A DNA stretch of 64,000 bases, taken from contig OZ038383.1 in NCBI GenBank assembly GCA_964036045.1, forward strand, positions 41,562,354 through 41,626,353, given 5' to 3'. This stretch comes from Eutreptiella sp. 'Long Island Sound 2002' (Eukaryota > Euglenozoa > Euglenophyceae > Eutreptiales > Eutreptiaceae). The notes under the pieces were generated by a model that made no database searches, was not told the origin of the DNA, and was given only the letters and a program-made list of their open reading frames with translations. Positions 1 through 64,000 of the stretch are shown piece after piece. The translations under genes and the position numbers were made by a program. Every line of letters starts with the position of its first letter. Within the stretch, counting starts at the first letter, position 1.

Positions 1-2
1 TA

Positions 3-3000
3 TCCGGGAACTTCTATGTGGCCGACATTACTGATTGGGATATGATCATGGGGTACGACTTCATGGTGGCCAACGCCATTGGAGCCCTTCCCCATCGCGC
101 AACGCTGGTCCGGGAGGATGATGAATGCCTCACATGGCTGTCCACGGACTATGCATGCGGATCATCCCAATGGAATGCTGAGGAAGAGGATCGGATCGTC
201 CGAGCGGTGCAAGCTGTGGGTGCCAAATCCAGAGGAGACCGCGGAGTTCAGCTCACGGAGTATGGAATGGCGCCGCAGGTGTACGACAGGATGATCCAGA
301 CGCTGGGAGCCGAAGCGCCCGAGACGGACGTCTTCGCTTCCCGTGAAGCCCCACTTCTGAGGAAGTGTAGGCGGCACTGGCATCGAGGAGACTCAGCCTG
401 GCACCGGCATTGGGGTTTGAAGGAGTGGGGACCCATGTATTGGCATGGCTCCCTGGACAATACCAGACGTACGGTGGAGAAGATCATCGCGGATAGGGCG
501 AAGGGGATCCTGGTCATAACCGGCATAGGATTCACCCCATGTCCGCTGGAGGGTCTCAAGTCGACGCTGGACTCCATCACCCTGAACGAGATGTCATTCG
601 GGCCAGAGGAGGAGCTGTTCATCGACGCCAAGGGTGTATCAATGCCCTCCCCGGGTCAAGCGTGGGGTACCAAGGCTTTCCTGGTAGATGGGGCGCAAAC
701 CCAGCCCACAGGTGATGAAGCATTCATCCGTAGGGTGGAGGCGGTGCCCATGAAGGTCATGTTTGAGCCCAAGGAGGGGACGGATCAGCCTATTGATGGC
801 ATTGACGTCCTGTCCCACGCCGAGATCGACGACGTCGTCCACTACATCCGGATGGGGATGCACGACCGTGTGGCAGCCAAGAAGAGGCGGGCCATGGTCA
901 CATCTCCGCATTGGTGGGATGACAAGATGTTGGTCACCGGCAAGTACGAGAAGGACGAGTTCGTGGCGAGGGTCATGGATCACATCGCGGACCAATATGA
1001 TGGTCCGGTTGGGTTGGACCCACCAACATGGGATTTTCCAAGAATGGGTGCCGATAGCGACAGTCACCAGCCCGAGGCCGCAAATTTTCGAAGATTATCG
1101 GTGGGAAGTGCACCCCACGACGATGAAGACGGCATATCGGACGAGGAGAAGTCAGAATCGGACCCAGAAGAGGCCTATACCGCAGTGCGGTCGGTTGTAT
1201 CTATACCGAAGCAAGCGGCTGAAGAGGCCCAGGAGAACCCGAAGGTCGCCGAGCTGAAGGAGAGGCTGATCAAGGCCTATCCGCGGCTATTCAGTGGCGT
1301 CGCCAACAAGAACCCTCCAGATCGTGGGAGGTTTGGTACAGCGAAGATCAAGCTGAAGCCGAACCCGAAGATCTATCGTCATCGGGAGTACCAACTTCAG
1401 GGCGATCGGGCCGAGGCCATGAAGAAGCTGTTGGCCGAGTTCATTGAGCGGGGCTGGATCGAACCCTCCGACAGTGAGTGGGCCAGCCCAGCCTTCATCG
1501 TGCCCAAGAAGGAGAAGGGCGAGTGGAGGTTGGTGGTTGATTACAGAGGTTTGAACGAGCAGACCGAGCACGACTCGTACTCGCTTCCCCTGATCGACTC
1601 CATCCTCCAGAAGCAACAGAAAAAGCGGATTTTCACGGTGTTGGACCTGAAACACGGTTACCACCAGATGCCGCTACACCCGGACTCCAGGCCCTGCACA
1701 GCGATGTCGACGCCGCTGGGGCCCATGCAGTGGAAAGTGGTGCCTATGGGTGCCAAGAATGGCAACGCCGCTTTCCAGCGCATGATGGAGGACCTACTCG
1801 GTCCTGTCCGGGACTGTGCCGATCCTTTCGTGGATGATATCATCATCGGGTCCGGCACGGAGAACATGACTGAGGACGAGCTCATCGACGCGCATGAGAA
1901 GGATCTGCGCCGAGTGCTCAGCGAGTTGGACAAGCACAACATGGTGTGCAATCCCACCAAAGCCTCACTTTTCGTGAAGGAAGTGGAGTTCGCGGGTCAC
2001 GTGGTTGGTCACGGGCAACGCCGTCCCATGCCTGGGAAGCTGGCGTCCCTGCACCACTGGAAGAAGCCCCAGACCATCAGTGAACTCCGGTCCTTCATGG
2101 GGTTCTGCAATTACTATTCGGGCTACGTCCGGATGTATGCAGAACTCTCGGGGCCGCTGCACAAGATGCTGCAGGCGGGGAAGTTCGATGGCCGGAAGGG
2201 GAGCAAGAAGAAGCTTGCCTGGACCCCTGAGGCTGAGGATGCGTTCAACTGCCTGAAGGAGCGACTCCTGGGGCAGTTGGGGCTGTTTCTGGTGGACCCG
2301 GACAAGGGATTCGTGCTACGGACAGACGCCTCGGACTATGCCGTGGGGGCAGTCCTCGAGCAAGTCCGGGACGACGGGACTCATGTTCCCGTGGCGTTTT
2401 GGAGCAGGATCCTGGCCGAGGGCCAACGCCGAACATGGACCGCGAGGGAGAAGGAGACATGCGCCATTGTATGTGCGCTCAGGAAGTGGTCTGGGCACAT
2501 CGGACTGCAGCCGGTGGTGGTTTGCACGGACCACCAGTCCCTACAGAGCTGGCACAAGGAGCATGTCGACACCCCCTCAGGACCAGCGGCTAGGAGGGCC
2601 CGATGGCACGAGACGTTCGCCAAGTTCGACCTCAGCGTCGTGTACGTCCCGGGGAAGGACAACACTGTGGCGGATTGCCTCAGTTGCTGGGCCTACCCCG
2701 CGGGCAAGGCGTGGATGGACATATCCAGCCATGGCGACGCCGAGGAGACCGAGGAGGCCAAGCGCATCATCGAGATGGAGAAGGTCATGGAGCAAGAGGG
2801 AGTCAAGTGTTTTGTGGTGATGGCAAACCGTACGGACCTGGCCAAGTTCCGGGGTGCCCGCGTCCAAGCTATTCGAGAGGAAACCCTCGAGCAATGGATG
2901 GTGGCCCCTGTAGAGCTAGTCAAGTCGGTGCTCACAGAGGACTGGTCGGATGACTACACGGCATCCGAGCACTGGAGCAAGTACTGGAATGCCGTGAGCG

Positions 3001-4469
3001 CCCCGTCGGACGATGAATGGCCCGGGGGCTTGACCGAGGATGGCGACAAGTTGTTCCTCAAGGACAAGCTGCTGGTGCCCGAAAATCGAGTGGAGGAGCT
3101 CATCGACCATTGGCACAACGCCCAGCTCATGCACCCTGGCCGAGACAAGATGCAGCAGGACCTGGAGTGGCGTTTCAAGTTCCCTCCGGGGTACTACGCC
3201 ATCCTGGATAGGTACTGCAGCAACTGTGCCGTGTGTCGGGCCACGAAGAGCCCCAACCACTCCACAGCGGGCAACCCGGTGTACACGGCTATACCGGAAG
3301 CCCCTATGCGGTCCGTGGCCATGGATGTGTTCGCCATGCCTGAGGTCACCGTGGAAGGTGAGACCTACGACTGTGTCATCCTGGCGGTGGACAGACACAG
3401 CGGGTATATCGTGGCAGTCCCGGGCAAGAAGTCCAAGAAGAAGGACAAGAAGGACAAGCATGGAGTGGGGCTGCAGGCCAAGACCGTCGCTAATGCCATG
3501 ATCAGGCATTGGCTGACGATTTTCGATGTCCCAGCGGTCATCTGCAGCGATCGGGGCAGTCAATTCGTGGGGACCTGGTTCAAGACGATGTGCAAGCACA
3601 TGGGGATTCGGTATGCCAAGACCGTGGCATACCACAGCCGGTCGAATGGCTGGGCTGAGGTGGCCGGGCGGCAGATGTTCGAGAAGTTCCGCCAGCTACA
3701 CATCGACGAACCGGGCCGGAATTGGTATAATTCGCTGTGGAGAGTACTCCAGGCGTATCACGACCTTCCGGGACCTACTGGACTGTCGCCCCATCGCATC
3801 ATGTTCCTACGGGATCGAGTGTCACGCACTCTCCCGTGGATGAACCATGGCAAAGTGGCCCGGGATGCGAGCGCTATGATGTCTGAGGCGGACGACACGG
3901 CGGCCAAGGTGTGCAAGGCACTTCAGGACGAGCACGACAAGAGGGCCAAGTACTTCAAGCAGGGAAAGGTCCAGAAGTATGCTCTCCAAGACACCGTGCG
4001 GGTGGAGCGGCACCACAAGGATGTCCTGTCCAGACATCGGCAGGCATCTTGGTATGTGCCGGGGGTAATCGTGCGGAAGGTCGGGCAGGATGTGTATGCG
4101 GTTCGAGTGGGGGATAACAAGATCCTGGACCGCGACCATACCCAGCTTCGTCCCCGAGCACCAGACCCCAGCGGACGTTCCGTCACCTTCGAGTTCACGG
4201 CCGGCGATGTGGACTCGGACGACGAGGGTGAGGACGACGACTTCACCGCTGAGAAGATCCTGGCGGACAAGCCGGACCCGGGGACGCCTGGGGGTAGGCT
4301 ATATAAGGTCCGTTGGAAGGGATTCGCCGCATTCAGGGATTCGTGGGAACCTCCGAGCAGTTTCGTGCCGAGATATACCACAGTCTGGATGGACTACCTA
4401 AAGAAAAAGGGTATTTCTTTGGATGTCAAGGACGTATTGGTCCATTTGGTCGCTGCTGTAGCACCGTAA
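3..4469 (+). CDS. Ty3/gypsy element 1 pol polyprotein (5' end outside window)
   Basis: The frame is open at the window edge and runs about 1,489 codons to a stop at 4467-4469. It begins in the tail of an aspartic protease (DWDMIMGYDF near 48). A methyltransferase-like segment follows (about 320-680, TDVFAS then YWHGS). Reverse transcriptase covers about 1360-2150 with catalytic FVDD near 1830. RNase H starts near 2310 (RTDASDYAVG). The integrase has an HHCC zinc site (about 3100-3235) and a D,D,E core (VDRHSG near 3390, SDRGSQ near 3548, E near 3655). A C-terminal chromodomain lies at about 4240-4410 (LYKVRWKGF, DSWEP). This is the typical order of a chromovirus pol, which copies element RNA and targets integration to chromatin. 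It has no internal stop or frameshift, so it is the best preserved element in the window. Gag and the 5' LTR lie upstream of the window. Confidence 0.93.
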   Translation, partial: SGNFYVADITDWDMIMGYDFMVANAIGALPHRATLVREDDECLTWLSTDYACGSSQWNAEEEDRIVRAVQAVGAKSRGDRGVQLTEYGMAPQVYDRMIQTLGAEAPETDVFASREAPLLRKCRRHWHRGDSAWHRHWGLKEWGPMYWHGSLDNTRRTVEKIIADRAKGILVITGIGFTPCPLEGLKSTLDSITLNEMSFGPEEELFIDAKGVSMPSPGQAWGTKAFLVDGAQTQPTGDEAFIRRVEAVPMKVMFEPKEGTDQPIDGIDVLSHAEIDDVVHYIRMGMHDRVAAKKRRAMVTSPHWWDDKMLVTGKYEKDEFVARVMDHIADQYDGPVGLDPPTWDFPRMGADSDSHQPEAANFRRLSVGSAPHDDEDGISDEEKSESDPEEAYTAVRSVVSIPKQAAEEAQENPKVAELKERLIKAYPRLFSGVANKNPPDRGRFGTAKIKLKPNPKIYRHREYQLQGDRAEAMKKLLAEFIERGWIEPSDSEWASPAFIVPKKEKGEWRLVVDYRGLNEQTEHDSYSLPLIDSILQKQQKKRIFTVLDLKHGYHQMPLHPDSRPCTAMSTPLGPMQWKVVPMGAKNGNAAFQRMMEDLLGPVRDCADPFVDDIIIGSGTENMTEDELIDAHEKDLRRVLSELDKHNMVCNPTKASLFVKEVEFAGHVVGHGQRRPMPGKLASLHHWKKPQTISELRSFMGFCNYYSGYVRMYAELSGPLHKMLQAGKFDGRKGSKKKLAWTPEAEDAFNCLKERLLGQLGLFLVDPDKGFVLRTDASDYAVGAVLEQVRDDGTHVPVAFWSRILAEGQRRTWTAREKETCAIVCALRKWSGHIGLQPVVVCTDHQSLQSWHKEHVDTPSGPAARRARWHETFAKFDLSVVYVPGKDNTVADCLSCWAYPAGKAWMDISSHGDAEETEEAKRIIEMEKVMEQEGVKCFVVMANRTDLAKFRGARVQAIREETLEQWMVAPVELVKSVLTEDWSDDYTASEHWSKYWNAVSAPSDDEWPGGLTEDGDKLFLKDKLLVPENRVEELIDHWHNAQLMHPGRDKMQQDLEWRFKFPPGYYAILDRYCSNCAVCRATKSPNHSTAGNPVYTAIPEAPMRSVAMDVFAMPEVTVEGETYDCVILAVDRHSGYIVAVPGKKSKKKDKKDKHGVGLQAKTVANAMIRHWLTIFDVPAVICSDRGSQFVGTWFKTMCKHMGIRYAKTVAYHSRSNGWAEVAGRQMFEKFRQLHIDEPGRNWYNSLWRVLQAYHDLPGPTGLSPHRIMFLRDRVSRTLPWMNHGKVARDASAMMSEADDTAAKVCKALQDEHDKRAKYFKQGKVQKYALQDTVRVERHHKDVLSRHRQASWYVPGVIVRKVGQDVYAVRVGDNKILDRDHTQLRPRAPDPSGRSVTFEFTAGDVDSDDEGEDDDFTAEKILADKPDPGTPGGRLYKVRWKGFAAFRDSWEPPSSFVPRYTTVWMDYLKKKGISLDVKDVLVHLVAAVAP

Positions 4470-7140
4470 TGGATCCCCCTTGACATTTTGTTTGTTTCTG
4501 TGAATGGGGAGACAAGTGAGGGCGTTCATCCGGGGATTTTTCGGCCTTGATTGGCCATATACCCCCTTCGCTCGATCTCCACATACATATTACATTGTGG
4601 TATACTTATTTATGTCGACCGACGACCTTTTTCTATCTTTGATCCCCTTGGTCCATGTTGTAGATCAAGAGGAGACCGGATATGGCGTAGGGCGCTGATT
4701 ATCAGTGTCCTCACCCCTCCCCTGGGGCATGGGGGACGCCTACGACGTGTGTGGGGCCTCCATGTGTCCTTGGGACATGGAGGCGGAGGTTGGAGCCCGT
4801 TTCGGTCCTCCCGTCCTCTCTTCATTGGTTTCCGAGCGGATACAACGCTCTGAGAAGGGGGGTGAAGCCGGTTCGGACCACCGTGGCCATCTTGGGGTCA
4901 CTTGGGGTGTGTATCTATGTGCCGGCAAGCCGCCATTGGCTGATATCATACTCTCCCATCCACCTGACCTAACCCGATGTGATAGTGTGATAGGTTTGGT
5001 CATTGCGGCTATGAGCGGCAACATTCAGTACCGAGGCGCCGCCAGCGGAGATTTATATATCGGAATATCAGGAATCAACAGGGTTTTTTTATCATAATGT
5101 TTCCGTCATTTTTCAGCCTTTCGTTCTGATAGTCAATGTATCGGCGACTGTCAGTTGGCTCGCGATTTTGCGTTAACCGATTGGTTAACTGTTATTTCCA
5201 GATATTTTGACGGATATTCCGTTGAAGGGTCAGATCTCATCAGCAAAGGGTTCGTTGCTTCCGCAATTCTCTAAATAAGCATTCGAAATTTTAATCAGAT
5301 TTTTTCGCGATGTCGAAATCGGATTTTCGACTTCGACATCGCCGCACTTGATTTGGACTTCTTCGAGTGGTCGTACTCCTTTCCCTATGCCCGAATCAGG
5401 TTTCCCTTATACTTGCCACCCATTTGACTTGGAGATATAAGGGAAACAAAAATGAATCGTGGGACCACTTTGAAGGGCCATATCTACGAGCGAGTGTGAG
5501 GAAAGAGAATAGGGAAAGTTGGGTTGCAAGCGCCTTAGTCTCAAGTTAATTTGGGAAGCACCAAACGCCTTTGGTGCGCACACATGCCCGGTGTGGCAAG
5601 GGATAAGGGTCAAGAGGGTATAAAGTAATATATAACTCTTGGACCGTGCAACCGAATATTTTAATGCGACTATCGAGTGTACCGCATGAGTGTTGGGGTT
5701 GCATAGCAACTTTCATTGGGTTCCCACGTATTTTTAACGTGAAGTTATGGTCATGGAGGGTCATGGCATACCATGGTGGGAGCCTATTTTAAGGGCTATG
5801 TGTGATATTGGTAGTATTGTCTTGATATGCTCACGCCCATGTTATATATCTTCGTGTGGCCGAAGAGATGGGGAGCCATACGTGACAAGGGCTTTGCCCA
5901 TGTCCCAATTGTGGAATTCAAAGCGCTAGACCAAGTCTACCGCGTATGTATTGCTCATGGTATGTTTGACAAAGAGATCCATGGGTGCACTCCCATTTTC
6001 ATGGGGCATGTAGATATTAGTGGCGAAGGTATCTTCATGCGCCCGATTGGGGATCCAAGTGGGGGAATTGTTTGCAAATGGTTCCAATCATTTGTGTATT
6101 GAATCATGAGCGGATATCATGGGTGAGCATAGAGATATACTATCATGACAACTTTGTATTTGGACATATTTTCGTGTTTTTGACCTCATTTTATGCTCAT
6201 TTTTGTGTTTTATGTGCTCAACTGGTCGGCTAACAGCAAAGTGCCTAGAGATCCGTGAACTATGGTATGTTGCTTATATGTTGGCATATGCTTCGGTGTT
6301 GCATGTCAGCATATGCCGGATCACGTAGTCACTTTGGCTTGGCACACAAGGCCTGACAAAATTAGGTCTCAAATTCATGAGTTGACTTGTGAAGCATGTC
6401 ATGTACATAACCGGAAGAGTTTCGGAGCCAATGATGGGATATTCTTGGGCATTCACCTTTGGTCTATATCACCCTTGTATATTACTTTCCGGTTTGACAC
6501 ATGCATGGAGCATTTGGATATTTGCCGTATGCATTTTTGAGTATATAATTGACTTTTGGGCATAAGGGTGTGATTTACCTGATTTTGCCATGTTGTGAGG
6601 TCAACATCATGGGGCAGTCCTCCAAGCCCAATCAACTCCAAGTCCAACCAAGGTTATGTCAGGGTAGGGCATGGTCCTGAGTGCCACTCTAGGCCATGAC
6701 ACGCTACCTTCCCCATTGGGCTAGGATTTGGAGGCTTGGGAGTGAACACATTTTTGGGGTTTATGTAGTGACTTTTGATACATGGCATTTAACCATCTGA
6801 TTGGACTGGGTTCAGGGCATCATGTTGGTGAGTCAAGGGAAGGTCTTGAGTCCAGGGAATGAGGGGTCTATGGCTGTGATTGTGTAAGTTTCCATCTTTC
6901 CCCAACTTCGCTTTATTTGTGTTCATATGCTAATTTCAGGGCTTTCTTCCTTGGTGCAATTCTTGTACATGCCCGCCACCGTGGGAATACCGGTGTACTG
7001 AACGAAAGCCCGCAGCCTGATTTGGATTGTGAATTGGGTTATTGCTATACTTGTGGGATCTGGTTGCTGTTCAGGGTTGAAGGAGGATTACATTTTCTAT
7101 ATTTTTGGATTTGGACCCTGGATTTTGAGGATCTTGAGAA
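4470..7140. other. Gene-poor stretch downstream of Ty3 element 1
   Basis: This should contain the 3' untranslated region and 3' LTR of element 1, but no second LTR copy is in the window to define the edges. I find no convincing protein; the open frames are short and carry no recognisable motif. The first 500 bases are GC-rich and the rest is AT-richer with T runs. One clear hairpin lies at 5307-5342. Confidence 0.5.
5307..5342. repeat. Perfect 11-bp inverted repeat hairpin
   Basis: GCGATGTCGAA at 5307-5317 is the exact reverse complement of 5332-5342, separated by 14 bases. It could form a stable stem. No gene is adjacent, so its role is unknown. Confidence 0.6.
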
Positions 7141-7227
7141 ATGCAATCGTTGATCCGGAGCAAGTCAGCAGGGGTGACAGGCGGAAGGGGCACAGCGGGG
7201 GCCGGTCCTGGTAGGGACCTTCTTTAT

Positions 7228-7547
7228 GCCAAAGTCAGGCATTGGCTGACGATTTTTGATGTCCCAGCTGTCATCTGCAGCGATCGGGGCAGTCAAACTG
7301 TGGGGACCTGGTTCAAGACGATGTGCAAGCACATGGGGATTCGGCACGCCAAGACCGTGGCGTACCACAGCCGGTCGAATGGCTGGGCTGAGGTGGCCGG
7401 GCGGCAGATGTTCGAGAAGTTGTGCCAGCTGCACATTGACGAACCGGGCCGGAATTGGTATAATTCGCTGTGGAGAGTGCTCCAGGCGTATCACGACCTT
7501 CGGAGACCCACTGTACTGTCACCCCATCGTATCCTGTTCCTACCACC
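7228..7547 (+). pseudogene. Ty3 element 1-type integrase core fragment
   Basis: The translation is nearly identical to the integrase core of the 3-4469 polyprotein (HWLTIFDVPAVICSDRGSQ through the catalytic E region to RVLQAYHDL). It corresponds to about 3503-3815. One visible change is SQF to SQT beside the second catalytic Asp. No pol sequence precedes or follows it, so this is an isolated fragment of a related copy, spliced onto unrelated sequence at both ends. Confidence 0.88.
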
Positions 7548-7549
7548 AC

Positions 7550-9145
7550 CACATTTTCTGCCACTTCCAACTCCCTTCCACACCCGAATACCCCGCCCCC
7601 CTCCCCTCAACCCTTTTTCGCCGCCTCACGCAGGAGGAAGAATCCAATTTTCAAGCATATTTAGGAGCTCCTGTAGCTTGGGCGCAGATCTACCCTACGC
7701 AGGTTCCTTCCCCACTCTTCACCGAACACATTACATCGCTTTGTCAGCAGATATCCCGTGCGTTCCATAACATCACTGGACCCCCACAGGAGCACAAAGA
7801 CACCTCTCTTCAGAAAAAGTTTAAATCACTGCTAGTCAACCTCCCACACGGAGGGAAACCACGCAAGGGACCGGCCTCATGCTGGCTCCGCAGCCGTTGT
7901 TGTTTGGTCAGATAGAACCACACTAGGACTGGCCATCCCTTGTCCTTATCGCTCTAGCAAGAATTCAAAATTCTGGGCCCTGATTCAAACAGTGCGCTAC
8001 CTGCACTCAATTGAAACCTCTTGAACTGTATTTTTCTGCGTTCACAACTCACAAGTTGTTCAAAACGTCGACGTCTATATCTCAGGGTACTCCAGCCCCC
8101 CTGCAACTAGCTCAGCCCAAGCCACGTGGCAAACGGTCATTTATGAATTTGTGGACGACATCACCTTTAATTTAGGGATCAGCTTGTTGAGGGCTCACGT
8201 CGGCTTCGCCGGAAATGAGATGGCGGATGCCCTCGCTAAATACGCCTCTCACGCGCTCCGAGTCCTCAGTTGACACCGCCAACCCCCTGACTCCCATTCA
8301 GTTACTTTTCAAGGCAACCCTGCCACCCACGAATTTGGTGGCTCCCAAAGGCAATCCCTTTACCCTAGGCACCAACACACTGGCATCCACAAAAAGACAA
8401 GCTTTGATTGGTCTTCCCACTATTTCTGGTTCAGTGCGTTTGCCGACAAGTGGGCCATGGGCGTTAAAGACGTCTTTGGAGCAGCCCCGCACTTCCAACT
8501 GGCTGAGCGCCTTTGCCCTGATTGTAATGCACGACACCCGCTTGATCTCACACCCTGCATAGCCTTCTGCAACGAGTTTCGCCCGTTTCTCCACCGCATG
8601 GCTGATTGCTGGGGCCCAAATTTTGCCCACCTGGTGCACATGTGGCTCCGGGGGCACCGTACACCAGGAGAACTGCGTATCCTTGCCCGTACGTTGGTCC
8701 CCCTGTCGCTGTATGCTTCCCTAGCACCGGATAGAGATTCGGCTAAAGGGCTCTATGCAGTTCTGCCAGCTAGACGCCAACTCCTCAGCAAAATCTGTAA
8801 AGAGGCCTGCTCCCGGCGCCAACAGCAGCCCCTTCCAAATCCTGTCGCACCCCCCTTCTCAGCTAACACTGTGTTTGATTCGCGTGGTGCCTTCAGCTCT
8901 TCCGACAGACCCCTCCCCTCAAGCAACACGTGTACACGCCTCCCTCTGCCGTCCTGCTTCAGGTCATGCCAAAGCCGGCACGCCGAGCTTCACATAAACG
9001 CAAATCACCGGCAACCGACCCAAAGGGCAGCAAGAAGGTACTCTCAAAATCTCGGCAAGGACCCCCCCTTCCAGAGCAACGCCGTCAAGCATCCATTCAC
9101 GAGTTCCTAGGACAAGTACCAGTCATTCCCAGGGCACCGGACTGA
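7550..9145 (+). pseudogene. LINE ORF2 3' remnant (RNase H and C-terminal zinc motif)
   Basis: Broken frames spell the end of a non-LTR retrotransposon ORF2. An RNase H-like segment ends in AHVGFAGNEMADALAKYAS (about 8190-8250), the usual HxGxxGNExAD signature. It is followed by a tail with a C-x2-C-x4-H-x6-C zinc-type motif (CPDCNARHPLDLTPC near 8515-8560). Endonuclease and reverse transcriptase domains are absent, consistent with 5' truncation. At least two frameshifts and one stop interrupt it. The left edge abuts the integrase fragment at about 7547. I could not define a poly-A tail or target duplication. The I/Tad-like clade is an inference from the RNase H and the zinc tail. Confidence 0.7.
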
Positions 9146-9932
9146 GTTTAATAACCGTTTTTCGACCATGCACCCTCCTTTCTGGTAGTGTACACCAGCG
9201 TTTTTGGCATCCGTCCTTCTCATGCACACGAACTGTTTTCTTCCCTTCCAGAACCTCAAGGCAAAAGTTAATTCGTTAACCGCCATCACCGGAAGTTGAT
9301 GTCTCCATCCGCGACGTGCTAGTGGTGCTGTACTTAGCTGCCTAAGCCTAGCAGTGGAACGCGTACTCACCGTCTTTAATTTCCCTTTCTACGCCCAGTG
9401 CTTGCCCGCACCTGTCCCGAGTCCCCTGCCCTCCCGTCACCCCCCCGCAGGCTGCCGCACACAACCACCCCCCCACAGTCTCCGTGCCCCCCCCGCCCCT
9501 GTTCCGTACACCTTGATTTACCACTGTCCTCTGCGTTCCTTCCCCTATCTGGCATTCGCCTCTGAAAGGACATTCTCTCTTGAGTCAGTTTTCTTTTGGT
9601 GTTTGCAGGAACACACTCCAGCCATACCCCTGAGCCAGCCCAATTGGAGGGCCAGGAGGAGTGACAGTGATCAGCAGACAGTGGTCCGTTGTAGCTGTAC
9701 ATACTTCAGGTGCCTGATTCGCTGTGGAGTATGTTAATGGGCACTCTGATTGTGCTGGGCAGTGTTTTTTCCACACAGGGCCTCGGTCAGACTCAAGTAG
9801 CCTGACTTGGCTATGCCAAATCGGCCGCGCGAACCATAACCACCCACAGTGGGTCAACACACCCCCATCAGGCCCGGCTGTACCATTAGTTGAACTGCAG
9901 CAGAACTCTCAAGGCGTTGACATATTTCAAAA
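9146..9932. other. Non-coding stretch with C-rich low complexity
   Basis: No supported gene. Positions 9410-9510 are rich in C runs. The rest shows no repeats shared with other parts of the window. It is probably 3' flanking sequence of the minus-strand gene that ends at 9933. Confidence 0.4.
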
Positions 9933-10281
9933 TTAACCACGACGGTGTGACACCTCTGCAGCGGATGTGGCTTTTTTTGGTGCGGCCGGCTCATTTGCAT
10001 GTGGAACACCATGGTCACTTGCTTCGTTTGGGCTCCCCACTTCTTTTGGATCTTGGTTCGGGCTCTGATTTTCTTGCCGTGCTTGCGGTTCTGGCGGTAC
10101 TGTCGCCTTTGCGTTTTTCTTCTTCTTTGGCGCTTTAGGTTCTAGGCTGTTGCCTCTGTCTCCTTTCTTCTTCTTCTTCGATGCCGGCTTCTCCTCGTGT
10201 GACTCGCTTTCGGTCGTGGTAGCGCTATCCGATTCCACCTCTAGTCTTTTTTGTTTGGTAGAGTTCGCCCCACGCCTGTCC
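9933..10281 (-). pseudogene. 3' portion of a split minus-strand gene (continues from 54491-56227)
   Basis: This is a lysine- and glutamate-rich tail (ESDSATTTE, ASKKKKKGDRG, EPKAPKKKK) ending at a stop at 9933. If the nested elements at 10287-54490 and one copy of the 5-bp TTCTG duplication are removed, this frame joins exactly to the frame ending at 54491-54495. The junction then reads ESSQK then DRRGANSTK with no stop or shift. It is therefore the C-terminal part of the gene whose upstream part lies near 55 kb. It is low in complexity and probably nuclear (basic patches), but the function is unknown. Confidence 0.75.
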
Positions 10282-10286
10282 TTCTG

Positions 10287-10842
10287 CAACAGTTTAGTAT
10301 TGCCATTTGCGATCAGCTGCAGAGACTCGCGAGATCGCGTGTTCAAGCACAGTGGTGATTGGCTGCAGAGGTTGACTGAGATTGCTTCTTCACCCAGACT
10401 TGGAGCTGAAGGGGCCAGACATTTCTTGATGTATTGATTTCACGGTGTCAATAAACCTTTAGGTGCCAGTGGCGGTTGCGGATCAGTCAGAAAGTTATAT
10501 AGGAGAGTCGATTCTAAATGTCCATTGATGCCGATTGATTGTTCCTCTATGGTGAAGCATTGTAGGCTTGATTTTAAGATTTGTCTTCCATTGACAAGTA
10601 TATGCAATCCCGATCTTGGTTTGTTATTTTGGGTTAATTTTGTGTTACCATCCTTTAGAACGGATATATGATGCATCTATTAGAGTTTCAGTCTTCCGGA
10701 CTTTGAGACTATTCAAGACCTTCGAGATTCCTTTTGGTATTGTGCCTTGCCTCTCTCCTTGTGGGCCAATTGAGGATCATTGTGGTGAAAATCAAGCTTT
10801 GGGGAATATTGCGAAATATTTTGTGTTTCTAGTTCTTGGGAT
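10287..10842 (+). repeat. 5' LTR of Ty3 element 3
   Basis: This 556-bp repeat matches 53936-54490 along its whole length. It contains AATAAA near 10450, a plausible polyadenylation signal marking the U3-R region. Judged by the target duplication, the ends are CAACA...GGGAT and not the usual TG...CA. A start codon for the gag-like frame follows 57 bases after the repeat. Confidence 0.78.
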
Positions 10843-10899
10843 TGAAAACTCTAATCTCTCTCGTGTATCCGCAGCCAATCAGATAAATTCACCACCAAA

Positions 10900-13800
10900 A
10901 TGGACTTGGATCTCATCGACGATATGGAAGAAGTTTTTGAACAACAATTGGGTTCTTATGTTGAGCATTTATCAAACAAAAAACCAAGTGTTAAGAAGGT
11001 TATCTCGCACTTTGAGGCCATGAGTGATTCCGGCGAGACTTCAAGTGCTAATTCTATTGGTCGTGGAAAACAAATTGCCACCAAGTCTTCCGCCGGCTCT
11101 GAAGATGCATCAAAGTTGAGCAGATCCTCAAAATCCCCATCGGATTCATTTTCGGACTTTTTACATCAAATTGGTCCCAATGTATTGTCGACAAGTAATT
11201 CACCATGTGACAAGGTGAAAATTGTGAAACAACGATGACGTGAGAGTCGAGGACCGACAACCTTCACACCCATTGAACAAGCCGTGCAAGTTGTGCTTCA
11301 ACAAGACCTCCATGATTGCCAACATCGCACGGAACAAGTTGAATTTCGACTAGCCCGCCTTGAAGAGAACGTGACCCAGGGTGGGAACGAAATTGAGTCG
11401 TCTGGTAATGCTTTTGAAGAGAATGCAAGACGAGTCGTCGTACATGAAATGCAAGAAGACCTCATGAGAGACATGGTGAGGAATGCCCTTGATGATGAAC
11501 GACGCCAACGTGACTGTGATGAATTAGATGAGACGTTGTCCTCACGTTTGAATTGACAACATAGCAAGCAGCGGGATGACAAATTGTGGGATAACATTCG
11601 TCGTTTGCTTTCCAAAGAATTTTTGCATGACGGTGACATAGTGAGACAGCTAAGGGGCATCATTCAAGCTGAACAACTTCATGGGTTGGATGAGATAGCT
11701 ATCATAGACAAGGTGAAGAACATTGCTCGTGAATAACATGCAAATGGGTTACAACGAGGTGTTTTGGACACCCACATTCGGTGTCTCTTGTCTCAATCAC
11801 TTGCCCAAGGAGCTGGTGCTTCAACACGTGATCAACATGGAATTGGCCACTTGACCATATTGGAACAAGTGAAGCGCATTGTCCGTGAGGAAAATGCGCT
11901 GTTGATCAAACAACAATCTTTTGGTGAACCAGTTATGTGCCTCACTTCAACCATGGCGTCAGGATTGGATGCACTTGAAAATGATATGTTGAGGCGCACG
12001 ACGCTTGATGCACGACTTTCAGCCATTGATGCATTATTGATCGCACGGAATAATGAGTTGATGTCACTTAATGCCAAAATGTTTACACTGGATGCACAAA
12101 TTCGTTCCATGAGTCTTCCAGGTGGGGGACAGCATGTGCATGAGTCCAAAATGACTGTGGTTGACTCTTCCTTCAACTCCCAGCTTGAGAGTGTGAGAAA
12201 ACAATTGGAGACACACACCATAGACTTCCAAGCCTCGAGCCAAATGGTCAAGGAGAAAATACCCAAACATGTTTCTCAAGATGAGATTCAAAGAACACTC
12301 AGAACTACCAATAAAACATTGCAGACACTTCAAGCTACATTCCGCATGCATGATCAATTACCACAATCATTGGACCTCTTCGAAAACAAATGTCGTGCTA
12401 CTGAGCTCCACTTGTCCCAATTACAGAGCCACCTTGCAACTAGTGGTGAGTTGGCTACGACGGTTGAGCGGTTGCAATCACGGGTGAAGAGGTTAGAAGC
12501 AGCACCATTGGCCGGCGCTTCTGGTCCGCCTTTGCTTTCTTCAATTGATAATATCCCAGCGGGTGTTTTGCCTCGCTTAGATGAGATTGAAGGACAAATG
12601 AATGCGTTGCAGAAGCATACTGATGGGTCACGTCTCAACATTCCGGACGAAATTCGAAAAGAACATGCCCTTTTGACGAATCAAATGCATGAGATTCCAG
12701 GCAGGCTTGTTTCTTCCAGCATGTATGCTTCATTGGTGTCCGACATAGGTAACAAGGATTGTGGATAATGTTGTACAAAAAGGTGTGGTCCAACGGTATC
12801 AAAATCAGGTTCAAGCGACACTGGCCTCTTGTGTGACTGAATCCCGGTTGGTAGAATGGGGCTCTTCATTCCAACACACAATGGATACAGCCTTGGTGTC
12901 TAAGTTACAACCAGCACACGCTGGGGAGCCAGGTAGCAGTGAGCCTATCGGTCAGGTTATTCAAGCGCAGGTACAACAGGCCACCAAGGCTGCATTTGAG
13001 GCACAAGCGAATGCGGCGGCATCCAAGGTTAATGTAGAACAAGCCATTCATTCTAGCACAGAGGCACAGGCCAGTGCAACTCACGCTGGCCGCATTTATA
13101 AGCAGGTCGTGGAGGTCAAAACTCACGTGGATGAAGCCAGGGAGGCAGTGGTGCTCAGTGAAGAGCAAGCACGGGAGCTCGCACGTAGTGCTTCATCTGC
13201 CTCTGCCACTGCAGCACAGGTGTGGTCCACAGCACGTGAGGTAAATTGAAATGTGGTGCAACATGCCCAGAATGCCATACAGTCTGCCAAGGCTGCAGCC
13301 AATGACGCCTGCACTGCATTTCAGTTAGTGACCCAGGTGCAGGAGCAGTGGGAGGGTCTGAGCAAGCAAGTGGAGGCCCTTTGTGGTGGTGAGTCAGATA
13401 GCGATATGCCTCACTGGTGAGTAGTGCAGAGGACAGTGATGATGATCAGCGCCCTAATTCACAGAAGGGTCCCGCTGGTCAGGCCTTAAAGCGCCGCTTG
13501 CGCAAGTGGCTGCAGTCAACTGCAGTGGTTGCCACTGAAGCTAACACCCAGGCTACGGCAGCGAGCCAGTTGGCTAGTGAGGCAGCTACTACTGCACAAG
13601 AGGCACATTTTAGGGCGAAACAAGGGGCTGCTACGGCTCAAGAGGCCCTGAAAAGTGCCAAAGATGCCCATGGCCACATCCATGACATGGGCCAACGGTT
13701 GTCCGATATGTCACAGGACCGTCAATCAACGAAGGATCAGTCAGACAGGGCGTTGCAACAGTGTGCACGGGTATGTAATAGGGTGGACGAGCTGCGTGGA

Positions 13801-14679
13801 GATTTGGAAGTGGTGGAAGTTGCCATGTCTCTCGGTTCACCCAGGACGACTTCCTGTGAATCCACAGCCCATGATCCCTATTCTGCGCCCCCAACAGATG
13901 CTAACCAATCCACACCCTCATCTGAGGCACATGGGCCTGTCAGTTTGATGGGTCGTGGTACGATGCCCACTGGACAACCTTCAAGCTCTACACCTGCAGC
14001 CTTGAGGGGGGTGCCTCTGGGTGGTACAGTGCCCCCCCTGAACAATTCACTTGGGCTGGCTGGTGCAGGGCAACAACAAGTGCAGCAGTTGCAGGGCATG
14101 AATCCACTCAACAGAAGTGTGCAGCCCGGTTGTCCCTCTGGTCCCTCCGAGCAGAGTTCGCAATTTTTTCAGGGCACACCGCAATCAGTTCCCCCCAATT
14201 CTACATCTCCTTCTTTATTTTCTTCGCAACTGTATGCTCAGCACACCCACCCTCATGTTTCTCCAACTCCATCCGTGCCTCCCATCCCCTCACAGTTGTT
14301 GAGTACTAAACCTCCTGTTAGGTCCACTCAGGGCTTCCAAACGCTTCACGGACGAACACTCTGGGGGCTGTTGCCGCTGAGAGGGGCAATGCAGCCCCTT
14401 GTAGAGCCAGTGCCACACCAGGGTGCTGCCAAGATGTTGGGCACAGCGTTGGGCTATGGTCTTACTCCTATCGTGAGTGTTGGACAGCCCCAAAGTATCT
14501 TTTCTCAGACCTACAACCCTGACTGCCCGGAGTATGGCACGCGCATGACCATCTGGGATCGGGGTTTGTACTCCCCCGACCAAGCGCACATGTGGCATCA
14601 GGCATGGGGTCACATTTCGTGGCCTTTGACTCAGATGGGTTTTTCAATGCGGATAAGGCACTTTACCCCCCCCCCCTGA
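10900..14679 (+). pseudogene. Gag-like coiled-coil protein of Ty3 element 3
   Basis: Starting at ATG 10900, fragments in one frame (10900-11238, 11284-11556, 11764-12768, 13417-14679) are joined by one segment in another frame (12761-13249). The sequence has in-frame stops at about 11236 and 11554 and shifts near 12765 and 13300. The translation is acidic, then heptad-like (RTEQVEFRLARLEENV). It then becomes strongly alanine-rich and helical (AQASATHAGRIYKQVVEVK, SQLASEAATTAQEAHF) and ends in a proline/serine/glutamine-rich stretch. This suggests a long self-associating structural protein. Position between the 5' LTR and the zinc knuckles supports a gag role. Nearly 3.8 kb is very long for a Ty3 gag N-terminus, so part could be captured sequence. 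Confidence 0.55.
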
Positions 14680-16115
14680 TGTGCCGGATGTGCGGCCAAC
14701 AGGAATTGTGGCTGGTTTTGCGTTTCTGGAAGTGCGCCCCCACCAAAAACTGTTGGAAATGATCCGCAGCAGATCTGTCACTCTTGGGGGCACGCATAAA
14801 ACTGATGGGCATCTTTTTAGGAGGGACAGCCACCCCATTCTGGACCTCAAGATGCAATCACGGGTTCGGGACATGTTGCAGGCACCTTCCTTCGGCTAAG
14901 GCGATTACTGGGACGCGTTTTGAGTTCCTTGTGGTTGATTGGTTTCAGGTTAAGGGTAGGTATCTTCCTGAGGATGAACAGGTGAAGGCATCGATAGCCA
15001 CAGATCCACAGGAAGATGAGGTACGTTGACTGGAGCTGGCACGCAGCCAAGGCTTCGGTTTCTCTGAATTGTTACGCCACGTGGCCCATGATGGCAGCCG
15101 GGGGGCGGACCAGAGGCGCGCCCTGTCTGAGTTTGAAGCCATGGTGTTACCTACCACAGCTCTTAACCCTTCCTCATTGGCCAGATGGTTTGCTGAGTGG
15201 CTCAAGAAGGGACGGAAGGTCCTTGGTGGTTACACCACTCATATGGCACAGGAGAGGCTAATGAGGATTTTCCATCAACATGCCAGACTGGAGGTCACTC
15301 CAGGTTTTAAGCGCGCAGTGTCCAAGCTCCCCCTCAGACAGACCCAGGCCCGCCTCAGGTTCACATATATTGTGCTTTTTATTCATTATGCCCTTCCTGA
15401 TGACTGAGGAAGAGACAGGCTGGGATGAGGAGCACTATAGTGGCTCTACCCACCTCCGGGCCTTCTCTCAGTCTCCAGGACCTTCCCACAGCCGGTCTGG
15501 CCGGGATCCTGAGCGCAGTTCTGTGCGGAGAGTTGACAGACCCAGGGACAGATCCAGGGACAGGGGCCGTCACAGGTCCTGGGAGAGAGCTGCAGGTGAA
15601 TCTGGTCAGCGATATGATGGACGGTCATTCCCTTTCAGGGGTGACGGCACATCTACAGACCAGAAACGTTCTGGGAGCCGTGATAGCAATCGCCGGCGTT
15701 CATTGACACCGGGGCGACACCCTGAACCCCCATCGCGCAGGAGGGTGTCCCCCGGGCGACCAAGGGAACCTGAGCGTCCGCTGCGAACTCAGGATGTGAA
15801 GAATTCTGAGGGGTGGCAGCCGGGAGCAGTCAGAGTCCAGACCACGTGCAGTGACGTTCCTGTGGTTGTTTTGAATGCGGCGGCGGCCACATGAAGGCTG
15901 ACTGCCCTAAACTGAAAGCCGAGGTGGGTAGATGCACCTGCAGTAAGGACAGAGCGCAAACTGAGGGATGTTTTGAGTGTGGAGGGCCACACATGAAGGC
16001 GGATTGCCCTAAACTGAAGGCTCAGGGTGACCTTCCGTCGTCCAGCCCAGATCGAAGAGGGAATTCACCCCACCCTGGGCGCCGCGGGCGATCCGCTGAG
16101 AGAAAACAAGGTTAG
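14680..16115 (+). pseudogene. Gag C-terminus of Ty3 element 3: capsid-like part, RS-rich linker, two zinc knuckles
   Basis: Frames at 15069-15407 (helical, capsid-like, e.g. SLARWFAEWLKKGRKVL) and 15280-15894 (serine/arginine-rich, many RDRSRDRGRHRS-type repeats) lead into 15860-16115. There two near-identical zinc knuckles occur: CFECGGGHMKADC (about 15868) and CFECGGPHMKADC (about 15969). Both have C-x2-C-x3-H-x4-C spacing, one residue shorter than the classical retroviral knuckle. Such modules bind the element RNA during packaging. A frameshift separates the RS-rich part from the first knuckle. The paired knuckles look like a local duplication of about 100 bp. Confidence 0.7.
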
Positions 16116-16220
16116 CGCACCACCAGGGGATCCCGGCTCGCATACCAGAAGCGTCCAAAGGGGCAATCTAAACAACCGTTTCGACGCTTTGCCAGTCGAC
16201 CGCAAACCCCGAGTTCCCTG

Positions 16221-17774
16221 ATGGTATTGCCTGTCGCGCCCGGTCACAAGCAGGTGTTGGTGGGATTGTGGGCGACAAAATGCCCCCTTCAGTGGGCCGA
16301 AGCGACCCGAGCTCTTTTGCACTTTCCAGATCACATGGTTTGTGAAGTCGGGGCGCCACAAAAATTCAAAAATCGACGCCCACCCCCCAAAGAATTGGTG
16401 GTCCCTGTTCGCATGTCTTTTAAGGGCGGTGGGCAGGGGCTTCCAACAGAATGGGAGGCCCTCATTTACAGTGGGGCTAACCTTTTAGGGGCCGTTGGAC
16501 GGGAGTTGGTCCCCCCTGAATGTGCTGTGTCTTCCCCATTCCCTGTTACTGTGACGGGGGCAGACCAGTCCGTCATCAAACGTGGCGGGCGGGGGGTTTG
16601 GATGAACCTCTCAGTCCCTGTTGGGGGTAAGTATGGGTCAAAGATCTTTCAGTTTGTGCATATATTTGTGTACATCCTGGACATTGGGCCCACGTTTATC
16701 ATTGGGTACCCATTTTTGGAGCAATTTCAGCTTGCTATTATCCCAGGCATTTCACTGTTGGTGCCTGAGGAGTCTATTCTGCTGAGACCATGGGGCAAAT
16801 ACATTGCTGGTCCCCATCAGCCTTGTCCAAAGTGCCATTGGTGTGTAGGGGGAAAGGGATGTCCTGCTCATTGCCAGGAATGTAGGTTCTTGACAGTGTG
16901 CCGTATACACACACAAAGGACAGGACCTACAGCTCAGGGCCTTTCCCCCCCGAGAAATACATTGGGACAGGATGTCCGCCCCATATTGATTCATGGTAAG
17001 AGACATCATTGCTCTATTGGGGCGGAGTCCTGTCGGTCCAGGGTGCAGGGAGTGCGGCCTAGGGTGCGTTGGCGTGGCACAGCGCGTTATGCTTATTCCC
17101 TTCTTCCTCCATTTCAGGAGGGCTCAAGCTCAGAGAGCGACGAGGATGATGAGGTGCCTCAGCGATTAACACGTCCCTCTCAGGTTTTTTCTGTTGGTTG
17201 TCCGTCCCCGCCACCATCCCCTCCTTCCTCCCCTCATTGTATGGTGAAAGAGGTACATACATCAATGAATTGGACCACTGCGGCTACATGTGGGCTGCAG
17301 AGGTTTGATGCGGCGGAAGAACGCCATGTGGCTGGCCGGTGTGGGGTGCATGACCCTTATTCATTTGGCCAGAGGGTTACATTTGATATGTTATTAGAGG
17401 CCAAGACGGCCAAACCTGTTATGGTAACCCCCGAGCCACAGCAGCACATCAGAATTCAGTGCAGGCCGGCGCAACGGGCTGATGGTGTGCCAGATAGGCA
17501 ACCTGCACTTGGAGGCCAGCAGAACCAACCACAAGGGCGGACGGCTGTACCGAGGGCTCTGCGAACCACCGCATCGATGAGACAGCCGGTGGTGCATGCG
17601 AGCCTTGAAGCGACCACGTTTGGTCACAACAATTATTGGGTGCCATTACAGGGCAAACAGGACAATGGGGTTGCAGAAGGGCGGGTTGAGGCGACAGTGC
17701 TGCCCCTGCCCCGTAAGGACCCCCCCCCTCTCCCATGTTCTGCAGAAAGCATCAGCCCAACACCCACTCCCTGA
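16221..17774 (+). pseudogene. Protease-containing region of Ty3 element 3, catalytic Asp missing
   Basis: The 517-codon frame contains a retropepsin-like layout. ALIYSGANLLGAVG stands where D-[ST]-G is expected, a flap-like VTGADQSV follows, and FIIGYPFLEQF matches the usual (I/L)(I/L)G..(F/W)L end. Tyr replaces the catalytic Asp, so this copy should be inactive. A cysteine-rich stretch follows (CPKCHWCVGGKGCPAHCQEC, about 16825-16885), resembling a small zinc-binding module. The remainder is low in complexity (SSSESDEDDE). Downstream the frame ends and the linker continues in other frames. Confidence 0.6.
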
Positions 17775-19238
17775 AGGGTGGAGGTGGCCCAGATACAGCC
17801 ATCTTCAGCTCCTGCTTGTTATTGCCGTGATTCTGCAAATTGTCATCTTTGTTTTGGTGAAGACACACCCCTTCCTCGCACTCTAAATGTCCTTTTGACA
17901 GTGGTTCAGCCTGAGCGGGCTGTACCCCCCCTCCATCCCTGCTCCTACGCCCCTTCGTCAGGTATATCATCGGTAAAGGCTAAAGGGTCCCGAAAGAACA
18001 CGGGTCCTGTCCCAGTTGGGTCAGGGGATCTGAGAATCTGGAACGGGACGCCATTAAGGAGGTTTATTTGCTCACTATTGAGGAGCGGCGAGCATGGGAC
18101 GCCATGGTGGCGTCGTTTCGACATATACTGACACCTCGCGATGCTCTGATCTTCAAAACGAATGCGCAAGCACACAACAGTGGACTTTTCAAATGGCCAT
18201 TGGGGTGTTCAGATAATCATCAGGGAGGAACAGCAGGCTATTGGTGGACTGCTGGGCTCCTTCCAGCGTATCCTTCCCTCCCTCCCCCCCCCCCCCTCTC
18301 AAGATGTTGAAATTGATTATGTGCATTTATGGCGTCGCTTGCGCCAGATTGGAGCCAATATGACCAAATATTGGCAGCGGAGTGCTGTCAAGGTAAAGGA
18401 ATTATATTGGACATCGGGACTACAATACTTACAAGGGGTTCTGACGCCTCACATTGTTCCCTGGGTCCAAATTGCATTTGTATACATATTGTATCGGGGT
18501 TTTGTAGAGTTCATGGTGAGTCGTGTGTTGATGTCATTCATACTGCTGGGAGCATTGACAGGGTCTACCCTGCGCTCTTTGAGACTAAGGGAGTTGCCCA
18601 TGGTCTCAGACCCCCCCAATGAGAGCCTCAATATGAGGGTGATTCCGGTCCGGAAGTCGCACCCTTGTGGGCTAGCGCCTAAAACCTGTTCTGGGTTGTT
18701 CGATAGGTTCAGCAGTGCGGCACAAAGCATGCTGAATCAGGAGCTGGGTCTGTGGTGCTCTGGCGTGCCTGCAGACCCTGTTGTTTTTGCTGTTGCTGCG
18801 TCTAGGTCTTGCAAGGCCACTGACATTGATTCCCGGAACCCAGATGGATGGGACAACTTGTCGGACGGTGGTTCTGAGGTGTGCTCCTCAGATGCTGACA
18901 CTGTTAGTGACACTGGACATACATCATATTACGTCAGCATGCCCCCGCGTATGCATCAGACTATTTCATGGGAGGTTGGGGATACTCGCGTGAGGAACAG
19001 CAGAAGTTTTTTTCTGCGCCCCCCCCTGTTGAGCATATCTCAACATGTAGTCTGTCATCCATCAGTTTGGAGGATGTTCAGCAATGCAGGCAAAGAAAAA
19101 CGCTCAAAAACGTCGACCTGACAACCGAAATCAAGGGGTACAGCAGCGGGTGCGTCGTAAATATCGTAAATTTGGTCATACGTGGCTCGATGTAGTCCGA
19201 CGTGGTGATTTATTTTAAAGCCCAGTGTTCGGCAACGA
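17775..19238 (+). pseudogene. Linker of Ty3 element 3 pol (unassigned)
   Basis: The main frame is 18162-19121. It shows no catalytic motif; one hydrophobic stretch (VQIAFVYILYRGFVEFMV) could be a membrane segment or a shifted reading of coding sequence. An acidic serine-rich stretch (DGGSEVCSSDADTVSDT) follows. Position between protease and the methyltransferase-like domain makes it part of the degenerate pol polyprotein. Confidence 0.35.
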
Positions 19239-20672
19239 GTGCAAGCCTGGGCAAAGGCTAATGAGTTGAATATTTCTGTGGATTGTTTTGCTAAGTCTTC
19301 CTCACTCTCCCTTGCTCCTCGGTGGTTTGGGAATGGACAGGGTGGGGCGTTGGCCCAGAACTGGCAGGAAGAATGCCTGTGGGTCGCCCCGCCACCACAT
19401 TTATATCGGCGGTGTGTGGAGAAGATCTGTGGTGAGGGTTGCCATGGATTCATGTTACTCCCCACGCGTAAACAGCACCACTGGTGGTGGGCAATGGGGG
19501 AATTTGTTGTGAATTGGGTGGACATTGGTTCGGGGGGTGACATATTTGAGTCTGTGGATGGGTTTCCCATAAGGATGCCCGACGAAGAATCCTACAGGCT
19601 GATATATTTTGATGCTGAAGCTGCCCCGCCTGAGGAAGACGATGAGGAACAGGGGCACAGAGCATCTCCCCCGGGACATGACAGAGATGATATGCCCCCA
19701 GGCCCCTCTGAGGATCCACAGGAGTTCCCTGATAATCTGCTGAAGGAGAGGAGTTTACCTTTGCCTACCCATGAGGAGGCTAAAGGGCGAGGAGTGCAAG
19801 GTGTTACGGAGTGTATTGGGCGGCATTTGCCGAAGTTTTCGTCAGGCAGGAGTGTTCAATCTGTTATTTTGAGTGACGAAGAATACCCTGATTGCCAAGG
19901 ATTCAGGGACCTCACCCCGGACCGCTTGAAGCAATCTGTTTTTACTACAAAAAATTATGCTGATGTGACCCCCGAGCAGTTGGATGCCAGAGGTAAAGGG
20001 TTTGGGGAAGTGCACTTGGAGTTGATTCAGGATCCCAACCCAAAGTCCTGTAAGGCGGTCAGGTCAGTTGGTCTCAGGGAGCAGTTGTTGAAACTAAAAA
20101 TTGATGATTTCAGGAAAAGAGGGTTAATTGCACGGTGTGATGACAAAACGGAATGGTGCAGCCCAGCCTTTTTGCTCCCAAAGCCGGGTGGAAAATGGAG
20201 GCTTGTCATTGACTATCGATGGCTCAATAGTCAATTGAAAGCCCAAAATTTTCCCGTTCCGGTTATTGAGGACCAGCTTGCCAAACAAAGGGGGACATTT
20301 GTTTTCACATTGGTGGACCTTGAGGATGGGTTCCACCAGATGAGGCTGGCTGAGGAGTCACAGCACCTCACAGCCTTCATCACCCCCTTCCGGGCTTTCA
20401 AGTGGAGGGTGCTGGCCATGGGGGTGAAAGTTGGGCCCCAGGTCTTTCAGAGAAGGGTGGCCCATGTGCTGTGTCAATGTTCCGACTGCGGGCCATACAT
20501 TGATGATGTTTCGTCATCCACAGGGTTACCCCCCCCCCTCCCCCTGAGTCTGGTAAAGGTGAAATGGAGGACAGCGTTGCATATCAGGACAGTTCTGGGT
20601 CTGGGCAGGTCACCACATTGCCTCTGGAGCCTGCAGCTCGAAAGGCATGCCTGGACCCTCATTTTGAGGTAA
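19239..20672 (+). pseudogene. Ty3 element 3: methyltransferase-like domain and reverse transcriptase
   Basis: Codons 1-100 carry the methyltransferase-like module seen in the other Ty3 elements. VDCFAKSS is followed by ECLWVAPPPHLYRRC (near 19380) in place of NPPF, and then by HGFMLLPTRKQHHWWW. After an acidic linker comes RT: GLIARCDDKTEWCSPAFLL, GGKWRLVIDYRWLN, FTLVDLEDGFHQM and the catalytic YIDD near 20500. The RT shifts frame just after YIDD near 20520, where a run of C residues may have caused slippage, and continues in 20564-20980. Confidence 0.82.
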
Positions 20673-21550
20673 TATGGCAGTGTTTTGAGGCATTTGAGAG
20701 GGCTCGCCTGACAGTCAAACCCTCTAAATGCCATAAGTTCATGCAACAAGTTAGGTATGTGGGTCATGTGCTGTGTAGGGGTCAACGATTCCCTGGCCTT
20801 TCCAAAACTGAGGCAATCGCCAAGTGGAGGGCCAAAGATATCAAGACATCCAAGGCCCTCAAAGGGTTCTTGGGTATCTTGAATTGGTATAGTATATATA
20901 TAAACAATTTTGCCAAGTATGCCGCCCCTTTGATGGATTCATTAAAGGGGAAGTATCAGTATGAACCCCCAGACCCCTAGACTAAAGGGCAACTCGATGG
21001 GAATGGCAAGCCCATCAAGGAAAAGAAAATCCGGCTGTCCCCCAGGCAAATGGAGATCAAGTGGACTTCAGAAATGCTTGCCGGGTTTGACGCCTTAAAG
21101 GCTGCCGTGACTCAGGAGCTGGCCCTCTACTCACCTGGGGATGGTAGATGGGGGATTAATACTGATGCCAGCAATTATGCCATAGGGGGTGAGCTACAGC
21201 AGGAACAACCCGATGGGAGCTGGCGCCTCGTGGCCTATTTTTCAAGAAAACTGCAGGGCAGTAGGGAAAAAGGGAAAGTAGTTGGCTAAATGGGCTGGAC
21301 AGTGTGGGAAAAAGAGACCTATGCCTTGGTTTGTTGCCTGCTCAAATTTCAGAGCTGGATAGGCTTTTCAGAAGTGGAGGTGCTTACTGACCACAGTAGC
21401 ATCATCCAGTGGTACAAAGAGGACTTATGCACCCTCTCAGGACCCTTAGGGCGCCGTGGGATGTGGCATGAGTTCCTCAGCCGTTTTGATTTAGTAATTT
21501 GCTACTGCCCTGGGGAGATAAACACCACTGCAGATGCGATGTCCAGATAG
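20564..21550 (+). pseudogene. Ty3 element 3: RT thumb and RNase H
   Basis: The frame to 20980 carries the RT thumb (KPSKCHKFMQQVRYVGHVL, LKGFLGILNWY). After a TAG at 20978, RNase H appears at about 21050-21550 (WGINTDASNYAIGGELQQ, VWEKETYALVCCLLKF, VEVLTDHSSI, PGEINTTADAMSR). RNase H removes the RNA template. Stops at 21287-21289 and 21548-21550 lie within or at its end. The motif order matches the Ty3 family. Confidence 0.82.
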
Positions 21551-23571
21551 GCTTACTCTGCTGGGGTAGCCCAGGACTCAACTTTCCATGGCTCAGACCA
21601 GGATCTGCAGGAGTGGACAGGGAAAGAGCTTGAGGAGTGTGCGGAACGCTAGCGTGTTTTACAGGAAAAGTATCCTGATGCTTTTGGCAGTGTTTCTGCC
21701 ATTACTTGTGATCCTGTGTGTCCCCTGATACAGATGCCAGCACAGGACTGTGCCCTACAGTTGCTGCAGCAAGCGTATCAGGGAACCGTGGGGGAGGAGA
21801 TGAGTCAGGATGCCTCATACAGGTTGCCTGATGGTGAGGTGACTGAAAATTTTGAGGAGTTTTATTTCAGCACTCTGTCCTGTTATGGAATTCAACCAGA
21901 TTTCCTCCCTCCAACTCTCTCTGACCCTGACACTGTGTCTCAGTCCATTCCTCTGGACCCCACTTTCCTTGCCTGGTCTTCCAGGTCTCAACGGAGGGCT
22001 ATACACAGAATTCAGGCGAAGAGGGTTAAAGCTGGAGCCAAGAAGCGCAGTGTCAGGTCTGCATTTAGGCAATTGAGTTGGCATGTGCCTTGAGTTGAGT
22101 GTTTGGGGTTAAATGGCATGCAGACCGTCAAACTGCCGCCAGAAAATCATATTCTGCATGAGGATTGGACCGCACACTACCAGACAGATCATATATATCA
22201 GCCATATATGTCTGAGCTAGAGAGCACACAAGATGCGCCATATGGGGGCGGTCCCAGTAAGTATTTGACATATTATCATGGTAAAATGCGGCATAATGGT
22301 AAAATATTTGTGCCAACTTGAATTTTGAGCCAGCTCATACGTGCACTGCATACCTATGCTCATCCAGGCATCGATAAACCGTGTCAGTTGTTTCACAGGA
22401 AGTTTTGTATATTGGATGAGTCATATACAGCCACAAAGATCAAGGAACACGTGCAACAGGTGGTGCACCGTTGCCAAGTGTGTCAGACGGCAGTTTCACA
22501 GGAAGCTTTGTATATTGGATGAGTCATATACAGCCACAAAGATCAAGGAACACGTGCAACAGGTGGTGCACCATTGCCAGGTGTGTCAGACGGCAACACC
22601 CCGTAAGGGAGCAAAGCCAGATACACACGAGGGATACCCAATCCCCGACGAAAGGTTTCAATCAATTTCTGTTCATTTCCTTGATCTTACCAGTGATCCT
22701 GTGACCAGGCATGGTAAAATTTTCGATTATGTGCTGGTAGTGGTTTGTCGGTTGTCTGGATATTTAATTGCCATACCCTGCAGTAAGCATATTACTGCAG
22801 CGGAGTTGGCTGAAATTTTTGTTGAGCGGGTTTTTACACACTGGGGACTGCCCAGTGTCATTTTTTCCGACCATGACCACTTGGTCAACTCAAAGTTTTT
22901 CACTCACTGCTGTATGCTCTCAGGGGTAGATGAGCATACATCCCCCATCGACACCCCCAAATCCAATGGACGTGCGGAAACCGCCGTTCAATTGGTATTA
23001 AACAGTTTGCATTGACTCTTGGAGCAGAAATGCAGCAAGATTGGCTACAGTTGCTCCCTCTCACGGTCTGGGGTCTGAATGACCTCCCAGGCCCCATTCA
23101 GGGATGCTCCCCCCACAGGGTTGTGTTTGGCCGTGATCCTGTGGGTTTTGGGGACTGCCCCCTCAGCATCCCTGAGGATGGCCGTCGGGATGCGACAGAT
23201 TTTTTTCAACAATTGCTGCAGGATCGTCGCCTGGTCCAGCAGAAACTGACGGCCATCCACAAAAGGGAAACAGAAAGGTTCCTGAGGAACCACCCACGCC
23301 AGGTGTTTAGCCCTGGTGACAGGGTATGGATTGGGGTGAATAGGCAAGGGGTGGACAAACAGTCCAAGAAGCTGGACAGGGTGTGGAAAGGTCCAGCAGA
23401 AATTTTGGCACGTGTGGGTGTTGGGGGGTACCGGGTTGCTACGGAAAATGGTGAAAAGGTGTTACACACCAGGGATCTGAAACCCTGTCTGGACCCCCTG
23501 TCATTACCTGGTAAGCCCCCCCTGCATTATTACACCGATGTGGAGGGTGTCATCGAAGACAATGCCTTACA
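21551..23571 (+). pseudogene. Ty3 element 3: linker and integrase, cut by the inverted-dimer insertion
   Basis: Frames 21716-22093 and 22103-22321 are linker. From 22325 the zinc-binding N-terminus appears (RALHTYAHPGIDK, HRCQVCQTA). The integrase core follows in 22600-23015 and 23012 onward: VCRLSGYLIAIPC, FSDHDHLVNSKF, and SNGRAETAVQL carrying the E. The C-terminal region (FSPGDRVWIGVNRQGVDKQ, HTRDLKPCLDP) is present. The frame ends at VEGVIEDN, which resembles the start of a chromodomain. Exactly there the 29-kb element begins (23572). A 103-bp tandem duplication disrupts the zinc site. Confidence 0.8.
22390..22595 (+). repeat. 103-bp tandem duplication inside the integrase zinc domain
   Basis: 22390-22492 and 22493-22595 are near-identical copies containing the CQVCQTA half of the HHCC zinc site. 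The unit length is not a multiple of three, so the duplication shifts the frame. Confidence 0.9.
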
Positions 23572-23911
23572 CGGCTCACGTTGCAGGGTGAAAACCTGCC
23601 CAAAAGTGCCTCTCTGCGGCACTCTGAAAAAATATTTTTCATGGGGTACCCGAAAACACAGCAACAAAAAATCAAGCAAAAAACAATTAATTGGACCATT
23701 TTCATTTATTTTCAGGAAAACTGACTGCCCCGGAAAATTATTTATCACCCCAAAAATGCACTATTTTTTCCGGAAAACCACGACTTTTTCTTTCTTCTAC
23801 CACTTATGCTTTCCCATGAAAATACCCATGAGCTTGCAATCCTTTCCAAAACCAGTTTTTGGAAACCATGTTGCACGCAGCACCACAAGAAGCATTTTTT
23901 GGCACCCTTCT

Positions 23912-23931
23912 TTGCGCGAGGCTCCGCGCAA
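23912..23931. repeat. Palindrome site, left arm, outermost
   Basis: The halves are TTGCGCGAGG and CTCCGCGCAA, with two changes from the perfect form. It is equivalent to 52597-52616 in the other arm. Confidence 0.8.
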
Positions 23932-24019
23932 ACATTAACACAACACCGCAATAAAATGCATCACAGGGAAAAATGTGCCGCACAAGGTACTGGCAAAAAG
24001 GTCGTCGAAGAAGAATGCA

Positions 24020-24039
24020 TAGCGCGAGCCCTCACGCAT
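24020..24039. repeat. Palindrome site, left arm, after ParB-like stop
   Basis: The halves are TAGCGCGAGC and CCTCACGCAT. It lies just beyond the ParB-like stop codon and corresponds to 52489-52508. Confidence 0.7.
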
Positions 24040-24897
24040 AATATATCAGAACGAACAAGAAAAATACTTTTTCTTCGAAACAACTTGCATCTTAGCACCC
24101 ATAGACTTAGCAACGGACGTCTTACCCTTTGGCGGTGGTTTTGCAGGCTCGCCTCTTGGTTGGGACTGACGAGCTGGCTGCTTGAATGGAGCTCTGGCCC
24201 CGGTTTCCTCGGGCCTCGGTTTCGCTGCCGCTTTCTTCGCTGCCTTGCCTTGGGAGACCTGCGCTTCCTCTACCTCTTCTTCATCGATCTCCTCCTCCTC
24301 ATCTGCATCGCTCTCGTCGAATTCTTCACCGGTACCCGACTTCGCTGCCTGAGGCTTGGAAGCAGTCTTCTTCTTCTTTGGGGGCAGGTTCGTCACCAGT
24401 TGACTTCCACTTTGCTGCAGGGGCCTGTGCTTCTGCAGCTTGACCCTTCTGAACAATCTCTTCCTCCTTCAGCGACAACGCCTCAGAACCAAACTTGTCA
24501 TCGCGAACCCAAAGGTGAAAACCACGGTCTGTCCAGTTGGCTTGCTGGTCCCAATCACGAGACTCGTCCAGTTGCGACCCTTGTGTCAAGATGTGGTTCA
24601 ACTGATTCTGCACTCTGCTGACCCAGTCGGAGAGACTGTTGGTGGAGGCACCAAGAAGGTGCATGCGAGAATCTGGCTCGATGGCAGCAATCTTGCAAAC
24701 CAGGTGTGGCTGATGATCAATGAACACAAACGAAGGCCTGAAGCCCTTAGTCTCCTTCAGGTAATGAAGGTGAGTGTCGAAATACCACATAACATGCGTC
24801 ACCGGCAGGGGGCCACCAAATTCAGTGGCAACCATCTCCTGTACTTGAGTAGGTCCAAACGTCAGATAATTCGGAATCTGCAAAGAGAGAGAAGTTA

Positions 24898-24917
24898 TTG
24901 CGCGAAGCCTTCTGCAA
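24898..24917. repeat. Palindrome site, left arm, last ParB-like intron
   Basis: The halves are TTGCGCGAAG and CCTTCTGCAA, the most decayed of the set. It lies inside intron 24877-24944 and corresponds to 51615-51634. Confidence 0.65.
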
Positions 24918-25642
24918 AGAGATGACGTAATAATGAAATTATACCTTTTTTGTCCAGCTATCCGGTGACGCAATCAGCAACCAGCAAACGTCAAACAGTG
25001 TAGGATCTGCTGCTGCCTTTGGTTTGGTTGGCCAACTGACGATGGGAATACGCAACATGTTAGCCATGGGTGGCGCGTTGAAATCATCATTGAGACGCCT
25101 GTGTGTTTTCTTTCCAGAACGTCGTACATGTTGTCAACAACAGTTCGGGAACCGCAGAGAAGTGTATCAGCACGCACCATTTCTTCATACAGCCAGGATG
25201 GGCACATCGTCTCAGGAGCAAGATGTTCGAATATGTCGCCGTTGATGACAATCAGGTTCTTATCAATCTCCAAGAACCGCTTCGGGGATTCGTGGGCCAG
25301 AGCTGCAATTCGGGTCGCCTTAATTGTGATAGTTTGACTTGCCAGTAATGGATCCTGCTGTTTCACTGTCTTGAGGTCACCAGCAACGCCAGCAGCTGGG
25401 GGGACCACACGGCTCTTAGTAATCTCTGTACCCAGAAGTCTTTGGACTTTGAGGATTTTCATGGGAACGGGTTTGCCTTTCTTTGCCACCTGCCACAGTG
25501 GTGCGCAAATCATGGATTTCCATGCCGGCCATGGATTGCGACTTTTGCCTTCAGGTTCCCGGCAATAGCCCCATGTACCAAGAGTCACCTTCAGGGCAGG
25601 CCTTTCAAGTGCAGCAACCTCTTTGGGGGTGCGCATGTCCTT

Positions 25643-27682
25643 TTTTGAATGTTCTTAACCGCATCAACTTGTTCTGGGGCTGACGTCCCCCAAAGGAAGA
25701 CCTCGTGAGAATACGTACACTACTTGGAGTACAGAATATATCACGGAGGCGGTTCGCCTAGGAAAGCGAAAAAGATGGCTCTGATGGTTTCTTGGTGTAG
25801 ATTGATTGGTAGGTTTTGGTGATGAATTGGTTGCACTGAGGCTTGTTGTAAGCAGGGGGCTGGGTTCAGCTCGCACAGAAAAATGCAGGTGCACTGGGGA
25901 GTGCAGGCTGTGTTTTTCTTTCTGTGTGTTTTTCCATGTTTGTTTCCATGCAATCAACTGCTGGAGGGGCGGTGGAAAGCTTGTGGTTTGCTCTTGTGTT
26001 TCTGGGCCTACTGTGGGGTGTACTGCCCTGGTGGTTAGCCGGGTTTCCTGCTCCTGGGTCGGCCATACTCCACAGCAGCGAAAAGATAGTGGAAAACTAG
26101 AATGCATTGTTATTCAAAAACACCTGCAAGGTGGGGCGTCAGGGGACCTGAGTTCGTGTCAGGAGAGAAACCCATGTGTCTGAGTTGTCATAAGTTATAT
26201 AGAGGCTGAAAACGTATTCATGGTGTCATAGCAATCAAAAAGAGGGCAAACCTGAATATTCATGTGGGCTCCAGGACGTATTTAAAGGGCTGCCAGCCAA
26301 AGGGCAGGGCTCTGCTGTTAAGTCAAAATTCAGATTCAGATTTAGATCAGAAGTAGATGCAGTGGACAGTCGGCGGTAGTTTAAACACTTCTTGAGTTGC
26401 TTGGTCATCAGTCCTTCAGAGAGAAGGACTGGGCAAGGTGCAGCGTAAGTGGAGTGCTCGGAAGGATGGTCGATGTAGGCTTTGGAGGCAGTCCACGTTC
26501 ATGCCTGGCTGCAACGGTGTACTGCAGCGCTGTCAAACTTGGTGGCTGTCATCTTGGGCGCTGGCGGATGGAGTTGTTGATCATCAATAAGCACGTGCGA
26601 CAGAGCGACGCATACAAACGGGCTGCGTTGTTGTTTTCATTTTGGTAGAGGCTGTTGCTACTGGCCGCAGTGGGGTGCTGTAGCACGCGCTTCGGGGAAC
26701 GAGTCAATTGTTCATCAGGGAGGTCGTCCCGTCATTAACCGGCGGCGGTCGTGGCAGACAGGCTTCGAATATTGGAAAGGCGTTGAACGGAAGCTCATAT
26801 TCAGTCACACGGCGCTGGCATGCAGGCCTTGCGAGTCATTTGTTTGTCAGAGAGCTTGTTTTATCGTAATCCGGCGCCGGTTGAGGCAGACAGGCTTCGA
26901 ACATCAGAAGACGATGAACGGAAGCTCATCTTGAGTCACACGGCGCTGGCAGGCAGTCCTTCTGGCTCATTTGCTTATCAGGGAACTTGTTTTATCAAAA
27001 TCCGGCGGCGGTTGAGGCGGACGGCTTCGAACATCGGAAGACGGTGAACAGAAGCTCATCTTGAGTCACACGGCGCTGGCGGGCAGTCCTTGCGAGTCAT
27101 TTGTTTACCTGAGAACTTGTTTTATCAAAATTCGGCGGCGGTTGAGGCAACAGGCTTTGAACATTGAAAAGACGGTGAACGGAAGCTCATCTTGAGTCAC
27201 ACGGCGCTGGCGGGCAGGCATTGCGAGTCAACTTATCAGGGAACTTGTTGTATCCAAATCCGGCGGCTGTTGAGACAGACAGGCTTCTGAAAACATTAAA
27301 ACGGAGAACGGAAGCTCTTTTTGAGTCTTTTGGCGCTGGCACGCAGGCAATGCGGATCTTGATTGATCTCCATGTCGGCGCCTGATCTTTCTCAAAATCA
27401 ACGGAAGTGCACCCAGTTGAAGCGGTGTTTGTGTAACATAGTTGGGCTGGCTTTCGGTAATCGGCGGTATCCTCAGCTGCAGCAGAAAGACGGATACGCC
27501 GCGTCAAGCGGCCGATAGCTCCTGAAGACGGCCTGGACCCCTCAGTTCATCCGCAAATTCGTTTTTTGCATACTTTGAAAGGATTGGGTAATTCCACTTG
27601 CCATTAGAAATTATTGTGAGCAACTGGCGTCTTATCACCTGTGCCCAGCGCGAAAATATCGCGAGCGCCCGCCAATCTTGTG
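25643..27682. mobile_element. 2.0-kb insert flanked by 15-bp direct repeats
   Basis: GGTGCGCATGTCCTT occurs at 25628-25642 and 27683-27697. The right arm has it once (near 50890-50904, reverse complement), so this is a target-site duplication. A 15-bp duplication fits target-primed retroposition (LINE/SINE type) better than Ty3 or most DNA elements. No terminal inverted repeats are visible. The insert has no supported gene. It holds a 130-bp tandem array and, near 27648-27670, an inverted GCGCGAAAATATCGCG motif. Origin and family are unknown. Confidence 0.7.
26690..27360. repeat. Tandem array, period about 130 bp, five copies
   Basis: GGCGCTGGC recurs at 26811, 26942, 27072, 27203 and 27332, spaced 129-131 bases. 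Each unit also carries GAACGGAAGCTCAT, TTGAGTCACACGGCG and CCGGCGGCGGTTGAGGC-type segments. The units differ by a few substitutions and small gaps. Confidence 0.85.
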
Positions 27683-28070
27683 GGTGCGCATGTCCTTGGC
27701 TAAAGAACAGAAAAGGAGAAGGTGTAGCGCAGCCATGTAGAAACAGAACCCACGCCTCGTCGATGGTACAGACCTTTCTCAGGTTGAACGTACTTGCCGT
27801 TATGCGGGTGGTCCAGATACATTGGGAACCACTGTTCCAGGATGATGTCGTCGAACAATTTCTGCAACGATTTGAGAGTTGTTTTTTCTTCCTGCATCTC
27901 AGCTGCCACTTTCTTGTAGAACTCCGGCATGAGGATCCCGTCCAGTTTCATTAGCGCGTTCTTCGTGACTCACATGGGATTTTATGATGTCAAAAAATCC
28001 GGGAACTACTTGAGGTGCGAGTTGGGACACGATTTCTCTCTCACCCTGCATTTCAACTCATTCGGAATTT

Positions 28071-28490
28071 GTTATGAAGCCAAAAGGTTTAACCGCAATG
28101 TATCTTCAGGTATGTCACTACTACTATAGCCTGCTGCTGCATCGTTATGATGCAGAATTGCATGTAACTTGCTCTGCGGAGTGCTTGGTTGCTGTTCATT
28201 GAGCTTTGTACCTTTGAATTTTGGAACACATTTTGAAACACAGTTTGTCTCTCAACCTGCATTTGCACTTCTTCAAGCTTGTTACGAAGCCAAAAGGTCA
28301 AAGAGCACTACATCGTCACACATGTCACTACTACTTTGTACTGTTCCTGGATTGCCATGATGCAAATATACATGTAACGTGCTGTTCATTGATTTTCTTG
28401 TCCTCGTATTTTGAAGTGCATTTTGAAACACAGTCTGCGTTTCAGCACACTGTACAAGACCACCAGACAAAACACAACAACCAAAGCATA
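28071..28490. repeat. Two imperfect 210-bp direct repeats inside the terminal-inverted-repeat element
   Basis: Copies start at GTTATGAAGCCAAAAGG (28071) and GTTACGAAGCCAAAAGG (28281). They share TGTCACTACTACT, the ATGATGCA region, CATGTAAC and TTTTGAAACACAGT. They are non-coding. Confidence 0.75.
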
Positions 28491-28508
28491 GATGTGCATC
28501 ATTGTGCA

Positions 28509-28925
28509 TCACTGGTCATGGTTGTGTAGCTTTATGAGTTTGTCCAGCTTTTTCTCAATCATTGTCAGCGCCCTCGCAAGGCTGCTCGAAGTTTCCCTGT
28601 CTTGATGTGATTCTTCGGAGGTGCAGGTAATCGTCAAGTTGTTATCCACTTCCATGAGCACAAAGTATATCAGGCCCCTGGCATTCTTCGGAATCTCCAC
28701 TCTGTCGTACACATTCAATGCATGGAAGACACATCCTTCGTGCGGATGCTTCTCAATCTTTTCTCCCTCAGGCCTCCATATCAGGACCGGCTTGCGAACT
28801 CCGATGATCATTAAGGCAATTGGAAAACTTGTATCTGCTTCAATGTCAAATTTGATGGACCTTCTGCTGCCTTCCAGCACACGAAACACATGAGCTGCGT
28901 GATTGATGTGCATACTGAACTGCAT
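28509..28925 (-). CDS. Unknown 138-residue protein of the terminal-inverted-repeat element
   Basis: This is an uninterrupted frame starting near MMQFSMHIN and ending HNHDQ. The middle alternates short hydrophobic strands with charged turns (SIKFDIEADTSF, IALMIIGVRKPVLIW, ARGLIYFVLMEVDNNLTIT), suggesting a beta-sandwich. The C-terminal 30 residues look like a helix or coiled coil (LARALTMIEKKLDKLIKLH), a plausible oligomerisation tail. I do not recognise the family and it does not look like a transposase. Its intact frame contrasts with the broken genes around it, so the element may be younger than its host. The frame is also open upstream to the left-arm ParB-like exon, so a fused reading is possible but probably accidental. 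Confidence 0.55.
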   Translation of the reverse strand: MQFSMHINHAAHVFRVLEGSRRSIKFDIEADTSFPIALMIIGVRKPVLIWRPEGEKIEKHPHEGCVFHALNVYDRVEIPKNARGLIYFVLMEVDNNLTITCTSEESHQDRETSSSLARALTMIEKKLDKLIKLHNHDQ

Positions 28926-29119
28926 CATGATGTGCAATTTGAAGTTCAGCTCGCACCTCAAGTAGTTGTGGGATTTCTGGACATCATAAAATCCTATGTG
29001 TTCCTCCCCTTTGTCATGGAACTTCTGCAGACCTTTCACAGCTTCCGGACCAGCATAGTAGGCAAACGTCATGAAATCTTTCCACAATTTATGGGTTTTG
29101 TACTGAAAATGACAAGGTT

Positions 29120-29139
29120 ATGCGCGAGGCCTCGCGCAA
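29120..29139. repeat. Palindrome site, left arm, second ParB-like intron
   Basis: The halves are ATGCGCGAGG and CCTCGCGCAA, one base from perfect. It is inside intron 29103-29174 and is the partner of 50478-50497. Confidence 0.85.
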
Positions 29140-29556
29140 CGAGTAGTGTCGAAACAACGTTTAACGAACATACGAATTGACCAGGCTGCTTCCGTTCAGC
29201 GGTTGGAACCAGGGCACTCAACTGCACAGCATCCACAATGGCGATCTTGAGATTGTTGTACGTGTCAGGTAGGCTTCGCCGCCGCTGATCTTCAACACAT
29301 CGAATGAGGTTATCTGCTGCCTCATACAGCGGTATTGGCTCAACGTCTTGTGCGCTTCCTTGTGCTTGTCCCGCCAGCTTTGCACGGAGGGCCCACGGTG
29401 CATCAGGCTTCAGAATATCGGCGGTGCATGTAGTATGCCACTTCTGCAGATCCAGACACGCTGTCCGTCGCTTCTCCGGAATCTTTACAACCGCTTCAAC
29501 GCTGTGCTGTCCAGATAAACACCAATAATCGCCATCTGCAAATATGAAACAGGTCC

Positions 29557-29576
29557 ATGCACGAGGGCTCGCGCAA
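29557..29576. repeat. Palindrome site, left arm, first ParB-like intron
   Basis: The halves are ATGCACGAGG and GCTCGCGCAA. It is inside intron 29536-29608 and is the partner of 50041-50060. Confidence 0.8.
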
Positions 29577-30099
29577 CGAGAAGAACGAACAGTTGGTTGA
29601 TAACATACTATTATCTTCCAACAGAACGACGTGTATGGGGCCTGTTGGCGGTGCTGCTTCAAGTGACTCGATACGCTTTTGCAGTAACTTCGCATCTTTC
29701 CGTCTGATCTGTCCTTTTGTCTTCTCTTGGTCGATTCTCACGTTGTCCAGCTCAACCTCCACCTGCTTCCCATCTGGCTTCAGGTGGTCCTCGATGTCTG
29801 TACCCATTGTCAGGCCAGAATCTGGTGTATCCTTCTTCTTCCGCCCCTTCTTTGGTGTTCCAGCCTCCGATTCCCATTCTTCGGGGTCATGGTTGATATC
29901 TTCCTGTTCCTCACTTGTTTTTTTGGCGGGACTAGCCATTCTGCGATAGGAAGAAAGCCTGCAATGCAAGAAACGAAACATTAAAAAGGGTTGAAATCGT
30001 GGAGAATAATCAATGTGTGACGCGTTTTTAGGGAAAGGGGTACGTTATGGTTCAGAATGCAAAACTGAGAGGTCATGCAACTGTTTTTTACTAACAACC

Positions 30100-30119
30100 T
30101 TGCACGAGGCCTCGCGCAA
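30100..30119. repeat. Palindrome site, left arm, intergenic distal
   Basis: The halves are TTGCACGAGG and CCTCGCGCAA. It lies between the transposase-like stop and the ParB-like start and is the partner of 49491-49510. Confidence 0.85.
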
Positions 30120-30153
30120 GAGAGGGGATGTAATAACCTCTTGTTGACGCTGT

Positions 30154-30173
30154 TTGCGCGAGGCCTCGCGCAT
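30154..30173. repeat. Palindrome site, left arm, at the transposase-like stop
   Basis: The halves are TTGCGCGAGG and CCTCGCGCAT. It abuts the transposase-like stop codon and is the partner of 49436-49455. Confidence 0.85.
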
Positions 30174-31940
30174 CACTGCATGGTCTCCAATCTTCTTCGA
30201 ACGTTTTGGATCGTGTCAGCCTCTCTCTGCTCCTCCAACACACTGTGTTCGGGGATCAGCTCGGACAATTTTCTTTTAAAACCAGCCTTAAGCAGCCCCT
30301 GCTGCGTCAGCACTAACAACACAGACACAAGGACTTTTTTGTAATGGTTAGAACCCTTTGCAATTAGAAGAGACGGTGGAAAGCTAGGTACACCCCTGCG
30401 TGGCCAATGTGCCTGGATTGCACAAGTAGGCTCCGCACACCACCTAACCCAAGGCACATATAGACGCTCTGCATTCAAGTAAGCAGTTAACCGCTGACGC
30501 ACGGAATTGACAAAGGAATTGGGGATTTTGCACACTTTCACCCTGTGACCTTCTTTCGGGATAGTGATTAGATGGTACAGATCGTCAATGTCTTCAATTG
30601 TCACTGCACCCCTGTTCTGGCCTTTCTTTGTCACAAGGCTGGAGAGCAGACTTTCACAAAGCTCCTCAGCAAAAGCCTGTCCAGGCATGGCTGAGTGCCA
30701 TGCAGTGTGGCACAATAACGCAGTTGCAACAGTGCGTTCGTACTTTAAAACTGTGTCCCCCATGTTCAAACGGTCCAAAAGACACATAACGATTTGCAAT
30801 CCCTCGGAAGCAGAAACACCCGTGTTGGCGGTCTCACCGGCCCAATTGCACTGCCTAACGACGTGTCCTAGTCATAGTAACATTGAACAGTATTGTGTTA
30901 ACAGAACCTGTATGGCTTTACACACAGCGTACCGGAGACGACTTCGCCAATTTGCTGGACGTGCCAACCCAAGGGAGTGACATTTCGTGTTGAGACGCCG
31001 TATATCGGGACCCATACCCAACAGCAGTGCACCAACAGTTATCTCCATTGTGATCAGCTTGGGAAAACAGGGGACCGTGTCACCGCTGCGCAACAAACCT
31101 TTACGGAAAAAAGTCACAATCGGCCAAAATGAGCGAAATGTTTGTGTAACGCAAAATTTGTACGCGTGCCAGAAACCATATAACATAGGGTGTGAACGCA
31201 AAAATAGCCGGACATTCCAACCCGTTGTTTTTTCACCATACATCATTTTACAAATGCGGTAATGGATGTTCTCATCACATAAAACAGGGACCACTGGGCG
31301 AGTGTGCTGTGCCAAGTCCCTAGTGAATTGCAGTAGGTTAAGAAGCGAAACGCTGCCGCTTACCTTTTCTTTGCTTAGACAGAGAGGCCGACAATGTGGT
31401 CTCTTGGCAGGCACAGGGCGAATAATGTCAAGCGGTGCCCTAATGTTTCGCACAACAGGCTGTGTGTGCAGGATACGTGCAAACGTTCCCTCGGTGTTCC
31501 CCAGCATGCGTGCAACAACAGGAACACGCCGTTCAAGCTCTTCCGGGCTAGGATGACCATGCCAGTAGCGCGGTGCATCCCGCAGTAGCAAAATGGCCAA
31601 CGCTGTTGCGTTAAGGCTTTTGTCCTTCTTGTCAGGGTTTGTGGTAAATAGTTGTCCATCCACAACACAACCAGCTGCTGGTGTATTTTGTTCCATGTTG
31701 TCTGTAACCTGACTGCGGCCTTTTTCTTCACTGAAGGTGCGCTATATCGCGCCAGACCTGACCTTGCTAAAATGCGACGCTGCACCCTACTTCCCTCTAT
31801 CGTAATAACAGACTTTGGTTTCCCCTGGTACGAGACTGCGCGGTGGCGCATCAATAAATAAAGGCGCCAGGCCTCTTCTATTAAAACAGCGACCCATCTC
31901 TTACCCTCTGCCGCGATTGCCTTTTCAACGCTGCAACGCA
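30173..31940 (-). pseudogene. Transposase-like gene, left-arm copy, main part
   Basis: This continues the gene that starts at 42950, after the Ty3 element 2 insertion (31941-42759). Together the parts encode about 650 residues. Acidic motifs spaced like an RNase H-fold transposase are LW(M/V)DN (31651-31665) and LCDENIHYRICKMMYG (31268-31279). The latter is followed by GFWHAYKFCVTQTFRSFWP, similar in style to the HxxK segment of KDZ-type transposases. KDZ membership is an inference. Defects are a lost stretch of about 14 bp after the LWMDN motif, which shifts the frame, and an in-frame TGA near 30869. The C-terminal third (SVRQRLTAYLNAERLYVPW) is well conserved with the other arm. Confidence 0.62.
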
Positions 31941-32422
31941 TTGTAACGGCAGCAGTGACAGCACTCAATTTATACATCAATGTGATCAGAATTTCAATGA
32001 TTCTCAGATGTACATTAGTGCAGTAGATTTTCCGCTTGTTTTCATGTTTTCCGTTCGCCGCCAGATGTCGCCTGTGAACGCGCGTCGAGTCGCATTTGTC
32101 TTTCGTGATTTCCCAATCGGATTTATTTAAATTATTTCGAATGATTTCACGTTGTGTCATTATGTGCGATGGATGCACCTTGAGATTCTATGTCTGCTCC
32201 ATTTTTGTAGACCGGGTTTTCTGACTATTCGTATTCCACCATGGAGTTCAATGGACTTACAAGTGCTTCGCATATGTCGCTCCCCGAGGCTGGATATGGG
32301 TCTGAAGAGGGTCAGTTGGGTTCGGAGATATCAGGGGCAGTGTTGGGCGTTACGACCCCTGGGGCATCAAGGTCACAGGCTTCGCAATTACAAGAAAGAT
32401 CCGCCACTATGCAGCGGTTACA
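31941..32422 (+). repeat. 5' LTR of Ty3 element 2
   Basis: This 482-bp repeat with TG...CA ends matches 41736-42132 plus 42677-42759. It contains the gag start codon at 32241-32243 in a strong context (CCACCATGG). Confidence 0.9.
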
Positions 32423-35414
32423 TGGTAGCAGAGGAAATCATGACTCTGCTTCTGGAATCTCCACGGACACCTTGAGATCATCGGACTTTAGCGGGGCTAT
32501 TACTCGTTCTGGGTCACTGCGTGTTTCCCCTGAGGTTACATTCGTGGCATCTCCCCAGCAAACGGAGGATCAACCTTCTGAGTGTCCTTACTGTGGCCAT
32601 AGACATTGGCCTGGAGTTCATACTTGTGCTGATTGTTGTGTGCACGCCCCAACCAACCTTAAACCTGGGCGAGAATCTCCCTCCTCGAGAGAATCTGGTT
32701 CCAGCTCTCACGCTTTGCCTGATCTTGAAGACAGCAGCAGCGAAGGAGAGCCGTCTGATACTGGAATTAGTGGTGAAGACTGGGAAAACCACTTCCAGGA
32801 AATCTGGAATCAGGAGTTCCTGAACCGCCAGAATTGGCTACTGGCGGCGGCGAGCTATCGAGGCCGCCTGAGGGACTGGTTCAGGGCGTCGTGCCAGTTC
32901 ATCAGGGACAGTGGCCGCCTGCGATTCGACGCCACATTGCAGGAACAAGGAGATTGGGAAGAGCTGATGGACCAGTTCGACCACCAGGCTGCCGTGATGG
33001 TTCAGATGGCCATCATTGCCGAGGAGAGACGCCAGAATGTGCATCCGCACGCTGGTTCGTCGGGCGCCTGGGGTCCGAACGACGAAGAGGTCGACGAAAT
33101 GAGGTGTGATTCGACACATTCTCACCTCTCCAGGGAGCAACTGTCCAAGCTTCCCAGCTCTACCTCCAGTGTTGACACTTGGGTCGACGAGGTAAGAAGC
33201 AAGGGAAAAGGGACAAGATGCCCGTCCTGTGGTGAGTGTGCCAAGGACTGCTCCTGTCGACGCCAGATATCGTCGCTGGAAGACAGGGTGAAGGAGCTGA
33301 AGAAGGCCGCCAAGGAGAAAAAGAGGGATGAGGACAGCAAGTGGAAGGAGATGGAGCAGAAGCTGGAGAAGTCGACCAATCTGGTACAAAATCTGAGCAC
33401 TACTGGGCTCACTGGACCAGCGCCTACAATGGCAAGTCACCCAGCACCTGCCTCCTCAGCTGCACCTGCATCCACGCCTTACAGCGTTCCACATTCTCCG
33501 GCACCCCCAGCTTTTACTGGTTCACACCCAGCTTTTACTGGAAATTCTGGTAATCCCCCTACTGGATTTACAAGTCCTATTGGGTTCAATCTGGGTACCG
33601 AAGGAGGAGAATCTTCGTCAGGAAGGTCTGTACTGTCTGTAAGTACTGTCAGAGATATTGATGGCAAGGCAAAGACCACCGTGAAGGAGATATCAATGGC
33701 CTTGAAGAAGAAGGACCGGCAGCAGAAATAAAACGAAGCCAAAATCAAAGAAAAGCAGAAGAAATTGAAGGAGATGAGGCTTCATCAAGCAGGATCAACG
33801 CCGTTTGTACAGCCTACGGTGGACCAGGCGTTGCTGGCGGCCGCAATTGCGCAAGCACAGGCAATGGGAGGCGCCGCCGTGAACCCAGTATTCGTGAATC
33901 CGGTTGGCACATCCACAGGTTTCAACCTGAACCACCTGCTCAATCCGTTGCACATGAGGCTGAGGGGTTCAGTAATGAAGCAGCCTAAGTTCTCTTGGCA
34001 CCCAAATTACTGGGCGTCCTTCGAACGGCAGTTCATGGTCTGGTTGCAGACGGAGAAACTGGACAACGAACTCTGGATTCTCGGGTTGATGGACTGTTTG
34101 ACTGGCAAACTCAGGGAAAGTACATATAACCTTTATGTGGAAAGGCAGAATCAAGGAGATCCCCTGACTTATGAAGAGCTGTATCGAAGTCTCAAAAAGA
34201 AAGGCTCTCGACTTCCTGAAGATCATTACAGGAACCGTCTTGAGAACTTCAGGGCGATCAAGAAATTGTTTCTTGAAGAGATCCAAATAGCAAGGCAAGA
34301 TTGGGAGTTTTTGGTGCAGGAGGCGGAGAACTCGGGAGAAGGCCTTTCTGAAGGCGAGATGAAGAAGATTCTTCTGAGCAAGCTCAAGCCGGAGACCAAG
34401 CAGAAGATCAGGGACTCCCAGGCGGACCAAAAAGTCCTGGGCAACTGGGTTGAAGTCCGAGGATTGCCAGAGACTATGGGAAAAATGGCAGTTCGTGAGT
34501 TGCTACACTCTATCAGTGGTACTGGATTGAAAGACATCACTATTCGTGAGGGCAGATGGAGAGTTGGTTTCCATGATTCCCAACAGTCGGAGTTTTTCTG
34601 TAGCATGGTGGATGGAAAAGTGAAGTATAAGGGGACAGTTTTGAAGGTACGGCCGTGGATCTTCTTGTATGGAGTCGAGCAGATCTGGGACCAACTTGAA
34701 AAGTATGCAAACTTAGAACGCCAGAAGTCACAGGATGCACAAGGCTTCGGAGGCAAGGTCAGTGCCGTTGGTGAGAAGGGATGCTCCGTGTGCATTGCCC
34801 TTGGAAAGGAAGGTCGAGCGGCGACTCACACGACCGCAGATCACAGGTGGACGCCCTCAGATCTCAAGACAATTCAGTCCAAAATGGATGGAAAGGGAAA
34901 TTCTCCCAAGAATCCCCAGCAGGATGGAGCACGAGATGCTGACCAGCATGGACGGGGAAAGGGTAAAGGGCAGTCCAAAGGAAAGAACAGAGACTGGACA
35001 CCAAAAGATTACTCGCAGCAAGGCGGAGATCCAAGTGGCTCAAGATGGACCGATGCTGGTGGAAAATCTGGTGGAAAATCTGGTGAAAAGAGTGGAAAGG
35101 GACAAGGAAAGTCCGGGAATCAAGATGATTCCAAGGTGAATGGCAACCCCCTGTACACGGAGACGCCAGCAAACAAGACCTTAGGCAACAACAAGGATAC
35201 TGGAGGTCGAGGCAAGGGCAGATCCAACGAATCCAACCCCAATTCGAACACCTCCAACAACAAAGGCCAAGGAGGTAAAAAAGGTGGTGGTGGAAAGTCA
35301 TTTGGTGGTCATGGACGTGGAAAAGGAGTCAATGCCGTTGAAGCAGGAGAGGAATGGGTTGACGAAGGACAAGTACAGGACGTGCAGCCGAACGTCGAAG
35401 AAGAATGGCCATAG
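32241..35414 (+). pseudogene. Gag of Ty3 element 2 (starts inside the LTR; one internal stop)
   Basis: One frame of about 1,058 codons is broken only by TAA at 33729-33731. The start lies within the LTR and translation would run through the primer-binding site. An N-terminal zinc-like motif (CPYCGHRHWPGVHTCADC, about 32583-32636) precedes an acidic region. A second cysteine cluster (CPSCGECAKDCSC, about 33220-33258) leads to a coiled coil (RVKELKKAAKEKKRDEDSKW). Capsid-like sequence follows (SWHPNYWASFERQFMVWLQ, near 33990). A C-x2-C...H...H motif (CSVCIALGKEGRAATHTT, about 34780) and a Gly/Lys/Ser-rich basic tail, likely RNA-binding, complete the protein. It ends in TAG at 35412, with protease in the same frame beyond it. 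Confidence 0.82.
32423..32435 (+). promoter_or_regulatory. Primer-binding site, initiator tRNA-Met type
   Basis: TGGTAGCAGAGGA directly follows the LTR. It is complementary to the 3' end of eukaryotic initiator tRNA-Met (ends CCTCTGCTACCA). Minus-strand DNA synthesis would start here. Confidence 0.88.
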
Positions 35415-36125
35415 GGAAGCCAACTTGACCCAATTCCCAACACTGGGGTTGAGTGGCAGGAAACAAAGCCCATCAGGGTAGTTGGGGCGGTGGATGGACG
35501 CTGCTGGGATCGGCTGGGGCGCTCCTCCGGACTCCTTTACCCTGCCTGGGTCCTCAGCGCTGTCCGGCGGGGCAAGCAGCGCCAGTTTGTCTGCTGGATC
35601 CAGGTCAGGACGACAGATGGTAAGGTTAAACTTGCCAAATGTCTGATTGACAATGGTTCAGAGGTCAATCTGGTGAGGAAAGGCTTTCTGCAGAAGGACG
35701 AGGCGAAGATGTCCTCGACACCTGTCCAGCTGGAGGGAGTCAGCGGACATCGCCTTGACGGTGGCGACAGAGAGGCAGAATTGGCAGTCAGATTGGTGAA
35801 ACAATCTGTGTGGAGCGTGGAAGAGAAGGTCACCGAGGAGTGGTTTCCTGGAAAATTCTATGAAGCCAGCATAAAGTATGATTTATTCTTGGGTCAACCA
35901 TGGCTTCACGCACACCATGTGTCGCCCATGGGACACAGGACATGCTTCCTCCAGGATCCGTCGACCAGCGACCCGTCCGACTTGTATTATCTGCACCGGT
36001 ATACCAAGAGTATCCACCAATTCAAGGAGCGAAATAAGCTGCATATTCAGCAAGATGGGCAGGAATGGACAGGGAATCAAGAAAAATTCGACGAGGGAAA
36101 AGTATTCATTGAACTGCAAGAAGTG
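35415..36125 (+). pseudogene. Protease of Ty3 element 2
   Basis: It is in the same frame as gag after the TAG at 35412. The active-site loop reads CLIDNGSEVNLVRKGF (about 35640-35685), keeping Asp and Gly but with Asn in place of Ser/Thr. The usual end motif is YDLFLGQPWL (about 35878-35905). Element 4 has the same DNGSEV, so the Asn is a lineage trait and not damage. A frameshift near 36125 separates it from the next domain. Confidence 0.8.
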
Positions 36126-36999
36126 GAAGTCAGTTTGCTATCGTGTGGTCGACAAATGGCGGGACATTCTGGTGGATTATTTCGAAAGGAACCACAATTT
36201 CTGTCCGCAAGTTGATGCTTTTGCAAACAAAAAGAATAAAAGATTTCCGAAGTTCTACGACGATGCCTGGAGTGAGGACTGGTCTGAACCTCTATGGATC
36301 AATCCGCCCTTCGACGTTTTTCCTCGTGTGGTGCAGGAGCTAAAGCAATCGGGCGCAAAGGCGATTTTCATTGTCCCCAACTGGCCAAAACAATTTTGGT
36401 TCAAGGACATTATGGACATTTCAATCGACATTGTCCACCTACCTCACAAGGGAGTGAAGCTGTATTGCGAAGACAATGGCAAGCCTTTGCCACAGCGTTC
36501 GTGGAGCACGTTGGCGTGCTTAGTTTACGGTAATCTGGGAGATTTTTGGCAAGATGACAGTGAAATGGGAACAGAAGAGGTCATCTCATATTCCTCAAGA
36601 ATCGACGAATTTGAGGTGGATGAAGACGATCGAGAGCGGAATCCCGACGTAACGTCGCGGAAGGAGGGAAGGACAATTGGCGTCCCTCAAGAGAACGCCT
36701 CCATCCATTCCAAATCGTCCCCATCAGACAAGAATCAAGCCAAGACTGTCAAGATTTCAAGCAAGAATGACGACAAATTTCCAAGATTTTCACCTGAAAT
36801 GACAGGAATGCAGCTGAATTCGTCCGACCATCCCTTCAAGACATTCGTGGACCCCCTTAATTGGTGGGATCCCACGGAGGAGCGAGCTCAGGTGAGCTTC
36901 ATCCGCCAACAATGCCACGAAGAAGTTTGGAATGAAGTTGCTGAGAATATGAGACCACGACCAACAATTCCCATCCTTCGACATAATGTCGGTGATTAA
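36126..36999 (+). pseudogene. Methyltransferase-like domain of Ty3 element 2 pol
   Basis: In the frame 35878-36999 the sequence runs YRVVDKWRDILVDYFE, VDAFANKKNKRFPKFYDD, LWINPPFDVFPRVV (NPPF at 36301-36312), AIFIVPNWPKQFWFKDI and VHLPHKGVKLYCED. This is the layout of Dam-like N6-adenine methyltransferase remnants known from DIRS elements. It lies between protease and RT, which is not the textbook Ty3 order. NPPF is intact here, so catalysis is conceivable, though no AdoMet-binding FxGxG motif is evident. After it comes a charged linker with no motif. Confidence 0.7.
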
Positions 37000-37897
37000 A
37001 TGTGGGAATCAGGTCGACGGAGACAAGATGTCTGCAAGAAGGGACGCAGTGTTCGAAGATTATAAAGATGATGTGCTGAGTGAAAAGTTGTGGAAAAACC
37101 CCCCAATCCGATGTGAAAATGGGGAAGCCAAGGTTGAGATAATCCAAGGCTCAAAGCTGCACAAACAACGTCCATTCTACCTGCACGGCACCAAAGGAGA
37201 TGCCCTGCGAAAGATTATTGAGCGCAATCTCTATGAGTTCGGTTTGTACGAGGGCTGCATGAGTTCTGAGTGGTGTTCAGCACCATTTACTGTGTCAAAA
37301 ACCCCACCTGTTGACCAATCCAGCATAGATGCTTGGCGTCTAGTGGTGGATTACAGAGCCCTGAATGCCGCCACGGTACCTGACGCGCATCCCCTTCCTT
37401 TAATCGAGAGAGGGGTTCGCCGCGAGAGCCAAAGGTAAGCTCTTTACTGTGTTGGATTTGCCCATGGCTTTCACCAAATGCCACTTCGAAAGGAGGATAG
37501 GCATTTGACGGCAATGTGCACGCCCTTTGGCACTGTCCAGTGGACTGTACTGCCGAGGGGTCTGAAGAATGCGCCGTCGATGTTCCAGAAGATGATGGAG
37601 ACTATTTTCTTTCAGAAGCACAAGTCTCTGAATTTACAAGAATTCTGCAGCATCTACATTGACGACCTTCTGATTGCCACGCCGTTGGGAAAAAACTTTG
37701 ATGAGTGCCTGAAGTTGCACGAAGAACAAGTTCGCAAAGTTCTCGAAGTCCTCCGACAAGAGAAGCTCGTGTGTGGACCCAAGAAGGGCAAAATGTTCCT
37801 TCCAGAGCGTGGAATTTTGTGGCTCTGTCTTGGAAGATGGGACAAGAAGACCGGCCCCAGGGAAAATGGCTGCCCTGCAGCTATGGGAAAGGCCTAA
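36986..37897 (+). pseudogene. Reverse transcriptase of Ty3 element 2 (frameshifted)
   Basis: The fingers are in 36986-37438 (LYEGCMSSEWCSAPFTVSK, WRLVVDYRALNAATVPDAHP). The frame breaks near 37435 and resumes at 37478-37897 with HQMPLRKEDRHLTAMCTPFG, LPRGLKNAPSMFQKMMET and catalytic YIDD (near 37658). A second shift near 37800 leads into the thumb in another frame. The motifs are otherwise complete. Confidence 0.85.
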
Positions 37898-38657
37898 AAC
37901 CATCACGCAGCTTCGTGCCTTTTTAGGCTGCTGCAATTATTACCACGAGTTCCTTCCTCTCTACGCCAAGTTCTCTGGTCCATTGACAGAGTTACTCAAG
38001 GTTGGCAAAATAGAAGGAAAGAAGGGATCTCAAGTCAAGCTCAGGTGGACGCCAGAATGTGAAGAGGCCTTTACTGGTCTCAAGGAAGCACTGGCGAATG
38101 TGGTTACATTAAAGACTCCGTGGTTGGATGGAAGACCTTTTTATATTCGTACAGACGCCAGTCGTTACGCCATTGGAGCTACGATCGAGCAAGTCGATGA
38201 CGAAGGTCACCATCATCCCCTGGCTTTCTGGTCTCGCAAGCTTACAACAAGACAGCAAAATTGGAGTCCAAGGGATCAAGAAGCCTACGCAATCCTTTAT
38301 GCCTTACGGCGTTATGAAGGTTGGATCTTGGGCCATCGCGTTGAGGTACTGACTGACCACAAGTCACTGGAGAGCTGGAGGACAGAACATGTGGATACCC
38401 CTGGTGGACCAGCTGGGAGGAGAGGCCGTTGGCATGAAACTCTCAGCAGATTTGATCTCCATGTGACTTACATTCCAGGGCGCTACAATAAAGTGGCGGA
38501 CGCCCTGAGTCGCTGGGCCTACCCAGCCTCAGAGGCTTACTCTGAAGTGAGTTTTCATGGGACAGCGACGGATAAAGCCGAAGTGATCGAGTTTGATAAG
38601 GAGGAACAAGCACTGATCAAGAAACATTGTCTCCAATGTTCGATGAAAATCGGATGA
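37773..38657 (+). CDS. RT thumb and RNase H of Ty3 element 2
   Basis: This is an intact 294-codon frame. The thumb reads KTITQLRAFLGCCNYYHEF. RNase H reads YIRTDASRYAIGATIEQ, SPRDQEAYAILYALRRYEGW, VEVLTDHKSLESW and PGRYNKVADALSRWAYP, with the acidic residues in place. The end overlaps the integrase frame. Confidence 0.88.
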   Translation: MDPRRAKCSFQSVEFCGSVLEDGTRRPAPGKMAALQLWERPKTITQLRAFLGCCNYYHEFLPLYAKFSGPLTELLKVGKIEGKKGSQVKLRWTPECEEAFTGLKEALANVVTLKTPWLDGRPFYIRTDASRYAIGATIEQVDDEGHHHPLAFWSRKLTTRQQNWSPRDQEAYAILYALRRYEGWILGHRVEVLTDHKSLESWRTEHVDTPGGPAGRRGRWHETLSRFDLHVTYIPGRYNKVADALSRWAYPASEAYSEVSFHGTATDKAEVIEFDKEEQALIKKHCLQCSMKIG

Positions 38658-40386
38658 GGGTGGAATTGGTCAGATGCAAGGAGATTACCAAGGCAGATCA
38701 GACTGCAGGAGTTAACTCTGACTCTGAGTCGGCGCTGCCACTCCTTAAAGTGTTTCCAGTGACAAGATCCAAGGCGAAATCCACGCTCCCTCCACAACAA
38801 AAGGACGAGGAAACTTCCTTCCTCTATGTGGATTGGACGAGGATGTACAAGGAGGACAGGTTCTTTGGGTCTGTATACCAGAAGTTGAAAGGGGACAAGC
38901 CTTGCGACTCTGAAGAGACGTCTGATTTCAAAATCCAAGGCGACAAGTTATTTTGGCAAGGACGGATTTGTGTTCCTGATTGTCTGATTGACCAATATGA
39001 CAAACATTGGCATCAGAATGAGACAGCCCACACACATTCTCGTGTTCTGGAGCAGGAGCTACGACACAGGGTGTACACACGGGACCTCAAGAGTGCCTGT
39101 GAGCGAGTTGCCAAAGGATGCAAGCAATGTCAGGCGACCATCCCCAAGAATCAAAAGGCAGAAGGATTACTGAAGGGATTGCCAATTCCTCAGAGGTTGT
39201 TCAACAAGGTGACGGGGATGTCCTCGAGTTGGGACAAATCTAAGAGGAATGTCTCTACACGAGGAAGCCAATCGATGGGGTTTTGTTAATTCGAGACCGC
39301 CACAGTGGCTACATCCAGGTCCTCCCTTGCAACACAAAGCATCTCACCTCTGAAATGGCTGCCAAGTGGACTGCAAGTCAGTGGATGAGTAACTGGGATG
39401 TTCCCAGTGAAATTCTGACGGACAGTGGGAAGGAGTTCATTAGGACTTGGTGGGAGAACATGTGTGCTCTATTGGGAGTTCATCATCTTCGTGCCCGAGT
39501 CTACGACCATCGAGCCCTCCCTGCTGAACGCGCTGGAAGAATTCTTATCAACATTCTGAGAAAATTCCTGGCGACTGAAAAAGACTACAATTGGTTGGAG
39601 ACAATTTACTGTGTCTTGAGGAGATACCATCGGACCAAGAATTACACTGGATTAAGTCCGAATGAGCTTGTTTTTGGTCGAGAGAAGATGGGTCCAGGAC
39701 CAGTGATGTATCATCCAAGGCAGTGCTACGACGCCTCACAATGGTTTGGGAGGATCAAGGATTTAGAGTCCAAGTGCATCCAAGCCAAAGTGGAGAGTCA
39801 AGCAGATTGGTTGGAATTCAAAAATCAGTCGAGAACACAAGGAAAACCCTTCGAGAAAGGCCAGCAAGTTTGGCTTCGTAAGTCAGACGAGACCCTGAAG
39901 GACGACAACGAATTGTTACCTTTGTGGGAAGGCCCATTCCAAGTCAGTGGTCAACTAAGTGAGACTACATTCAACCTTGAAGTTGAACCGGGCAGACATC
40001 CAGAAGTACATCGGGATCGTTTGAAGGCCGAAGTACCCTGCCCCAAGGGAAGGTTCAAGCCTCTCTATTGGACTTCGAAGTACCTGAGCGACAGGAAGAT
40101 GGTCACCAGCAGTTTCGAGTTGGAGAAGATCCTTGATTACAAGAAAAATGCTCGAAACAACTGGTACTTTCTGTGCAGATGGAAACTATTCGGTCCAGAA
40201 GAATACAAATGGGAGCCAGCTTCAAGCTTTATCCATGGGTATACGGACACTTTCATCAAGTTCCTGAAGAAGCACCCTGAGATTGACCGTGAGCTCTCGC
40301 TGATCAAAGATTGTGTCACCAAGGAAGACTTACAAGCACAAGAAGAAGCTCCAATTGTGGCAGAATCCATTCGAGACAAGATCTGA
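38627..40386 (+). pseudogene. Integrase and chromodomain of Ty3 element 2
   Basis: Frame 38627-39289 holds the HHCC zinc site (HWHQNETAHTHS, CERVAKGCKQCQ). After a shift near 39285, frame 39283-40386 holds the core: IRDRHSGYIQV, ILTDSGKEFIRTW, and E in LPAERAGR. The GPFQVSG...FNLEVEPGRHPEVHRDRLK region follows. The C-terminal chromodomain reads FELEKILDYKKN, YFLCRWKLFG and YKWEPASSF. Chromodomains steer integration to marked chromatin. Only the one shift separates it from an intact state. Confidence 0.88.
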
Positions 40387-41735
40387 TGAGAATTTGAGTC
40401 GCCGAAACTTTCGAAAAGGTTTACGGTCTACATATACCCTTGGCATTGGGACAAAACAGTTCTGGCGCATCGTCTATGTGGTTCGATGAACAGATGATGG
40501 GACATTCTGGGATCATCCTGGTCATCATGTCCATCATTCCCATCATGGTCATCATGTGAATCATGTGCTTCATTGTAGATGATTTCCATCGGAAGTTCCG
40601 AAAGGCCTTTATCCTCAACCACGACGACACTCTCGTGTTTTGCTGTCGACTGGACCCCTCTACTCGCCTTGGGAAGGACTCGTTCGAGTTCGTGCTCATT
40701 TGAGAGATTCTGGCACATGACTGGGTCTGATGCATTTCATGTGTCTGACGAATCTGCTGAGAATGTCATTTCAATCAGCTCTTACATTGAGACTGTTGGT
40801 TTGTTTTTCAATAGACCGCTGTCAAAGGGCTTATATAGACCAAGTGACAACGATGGTGTTCTTACTTGTGTCGACTCGCTGTTCATCTGTGGATTGTGTT
40901 GGAATCCCCCTCAGAATCAGCTCAGTTTTGGCACATTCCTGGTACCAAGCATTGGATGCTTATACATTCTGGGACTATAATGAGTTAATTACCCCTTCTG
41001 GCTCATACTGGATTAAACATGAAGCCCTGGAGACGATACTGACAGTGTGATGTACACTCACTGGGTTTTCTTGGCTATCATTACTCTTGCATGATTGGAT
41101 TTCCATCATGGGATTCATCATCATCATGAGGATTTGACCTGGATTGGCTATGAATGAGAACTGGATTTCCGTTCAGCACAGCACACAGAGTCTATCGACA
41201 ATGAATTGGACCTATATTGGCTTGCTGCAGACTTCGCCGCCCTCAATCCGTGTGCGATTCACTGTTTTTGGTCTCAATTCAGTCACATTTTGTACCATAA
41301 TCTGGCATCTGGTCTCATGACTGCAAATGACACCGACCAGTTTCACATATCTTGGACTCCATGAAGGGATACCCTATTTTTTGGACGCTCGACGACATGG
41401 CGACACTCGTTTTCTGTTTTCTGACAGTGGGATGTCAGATCCTGATTTCATCATGGATCATGGATCTTGATCATGCATGTACATTCTTCACTCAGACTTT
41501 CAATTTTCGGATTTTTGAGCTTGAACGAAGCTATTTCTGTGTGCCCTAAGGTACTTATGCGTTTCATTCAAGTCGATGGCCATCGCGAAGCACAGATCTC
41601 AGCACAATTTTGCTCATATCAGCTCAATTTCTCACATTTTGTCATAGATTGGTCGGTTTTTGGTCACTTTAGCCGTTTCTTTCACTTCACTTGACCCAGC
41701 CTGACATACTGACATATGTTTTCAGAGGGGGAGTG
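40387..41735 (+). other. 3' untranslated region and polypurine tract of Ty3 element 2
   Basis: No gene is supported. Positions 40490-40570 are rich in ATCATG/CATCAT repeats. The tract AGAGGGGGAG ends at 41735, directly before the 3' LTR, and would prime plus-strand synthesis. Confidence 0.75.
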
Positions 41736-42759
41736 TAACGGCAGCATTGACAGCACTCAATTTATACATCAATGTGATCAGAATTTCAATGATTCTCAGA
41801 TGTACATTAGTGCAGTAGGTTTTCCGCTTGTTTTCATGTTTTCCGTTCGCCGCCAGATGTCGCCTGTGAGCGCGTGTCGAGTCGCATTTGTCTTTCGTGA
41901 TTTCCCAATCGGATTTATTTAAATTATTTCGAATGACTTCACGTTGTGTCATTATGTGCGATGGATGCACCTTGAGATTCTATGTCTGCTTCATTTTTGT
42001 AGACCGGGTTTTCTGACTATTCATATTCCACCATGGAGTTCAATGGACTTACAAGTGCTTCGCATATGTCGCTCCCCGAGGCTGGATATGGGTCTGAAGA
42101 GGGTCAGTTGGGTTCGGAGATATCAGGGGCAGGTTTTCCATTGATGTTACGTCTGATGAACAATGACAGCAAAGTGCCAGTTAGTTTCAACAATGGTTCA
42201 AGAATTTGTTGATTTTTGTCTAGGAAACATGTTCACATTGGACACCTGGTTGGAAAAATCCTATGCGCACGTGCTATTTGAGGACCACCATGAGCAAATC
42301 ATCATTTGGTGATGAGAATCTGAGCCAATTTTGGACTAGTAAATATGTGAAAATGTGAAATGTTGCATTTTTGTTTCCTGGATAGTCATCCTTTGTGTAT
42401 GGTATATGCCGGAGCTATTTTTTGAACGATTTCTGTGGTGAAAACAACAATGAAAGGAGAAATGATGGGCAATGCACCATTAAAGCACCATTAAAAATAG
42501 AACAAAGTTTCTTTTGGGTAGATTTTAGAGGCATTCAGATAGATTGTGTGGATTTGGGAAAAGTTGGTCGTTAAATTACTAGGTGCAATGGACTTACAAG
42601 TGCTTCGCATATGTCGCTCCCCGAGGCTGGATATTGGTCAGGAGAGGGTCAGTTGGGTTCGGAGATATCAGGGGCAGTGTCGGGCGTTAGAACCCCTGGG
42701 GCATCAAGGCTACAGGCTTCGCAATTACAAGAAAGATCCGCCACTATGCAGCGGTTACA
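41736..42759 (+). repeat. 3' LTR of Ty3 element 2, chimeric with a 546-bp excess
   Basis: 41736-42132 matches the 5' LTR. Then 42133-42586 has no counterpart. From 42587 a second, more diverged copy of the LTR's last 170 bases (to 42759) follows, so about 90 bp are present twice. The target duplication lies after 42759, so the whole stretch belongs to the element. Confidence 0.8.
42133..42586. other. Unmatched 454-bp segment inside the 3' LTR
   Basis: AT-rich, no protein frame, no terminal repeats and no match elsewhere in the window. It may come from a longer relative of the LTR. Confidence 0.5.
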
Positions 42760-42950
42760 CGCATCCGTTGGTTTTTGCGCAGACGCAGAAAAAACACAAA
42801 CAACAATCGCGCGCCCTCCTCCCCCTGTTTTAGCCCTTCCCACGATTCTTCTGCCTTGTTATACGGCGTTTCCTCTGAGCAGACATCGCGGAATACGCCA
42901 GATGCTGCGGCCACTGTCTTCTCAAGGTCCAACTCTTTTCGCAGGGGCAT
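42760..42950 (-). pseudogene. Transposase-like gene, left-arm copy, N-terminal part
   Basis: It starts at the ATG whose first base is 42950 (MPLRKELDLEKTVAAASGVF) and is open to 42760, where Ty3 element 2 interrupts it. It continues at 31940. The mirror ATG in the right arm is exactly at 43537-43539, with no net gap across the centre. Here the frame is intact, whereas the right-arm copy shifts early. Confidence 0.75.
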
Positions 42951-43536
42951 TATTGCTGTGGAAAATAATTGCGTAACTGTATCTGCGTAAAAACCGCTGT
43001 TTGAAAAACTGTCTCGCTTTGAAACATCAACCTGTCACATAGTATTCGCGCGACCAATTGTTCAATGATTCGCTTGTCGCATGCACCATTTTCGGTTTAA
43101 TGTAACTGTCTGGTGGTCCCACATTTGACTAGTTAATCCTGATTGCGGTACCCAGTTGCGGCGCGCTTCTATCGCTGCTGGGCACTGAAGTCAGCGGTGA
43201 CCACAGTATGAAAAGTAGAGATGCCGGCGGGACCTGCATGGGCGCCCACACAGGTCCCGCCGGCATCTCCAGCTTTCATACTGTGGTCACCGCTGACTTC
43301 ACTGCCCAACAGCGATGGTAGCGCGCCGCAACTGGCTACCGCAATCAGGATTAACTAGTCAAATGTGGGATCACCAGACAGTTACAGGTACCCAAAAATG
43401 GTGCATGGGACAAGCGAATCACAGAATAATTGGTCGCGCGAAAACTGTGTGACAGGTTGATGTTTCAAATCAAGAAAGTTTTTCAAACAGCGATTTTTAC
43501 GTAGATACAGTTACGCAATTATTTTTCACAGCAACA
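42951..43536. repeat. Palindrome core of the inverted dimer: two leaders back to back
   Basis: Two 293-bp leaders mirror each other about 43243/43244. The centre is TGGGCGCCCA, itself a perfect palindrome, flanked by a 2-bp mismatch and then uninterrupted pairing (GATGCCGGCGGGACCTG with its complement). By eye about 91% of positions pair over 160 bases per side. No protein frame is shared. Divergent promoters for the two outward genes should lie here, but I cannot point to a TATA box. Confidence 0.88.
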
Positions 43537-44968
43537 ATGCCCCTGCGAAAAGAGGTGGACCTTGAGAAGACAGTGGCCGCAGCATCTGGAGTTTCCGCCA
43601 TGTCTGCTCAGAGGAACCGCCGTACCACAGGGCAGAAGAACTCTGGGAAGGGCTGAAACAGGGGGACGAGGGCGCGCGATTGTTGTTTGTGTTTTTTCTG
43701 CGTCTGCCCAAAAATGAACGGATGCGTTGCAGCGTTGAAAAGGCGATTGCGGCAGAAGGCAAGAGATGGGTTGGTGTTTTGATAGAGGAGGCCTGGCACT
43801 TTTTTTGCTGATACGCCACCACGCAGTTCAATACCAGGGAAAACCAAAGTCAGTTGCTGCGATAGAGGGAAGTAGGGCGCAGCGTGGCATTTTAACAAGG
43901 TCAGGTCTGGCGCGATACAGCGCACCTTCGCTGAAGGAGAAGGCCGCAGTCAGGTTACAGACTACATCGGACAAAATACACCTGCAGTGGGTTGTGTTAT
44001 GGGTGGACAACTGGTACAACAAACAGTTTACCACAAATCCTGGAAAGAACGACAAAAGCCTGAACGCAACAGCGTTGGCTGTGTTGCTACTGCGGGATGC
44101 ACCGCGCTACTGGCATGGTCATCCTAGCCTGGAAGAGCTTGAACGGTGTGTTCCTGTTGTTGCACGCATGCTGGGGAACACCGAGGGAACATTTGCACGT
44201 ATCCTGCGTGATCTAGGATTTGCAAGCACGCGGCCTGTTGTTCGAAACATTAGGGCGCTGCTTGACATTATTCGCCCTGTACCTGCCAAGAAACCACATT
44301 GGCGACCCCTTTGTCTAAGCAAAGAAAAGGTGAGCGGCAACGTCTCGCTGCTTAATCGATTGCAACTCACTAGGGACTTGGCGCAGCACACTCGACCAGC
44401 TGTGCCTGTTTTATGTGATGAGAACATCCATTACCGCATTTGTAAGATGATGTATGGTGAAAAAACAACGGGGTTTCTTGCGGTCACACCCTATATTGTA
44501 TGGTTTCTGGCACGAGTACAAGTTTTGCGTTACACAAACATTTCGCTCATTTTGGCCAATCATGACTTTCTTCCGTAAAGGTTTGTTGCGCAGCGGTGAC
44601 ACAGTCCCCTGCTCTCCCAAGCTGATCACAATGGAGATAACTGTTGGCGCACTGCTGTTGGGTATGGGCCCCCACATACGCCGTCTCACCAGAAAATGTC
44701 ATTCCCTTGGGCTGGCACGTTCTGTAAATCGGCGAGGCCGCCTCCGTTACGCTGTGTGTAAGGCCATGCAGGTTCTGTTAACACAATACTGTCCTATGTT
44801 ACCATACCTAGGACACCTCGTTAGACAGTGCAATTGGGCCGGGGAGACGGCCAACATGGGTGTTTTTGCTTCTGAGGGATTGCAGATTGTTATGTGTCTG
44901 TTAGACCGTTTGAACATGGGAAACACACTTTGAAAATACGAACGCACTGTTGCAACTGCGCTATTGTG
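43537..44968 (+). pseudogene. Transposase-like gene, right-arm copy, 5' part
   Basis: The ATG is at 43537. An early shift (near 43600) ends the first frame at KNSGKG. The main frame resumes at 43766 with the acidic motif LWVDNWYNKQF (near 44005), VARMLGNTEGTFARIL and the LCDENIHYRICKMMYG motif (near 44415). A deletion of about 15-20 bp near 44475, compared with the left arm, shifts the frame. The second part (44454-44933) ends at TGA after LDRLNMGN. The DIRS-like element begins at 44969, and the gene continues at 48912. Confidence 0.65.
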
Positions 44969-45586
44969 TCGGATTTACCCGAATAGGTGAGGAGGAAAGA
45001 AGAGATGGCGAAGCAATAGCACTACACAAGACACATATATGGGCCAACTCCTTAAAACCGGTTTGTTTTCTCTGTTTTCTGCTCCTTTGGTGCCCTTTGC
45101 TACCTTTCATTGAAACGGGCACCCTCAAAATATACACAAAAATGGTATTATACATGAAAAATGAATTTTTTGACCTCAAATACCCCCTCCATGGGGTTTG
45201 AACCCACACTCTGCCAACCTTAGAGTTGTGTTTTTCCTCTAAGCTACGACCTGTCGTCGACGATCTCAGAGAAAACCGTAGTATAATAAAAAATTTGGAA
45301 AATCAGTACTCCTTACATGCTCCAACCACTATTAACCTCCCATGCTCTTAAAACCGTGGCAACCGACGACCCAAGTGTCAACTGCTTTTCACGGTGAGCG
45401 AAGAACTTAAGGGAGGGACAGGGTGGGCATATATGTGTCTTGTGTAGTGCTATTGCTTCGCCATCTCTTCTTTCCTCCTCACCTATTCGGGTAAGTCCGA
45501 GCTGGCTCAGCTAGCACTACACAATCCCCATATATGGGCAACAGAACGGAAGACTGAGCTCCCGTGAACTGAACCCTTTACAAGAA
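44969..45586 (-). repeat. Complex terminal repeats of the DIRS-like element
   Basis: 44973-45054 and 45427-45498 form an inverted repeat of about 75 bp. It includes TTACCCGAATAGGTGAGGAG and CGAAGCAATAGCACTACACA. A further direct copy of TAGCACTACACAA...ATATATGGGC lies at 45509-45540. DIRS elements carry inverted and internal complementary repeats for circular replication intermediates, so this is probably the 3' terminal apparatus. Confidence 0.75.
45190..45258 (-). tRNA. tRNA-like sequence or pseudo-tRNA with intact A and B boxes
   Basis: On the minus strand TAGCTTAGAGG (A-box form) is followed about 30 bases later by GGTTCAAACCC (B-box form). CAAC and GTTG can pair as an anticodon stem. 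The acceptor stem does not pair well and the anticodon loop is 6 bases, so it is probably a decayed tRNA or the head of a SINE, not a working tRNA. Confidence 0.4.
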
Positions 45587-46590
45587 TTAATTAATCGCCA
45601 GGCGCGAAGCGCGCGCCGCTTCTCCAGTCGCCAGATCAGGAGGGACCAGAACTTGCGCGATGCGTAACAGAGCTCTGGTCCTGTCGTAAACCTTTCTGAA
45701 TGTATCGTAACAGGACCAATCACCCAATGCTGCTACCACATGCGGATCCACGCCAAGATAGATTAGTGCAGTTGCTGCTGCTCCTCGTGTAGAATGCGCG
45801 GAAAACGAATCCGTCTCCAGTTCCCCCAATTCCAGTAGGTGTTTCCTTAACCAGCAAGTAGTGAGACCGTTGATGGTATCAGATGATAAAGGCTTCCGTG
45901 GCTTTCGTAGGGACACAAAAATCTCAGAACCCTCGTAATCACCAGTAGCCTCCAAATAACGCGCTAAGCAGCGCTGCGGATCAATTGACGGTGGCGTAAC
46001 ATTGTGAATAGGATAACGTGCATAGTATCTCCTCCCTTTTCGCTTAGCAGAAATGAACCAAGGCTGAGCAGCGCGTTGGATATCCCTACATGATCGCGCC
46101 AGATCAACGCCTCGGAACAAGGCAAAGAATCTCAAGGACAAAATGGCTTGCAAGCGCAGCTGAGCTTCCGTCTCCACAGGTTGCTGATGCATGACTTGTA
46201 TAAGACGCCGTACATCATAGAAACGATGATAATGAGGAACACTGACGAACCAGTCACGTTTCAAGTTGCGTAGCATACCCTCGAAACGTAGTTGCGAAAA
46301 GCACGGGAATAAACACACTGCTGAATACGCCATACGCCCAGCACTTAAAGAATGCGTGCGTGAAAACTTTAAAAGTTGCACCGCCACCGTCATCAGTGGG
46401 ATTTGACCAAAGCGCTCCACCTTTAACAGTGGAGCAAGCGCCGCGTCTTGTAACAAGAACGTACCAAACATGTGCCACGCAGAATTGTAACGTCTCAAGG
46501 TGTCCTTCCCGATTTCATTGATGATAAGTGTCGCCTCTTCGTTGGTAGCTCCTCGCAATTGATAGTATTCACGCAAACATACGCCAAGGT
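45587..46590 (-). CDS. Tyrosine recombinase of the DIRS-like element
   Basis: The frame stays open upstream to 47785, but that part is the wrong frame over RT/RNase H. Recognisable recombinase starts near 46580. DTLRRYNSAWHMFGTFLL fits a SAM-like N-terminal domain. The catalytic domain has FFALFRGVDLARSC (first Arg), FSAHSTRGAAATALI (HxxR) and ALGDWSCYDTFRKVYDR (W and nucleophile Tyr). The box order matches DIRS recombinases, which insert the circular cDNA. The frame ends at 45587 without internal stops, so this domain is intact. The start codon is unclear. Confidence 0.88.
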
Positions 46591-47508
46591 CAACACGAAA
46601 CGTGGTTGTGTCTCCGTGCCGTCCGGCATTTGCAAACGGAACTCCGACGTGTTCACTGCGAACCTCACGTGTTTCATCAATAGGTTCCACCAAACCTCGC
46701 GCGGCCTGTACGGCAGAGCCATGAGAACCTTCACCCCTGGTGACTCCAACACTTTGTTGACCAACTGAGGTATGTGCTTGAACGGCGGGAAGACCCACCC
46801 CGGTGAAAGTAAAGTTAGATTCTGGGAGAAGACATCGATGGCGTAAGCCCCCGGCTGAGGACACGGACTGACGAACTTGCTGCACACCGCATTGGAACTC
46901 CTTGACATCCAATCGATTTCCGGCTGAATCCAACTTTTGAACTCCTCCAGGATCCAAGTCAACACGTCCGACGGGAAGGTAGCCTCCGACGGTGTCCAAC
47001 GAAGCCGAGACCAAATGTCCGCCGGATTCACCGAGGTGTGCACGTAAAACGGTTGAATCTCGATGCGATTGGCTTGTGTAAAATTCCACAGTTGGAGAAT
47101 CAATGCGTTGAACCGCGGCTTGCGACCTCCCCACTTGCGGAGATACCAGTAAAGGACCATTGAGTCGGTGAAAAATCGCAGCGTGGTGTCCCTCAGCGCA
47201 TACGCTTGAATAGTCAGTAGGGCTCCCCTGAACTCTTTGACGTTTATGTGTTCCTCTCGATTCAGGAACCAACCGAACGCTGCTTGGGCATTCCCTTGAA
47301 GGACTCCGCCCCACGCCAGATCTGACGCGTCCGAGTACATGTCCCTGACGTGACCCATGGAGACTACGAAGGTGCGTCCCTTCCACTGGTGTAACTCGTC
47401 CGCCAGATCCATCAACTGACGTGACACGCGCTCCGGGAGCGCCACGTCTGCCTCCCAGCCAGCCTGGACTGCCACCGCCACGTGCACCGCCAGGGCGTCG
47501 CTGAGGAG
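46495..47508 (-). CDS. RNase H and methyltransferase-like region of the DIRS-like element
   Basis: It is in the same frame as the upstream RT, separated by one TGA at 47509-47511. RNase H residues are RDMYSDASDLAWGGVLQG, NVKEFRGALLTIQAYAL, FFTDSMVLYWYL and NPADIWSRL. It is followed by YAIDVFSQNLTLLSPGWVF then FPPFKHIPQLVNKVL, the NPPF-type position of the DIRS methyltransferase-like domain, with Phe in place of Asn. The recombinase frame overlaps its last 100 bases. Confidence 0.82.
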   Translation of the reverse strand, partial: LLSDALAVHVAVAVQAGWEADVALPERVSRQLMDLADELHQWKGRTFVVSMGHVRDMYSDASDLAWGGVLQGNAQAAFGWFLNREEHINVKEFRGALLTIQAYALRDTTLRFFTDSMVLYWYLRKWGGRKPRFNALILQLWNFTQANRIEIQPFYVHTSVNPADIWSRLRWTPSEATFPSDVLTWILEEFKSWIQPEIDWMSRSSNAVCSKFVSPCPQPGAYAIDVFSQNLTLLSPGWVFPPFKHIPQLVNKVLESPGVKVLMALPYRPREVWWNLLMKHVRFAVNTSEFRLQMPDGTETQPRFVLTLAYVCVNTINCEELPTKRRHLSSMKSGRTP

Positions 47509-48528
47509 TCAGATATGGGGCATGGCGAACAACAAGGAACGGATTCTTCCAAGAACGGAGGCGCATCGCCTCACTGATGGTGTGTGACTGTGTGCCAGTC
47601 TGTTCACGTCCCGAAAAATTGCTTGTAGGCGCTTTGGAGGTACCGCGACGAATCCTTCCCTGAAGTTTAGCATAAAACCAAGCATTATAATTTCTTGAGA
47701 CGGCTCCAAACATGATTTTGGGACATTGACCAATATACCCAACCGATGCAAAAGTTGTACCAAAAAACGTGTGTGTTCCAGACATTCACGGTAAGTATTG
47801 CCAATGATGAGCCAATCGTCCAAGTAGACCCAAACGAGTGCTCCGCGTTCGCGCACGGCATTTGAAATCGGTTGCATGAGGCGTTGCCATTCTCGTGGTG
47901 CAACGTTTAATCCAAACGGCAAAACGCACCACCTGTAAAATTCACCGTCGACGTGGACCCCCAAATAAGGTCGATCCCGCGGATGGATACCCATGTGAAA
48001 ATAAGCACTTTTCAAGTCAATTTTGCAAGCATACTGACCGGGTCTCAACAACGGTAAAATGCCCCACAGAGTGACCAAACGAAAATAGGTGGTCTGTACA
48101 AACTGGTTCACGTTCTTCAAATTGGTGATAGGTCGACGGCCTCCCTCAGGATGTGCCTCGTCTGACGCTTTGTCCACTGCGAACATACTTGCACAACACT
48201 TAATGTCTTTTCGCTCGACGCGTTCCATGCAACCCTGTTGCACTGCATCCAACACGTGTTTTACCAATTCAGGGTCGGTTACCTCTGCGTGGGAAGAACG
48301 AGGACGGAAGTCGTCGGTTGGCCGATCCGGATCAAAACCGTCAACCCAATCAAGCTGCAGCCCATTGCGAATCACTGACGCCGCGTATGTGTCCTTCAAC
48401 GCTTCCCATTCATGCAATTGTGCACGACAGCGCAAATAGAGTGGCATGTGGGGATGGATCGGCGGTGGCACGCACACGGCTGGCGCCAAAAAATCCTCTA
48501 CAGTCAAGCTACTGCTGTGGTCGTTCAT
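47509..48528 (-). CDS. Reverse transcriptase of the DIRS-like element
   Basis: A 339-codon frame from MNDHSSSLTVEDF. The RT motifs are RPITNLKNVNQFV, CKIDLKSAYFHMGIHP, RWCVLPFGLNVAPREWQRLM and catalytic VWVYLDDWLIIG (YLDD). The SAYFH and LPFGL forms are typical of DIRS-type RT, not Ty3. It ends at a TGA that may be a single mutation, because RNase H continues in frame. Confidence 0.9.
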   Translation of the reverse strand: MNDHSSSLTVEDFLAPAVCVPPPIHPHMPLYLRCRAQLHEWEALKDTYAASVIRNGLQLDWVDGFDPDRPTDDFRPRSSHAEVTDPELVKHVLDAVQQGCMERVERKDIKCCASMFAVDKASDEAHPEGGRRPITNLKNVNQFVQTTYFRLVTLWGILPLLRPGQYACKIDLKSAYFHMGIHPRDRPYLGVHVDGEFYRWCVLPFGLNVAPREWQRLMQPISNAVRERGALVWVYLDDWLIIGNTYRECLEHTRFLVQLLHRLGILVNVPKSCLEPSQEIIMLGFMLNFREGFVAVPPKRLQAIFRDVNRLAHSHTPSVRRCASVLGRIRSLLFAMPHI

Positions 48529-48911
48529 CTAACTTGTCGTTACGTGGCACAAATCTTTGGGTGAAACCCTTACCTTTGCCTTTGCCTCCTTTGCCAGATC
48601 TCCGTGGATCAAAACGACCTCGTGTTGAAAACGAACGGAAAGAACTACGATGCGAGTAAGGGGAGAAATGCGTGCCTCTCAGGTCTTTTTGTAATTTGTT
48701 GCGCGACTGAAGTAGTGACATGTCATCCTTCGAGAGTAACTCTGGTGCAATCGCAGGTTGTTCAAACCGTTTATCTACTGCCACTCGCCGGGAGCTTTGG
48801 ATGCTGTAGTCCAACGCACAAACATCCAGCGGACGCGGAGAAGCGTCGTTGGGAACAACAGGTAAAAGACGCCATGCGAGTCCTGGGAGTAGTCTTAGCA
48901 CGCGAAGAGGA
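48529..48911 (-). pseudogene. Gag remnant of the DIRS-like element
   Basis: The frame enters from the insertion junction without its own start. The tail is Arg/Ser then Gly/Lys-rich (SSFRSFSTRGRFDPRRSGK, GGKGKGKGF), fitting an RNA-binding gag C-terminus. It overlaps the RT start by about 20 bases in another frame. Confidence 0.6.
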
Positions 48912-49436
48912 CACACAGCCATGCCTGTACAGGCTTTTGCCGAGGAGTTTTGTGAAAGTCTGCTTTCCAGCCTTGTGACAAAGAAGGGCCAACACAGAGG
49001 TGCAGTGACTATTGAAGACGTTGACGATCTGTATCATCTCATCACTATCCGCAAAGAAGGTCACAGGGTAAACGTCTGCAAAATCCCCAATTCCTTTGTC
49101 GATTCCGTGCAGCAGCGGTTAACTGCTTACTTGAACGCAGAGCGTGTATATGTGCCTTGGGTTAGGTGGTGTGCGGAGCCTACTTGTGCAATCCAGGCGC
49201 ATTGGCCGCGCAGGGGTGTACCTAGCTTTCCACTGTCTCTTCTAATTCCAAAGGGTTCTAACCACTACAAACAAGTCCTTGTGTCTGTCTTGTTGGTGCT
49301 AACGCAGCAGGGGCTGCTTAAGGCTGGTTTTAAGCGAAAACTGTCCGAGCTGATCCCCGAACGCAGTGTGTTGGAGAAACAGAGAGAGGCCGACACGCTG
49401 GGAAACGTTCGAAGAAGATTGGAGAACATGCAGTGA
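48912..49436 (+). pseudogene. Transposase-like gene, right-arm copy, 3' part
   Basis: It resumes the gene after the DIRS-like insertion: MPVQAFAEEFCESLLSSLVT to NVRRRLENMQ and a TGA ending at 49436. It is collinear with the left-arm C-terminus, with roughly nine of ten residues identical. The segment is uninterrupted. The stop codon abuts the first palindrome. Confidence 0.75.
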
Positions 49437-49455
49437 TGTGCGAGGCCTCGCGCAA
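49436..49455. repeat. Palindrome site, right arm, at the transposase-like stop
   Basis: The halves are ATGTGCGAGG and CCTCGCGCAA. Confidence 0.85.
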
Positions 49456-49490
49456 ACAGCATGAAACAACAGGTTAGTACACCCCCTCTC

Positions 49491-49510
49491 TTGCGCGAGG
49501 CCTCGCGCAA
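49491..49510. repeat. Palindrome site, right arm, intergenic: perfect 20-mer
   Basis: TTGCGCGAGGCCTCGCGCAA is a perfect 20-bp palindrome. It lies 162 bp before the ParB-like start. Confidence 0.95.
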
Positions 49511-50008
49511 GGTTGACAGTCAAAAACAGTGACGTACCCCTTCAGTTTTGCATTCTCAACCATACTGTACTGGTATTCGTTCAAAACGCCTCACATATGC
49601 ATTATCGACGACGATTTTAACCCTTTTGGATGTTTTGTTTCCTGCAATACAGGCTTTCTCCTTATCGCAGAATGGCAAGCCCCACCAAAAAAACAGCCGA
49701 GGAACAAGAAGATACCGACTATGACCCTCGGACCTCAGGATAGGAGGCTGAAACACCAAAGAAGGGGCGGAAGAAGAAGGAAACACCAGATCCTGGCCTA
49801 ACCTTGGGTACTGACATCGAGCACCACCTGAAGCCGGATGGGAGGCAGGTGGAGGTTGAGCTGGACAACATGAGAATCGACCAAAACAAACAGAAAACAG
49901 AGGGGCAGATCAGACGGAAGGATACAAAGTTACTGCAGAAGCGTATTGAGTCACTCGAAGCAGCACCGCCAACAGGCCCATTACACGTCGTTCTGTGGGA
50001 AGATAATA

Positions 50009-50081
50009 GTATGTTGCCAACCGACTGTTCGCTCTTCTTGTTGCACGAGCCCTCGCGCATAGACGTGTCTCATATTTGCAG
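50009..50081 (+). other. Intron 1 of the ParB-like gene, right arm (73 nt)
   Basis: It begins GTATGTTGCC and ends ATTTGCAG. The palindrome is near its middle. Splicing joins codons GAT AAT A|AT GGC. Confidence 0.85.
50041..50060. repeat. Palindrome site, right arm, intron 1
   Basis: The halves are TTGCACGAGC and CCTCGCGCAT. Confidence 0.85.
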
Positions 50082-50443
50082 ATGGCGATTATTGGTGTGT
50101 ATCTGGACAGCACAGGGTGGAAGCGATTGCGAAGATTCGGCAGAAGCGACGCACAGCATGTCTGGATCTGCAGCAGTGGCATACCACATGCATCGCCGAT
50201 ATTCTGAAGCCTACGACACCGTGGGCCTTCCGTGCAAAGCTGGCGGGACAAGCACAGGGAAGCGCACAAGACGTTGAGCCAATACCGCTGTATGAGGCAG
50301 CAGATAACCTCATTCGATGTGTTGAAGATCAGCCGTGGCGAGGCCTGGCTGACACGTACAGCAATCTCAAGATCGCCATTGTAGATGCTGTGCAGATGAG
50401 TGCTCTGGTTCCAACCGCTGAACTGAAGCAGCCTGGTCAATTC

Positions 50444-50514
50444 GTATGTTCATTAATTGTTGTTTCGATGCTCTTCGTTGCGCGAGTCCTCGCGCATACC
50501 GTTGTCACTTTCAG
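50444..50514 (+). other. Intron 2 of the ParB-like gene, right arm (71 nt)
   Basis: It begins GTATGTTC and ends CACTTTCAG. It falls between codons (GGT CAA TTC | GAC AAA ACG). Confidence 0.88.
50478..50497. repeat. Palindrome site, right arm, intron 2
   Basis: The halves are TTGCGCGAGT and CCTCGCGCAT. Confidence 0.85.
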
Positions 50515-50812
50515 GACAAAACGTACAAATTGTGGAACGATTTTATGATGTTTGCCTACTATGCTGGTCTGGAAGCTGTGAAAGGTCTGCAGAAGTTCCA
50601 CGACAAAGGGGAGAAAGTCAGGAAGAACGCGCTGAAGAAACTGGACGGGATCCTCTTGCCAGAGTTCTACAAGAAAGTGGCGGAAGTGATGCAGGAAGAA
50701 AAAACAACCCTTAAATCCTGGCGGAATTCGTTTGACGACATCATCCTTGACCAGTGGGTCTCAATGCATCTGGACCACCCACACAACGGCCAGTACGTTC
50801 GACCTGAGAAAG

Positions 50813-50886
50813 GTGTGTACCATCGACGAGACGTGCGTTCCGTTTCTGCATTGGTGCGCTGCACCTTCTCCATTTCTGTTCTTTAG
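50813..50886 (+). other. Intron 3 of the ParB-like gene, right arm (74 nt)
   Basis: It begins GTGTGTACC and ends GTTCTTTAG. This is the only intron without the common palindrome; it carries a small GGTGC-GCT-GCACC hairpin instead. The left-arm copy of this junction hosts the 2.0-kb insert. Confidence 0.82.
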
Positions 50887-51587
50887 CCAAGGACATGCGC
50901 ACCGGAAAAGAGGTTGCTGCACTTGGAAGGCCTGCCCTGAAGGTGAGTCTTGGTACATGGGGCTATTGGCGTGAGTCTGAAGGCAAAAGTCGCGGTCCAT
51001 GGCCGGCATGGAAATCCATGATTCGCGCACCACTGTGGCAGGTGGCAGAGAAAGGCAAACCCGCCTCCCTGAAAATCCTCAACATCCAGAAATTCCTGGG
51101 TGAAGAGCCTACCAAGAGCCGTGTGGTCCCCGCAGCTGCTGGCGTTACTGGTGACTTCAAGACAGTGGAACAGCAGGATCCATTACTGGCAAGTCAAACT
51201 ATCACAATTAAGGCGACCGGAATTGCAGCGTTGGCCCACGATCCCCCGAGGCGGTTTATTGAGATTGACAAGAACCTGTTTGTCATCAACGGCGACATAT
51301 TTGAACATCTTGCTCCTGAGATGATGTGCCCAGCCTGGCTGTATGAAGAGATGGCGCGTGCCGATACCCTTATCTGCGGCTCTCAAACTGTTCTTGACAA
51401 CATGTTCGACGTGCTGGAAACGGAAACAGAGAAACGTCTCAACGATGATTTCAACGCGCCGCGCATGGCTAACATGTTGCGTGTTCACATCTTCAGTTGG
51501 CCACTCAAACCAAAGCCTGCAGGGGATCCTACAACGTTCGACGTCTGCTGGTTGCTGATTTCGTCACCGGATAGCTGGTCGAGAAAG

Positions 51588-51654
51588 GTATAATTCCCTC
51601 GTTACGTCCGCTCTTTGCGGAAGGCCTCGCGCAATAACTTCTCCCTCATTGCAG
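51588..51654 (+). other. Intron 4 of the ParB-like gene, right arm (67 nt)
   Basis: It begins GTATAATTCC and ends CATTGCAG, between codons (AGA AAG | ATT TCG). Confidence 0.85.
51615..51634. repeat. Palindrome site, right arm, intron 4
   Basis: The halves are TTGCGGAAGG and CCTCGCGCAA. The left half is decayed. Confidence 0.8.
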
Positions 51655-52488
51655 ATTTCGAATTATTCGAAATTTGGACCTACTCAGGTAGAGGAGATGG
51701 ATCCTGTTGAATTTGCCGGTCACCTTCCGATAACGACGGTTATGTGGTATTTCGACACTCACCTCTTGTACCTGAAGCAGGATAAGAGCTTTAAGCCTGT
51801 GTTTGTGTTCATTGATCATCAGCCGGATCCGCTGTGCAAAATTGCGTCCGTCGAGCCGGATTCTCGCATGTACCTTCTTGGTGTTACCACCAACAATCTC
51901 TCCGATTGGGTCAGCAGAGTGCAGACTCAGTTGAACCACGTCTTGATACAAGGGTCGAAACTGGACGCGTCTGGTGATTGGGACCAGCAGGCCAACTGGG
52001 CAAACCGTGGTATTCCCCTTTGGGTTCGCGATGACAAGTTTGGTTCTGAGGCGTTGTCGCTGAAGGAGGAAGAGACTGTTGAGAAAGGTCAAGCTGCAGA
52101 AGCACTGGCCCCTGCAAAGCGGAAGTCTACTGGTGGGGAACCAGCCCCCAAGAAGGAGAAGACTGCCTCCAAGCCTCAGGCAGCGAAGTCGGTTACCGGT
52201 GCAGAATCCGACGAGAGCGATGGGGAAGAAGAGGAGGAGAGCGAGGAAGAAGAGGAGGAGGAGCCGACGGTCTCCCAGGGCAGGACAGCGAAGAAAGTGG
52301 CAGCGAAGCTGAGGTCCCAGGAAACCGGGGCCCGAGCTCCATTTGAGGAGCCGGCCCGTCAGTCCCAACCAAGAAGGAAGCCCGCAAAGCCACCGCCTAA
52401 GGGTAAGATGTCCGTTGCTAAGGCACTGGGTCCTAAGATGCAAACTGTTCCGAAGAAACAAAAATTTCTTCATTTCTTCTGATACATT

Positions 52489-52508
52489 ATGAGCGAGGGC
52501 TCGCGCTA
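52489..52508. repeat. Palindrome site, right arm, after ParB-like stop
   Basis: The halves are ATGAGCGAGG and GCTCGCGCTA. It begins six bases after the stop codon. Confidence 0.75.
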
Positions 52509-52596
52509 TGCATTCCTCTTCGACGACCTTTATGCTGTCACCTTGTGCGGCACATTCTTCTATTTGATGCATTTTCTTCCGCTGTTGTGTTGGTGT

Positions 52597-52616
52597 TTGC
52601 GCGAGGCCTCGCGCAA
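52597..52616. repeat. Palindrome site, right arm, outermost: perfect 20-mer
   Basis: A second perfect TTGCGCGAGGCCTCGCGCAA, about 340 bp from the element end. Confidence 0.95.
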
Positions 52617-52958
52617 AGAAGGAGTGCCAAAAAATGCTTCTTGTGGTGCTGCGTGCAACATGGTTTTCAAAAACTGGTTTTCCAAAAGATTGAAAGCTCA
52701 TGGGTGTTTTTTTTGCAAAGCATAAGTGGTAGAGGAAACAAAAAGTCGTGGTTTTCCCAAAAAAGAACTTCATTTTTGGAGAAATAAATCATTTTCCCGG
52801 GCAGTCGGTTTTCTTGAAAATAAATGAAAATAGACCAGTTATTTGCTTTTCACAGGATTTTTGGTTCTTGTGTTTTAGGTCCCCCCCAAAAGAACTTTTT
52901 TTTCGCAGTGCCGCGGAGAGGCAGTTTTGGGGGCATTTTGACCATGCAACTTGAGCCG

Positions 52959-53935
52959 CCTAAGCCTGTCTGGGCTGGGGCAATCTGTCTGGGCTGTCTG
53001 GGCTGGGTCGATCTGCCTGGACTGTCCGGGCTCATCCGTCAGTTTTTCTTATTATCATGGATCATGGCTGTGACTGTGGCAGGGGCTGTGGTTGGATGAA
53101 GGGAGCCATATTTTTTTGTCGAAGGCTCTCAGCCCCCCCCCCCCCCCGTGCTGTCAGCCCCCCCTCGCCCCTGTGCAGTCAGCCCCCCCCCCCCCCCCTG
53201 CATATACATGTTCTCCTTTTGCAGATATGGGATATGAAAGCACGCTACGCTGAACTTTAGAGAAGTGGCATGCAGGATGAGGTCACAGGTCATGGGTTGA
53301 GGTGCAGGATGACAGGGAATCACATTGCAGTACAGACTGTCAAATTTTTTCCCTTCTATTGACAGTGGATGGCAGCGTTCGGATGCAGGATGACAGGGAA
53401 TTGCGTTGGAGTACAGACTGTCGATTTTTTTCTTCTGTTGACGGTGGATTGCAGCGTTCGGAGACAGGACGACAGAGAATTGCATTGGAGTACAGCCTGT
53501 CCATTTGTTGTCCTTCTGTTGACAGTGGATCGCAGCAGCGCTGTAACTGTCAGCCCAGGATGTGAAGCCAGGCCTGGGCTGCCATATATGTCATGGCTGG
53601 AGTTCTGACACCCCCCTCCTCCTCCCAAATAATAGAGCAGCATTGCCCGTTTCCTGTTTCGTGTATCAGGCTGTTCCAGTAGGGTTTGGTAGCACAATTG
53701 TTTGTAGCACAACTTTTCGTGCCTTTTTTTCCCTGCCATTTGTGTATATTGCTTCTGTTTGCATTTTTTTTCCCTCTTCGCCATCTCAGGTGTTCCAGTC
53801 AGAATTTAGAAGTGTAATCCTGGGCTTCTTAAGGACCGCTTTTTGCAGATGGCACTCCTTGATTATCATTCTGCTGTCAGCCAGCGCTCTAGGCTCATGT
53901 CTCCTTCGCCTGGTGCTTGGCTTGTGCGGGGAGTG
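52959..53935 (+). other. 3' untranslated region of Ty3 element 3
   Basis: No gene. It holds short CTGTCTGGGCTG-type repeats (52970-53035), two long C runs (about 53132-53148 and 53184-53199) and an 80-bp tandem array. CGGGGAG just before the 3' LTR could be a polypurine tract. Confidence 0.6.
53300..53545. repeat. Three tandem copies of about 80 bp
   Basis: CAGGATGACAGGGAAT-type starts recur at about 53305, 53386 and 53465. Each is followed by GAGTACAGACTGTC, a T run and TTGACAGTGGAT. Confidence 0.8.
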
Positions 53936-54490
53936 CAACAATATAGGATTGCCATTTGTGATCAGCTGCAGAGACTTGCCAGATCGCGCGTTCAAGCACA
54001 GTGGTGATTAGCTGCAGAGGTTGACTGAGATTGCGTCTTCACCCAGACTTGGAGGTGAAGGGGCCAGACATTTCTTGATGTATTGATTTCATGGTGTCAA
54101 TAAACCTTTAGGTGCCAGTGGCGGTTGCGGATCAGTCGGAACGTGATATACGAGAGTCGATTCCAGATGTCCATTGATGCCGATTGATCGTTCCTCTATG
54201 GTGAAGCATTGTAGGCTTGATTTTAACATTTGTCTTCCATTGACGAGTATATGCGATCCCGATCTTGGTTTGTTATTTTGTGTTGATTTTGTGTTGCAAT
54301 CCTTTAGCACGGATATATGATGGATCTATTAGAGTTTCAGTCTTCCAGACTTTGAAACTATTCAAGAACTTCGAGTTTTTTTTGGTATTGTGCCTTGCCT
54401 CTCTCCTTCTGGGCCAATTGAGGATCATTGTGGTGAAAATCAAGCTTTGGGGAATATTGCGAAACTTTTTGGGTTTCGAGTTCGTGGGAT
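53936..54490 (+). repeat. 3' LTR of Ty3 element 3
   Basis: It matches 10287-10842 and carries AATAAA near 54100. The target duplication TTCTG follows at 54491-54495. Confidence 0.78.
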
Positions 54491-56227
54491 TTCTGGGATG
54501 ATTCTTTTTGGTCCCCTTTGGTGTCGTTGGTGGCCACACGCTCCTTCAATGTATGTTGGGCTTTGAGCAACATCATCGTCAGCGACATGTTGGATGCTTT
54601 TTGGCTTCCTGCTTGTGGAACGTGCAGCGGCCGTGGGGGTGCGTGCTTCTCTTGCTTCTCCATCTTCATTGGCTTTTGTTCCGTAGTGGCTGCCGAATCA
54701 CTCTCATCCACAATGGGGTTGCCCAATTCACTTTCCAGGAAGGACCCATTCTCGAACTTTTCCTCCAGCTTCATTGGGGTGTGCGTGTGACCCAAGGCAC
54801 CTGTTGCCAAATCCAAAGGAAACTCATGTGGGCAAGGCAGGTGAAGCGCGGCCTTCTCCAACCAGACCCGTTGTTGCGTTTTCGTCAATGGATCGGGGCT
54901 TCCCACGCTCCCATCCAACTCCCGTAGAGCGGCCCTCGTATCTTTCTTCCACTTCTTCCGAAATTCCTCCACCTTTCTTGGATCCATGTTGAGCTGCCAT
55001 TCGTCAATTGGGATCGGTGACCACACTCCACTGAGAATCACACCAGGGCCAAGCTTGTCGCAAACCAACATGCTGGTCGGCACGTCCATCGCCGTGAGCT
55101 ATGAAGGGCGGTTTCACAAGTGCAAGGTGGGCAAGTGTCTGGTTGCGCAACAACGTTGCGTTGACAAACACTCGGCATATCAATAGCAAAAAGTAACAAA
55201 TTTATGTGTGGGAGCCTAAATGGGGCATCCGATGCACGTCGAACAAACAAAAAAATCCACAAAATCACCCTCGTTGCACCATGGGCCGCTTACCCACCCC
55301 TCCTACCAGCATTGTCACATGGAGTGTGTGCAACATGGCACTTGCACACAGTCTCACACCGGTTGCACACCTTTTCAACAGGGGTGTAGGTCGGCGCCAT
55401 CGCACCGAGAGGACTGGGTGTTGTTGGCGGTCCAGTTGAATGTGTATGTGCGTGTGCATTCGCTGTGCGCCTATGGACTCCCAAAATGTTTGCACCGGCC
55501 TCCAAAAATGACGCGGATGACGCGCGGTACGCCCCATCGTTGTGAACATCATATACTTCCTCCCAAACCTCTGAAACATCGTTAAAAAAACATGTTGGCC
55601 GTGCCCATGTCCTTGGCCGCCCGCACGGGCTTTTGGGGTCGCCGCCGCTGACCCACTTGGCTTCAATGGCCTCTGCCGACCCAGCCTTTTGCCACACCAT
55701 GAACAGAGCATAAAAAGCGGCCTCGCTAAGCACCATGCATGCTTGCGCATTGCCTTGGAGGCCAATTCTCACGATTTTCCAATCACTCCATCGTGAAATG
55801 GTGAGGGCGGAGCCTTGCCACGGATACGTGATAATTCACTAGGGGTCAACTTGGCGGCACTTCTTGAGCCAATGACACAACGAGCGGCTATACAAATACT
55901 TTGGGGTCACTGGCGTTCCAGCGGAGCCACCGCGATTCAAAACTGTCATCCGCGAGCGGGGCGTCCATGTGACAACTATGGTGGAGCAACAACTTGACTT
56001 CACACGGGAAGTGGGGTTGCAATCGAGACGGGCCGGTTGCTCGGTTGGTTGGTTGCTCGGTAGCTCTTCAACATGCGGCTTCTTTGGCGTTATTACCCCA
56101 CTACTACTTGACGCTTGACCCCCGCTCCCACTTGCTTGTAGGGGTGTAGTTGACGCTCGAGCGCTTCCGCTCCCACTTGCTTGTAGGAGTGGTAGGAGTT
56201 GTTGGAGTTGTTGGAGTTGTTGGTCCA
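54491..56227 (-). pseudogene. Unknown split gene, 5' and middle part
   Basis: A likely start is the ATG at 56225-56227 (MDQQLQQLQQLLPLLQASG), a Gln/Leu-rich then Ser/Gly-rich leader. Exon-like frames follow near 55490-55770 (IGLQGNAQACMVLSEAAF, FYALFMVWQKAG, CFFNDVSEVWEEVYDVH) and 54491-55100 (MDVPTSMLVCDKLGPGVIL, IDEWQLNMDPRKVEEF). The piece between them (about 55110-55485) looks like an intron and holds GTGTGCAAGTG / TTGCACAC motifs. The frame shifts near 55780-55840. The gene continues across the 44-kb insertion at 9933-10281. I do not recognise the protein. Confidence 0.5.
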
Positions 56228-57558
56228 TGGTTGCCCGTGCGCAAGTGTTACGGATAGAAAGATGGCACCCAAGTATGCAACTTTGTGGTTGCACAATGCA
56301 ACAACCGACTTGCACAAGTTGCACACCACTGGCACAAGACTTGCACACGCTCGGCGTACGGCACACATGACATGTCCAAACACACTTCTGTCCAATCAGC
56401 GACTAGATGACATGCAACATGAACACACACACACCTAATCAGCATTTGCACATTGCCATGGAGTCATCTCCTTGGTGAGGAAGAGACGTTCCAGCGCTTG
56501 CGTCACGAGGCGCATGTCACGTTCCGTTGGAGTGCCTTCCCCTCCTCCCCTTGCCAAAGAGCACAAAGAATCATCCTCACATCACCAACCGCATACCTCC
56601 TCCAAATGACACTTAACCTCCAGTCCCATCCTTCAACCCCAACGCATACACTCGCTTCACCAGCGGCACTCTCGTCTTGTCAGCAAACAGCAAACAATCA
56701 GCAACCAACAGCCAGCAGCCAACAGCCAGCAACAAACGGCAAACAACCAGCAGCAGCAACAGTCAGCAACCAGCAGCCAGCGACCAACAACCAGTAACCA
56801 GCGGCCATCAGCCAACAACCAGCACATCAACCACCCACCGCCTCCCTTCCACAGTAGGACACTTCCAGCGACAGCAGCCAGCAAACACCCCCCCCCCCAA
56901 CCACTCTCCCCAGACACCCCAGACATTATCCCCCCCCCCCCCCCGGCTACCTGCCCCCCTCTTCCGACACTCCTTCGACCTGTATCAGCAGGCAAGAAGC
57001 ACCCAGCTACCATCCAGCAGCAAACATCCAGCAGCCAGCAGCCAGCGACCAGCAGCCAGCAGTCCTCAGCCAACGACAAACAGCAGCAGCAGTCAGCATC
57101 CAGCACCCAGCAGCCATGAGCAATCAACCAGTAAACAGCAGCCGCCAACACCCACCAACACGCAGCCAGCAACCAACAGCCATCTGACACATCAGCCTTC
57201 ACCCGTCACCCACCTACACGGCAGGACACAACACCGTCGCCACACTGCACCACACTGCACCACTGTATGCACAGCTCTGCGCACCAGGAAACCTTACCGA
57301 TCCATTGAGTCTTTTTTGTTTGAGCCATCAATTGGAATTTTTCTTTTCTATTTTTTTCAGGACCACTACGGCAAGAGCGCAAGACTTGAGCAGAATGAAA
57401 GGGCTTTGTACTTTAGTAATTCTCAGATCAGCTACAGGGCCCCAGACTGATTTCAGGCAAGCCAGAATGTTCCAGTCTGTTTTACCTTTTGCCCCTGCAC
57501 TTGCTCGCTTCTCTTCGCTCAATCCACTGGTCCATTTTTCCTTTATACCATCTTTTTG
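56228..57558. other. Low-complexity intergenic stretch
   Basis: No convincing gene. 56270-56360 is packed with TTGCACA / GTGCAA motifs upstream of the split gene. 56660-57210 is a CAGCAAC/CAGCAGC-type repeat tract. The remainder shows no features. Confidence 0.5.
56660..57210. repeat. Degenerate AGC/CAAC-rich simple repeat
   Basis: Endless variations of CAGCAACCAACAGCCAGC with C runs at about 56887-56897 and 56930-56944. The long open frames on both strands here come from composition and are not genes. Confidence 0.85.
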
Positions 57559-59056
57559 TTATTTTGCCTTGGTATAGGCTATATATCCCTTTGCATCTTT
57601 CACCGAAATGGCCTCCACTAGTATTTTAACCTTTTCAGGCCCATGGTGCAGTTCATGCAGTGTTTTCACCCTGACTTGGTTTGTAAATACCCGCGGCTGT
57701 CCTTCGGAGAACTTCGGCTCACCATGAACGCTCATTTTGCCCATGGTTAGGCCGCTTTGGTGCAATGCTTTGGGCGGGGGACCGCCATGCCTCAAAAAAG
57801 CACAAAGAATGGTCCTTGAAGAGGTAGTTTAGCGACTCGACAATATCGCCGCTAAACGTACCGCAACCCCAAGGATAAAAATTTTTCAGAACCTCGGGAG
57901 CATCATATTGTAGCCATAACAAATATGGCGATCGAATGGTAGGACAAATTGTCCTTTTGAACTTCTTCGCCATGGATTTAAAATTGACGGCGTTCGAATG
58001 GAGCTCCCATCTTTGCAGTGCCATAAGTATAGAAGCCATTTGTACTACCACATCAATGACATGGTTTGGAAGCTTCATTACCTTGCCAATATGACGCCAA
58101 TTTGCCAACAAGAGCCATGTCTCTTCCCCATCGGGAGAGGCATGGCCCTTGAGACCAATTTTGGTCCTGGCACAATTGGGGCGATCTTGAACACGATCCC
58201 TAGTGGCCAGTGGAAGGTCCTTACACTTCTTCCTAATAAATTTGGTGATGTAGTCACCAACCCGAATTACAAGGTGCAATATGCACATAACGACAAATTT
58301 GAACCGTTCCTCTACATGCAACAAGGGTTCACTCACACATCCTTTGGGGTTGGTACAATCTGACCCCTTCTTATAACGTTCATATAATTTTTTGTCAATC
58401 TTGGGTGAATGCCGCCACTCTCGTTCCACCCACTTTCCCTTGAGGTCGCACCACACAGCATAAGTATAAATACTCCCAATACGAAAGTAGGCTGAAATTC
58501 CTAGCACTTTCCGGAGCCATGGAGAGTCACCACCTAACATGACTCGGGCACGACACCATTTATCACGAATGAGGATCCATCCGGTGTTTGTAATACTTTG
58601 GATTGCCTCCAAAGTCTTTGAAACATTTCACGTAGAGCATCGACGTCGTGCTCACTTGTGAGGGCGACATGCATGGTCCAATTATAAGCTACGGTGCGCG
58701 CCTTTTGACCATGGTTGGCAAACCCCATGGCCAATTACAACCAAGGGCGCGAACCACAAGGGTATCCATCACCCCTAATGATCAAAACATACGGATGTTC
58801 CCCGTCCAAAAGAGGGAACGTCATTGTATCAAGTATATCACCTTGCGTTGAGCTATGCTTAACAAACTCATCAAGATCCCAACGGACACCTACCTTCCCA
58901 TTATAATCGCTTGGGACTAGGATTTGCTTGCTCCTAAGCTCCCGCCAAGCAATCTTGAAAGCCTCAAACGATGAAAAGGGGTGCTCCCAATTTGAGAGGA
59001 GGCGTTCCTTCCCATTGTTGCGAACCTTGGATACCCAACGAGTAAGGTTCTTGTAC

Positions 59057-59371
59057 CTAGAAAGCAAAAGGTATATATTGGCGGTGGCACAAGATCAACC
59101 GTGTGCAAACGGTGCAATACACTACTTGCACACATGTTTGCACAAAGCGTAACATCGCCATTGTCACACAATTTTTATCAACCTAGTGTTATAGGGTGTC
59201 CTATTTGGAAGTTAGAGTATGTAGGTATGCCGAATGGAGTCAATGACCACATTAGACGATGCATGAGAATGATATGGCTCCGAAAGTGTGCAAGTGGCCA
59301 CTTGCACACCACGAAGGGCGGTTGCACAACGCATCATTAACGCAAAAGAGAGACATAGCAATAAGCAGTAC
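59057..59371 (-). other. Intron of the transposase-like gene carrying a 24-bp palindrome
   Basis: It begins GTACTGC and ends TTTCTAG on the minus strand, 315 nt. It contains the palindrome at 59286-59309 and further TGTGCAAG / TTGCACC motifs at 59095-59150. Confidence 0.78.
59286..59309. repeat. Perfect 24-bp palindrome, half-site GTGTGCAAGTGG
   Basis: 59286-59297 is the exact reverse complement of 59298-59309. An imperfect relative (GTGTGCAAGTG...GTTGCACAC) lies in the intron of the split gene near 55320-55350. Confidence 0.92.
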
Positions 59372-59625
59372 CTTTTTTTTGGCTTTTCAAGCTCCAAAAG
59401 GAGGCGGACAGCCTCGTTAGGTGTATACACCTGCCGAATGGCGTCCTTTGAACGTTTCTTGTATCGTTTTTGCTTACTGATGTGTTCATTGAGGCGATCC
59501 AATAGGGCGGTACCCGGTGCCGTTGAGGTAAAAAGTCCCACAAGGTCATCCATCAAGGTCTCGCTGCTAAAACTACCGTAAATAGTTCTAATGAACTTGG
59601 AAACACCTTTTCGTTGCGAAACCAT

Positions 59626-60400
59626 TGCAAATCTGGCAAATGGCTAGTAAATTTCTCGTGAATTTAAAACGCGGCAGCAACGGCGGCAGTCGCGACAACG
59701 ACGCCAGCGCGGTTGCACAGGGATTGCACTGTGCACCTGTAGTCCAATTCTGTGCAAGTGGCAACAATTTAGTGCAACAGCATGCAAACATCAATTTTCC
59801 TGTGCAACTCTACTTGGACAAAACGGGTTCCTAGGGTACAAGCATGGGCCATTTTCAGGTTAGAGATGCCCTTAAGAAGTGCTCTCCGAGTAATGTTTTC
59901 AAGTGTAAGGAAAAAGATGATGTGTGGGGATTGAAATTCGCGGAGAAAGAAGACAGATATATTTTTAATCAAGTGGTTAACCGAGGTGTCTCCTTTGGAG
60001 GAACTCGGCTCGTGGCAAAGCTAGGGCTTGGAACCGGTTTTTCAGGTATTGCCAATAACCGGTACCTGTTTAGCATGGTTGTTGGAAACCAATAACCCCG
60101 TTCATTTTCTGCACACAAGCCAATAACCGGTTTTGTTTTTTTGCTAAATATCCGGTCTTGGCAATTAAATCAGAAATAGTTACGTGGTTCTGTATTGTCC
60201 AAACCACTTGTACAACTGACAATTGGACACCCAAATTATCAATAACCGGTACCTGTTTAGATACATAAGTTCAAACCAATAACCGGTTTTTAATATGATG
60301 AGAAAACCAATAACCGGTTTGGATTTTTGAAGAGATCAACAATAACCGGTTTTGGATGTGAAAAAAGGTTCCAAGCCTTAGGCAAAGCCGTGCGTTCTCA
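59626..60400. other. Promoter-side flank with TTGCAC motifs, then an AACCGGT array
   Basis: 59705-59810 has at least six TTGCAC/GTGCAA motifs upstream of the minus-strand gene. 60020-60360 has repeated AATAACCGGT (about 60048, 60119, 60240, 60275, 60307 and 60340), several as AACCGGTT, a perfect 8-bp palindrome. No gene. The array may belong to the 5' LTR of Ty3 element 4, whose edges I cannot define. Confidence 0.6.
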
Positions 60401-60473
60401 CCTTCACGCCCACTGAATGGTGGGATGAGTTGGAAATATTGGCAGATGCAATCATCAGCAATTTCATGAAGGA

Positions 60474-61340
60474 TTGAGCCGAAGTCCCCCCTCGAAAGGT
60501 CGGAATGCGAAGAATGTAAATAACACACAGTCGAAGGACTGTGCCATTTGCTTGTCCTTCGGTCACACTAACCGTGCCAAGTCACATTCCACCGAGAATC
60601 ACTGGTGGAATAAGACCGACGCCGAAGGAAGGGCTCAAGAAGCCAGTAAAGATCCGCCCAAGCCCCCTGTCAAAAAGGTGGATGAAAATCGCCAATGGAC
60701 GTCCAGCGGGAAAAAAAAAGGCGGTAACGGCCAGCAGACTTCTGGACGCAAGGGAAGCCTGGGCCAATCCAGCCCCGGACGCTCTCCAAAAAAATTTTAA
60801 AAATGGAAGTGGTAAGTCCAATTCAGCCAAGAGTAGTCGTGGAAAACGCAATTTTTCCAAGGAAAAGAGCCAATCCAGTGGCCAATTCTTAGGACATTCC
60901 AAGGGAATGAACGCTTGTAAAGGCAAGGGAACCTTCCAGGGCACGAAAGGTGGACAAGGGAAAGGATCATCTGGTCAGCGGTACCCTCATTCAGGTCGTG
61001 GTGCATCATTACACCAAGTTGCTGGTTCGGACGAAAATCACTATAATAACATGACGATGGAGGGGGACTATGCCCCTGATGAAGGAGGGAATCTGGGCGA
61101 AGAAGGTCCGGGATAACAGTGGGAGGACGAGGACGTTTCCTGGGAAACTGTGCATCAGGAGTACGAGGAAGATTATCAGGAATAGAGGCGCCAAGGTTGT
61201 GTGGCCATCCCACAGAATCAGGCGTTTTCCTAAATGTCGGATCGGGGACATTAGAGCGCTGTTTGTAGGCGGTTGAGCCGGATGGAGATAGGAATGTTCC
61301 AGAGATCGGTGTTCCCAACAAATACCGAGCTCGTCAATTC
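60474..61340 (+). pseudogene. Gag C-terminal part of Ty3 element 4
   Basis: Frames 60474-60800 and 60541-61116 share the work. The zinc-like motif CAICLSFGHTNRAKSHSTENH (about 60540) matches the spacing of the element 2 gag motif (C-x2-C, then R-A-x2-H, then H). A basic Gly/Ser/Lys-rich tail follows (GKGTFQGTKGGQGKGSSG), again as in element 2. A frameshift near 60800 and stops make it inactive. The upstream part of gag is missing or unrecognisable. Confidence 0.65.
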
Positions 61341-61670
61341 ATTTGTCGTTTTTGGCTTACCGACAAGAAGGGGAACAAACACCTTGCCACATGTGTGACT
61401 TTTTGACAATGGTAGTGAAGTGTACCTTCAGTCAGAAAAAACTTTCCCCGACAAATGTGTGGACACTTCGCCTCATCCCGTTGACTTGGAAGGTGTTTGA
61501 GGTCATGCCCTTCCAAGAGGGAGTACAGGTTTGTTTCTGAAGGCGCACATGGTTGCCCAGAATTTATGGCAGGAAGGTAAGGTAGAGGATGTTGTTTTAG
61601 AGGATTTTTTTATAGATCGGTCATCAAGTATGACCTTTATTTAGGTCATCCATTTTTAACGGAGAACAAA
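61341..61670 (+). pseudogene. Protease remnant of Ty3 element 4
   Basis: In one frame the active-site loop LFDNGSEVYLQSEKTF (about 61400-61450) is preceded by a TGA and followed by a TGA near 61505. The DNGSEV form is shared with element 2. The end motif KYDLYLGHPFL is in another frame near 61625-61660. Confidence 0.6.
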
Positions 61671-62570
61671 GTGGCCCCTGTAGGACACAGACATTGCTCC
61701 ATTCTGGAATCTGGGGAGACGAAAGCTGCCAGCTTTCGTTTCTTGCATTCTGAGTCCGGAAGAGCAAAAGATGTTTTGAGTAGGAAAGTGAACACAGTTT
61801 TTGGTGAAGATGAAAGGATTGGTGAGGTAAGCGCCACTGCATCCTACAGCGTCTTGCTGCACGAGCGACGAAGGGACACTCAGCGACCCGAACCGCACAA
61901 TTGGAAGTCCTCCAACTACCGCGTTGTGGATAAGTGGCGTGATTATATATGTTCTTATTTTTTGGAAAATCACGACTCTGTGCCCGCTCAGGAAGCCTTT
62001 TGCAACGGGTTAAACAAGCGTTTCAAGCGCTTGGCCGACAATGCATGGGCATTAAAAGGGGACAAACGACTGTGGATAAACCCGCCTTTCCACCTGTTGG
62101 GAGAGGTTGATCAGAAAATCGAGGAAGATCGCACTCAGGCCATTCTTGTGGTACCACAATGCAATTGGAAACCCTGGTAAAAGGATGTTTTGGCCATGAC
62201 TGTCGACTTCATTCGCCTCCCCTACGACGTCAAGCTGTACGCCAGGGACCACACTGGTCCCCTGCGACAGCAGCCGTGGCCTACCGTCGCATTCGTGGTC
62301 GACGGAGGTCTCATCTCTGACGGATCCTATACATCGGACCATGGGTCAAAATCAGGTCTTGACCATGGTACCCAGTCAGATTCGACTTTTTCCAATTTTC
62401 TGGAGAGAGATGATACGGTGCCAAACGTGGATTCCGGAACGTCTGATTGTAGCCAGACCCGGATACGATTAGATCGAGCGAGCATCTCCTACCTTGCCAG
62501 AGGCAAAAAAATCGGAAAATGGTCAAATTCAGACAATTGCATGAAAGACCCAAGTTTGATGCCTTCGTGA
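61671..62570 (+). pseudogene. Methyltransferase-like domain of Ty3 element 4
   Basis: YRVVDKWRDYICSYFLENH, NGLNKRFKRLADNAWAL, LWINPPFHLLGEVD (NPPF at 62079-62090) and ILVVPQCNWKPW lead to a TAA at 62178-62180. The same frame continues with VDFIRLPYDVKLYARDH. The line-up with element 2 at 36130-36540 is residue by residue recognisable. The linker to RT follows. Confidence 0.72.
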
Positions 62571-62679
62571 CCCTTTTGTCTTTGAGGATGTGGAGAATGC
62601 TCAGCAGGTTCGGGTACCCACGACATAGCCGCAAGAGGGAGTCGATCCCTCCCTGTTTTAGTCCATAAAACAATGTCTG

Positions 62680-64000
62680 TTGCCTGCCGGTTCGCGAGAT
62701 CTGGCGAAGATTTGCTCTACGGTGGTGGCTTGTGAGCAGGTTGAAAGGCAAATTGGCAATGAGCGAAGAGAAAACAGCTTCACCGAGGCAAAAGACACCA
62801 CCCTCTCTGGTAAGCTTGTCAAGATCCCTCCTGTGCGTGGCCTGCTCGGAGAGGCGTTCATCGAGCTGAAGGAAGGATCGAGGCCCAAAAAGCAACGACC
62901 TTACCAAAATCATGGCAAAAAGCACGAAATTCTTGGCAACATCATTCAGAGAAATCTGCAAGAATTCGGCTGGTTGGAGGCGTGCGTGACCTCTGAGTGG
63001 TATTGTGCACCCTTCACTGTGCTCAAACCTCCCCCAGCAGATCAGAATTCTATTGATGGTTGGCGCATGGTGGTTGAGTTTCGTAATTGGAATGCGGAAA
63101 CTAAAGCTGATTCTCACCCTTTACCCCTCATTGAGGATGAAATTGTAAAGAGCGCCAAGGGGAATTTATTCTCAGTCCTAGATTTAAGGCATGGCTTTCA
63201 CCAGATGCCTCTTCCAAAGTCATCTAGACCCCTGATGTGCATGTGCATTCCAGTGGGTCCTCCTCAGTGGACAGTCATGCTGATGGGCTTACAGAATGCT
63301 CCGAGCTTTTGCCAACGAATGATGGAAAAAGACTTGTTTTCAGAGCACCCTGAGCTTCGCGAATTCGTTTCCGTACATATTGAGGACATAATCATCGCCA
63401 CTGTGGGGGACCGTTTGCCGGAACAGGAACTTGTGGACCTGCATGAGAAACAGTTGAATATTGTCCTCGACATTCCGGACAGAAATCCGCTCATCTGCAG
63501 TTGCAAGAAGGGTAAATTATTTTTGGAAAGTGTCGAATTCTGTGGCAGTTTGCTGCGAAATGGGACACGCCAGTCGAGTCCAGGGAAGCTCCTCGCAATC
63601 CAGAAGTGGAAGCGCCTTGAGACCATTTCGGCCCTTCGTGAATTCCTTGGCTGTTGTAATTTTTACCATACTTTTGTCAAGGATTACGCTAGGTACGCCG
63701 CCCCCGTTACTGATTTACTCAAAGTCGGTAAGGAGGCTGGCCGTGCGAGCTCAAAGGTGCGAGTGCACTGGACCCACAAGTGGGATGAGGCGTTTGTACA
63801 ATTAAATGACGCCCTTTACGAAGTCGCCACTTTGCACGTCCCCAAATTCGGTCGCCCTTTCTGCATTAGGACTGATGCTAGTAAGTAGGCGGTCGGGGCA
63901 GTGTTACAACAATAAGATTTAGAAACTGGGGCTCATTATCCGCTTGCATTCTGGTTGAGGAAGCTTTCTCCTGGACAAATGCAGTGGTCCCCCCGTGAGC
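62680..64000 (+). pseudogene. Reverse transcriptase and start of RNase H, Ty3 element 4 (cut by window end)
   Basis: The RT motifs are LEACVTSEWYCAPFTVLK, WRMVVEFRNWN, FSVLDLRHGFHQMPLPKSSR and LMGLQNAPSFCQRMM. The catalytic box reads HIEDIIIA (near 63380), with Glu in place of the first catalytic Asp of YxDD, so polymerase activity should be lost. The thumb is LREFLGCCNFYHTFV. RNase H begins FCIRTDASK and meets a TAG at 63886-63888, after which AVGAVLQQ continues in frame to the window edge. Confidence 0.85.

Follow-up and report, generated by a model that had tools for sequence, protein, structure and literature searches.

Near-identical palindromes around a ParB-like gene of Eutreptiella as probable binding sites of a two-gene transposon family

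Palindromes and element copies in the window

Two arms of near-identical 20-bp palindromes lie in and around two copies of a ParB-like gene in the window, by which we mean the whole 64-kb stretch of DNA that was analysed; what are these palindromes, and what would bind them? A sequence-only reading had taken them for parS-like sites. All 14 palindromes that it listed are present, each with 0–4 mismatches to TTGCGCGAGGCCTCGCGCAA. On the forward strand, the right arm contains R1 (49436–49455), R2 (49491–49510), R3 (50041–50060), R4 (50478–50497), R5 (51615–51634), R6 (52489–52508) and R7 (52597–52616), with 2, 0, 3, 2, 2, 4 and 0 mismatches, respectively; as had been claimed, two are perfect 20-mers (R2 and R7), both of them in the right arm. 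Their counterparts on the reverse strand of the left arm are L1 (30154–30173), L2 (30100–30119), L3 (29557–29576), L4 (29120–29139), L5 (24898–24917), L6 (24020–24039) and L7 (23912–23931), with 1, 1, 3, 1, 4, 4 and 2 mismatches. Anywhere else in the 64 kb, the number of mismatches to TTGCGCGAGGCCTCGCGCAA is 6 or more; at ≤4 mismatches, 100 order-2 Markov sequences of equal length contain 0.05 places on average, compared to the 14 here. An Rfam search (gathering scores) and a tRNA scan of the window gave no matches. The palindromes occupy the same relative places in both arms, as had been noted, but this agreement is not independent evidence, because the left arm repeats the right one in reverse orientation (83–92% identity in the pieces compared).

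The two arms are copies of one element, both lacking the 5′ end and joined head to head; the fusion centre (43234–43253, no strand assigned) falls on a palindrome that is natural to the element, and no target duplication was seen around the fused pair. Gene A of the right copy is split into a 5′ part with a broken frame (43766–44968, forward strand) and a 3′ part that includes the stop codon (48912–49436, forward strand) by a DIRS-like insertion on the reverse strand (44969–48911), which matches reverse transcriptase and tyrosine recombinase. In the left copy, gene A (30176–31741, reverse strand) also has a broken frame, and an insertion on the forward strand (31942–42759, bounds from the copy alignment) carries Ty3-type polyprotein ORFs and LTR-like repeats at 31942–32344 and 41734–42135. 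The 3′ terminal inverted repeat (TIR) is located at 52936–52964 (reverse strand) in the right copy and, degraded, at 23566–23594 (forward strand) in the left copy.

The second, ParB-like gene of the right copy was modelled on the forward strand as five exons: exon 1 (49672–50008) has one in-frame stop, exon 2 (50082–50443) encodes a GQHRVEA motif, exons 3 and 4 span 50515–50812 and 50887–51587, and exon 5 (51655–52482) includes the stop codon (the splice model itself ended at 52481). Introns were predicted from reading frames, splice-site motifs and conservation between the arms. R2 lies in the predicted 5′UTR intron, in the gap between gene A and the ParB-like gene, and R3, R4 and R5 lie in predicted introns 2, 3 and 5; intron 4 (50813–50886, forward strand) is the sole intron without a palindrome. 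R6 starts 6 nt past the stop of the ParB-like gene, and R7 is subterminal at the 3′ end. All seven right-arm sites are outside the predicted coding exons of the second gene, and the only base shared with gene A is the last one of its stop codon, which is the first base of R1 (ORF end 49436). R1–R7 are sites 4–10 of the element; its first three sites are hidden in the window by the missing 5′ ends and the head-to-head fusion of the two copies. The earlier statement that the palindromes occur only around and inside the ParB-like gene therefore fits the window and fails for the element, since fuller copies contain another three sites at the opposite end, past gene A.

The transposon family and the conservation of its sites

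In full, the element is a 6.3-kb TIR transposon with two genes and CTTAGGCGGCTCAAGTTGCATGG tips. This tip sequence was found at both ends of locus L056 and of copies of N1, a nonautonomous partner of 1.7 kb that has four palindromes and its tips in common with the 6.3-kb element. All seven two-ended copies examined by eye have a 5-bp target duplication. A full copy has three of its ten palindromes close to the 5′ tip and two close to the 3′ tip; another two lie between the genes, and three in predicted introns of the second gene. When an N1 copy (L038) was compared with the 6.3-kb element, similarity inside N1 was restricted, among the first 60 matches listed, to the tips and the palindromes. 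Of the 65 matches to gene A that were scored (from 8,548 candidates), 22 contain no stop. The gene A product has no Pfam match at E ≤ 10, so that no DDE, Transib or hAT5 transposase domain was recognised, and its one PDB match (E = 2.1) is at chance level. The case for transposition therefore rests on the TIR and the target duplications; the gene A product is presumably the transposase, and we infer that the two-gene element is a class II DNA transposon family. As neither of its proteins has a Pfam family, the lineage may be undescribed.

Across the 2.28-Gb genome, the 20-mer occurs at 13,886 places at ≤2 mismatches, compared to 1 for the backward-read control, and the TIR at 1,963 + 1,910 places, compared to 0 + 0. 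All 29 loci sampled for an exact site on contig 1 belong to this transposon family (12 of the nonautonomous N1 type, and 17, whole or partial, of the autonomous type). These loci contain 117 sites. In this sample, the palindrome is not common in unrelated introns: 116 of the 117 are inside the family, as judged by homology to two reference copies that are themselves two of the 29 loci and hold 14 of the sites, and the remaining one is at the expected place of the element's first site. Other copies of the element in the sample do carry the palindromes, as do all 19 tips that were fetched by exact TIR match, at distances of 197–209, 347–386, 425–427 and 455–492 from the tip. Different from what had been expected, the palindrome does not track the ParB-like gene; it is also present on the gene-less N1 and at the tips of full elements. 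The 20-mer sequence was not found in the literature searched. As a separate observation, the Euglena spliced leader has 2,511 + 2,614 places in this genome at ≤1 mismatch, and its control 0, so that the source is probably of Euglena type. The dinoflagellate spliced leader is absent from the window, which by itself means little, and a dinoflagellate origin, considered first, was rejected.

The sites are better conserved than their surroundings in diverged copies. In tip L071, 6 of 60 site positions were changed compared to 216 of 545 elsewhere (P = 2e-6), and in tip L072, 4 of 59 compared to 221 of 546 (P = 3e-8); the two represent one subfamily, in which the flanks have diverged by ∼40% and the sites by 7–10%. 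Locus L042 has 5/120 changes in sites and 591/2332 in the rest, and the contrast holds (5/80, P = 2e-5) after removal of its two exact sites, for which it had been selected. The window arms behave alike (11/140 in sites and 111/679 in other noncoding positions, P = 0.009). Tips L069 and L070 each have 2/60 changes in sites versus 78/548 elsewhere, although they look like mutual inverted copies and count as one at most. In tips L076 (2/60 versus 22/548) and L079 (1/60 versus 29/548), which are 96% and 95% identical to L056, site conservation is not significantly above the rest. The N1 copies (five of six aligned, L055 left out) gave 12/800 versus 783/14,701, which we do not use as evidence, because the loci were chosen for an exact site.

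Of 120 database proteins, 105 passed the filter; the intron-3 site is exact in 68 of these and within 2 residues in 104, and no other of the 18 seven-residue windows is as conserved. In a few database copies, sites are lost or decayed. An apparent loss of the intron-2 palindrome in some copies was partly a display artefact, since five proteins missed by the filter carry it with 0 or 1 change; in P0223 and P0137 it is truly missing.

The palindromes are thus probably cis-acting binding sites of a two-gene TIR DNA transposon family. Binding by a protein of the element is favoured because the sites are conserved beyond their surroundings, none was found outside the family in the sample, and their inner pairs lack compensation (see below). 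As regards the mechanism, we infer protein binding, the dimer state and a role in end synapsis or regulation: a symmetric, probably dimeric protein of the autonomous element would bind W-TGCGCGAG-NN-CTCGCGCA-W close to each end of the element and in most of its noncoding gaps, would help to join the ends for transposition and/or control the element promoters, and would act in trans on nonautonomous copies that retain tips and sites. Several findings count against this reading: a full copy has five of its ten sites at a distance from the tips, at the gene boundary and in introns, unlike a purely subterminal array, and three intron sites are 17, 20 and 21 nt from the 3′ splice site, which could mean an RNA role. 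Tips L076 and L079, the decayed sites of some database copies, the lack of a recognised transposase domain in gene A and the double changes at the outermost pair of the site (see below) also speak against it. An odd palindrome cluster hereby becomes a testable cis–trans system of a very abundant mobile element, one that offers two proteins as candidate binders, a nonautonomous substrate ready for use and the 13,886 near-identical sites in one genome, and whose natural diverged subfamilies already mark the constrained bases of the site.

Candidate binding proteins and known systems

The likeliest binder is the ParB-like second protein, at a little short of an even chance, and the gene A product is a somewhat weaker but serious alternative. 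The proposal that these are binding sites of the element's own ParB-like protein thus stands in part: binding by an element-encoded protein is the best reading, and the tie to the ParB-like gene is not retained. The resemblance of the second protein to ParB is marginal and N-terminal. PHROG_1033 (ParB-like) matched the right-copy protein with an E-value of 1.1e-4 (residues 7–78 against profile positions 34–99) and a composite sequence typed by hand with 8e-4; it did not match the left-copy protein, and among nine database copies it gave E-values of 0.13–0.24 in three and was not listed in six. In NCBIfam, RepB TIGR03454 matched the composite domain only (E = 0.006), far below the family cut-off. 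Pfam returned no ParB match and PDB no match, and no family match to a helix-turn-helix (HTH) was found after the N domain. The AlphaFold models provided no usable fold (pLDDT 52.7 for the read-through protein P0144, a poor value, and 30.1 for P0001), and the fold search gave nothing at E ≤ 0.001. No IMG/VR relatives of P0001 were confirmed.

These matches bear on the parS reading, in which a ParB-like CTP-dependent clamp would load at the palindromes, spread over the element and serve partition, tethering or pairing. As in a ParB–parS system, near-identical palindromes are clustered inside and next to a gene that marginally matches a ParB N-domain; the sites are dispersed over the whole element, beyond the tips, and GQHR.EA of the second protein resembles GERR.RA, a ParB motif. 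We nevertheless consider this reading unlikely. The host is a eukaryotic TIR transposon, Pfam finds no ParA-like domain in gene A, and the palindrome differs from the parS consensus. The motif with free centre occurs once in IMG/VR, and none of the 32 bacterial or archaeal stretches (≤8 kb) that contain it has it at two places. Since elements that lack the gene and the tips of full elements also have the sites, repeats of a two-gene TIR transposon are a better description than parS near its own parB.

Slightly less likely still is a reading in which a ParB-type CTP clamp, taken over by a eukaryotic DNA transposon, would load at the ten palindromes, those in introns included, and slide or bridge so as to pair the two ends, with gene-less partners served in trans as well. 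To our knowledge, end synapsis by such a clamp is known in no transposon, and the papers listed for ParB in dinoflagellate or protist transposons, or for ParB-like proteins in transposable elements, include no such description. If the ParB link is true, partition-type DNA clamps would be tied to transposition in eukaryotes.

Among transposons, Spm/En (CACTA) is the closest comparison. Its subterminal repeats serve as cis-determinants and are recognised by TNPA, both TNPA and TNPD are needed and can act in trans, and a soybean relative has a 3-bp target duplication and repeats that can form palindromes (PMC2613891). The present element is alike in having repeats near both ends that are common to autonomous and gene-less copies. 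Different from CACTA elements, with a TIR start of CACTA and target duplications of 2–3 bp, it starts with CTTAGG and duplicates 5 bp; it lacks a Pfam transposase domain, its 20-bp palindromes are near-perfect and are also located between genes and in introns, and its second protein is marginally ParB-like. Target duplications of 5 bp occur in Transib and hAT5 as in the present element. However, its TIR differs from the CAC start of Transib, and gene A matches neither family in Pfam, which a strongly diverged domain might escape.

RNA hairpins and selfish inserts as improbable alternatives

It is improbable that the palindromes, as RNA hairpins in introns and beside stop codons, aid or control how transcripts of the second gene are spliced or processed. 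The seven window sites are noncoding save for one stop-codon base, four are in predicted introns, and those of introns 2, 3 and 5 are 17–21 nt away from the 3′ splice site; yet intron 4 has no palindrome, and sites also occur on N1, which lacks the second gene, and at ∼200 bp from the tip. Among 169 sites (63 distinct), 119 cells of the inner pairs 2–10 are one-sided and 0 are compensatory, a pattern that suits recognition as DNA more than pairing in an RNA hairpin; at the outermost pair 1/20, 30 of 169 cells have complementary double changes. The covariation observed in the window alignment was reached by 500 of 500 shuffles, and when right-copy introns 2, 3, 4 and 5 were folded, the palindrome was the minimum-energy hairpin in intron 3 only. 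An apparent bias of changes toward the left half of the site was gone with the 169 sites.

A selfish, functionless palindromic mini-element that spread within the transposon would explain why near-identical 20-mers have unrelated flanks, but it is the least probable reading, given that no target duplications were seen by eye around the 20-mers, 0 of 117 sampled sites are clearly outside the family, the sites are more conserved than their flanks, and the tip positions are kept in a subfamily that has diverged by 40%.

Palindromes in the window and the second gene

All 14 sites reported by the sequence-only reading, seven in each arm, were confirmed, with 0–4 mismatches to TTGCGCGAGGCCTCGCGCAA; a scan of the 64 kb found no further place with <6 mismatches, and the chance expectation is 0.05 places per 64 kb at ≤4 mismatches. 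The left and right arms represent two copies of a single element, oppositely oriented. The sites occupy the same relative places in both, as had been claimed; however, because the arms are such copies, these positions are inherited and give no independent support. Between the arms, 11/140 bases were changed in the sites versus 111/679 in other noncoding sequence (Fisher P=0.009).

Through alignment of the arms and joining of reading frames, we built a model of the second, ParB-like gene in the right copy. It contains five inferred exons, 49672–50008, 50082–50443, 50515–50812, 50887–51587 and 51655–52482 (stop codon included); their frames are consistent, and a single in-frame stop is present. 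All seven right-arm sites are outside these exons; four are located in inferred introns, one of these in the 5′UTR, and the first site shares one base with the stop codon of gene A, the first gene of the element. Non-exon sequence makes up 20.6% of the interval, which gives a chance of 1.6e-5 for 7/7 noncoding sites. Intron 4 (50813–50886, inferred) is the only second-gene intron that lacks a palindrome.

ORF databases hold read-through pieces of the second gene, derived from long ENA contigs. The exon 3 search gave 244 proteins at E≤1 and the exon 2 search 135, with the best 120 of each listed. From the 120 exon 2 proteins, those reading on into intron 3 were retained (105/120), and the intron palindrome was scored as 6–7 residues in the best of three frames. 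For intron 3 (n=105), 68 proteins matched the palindrome residues exactly, whereas 28 carried one change, 8 two and 1 three; for intron 2 (n=36 after filtering), 16 were exact, 13 had one change and 7 two or more. In the 104 ungapped intron 3 rows, the palindrome's seven residues showed the highest conservation (0.935) among 18 windows.

The N-terminal part of the second protein from the right copy matches the phage ParB-like profile PHROG_1033 (E=1.1e-4); the left copy lacks this match. A composite protein gave 8e-4, three of nine database copies 0.13–0.24, and six had no listed match. The function-unknown profile phrog_3951 scored similarly, and NCBIfam RepB scored E=0.006, with the composite only. 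Pfam gave no ParB match, PDB gave nothing, and the structure models were of poor quality with no usable fold. We therefore regard the ParB-like assignment as a lead and not as a finding.

A transposon family carrying the sites

The genome (2,280,300,865 bases in 2,205 contigs, with the window on contig 6) was searched for the 20-mer, a count that the sequence-only reading had proposed: 13,886 places were found at ≤2 mismatches, versus 1 for the backward-read control. The terminal inverted repeat (TIR) occurs at 1,963+1,910 places and the Euglena spliced leader at 2,511+2,614, both with a control of 0; we take the genome as probably that of a Euglena.

Twenty 10-kb stretches fetched around exact palindromes contained two kinds of element. 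The larger, with both ends present in L056 (the reference full copy), is about 6.3 kb in length, carries gene A and the second gene, and has ten palindromes, at 198, 426, 484, 2773, 2828, 3372, 3809, 4943, 5817 and 5925. Its tips, CTTAGGCGGCTCAAGTTGCATGG..., are common to N1, a 1.7-kb nonautonomous partner with four palindromes at about 376, 482, 669 and 1485; among the matches listed, no similarity between the two was found beyond tips and palindromes. Target duplications of 5 bp flank 7/7 two-ended copies examined. Gene A is 655–689 codons stop to stop (L056, L049) and is stop-free in 22/65 matches scored out of 8,548 candidates. It matches nothing in Pfam and has a single, chance hit in PDB; we infer that its product is a transposase.

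Spm/En transposons have repeats close to each end that TNPA binds, that are required in cis and that nonautonomous copies share (PMC2613891). Our element is likened to Spm/En by layout, with repeats near both ends that are also present in nonautonomous copies, and may work like such a system. CACTA membership is ruled out because the TIR and the 5-bp target duplication differ; we assign the element to no named superfamily.

Conservation and recognition of the sites

Common occurrence in unrelated introns, or absence from other intact copies, had been named as evidence against binding sites of the element. All 29 loci picked by exact site, drawn from the initial 25 Mb of contig 1, belong to this transposon family (12 N1-type and 17 autonomous-type, whole or partial). 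Within them, 116/117 sites fall in homology to the L056 element or the reference N1 (L038), which are themselves among the loci and contain 14 of the 117; the last is in L040, where its first site is expected. To avoid site-selection bias, 19 tips were then taken by exact TIR match (twelve in a row between 27.4 and 37.5 Mb, plus seven for which the earlier list showed no exact site), and 19/19 carry sites at the usual positions. The palindrome does not track the ParB-like gene, a check that the sequence-only reading had suggested: five of the ten sites are between the genes or in its introns, but sites also occur near the tips and on N1, which lacks the gene.

Compared with L056, L071 and L072, which belong to one subfamily, differ at ~40% of other bases and at only 6/60 (P=2e-6) and 4/59 (P=3e-8) site bases. 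L069 and L070, which are probably duplicates of one another, have 2/60 changes in sites and 78/548 in the rest (P=0.015); L076 and L079 are too close to L056 for a conservation test. L042, diverged and internally deleted, is changed at 5/120 bases in sites versus 591/2,332 elsewhere (P=2e-5 without its two exact, selected sites). In the 40% diverged tip L071, the sequence leading up to and covering the natural palindrome of the element (L071:500–640) is also kept; it could represent an additional cis element or a promoter.

Pairing was analyzed in 169 sites (63 distinct) from the window, L038–L057 and L060–L087, with a limit of 5 mismatches and a maximum of 4 among the sites. Each base at positions 2–19 is 91–100% conserved, and the outermost positions carry A or T at each end. 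Changes were counted in cells (sequences, not independent events). At the outermost pair, 49 cells are changed on one side and 30 show complementary double changes. Among the inner nine pairs, 119 cells are changed on one side, there is a single non-complementary double change, and no compensatory change occurs in the 169 sites, nor in the window sites alone. Together with the sites near the tips and on the gene-less N1, this favours recognition of the palindrome as DNA by a symmetric protein. In three introns the palindrome stands at a similar distance from the 3′ splice site, which this reading does not explain.

Inverted duplications and neighbouring elements

Both window copies are missing their 5′-terminal ~590 bp, with three sites, and are joined head to head without spacer (centre 43243/43244). 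The fusion centre, 43234–43253, is the element's natural 20-bp palindrome, CTGCATGGGC|GCCCATACAG, and the duplication looks like a fold-back at a short palindrome. The right copy is interrupted by a DIRS-like element (44969–48911; PF00078 reverse transcriptase and PF00589 tyrosine recombinase matches), the left by a Ty3-type LTR retrotransposon (31942–42759; LTR-like repeats 31942–32344 and 41734–42135, 98% identity).

L050:2532–7469 is another inverted duplication, host flank included: two 3′ element halves are inverted, and the 12-bp outer flanks are mutually reverse-complementary. L069:1–660 and L070:1–660, facing 5′ tips 8.4 kb apart with equal difference counts from L056, are perhaps one more.

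Elsewhere in the window, a long open reading frame (18–4469) that matches reverse transcriptase, RNase H, integrase and chromodomain marks a Ty3-type retrotransposon, and a 559-bp direct repeat (10285–10843 and 53934–54491) shows 93% identity across a 43 kb separation. A second palindrome type, GTGCAA-N8-TTGCAC, occurs at 55328, 59112 and 59288, the last a perfect 20-mer; its copies surround a minus-strand ORF (57719–58612), and 55328–59307 may be a different transposon that has sites of its own.
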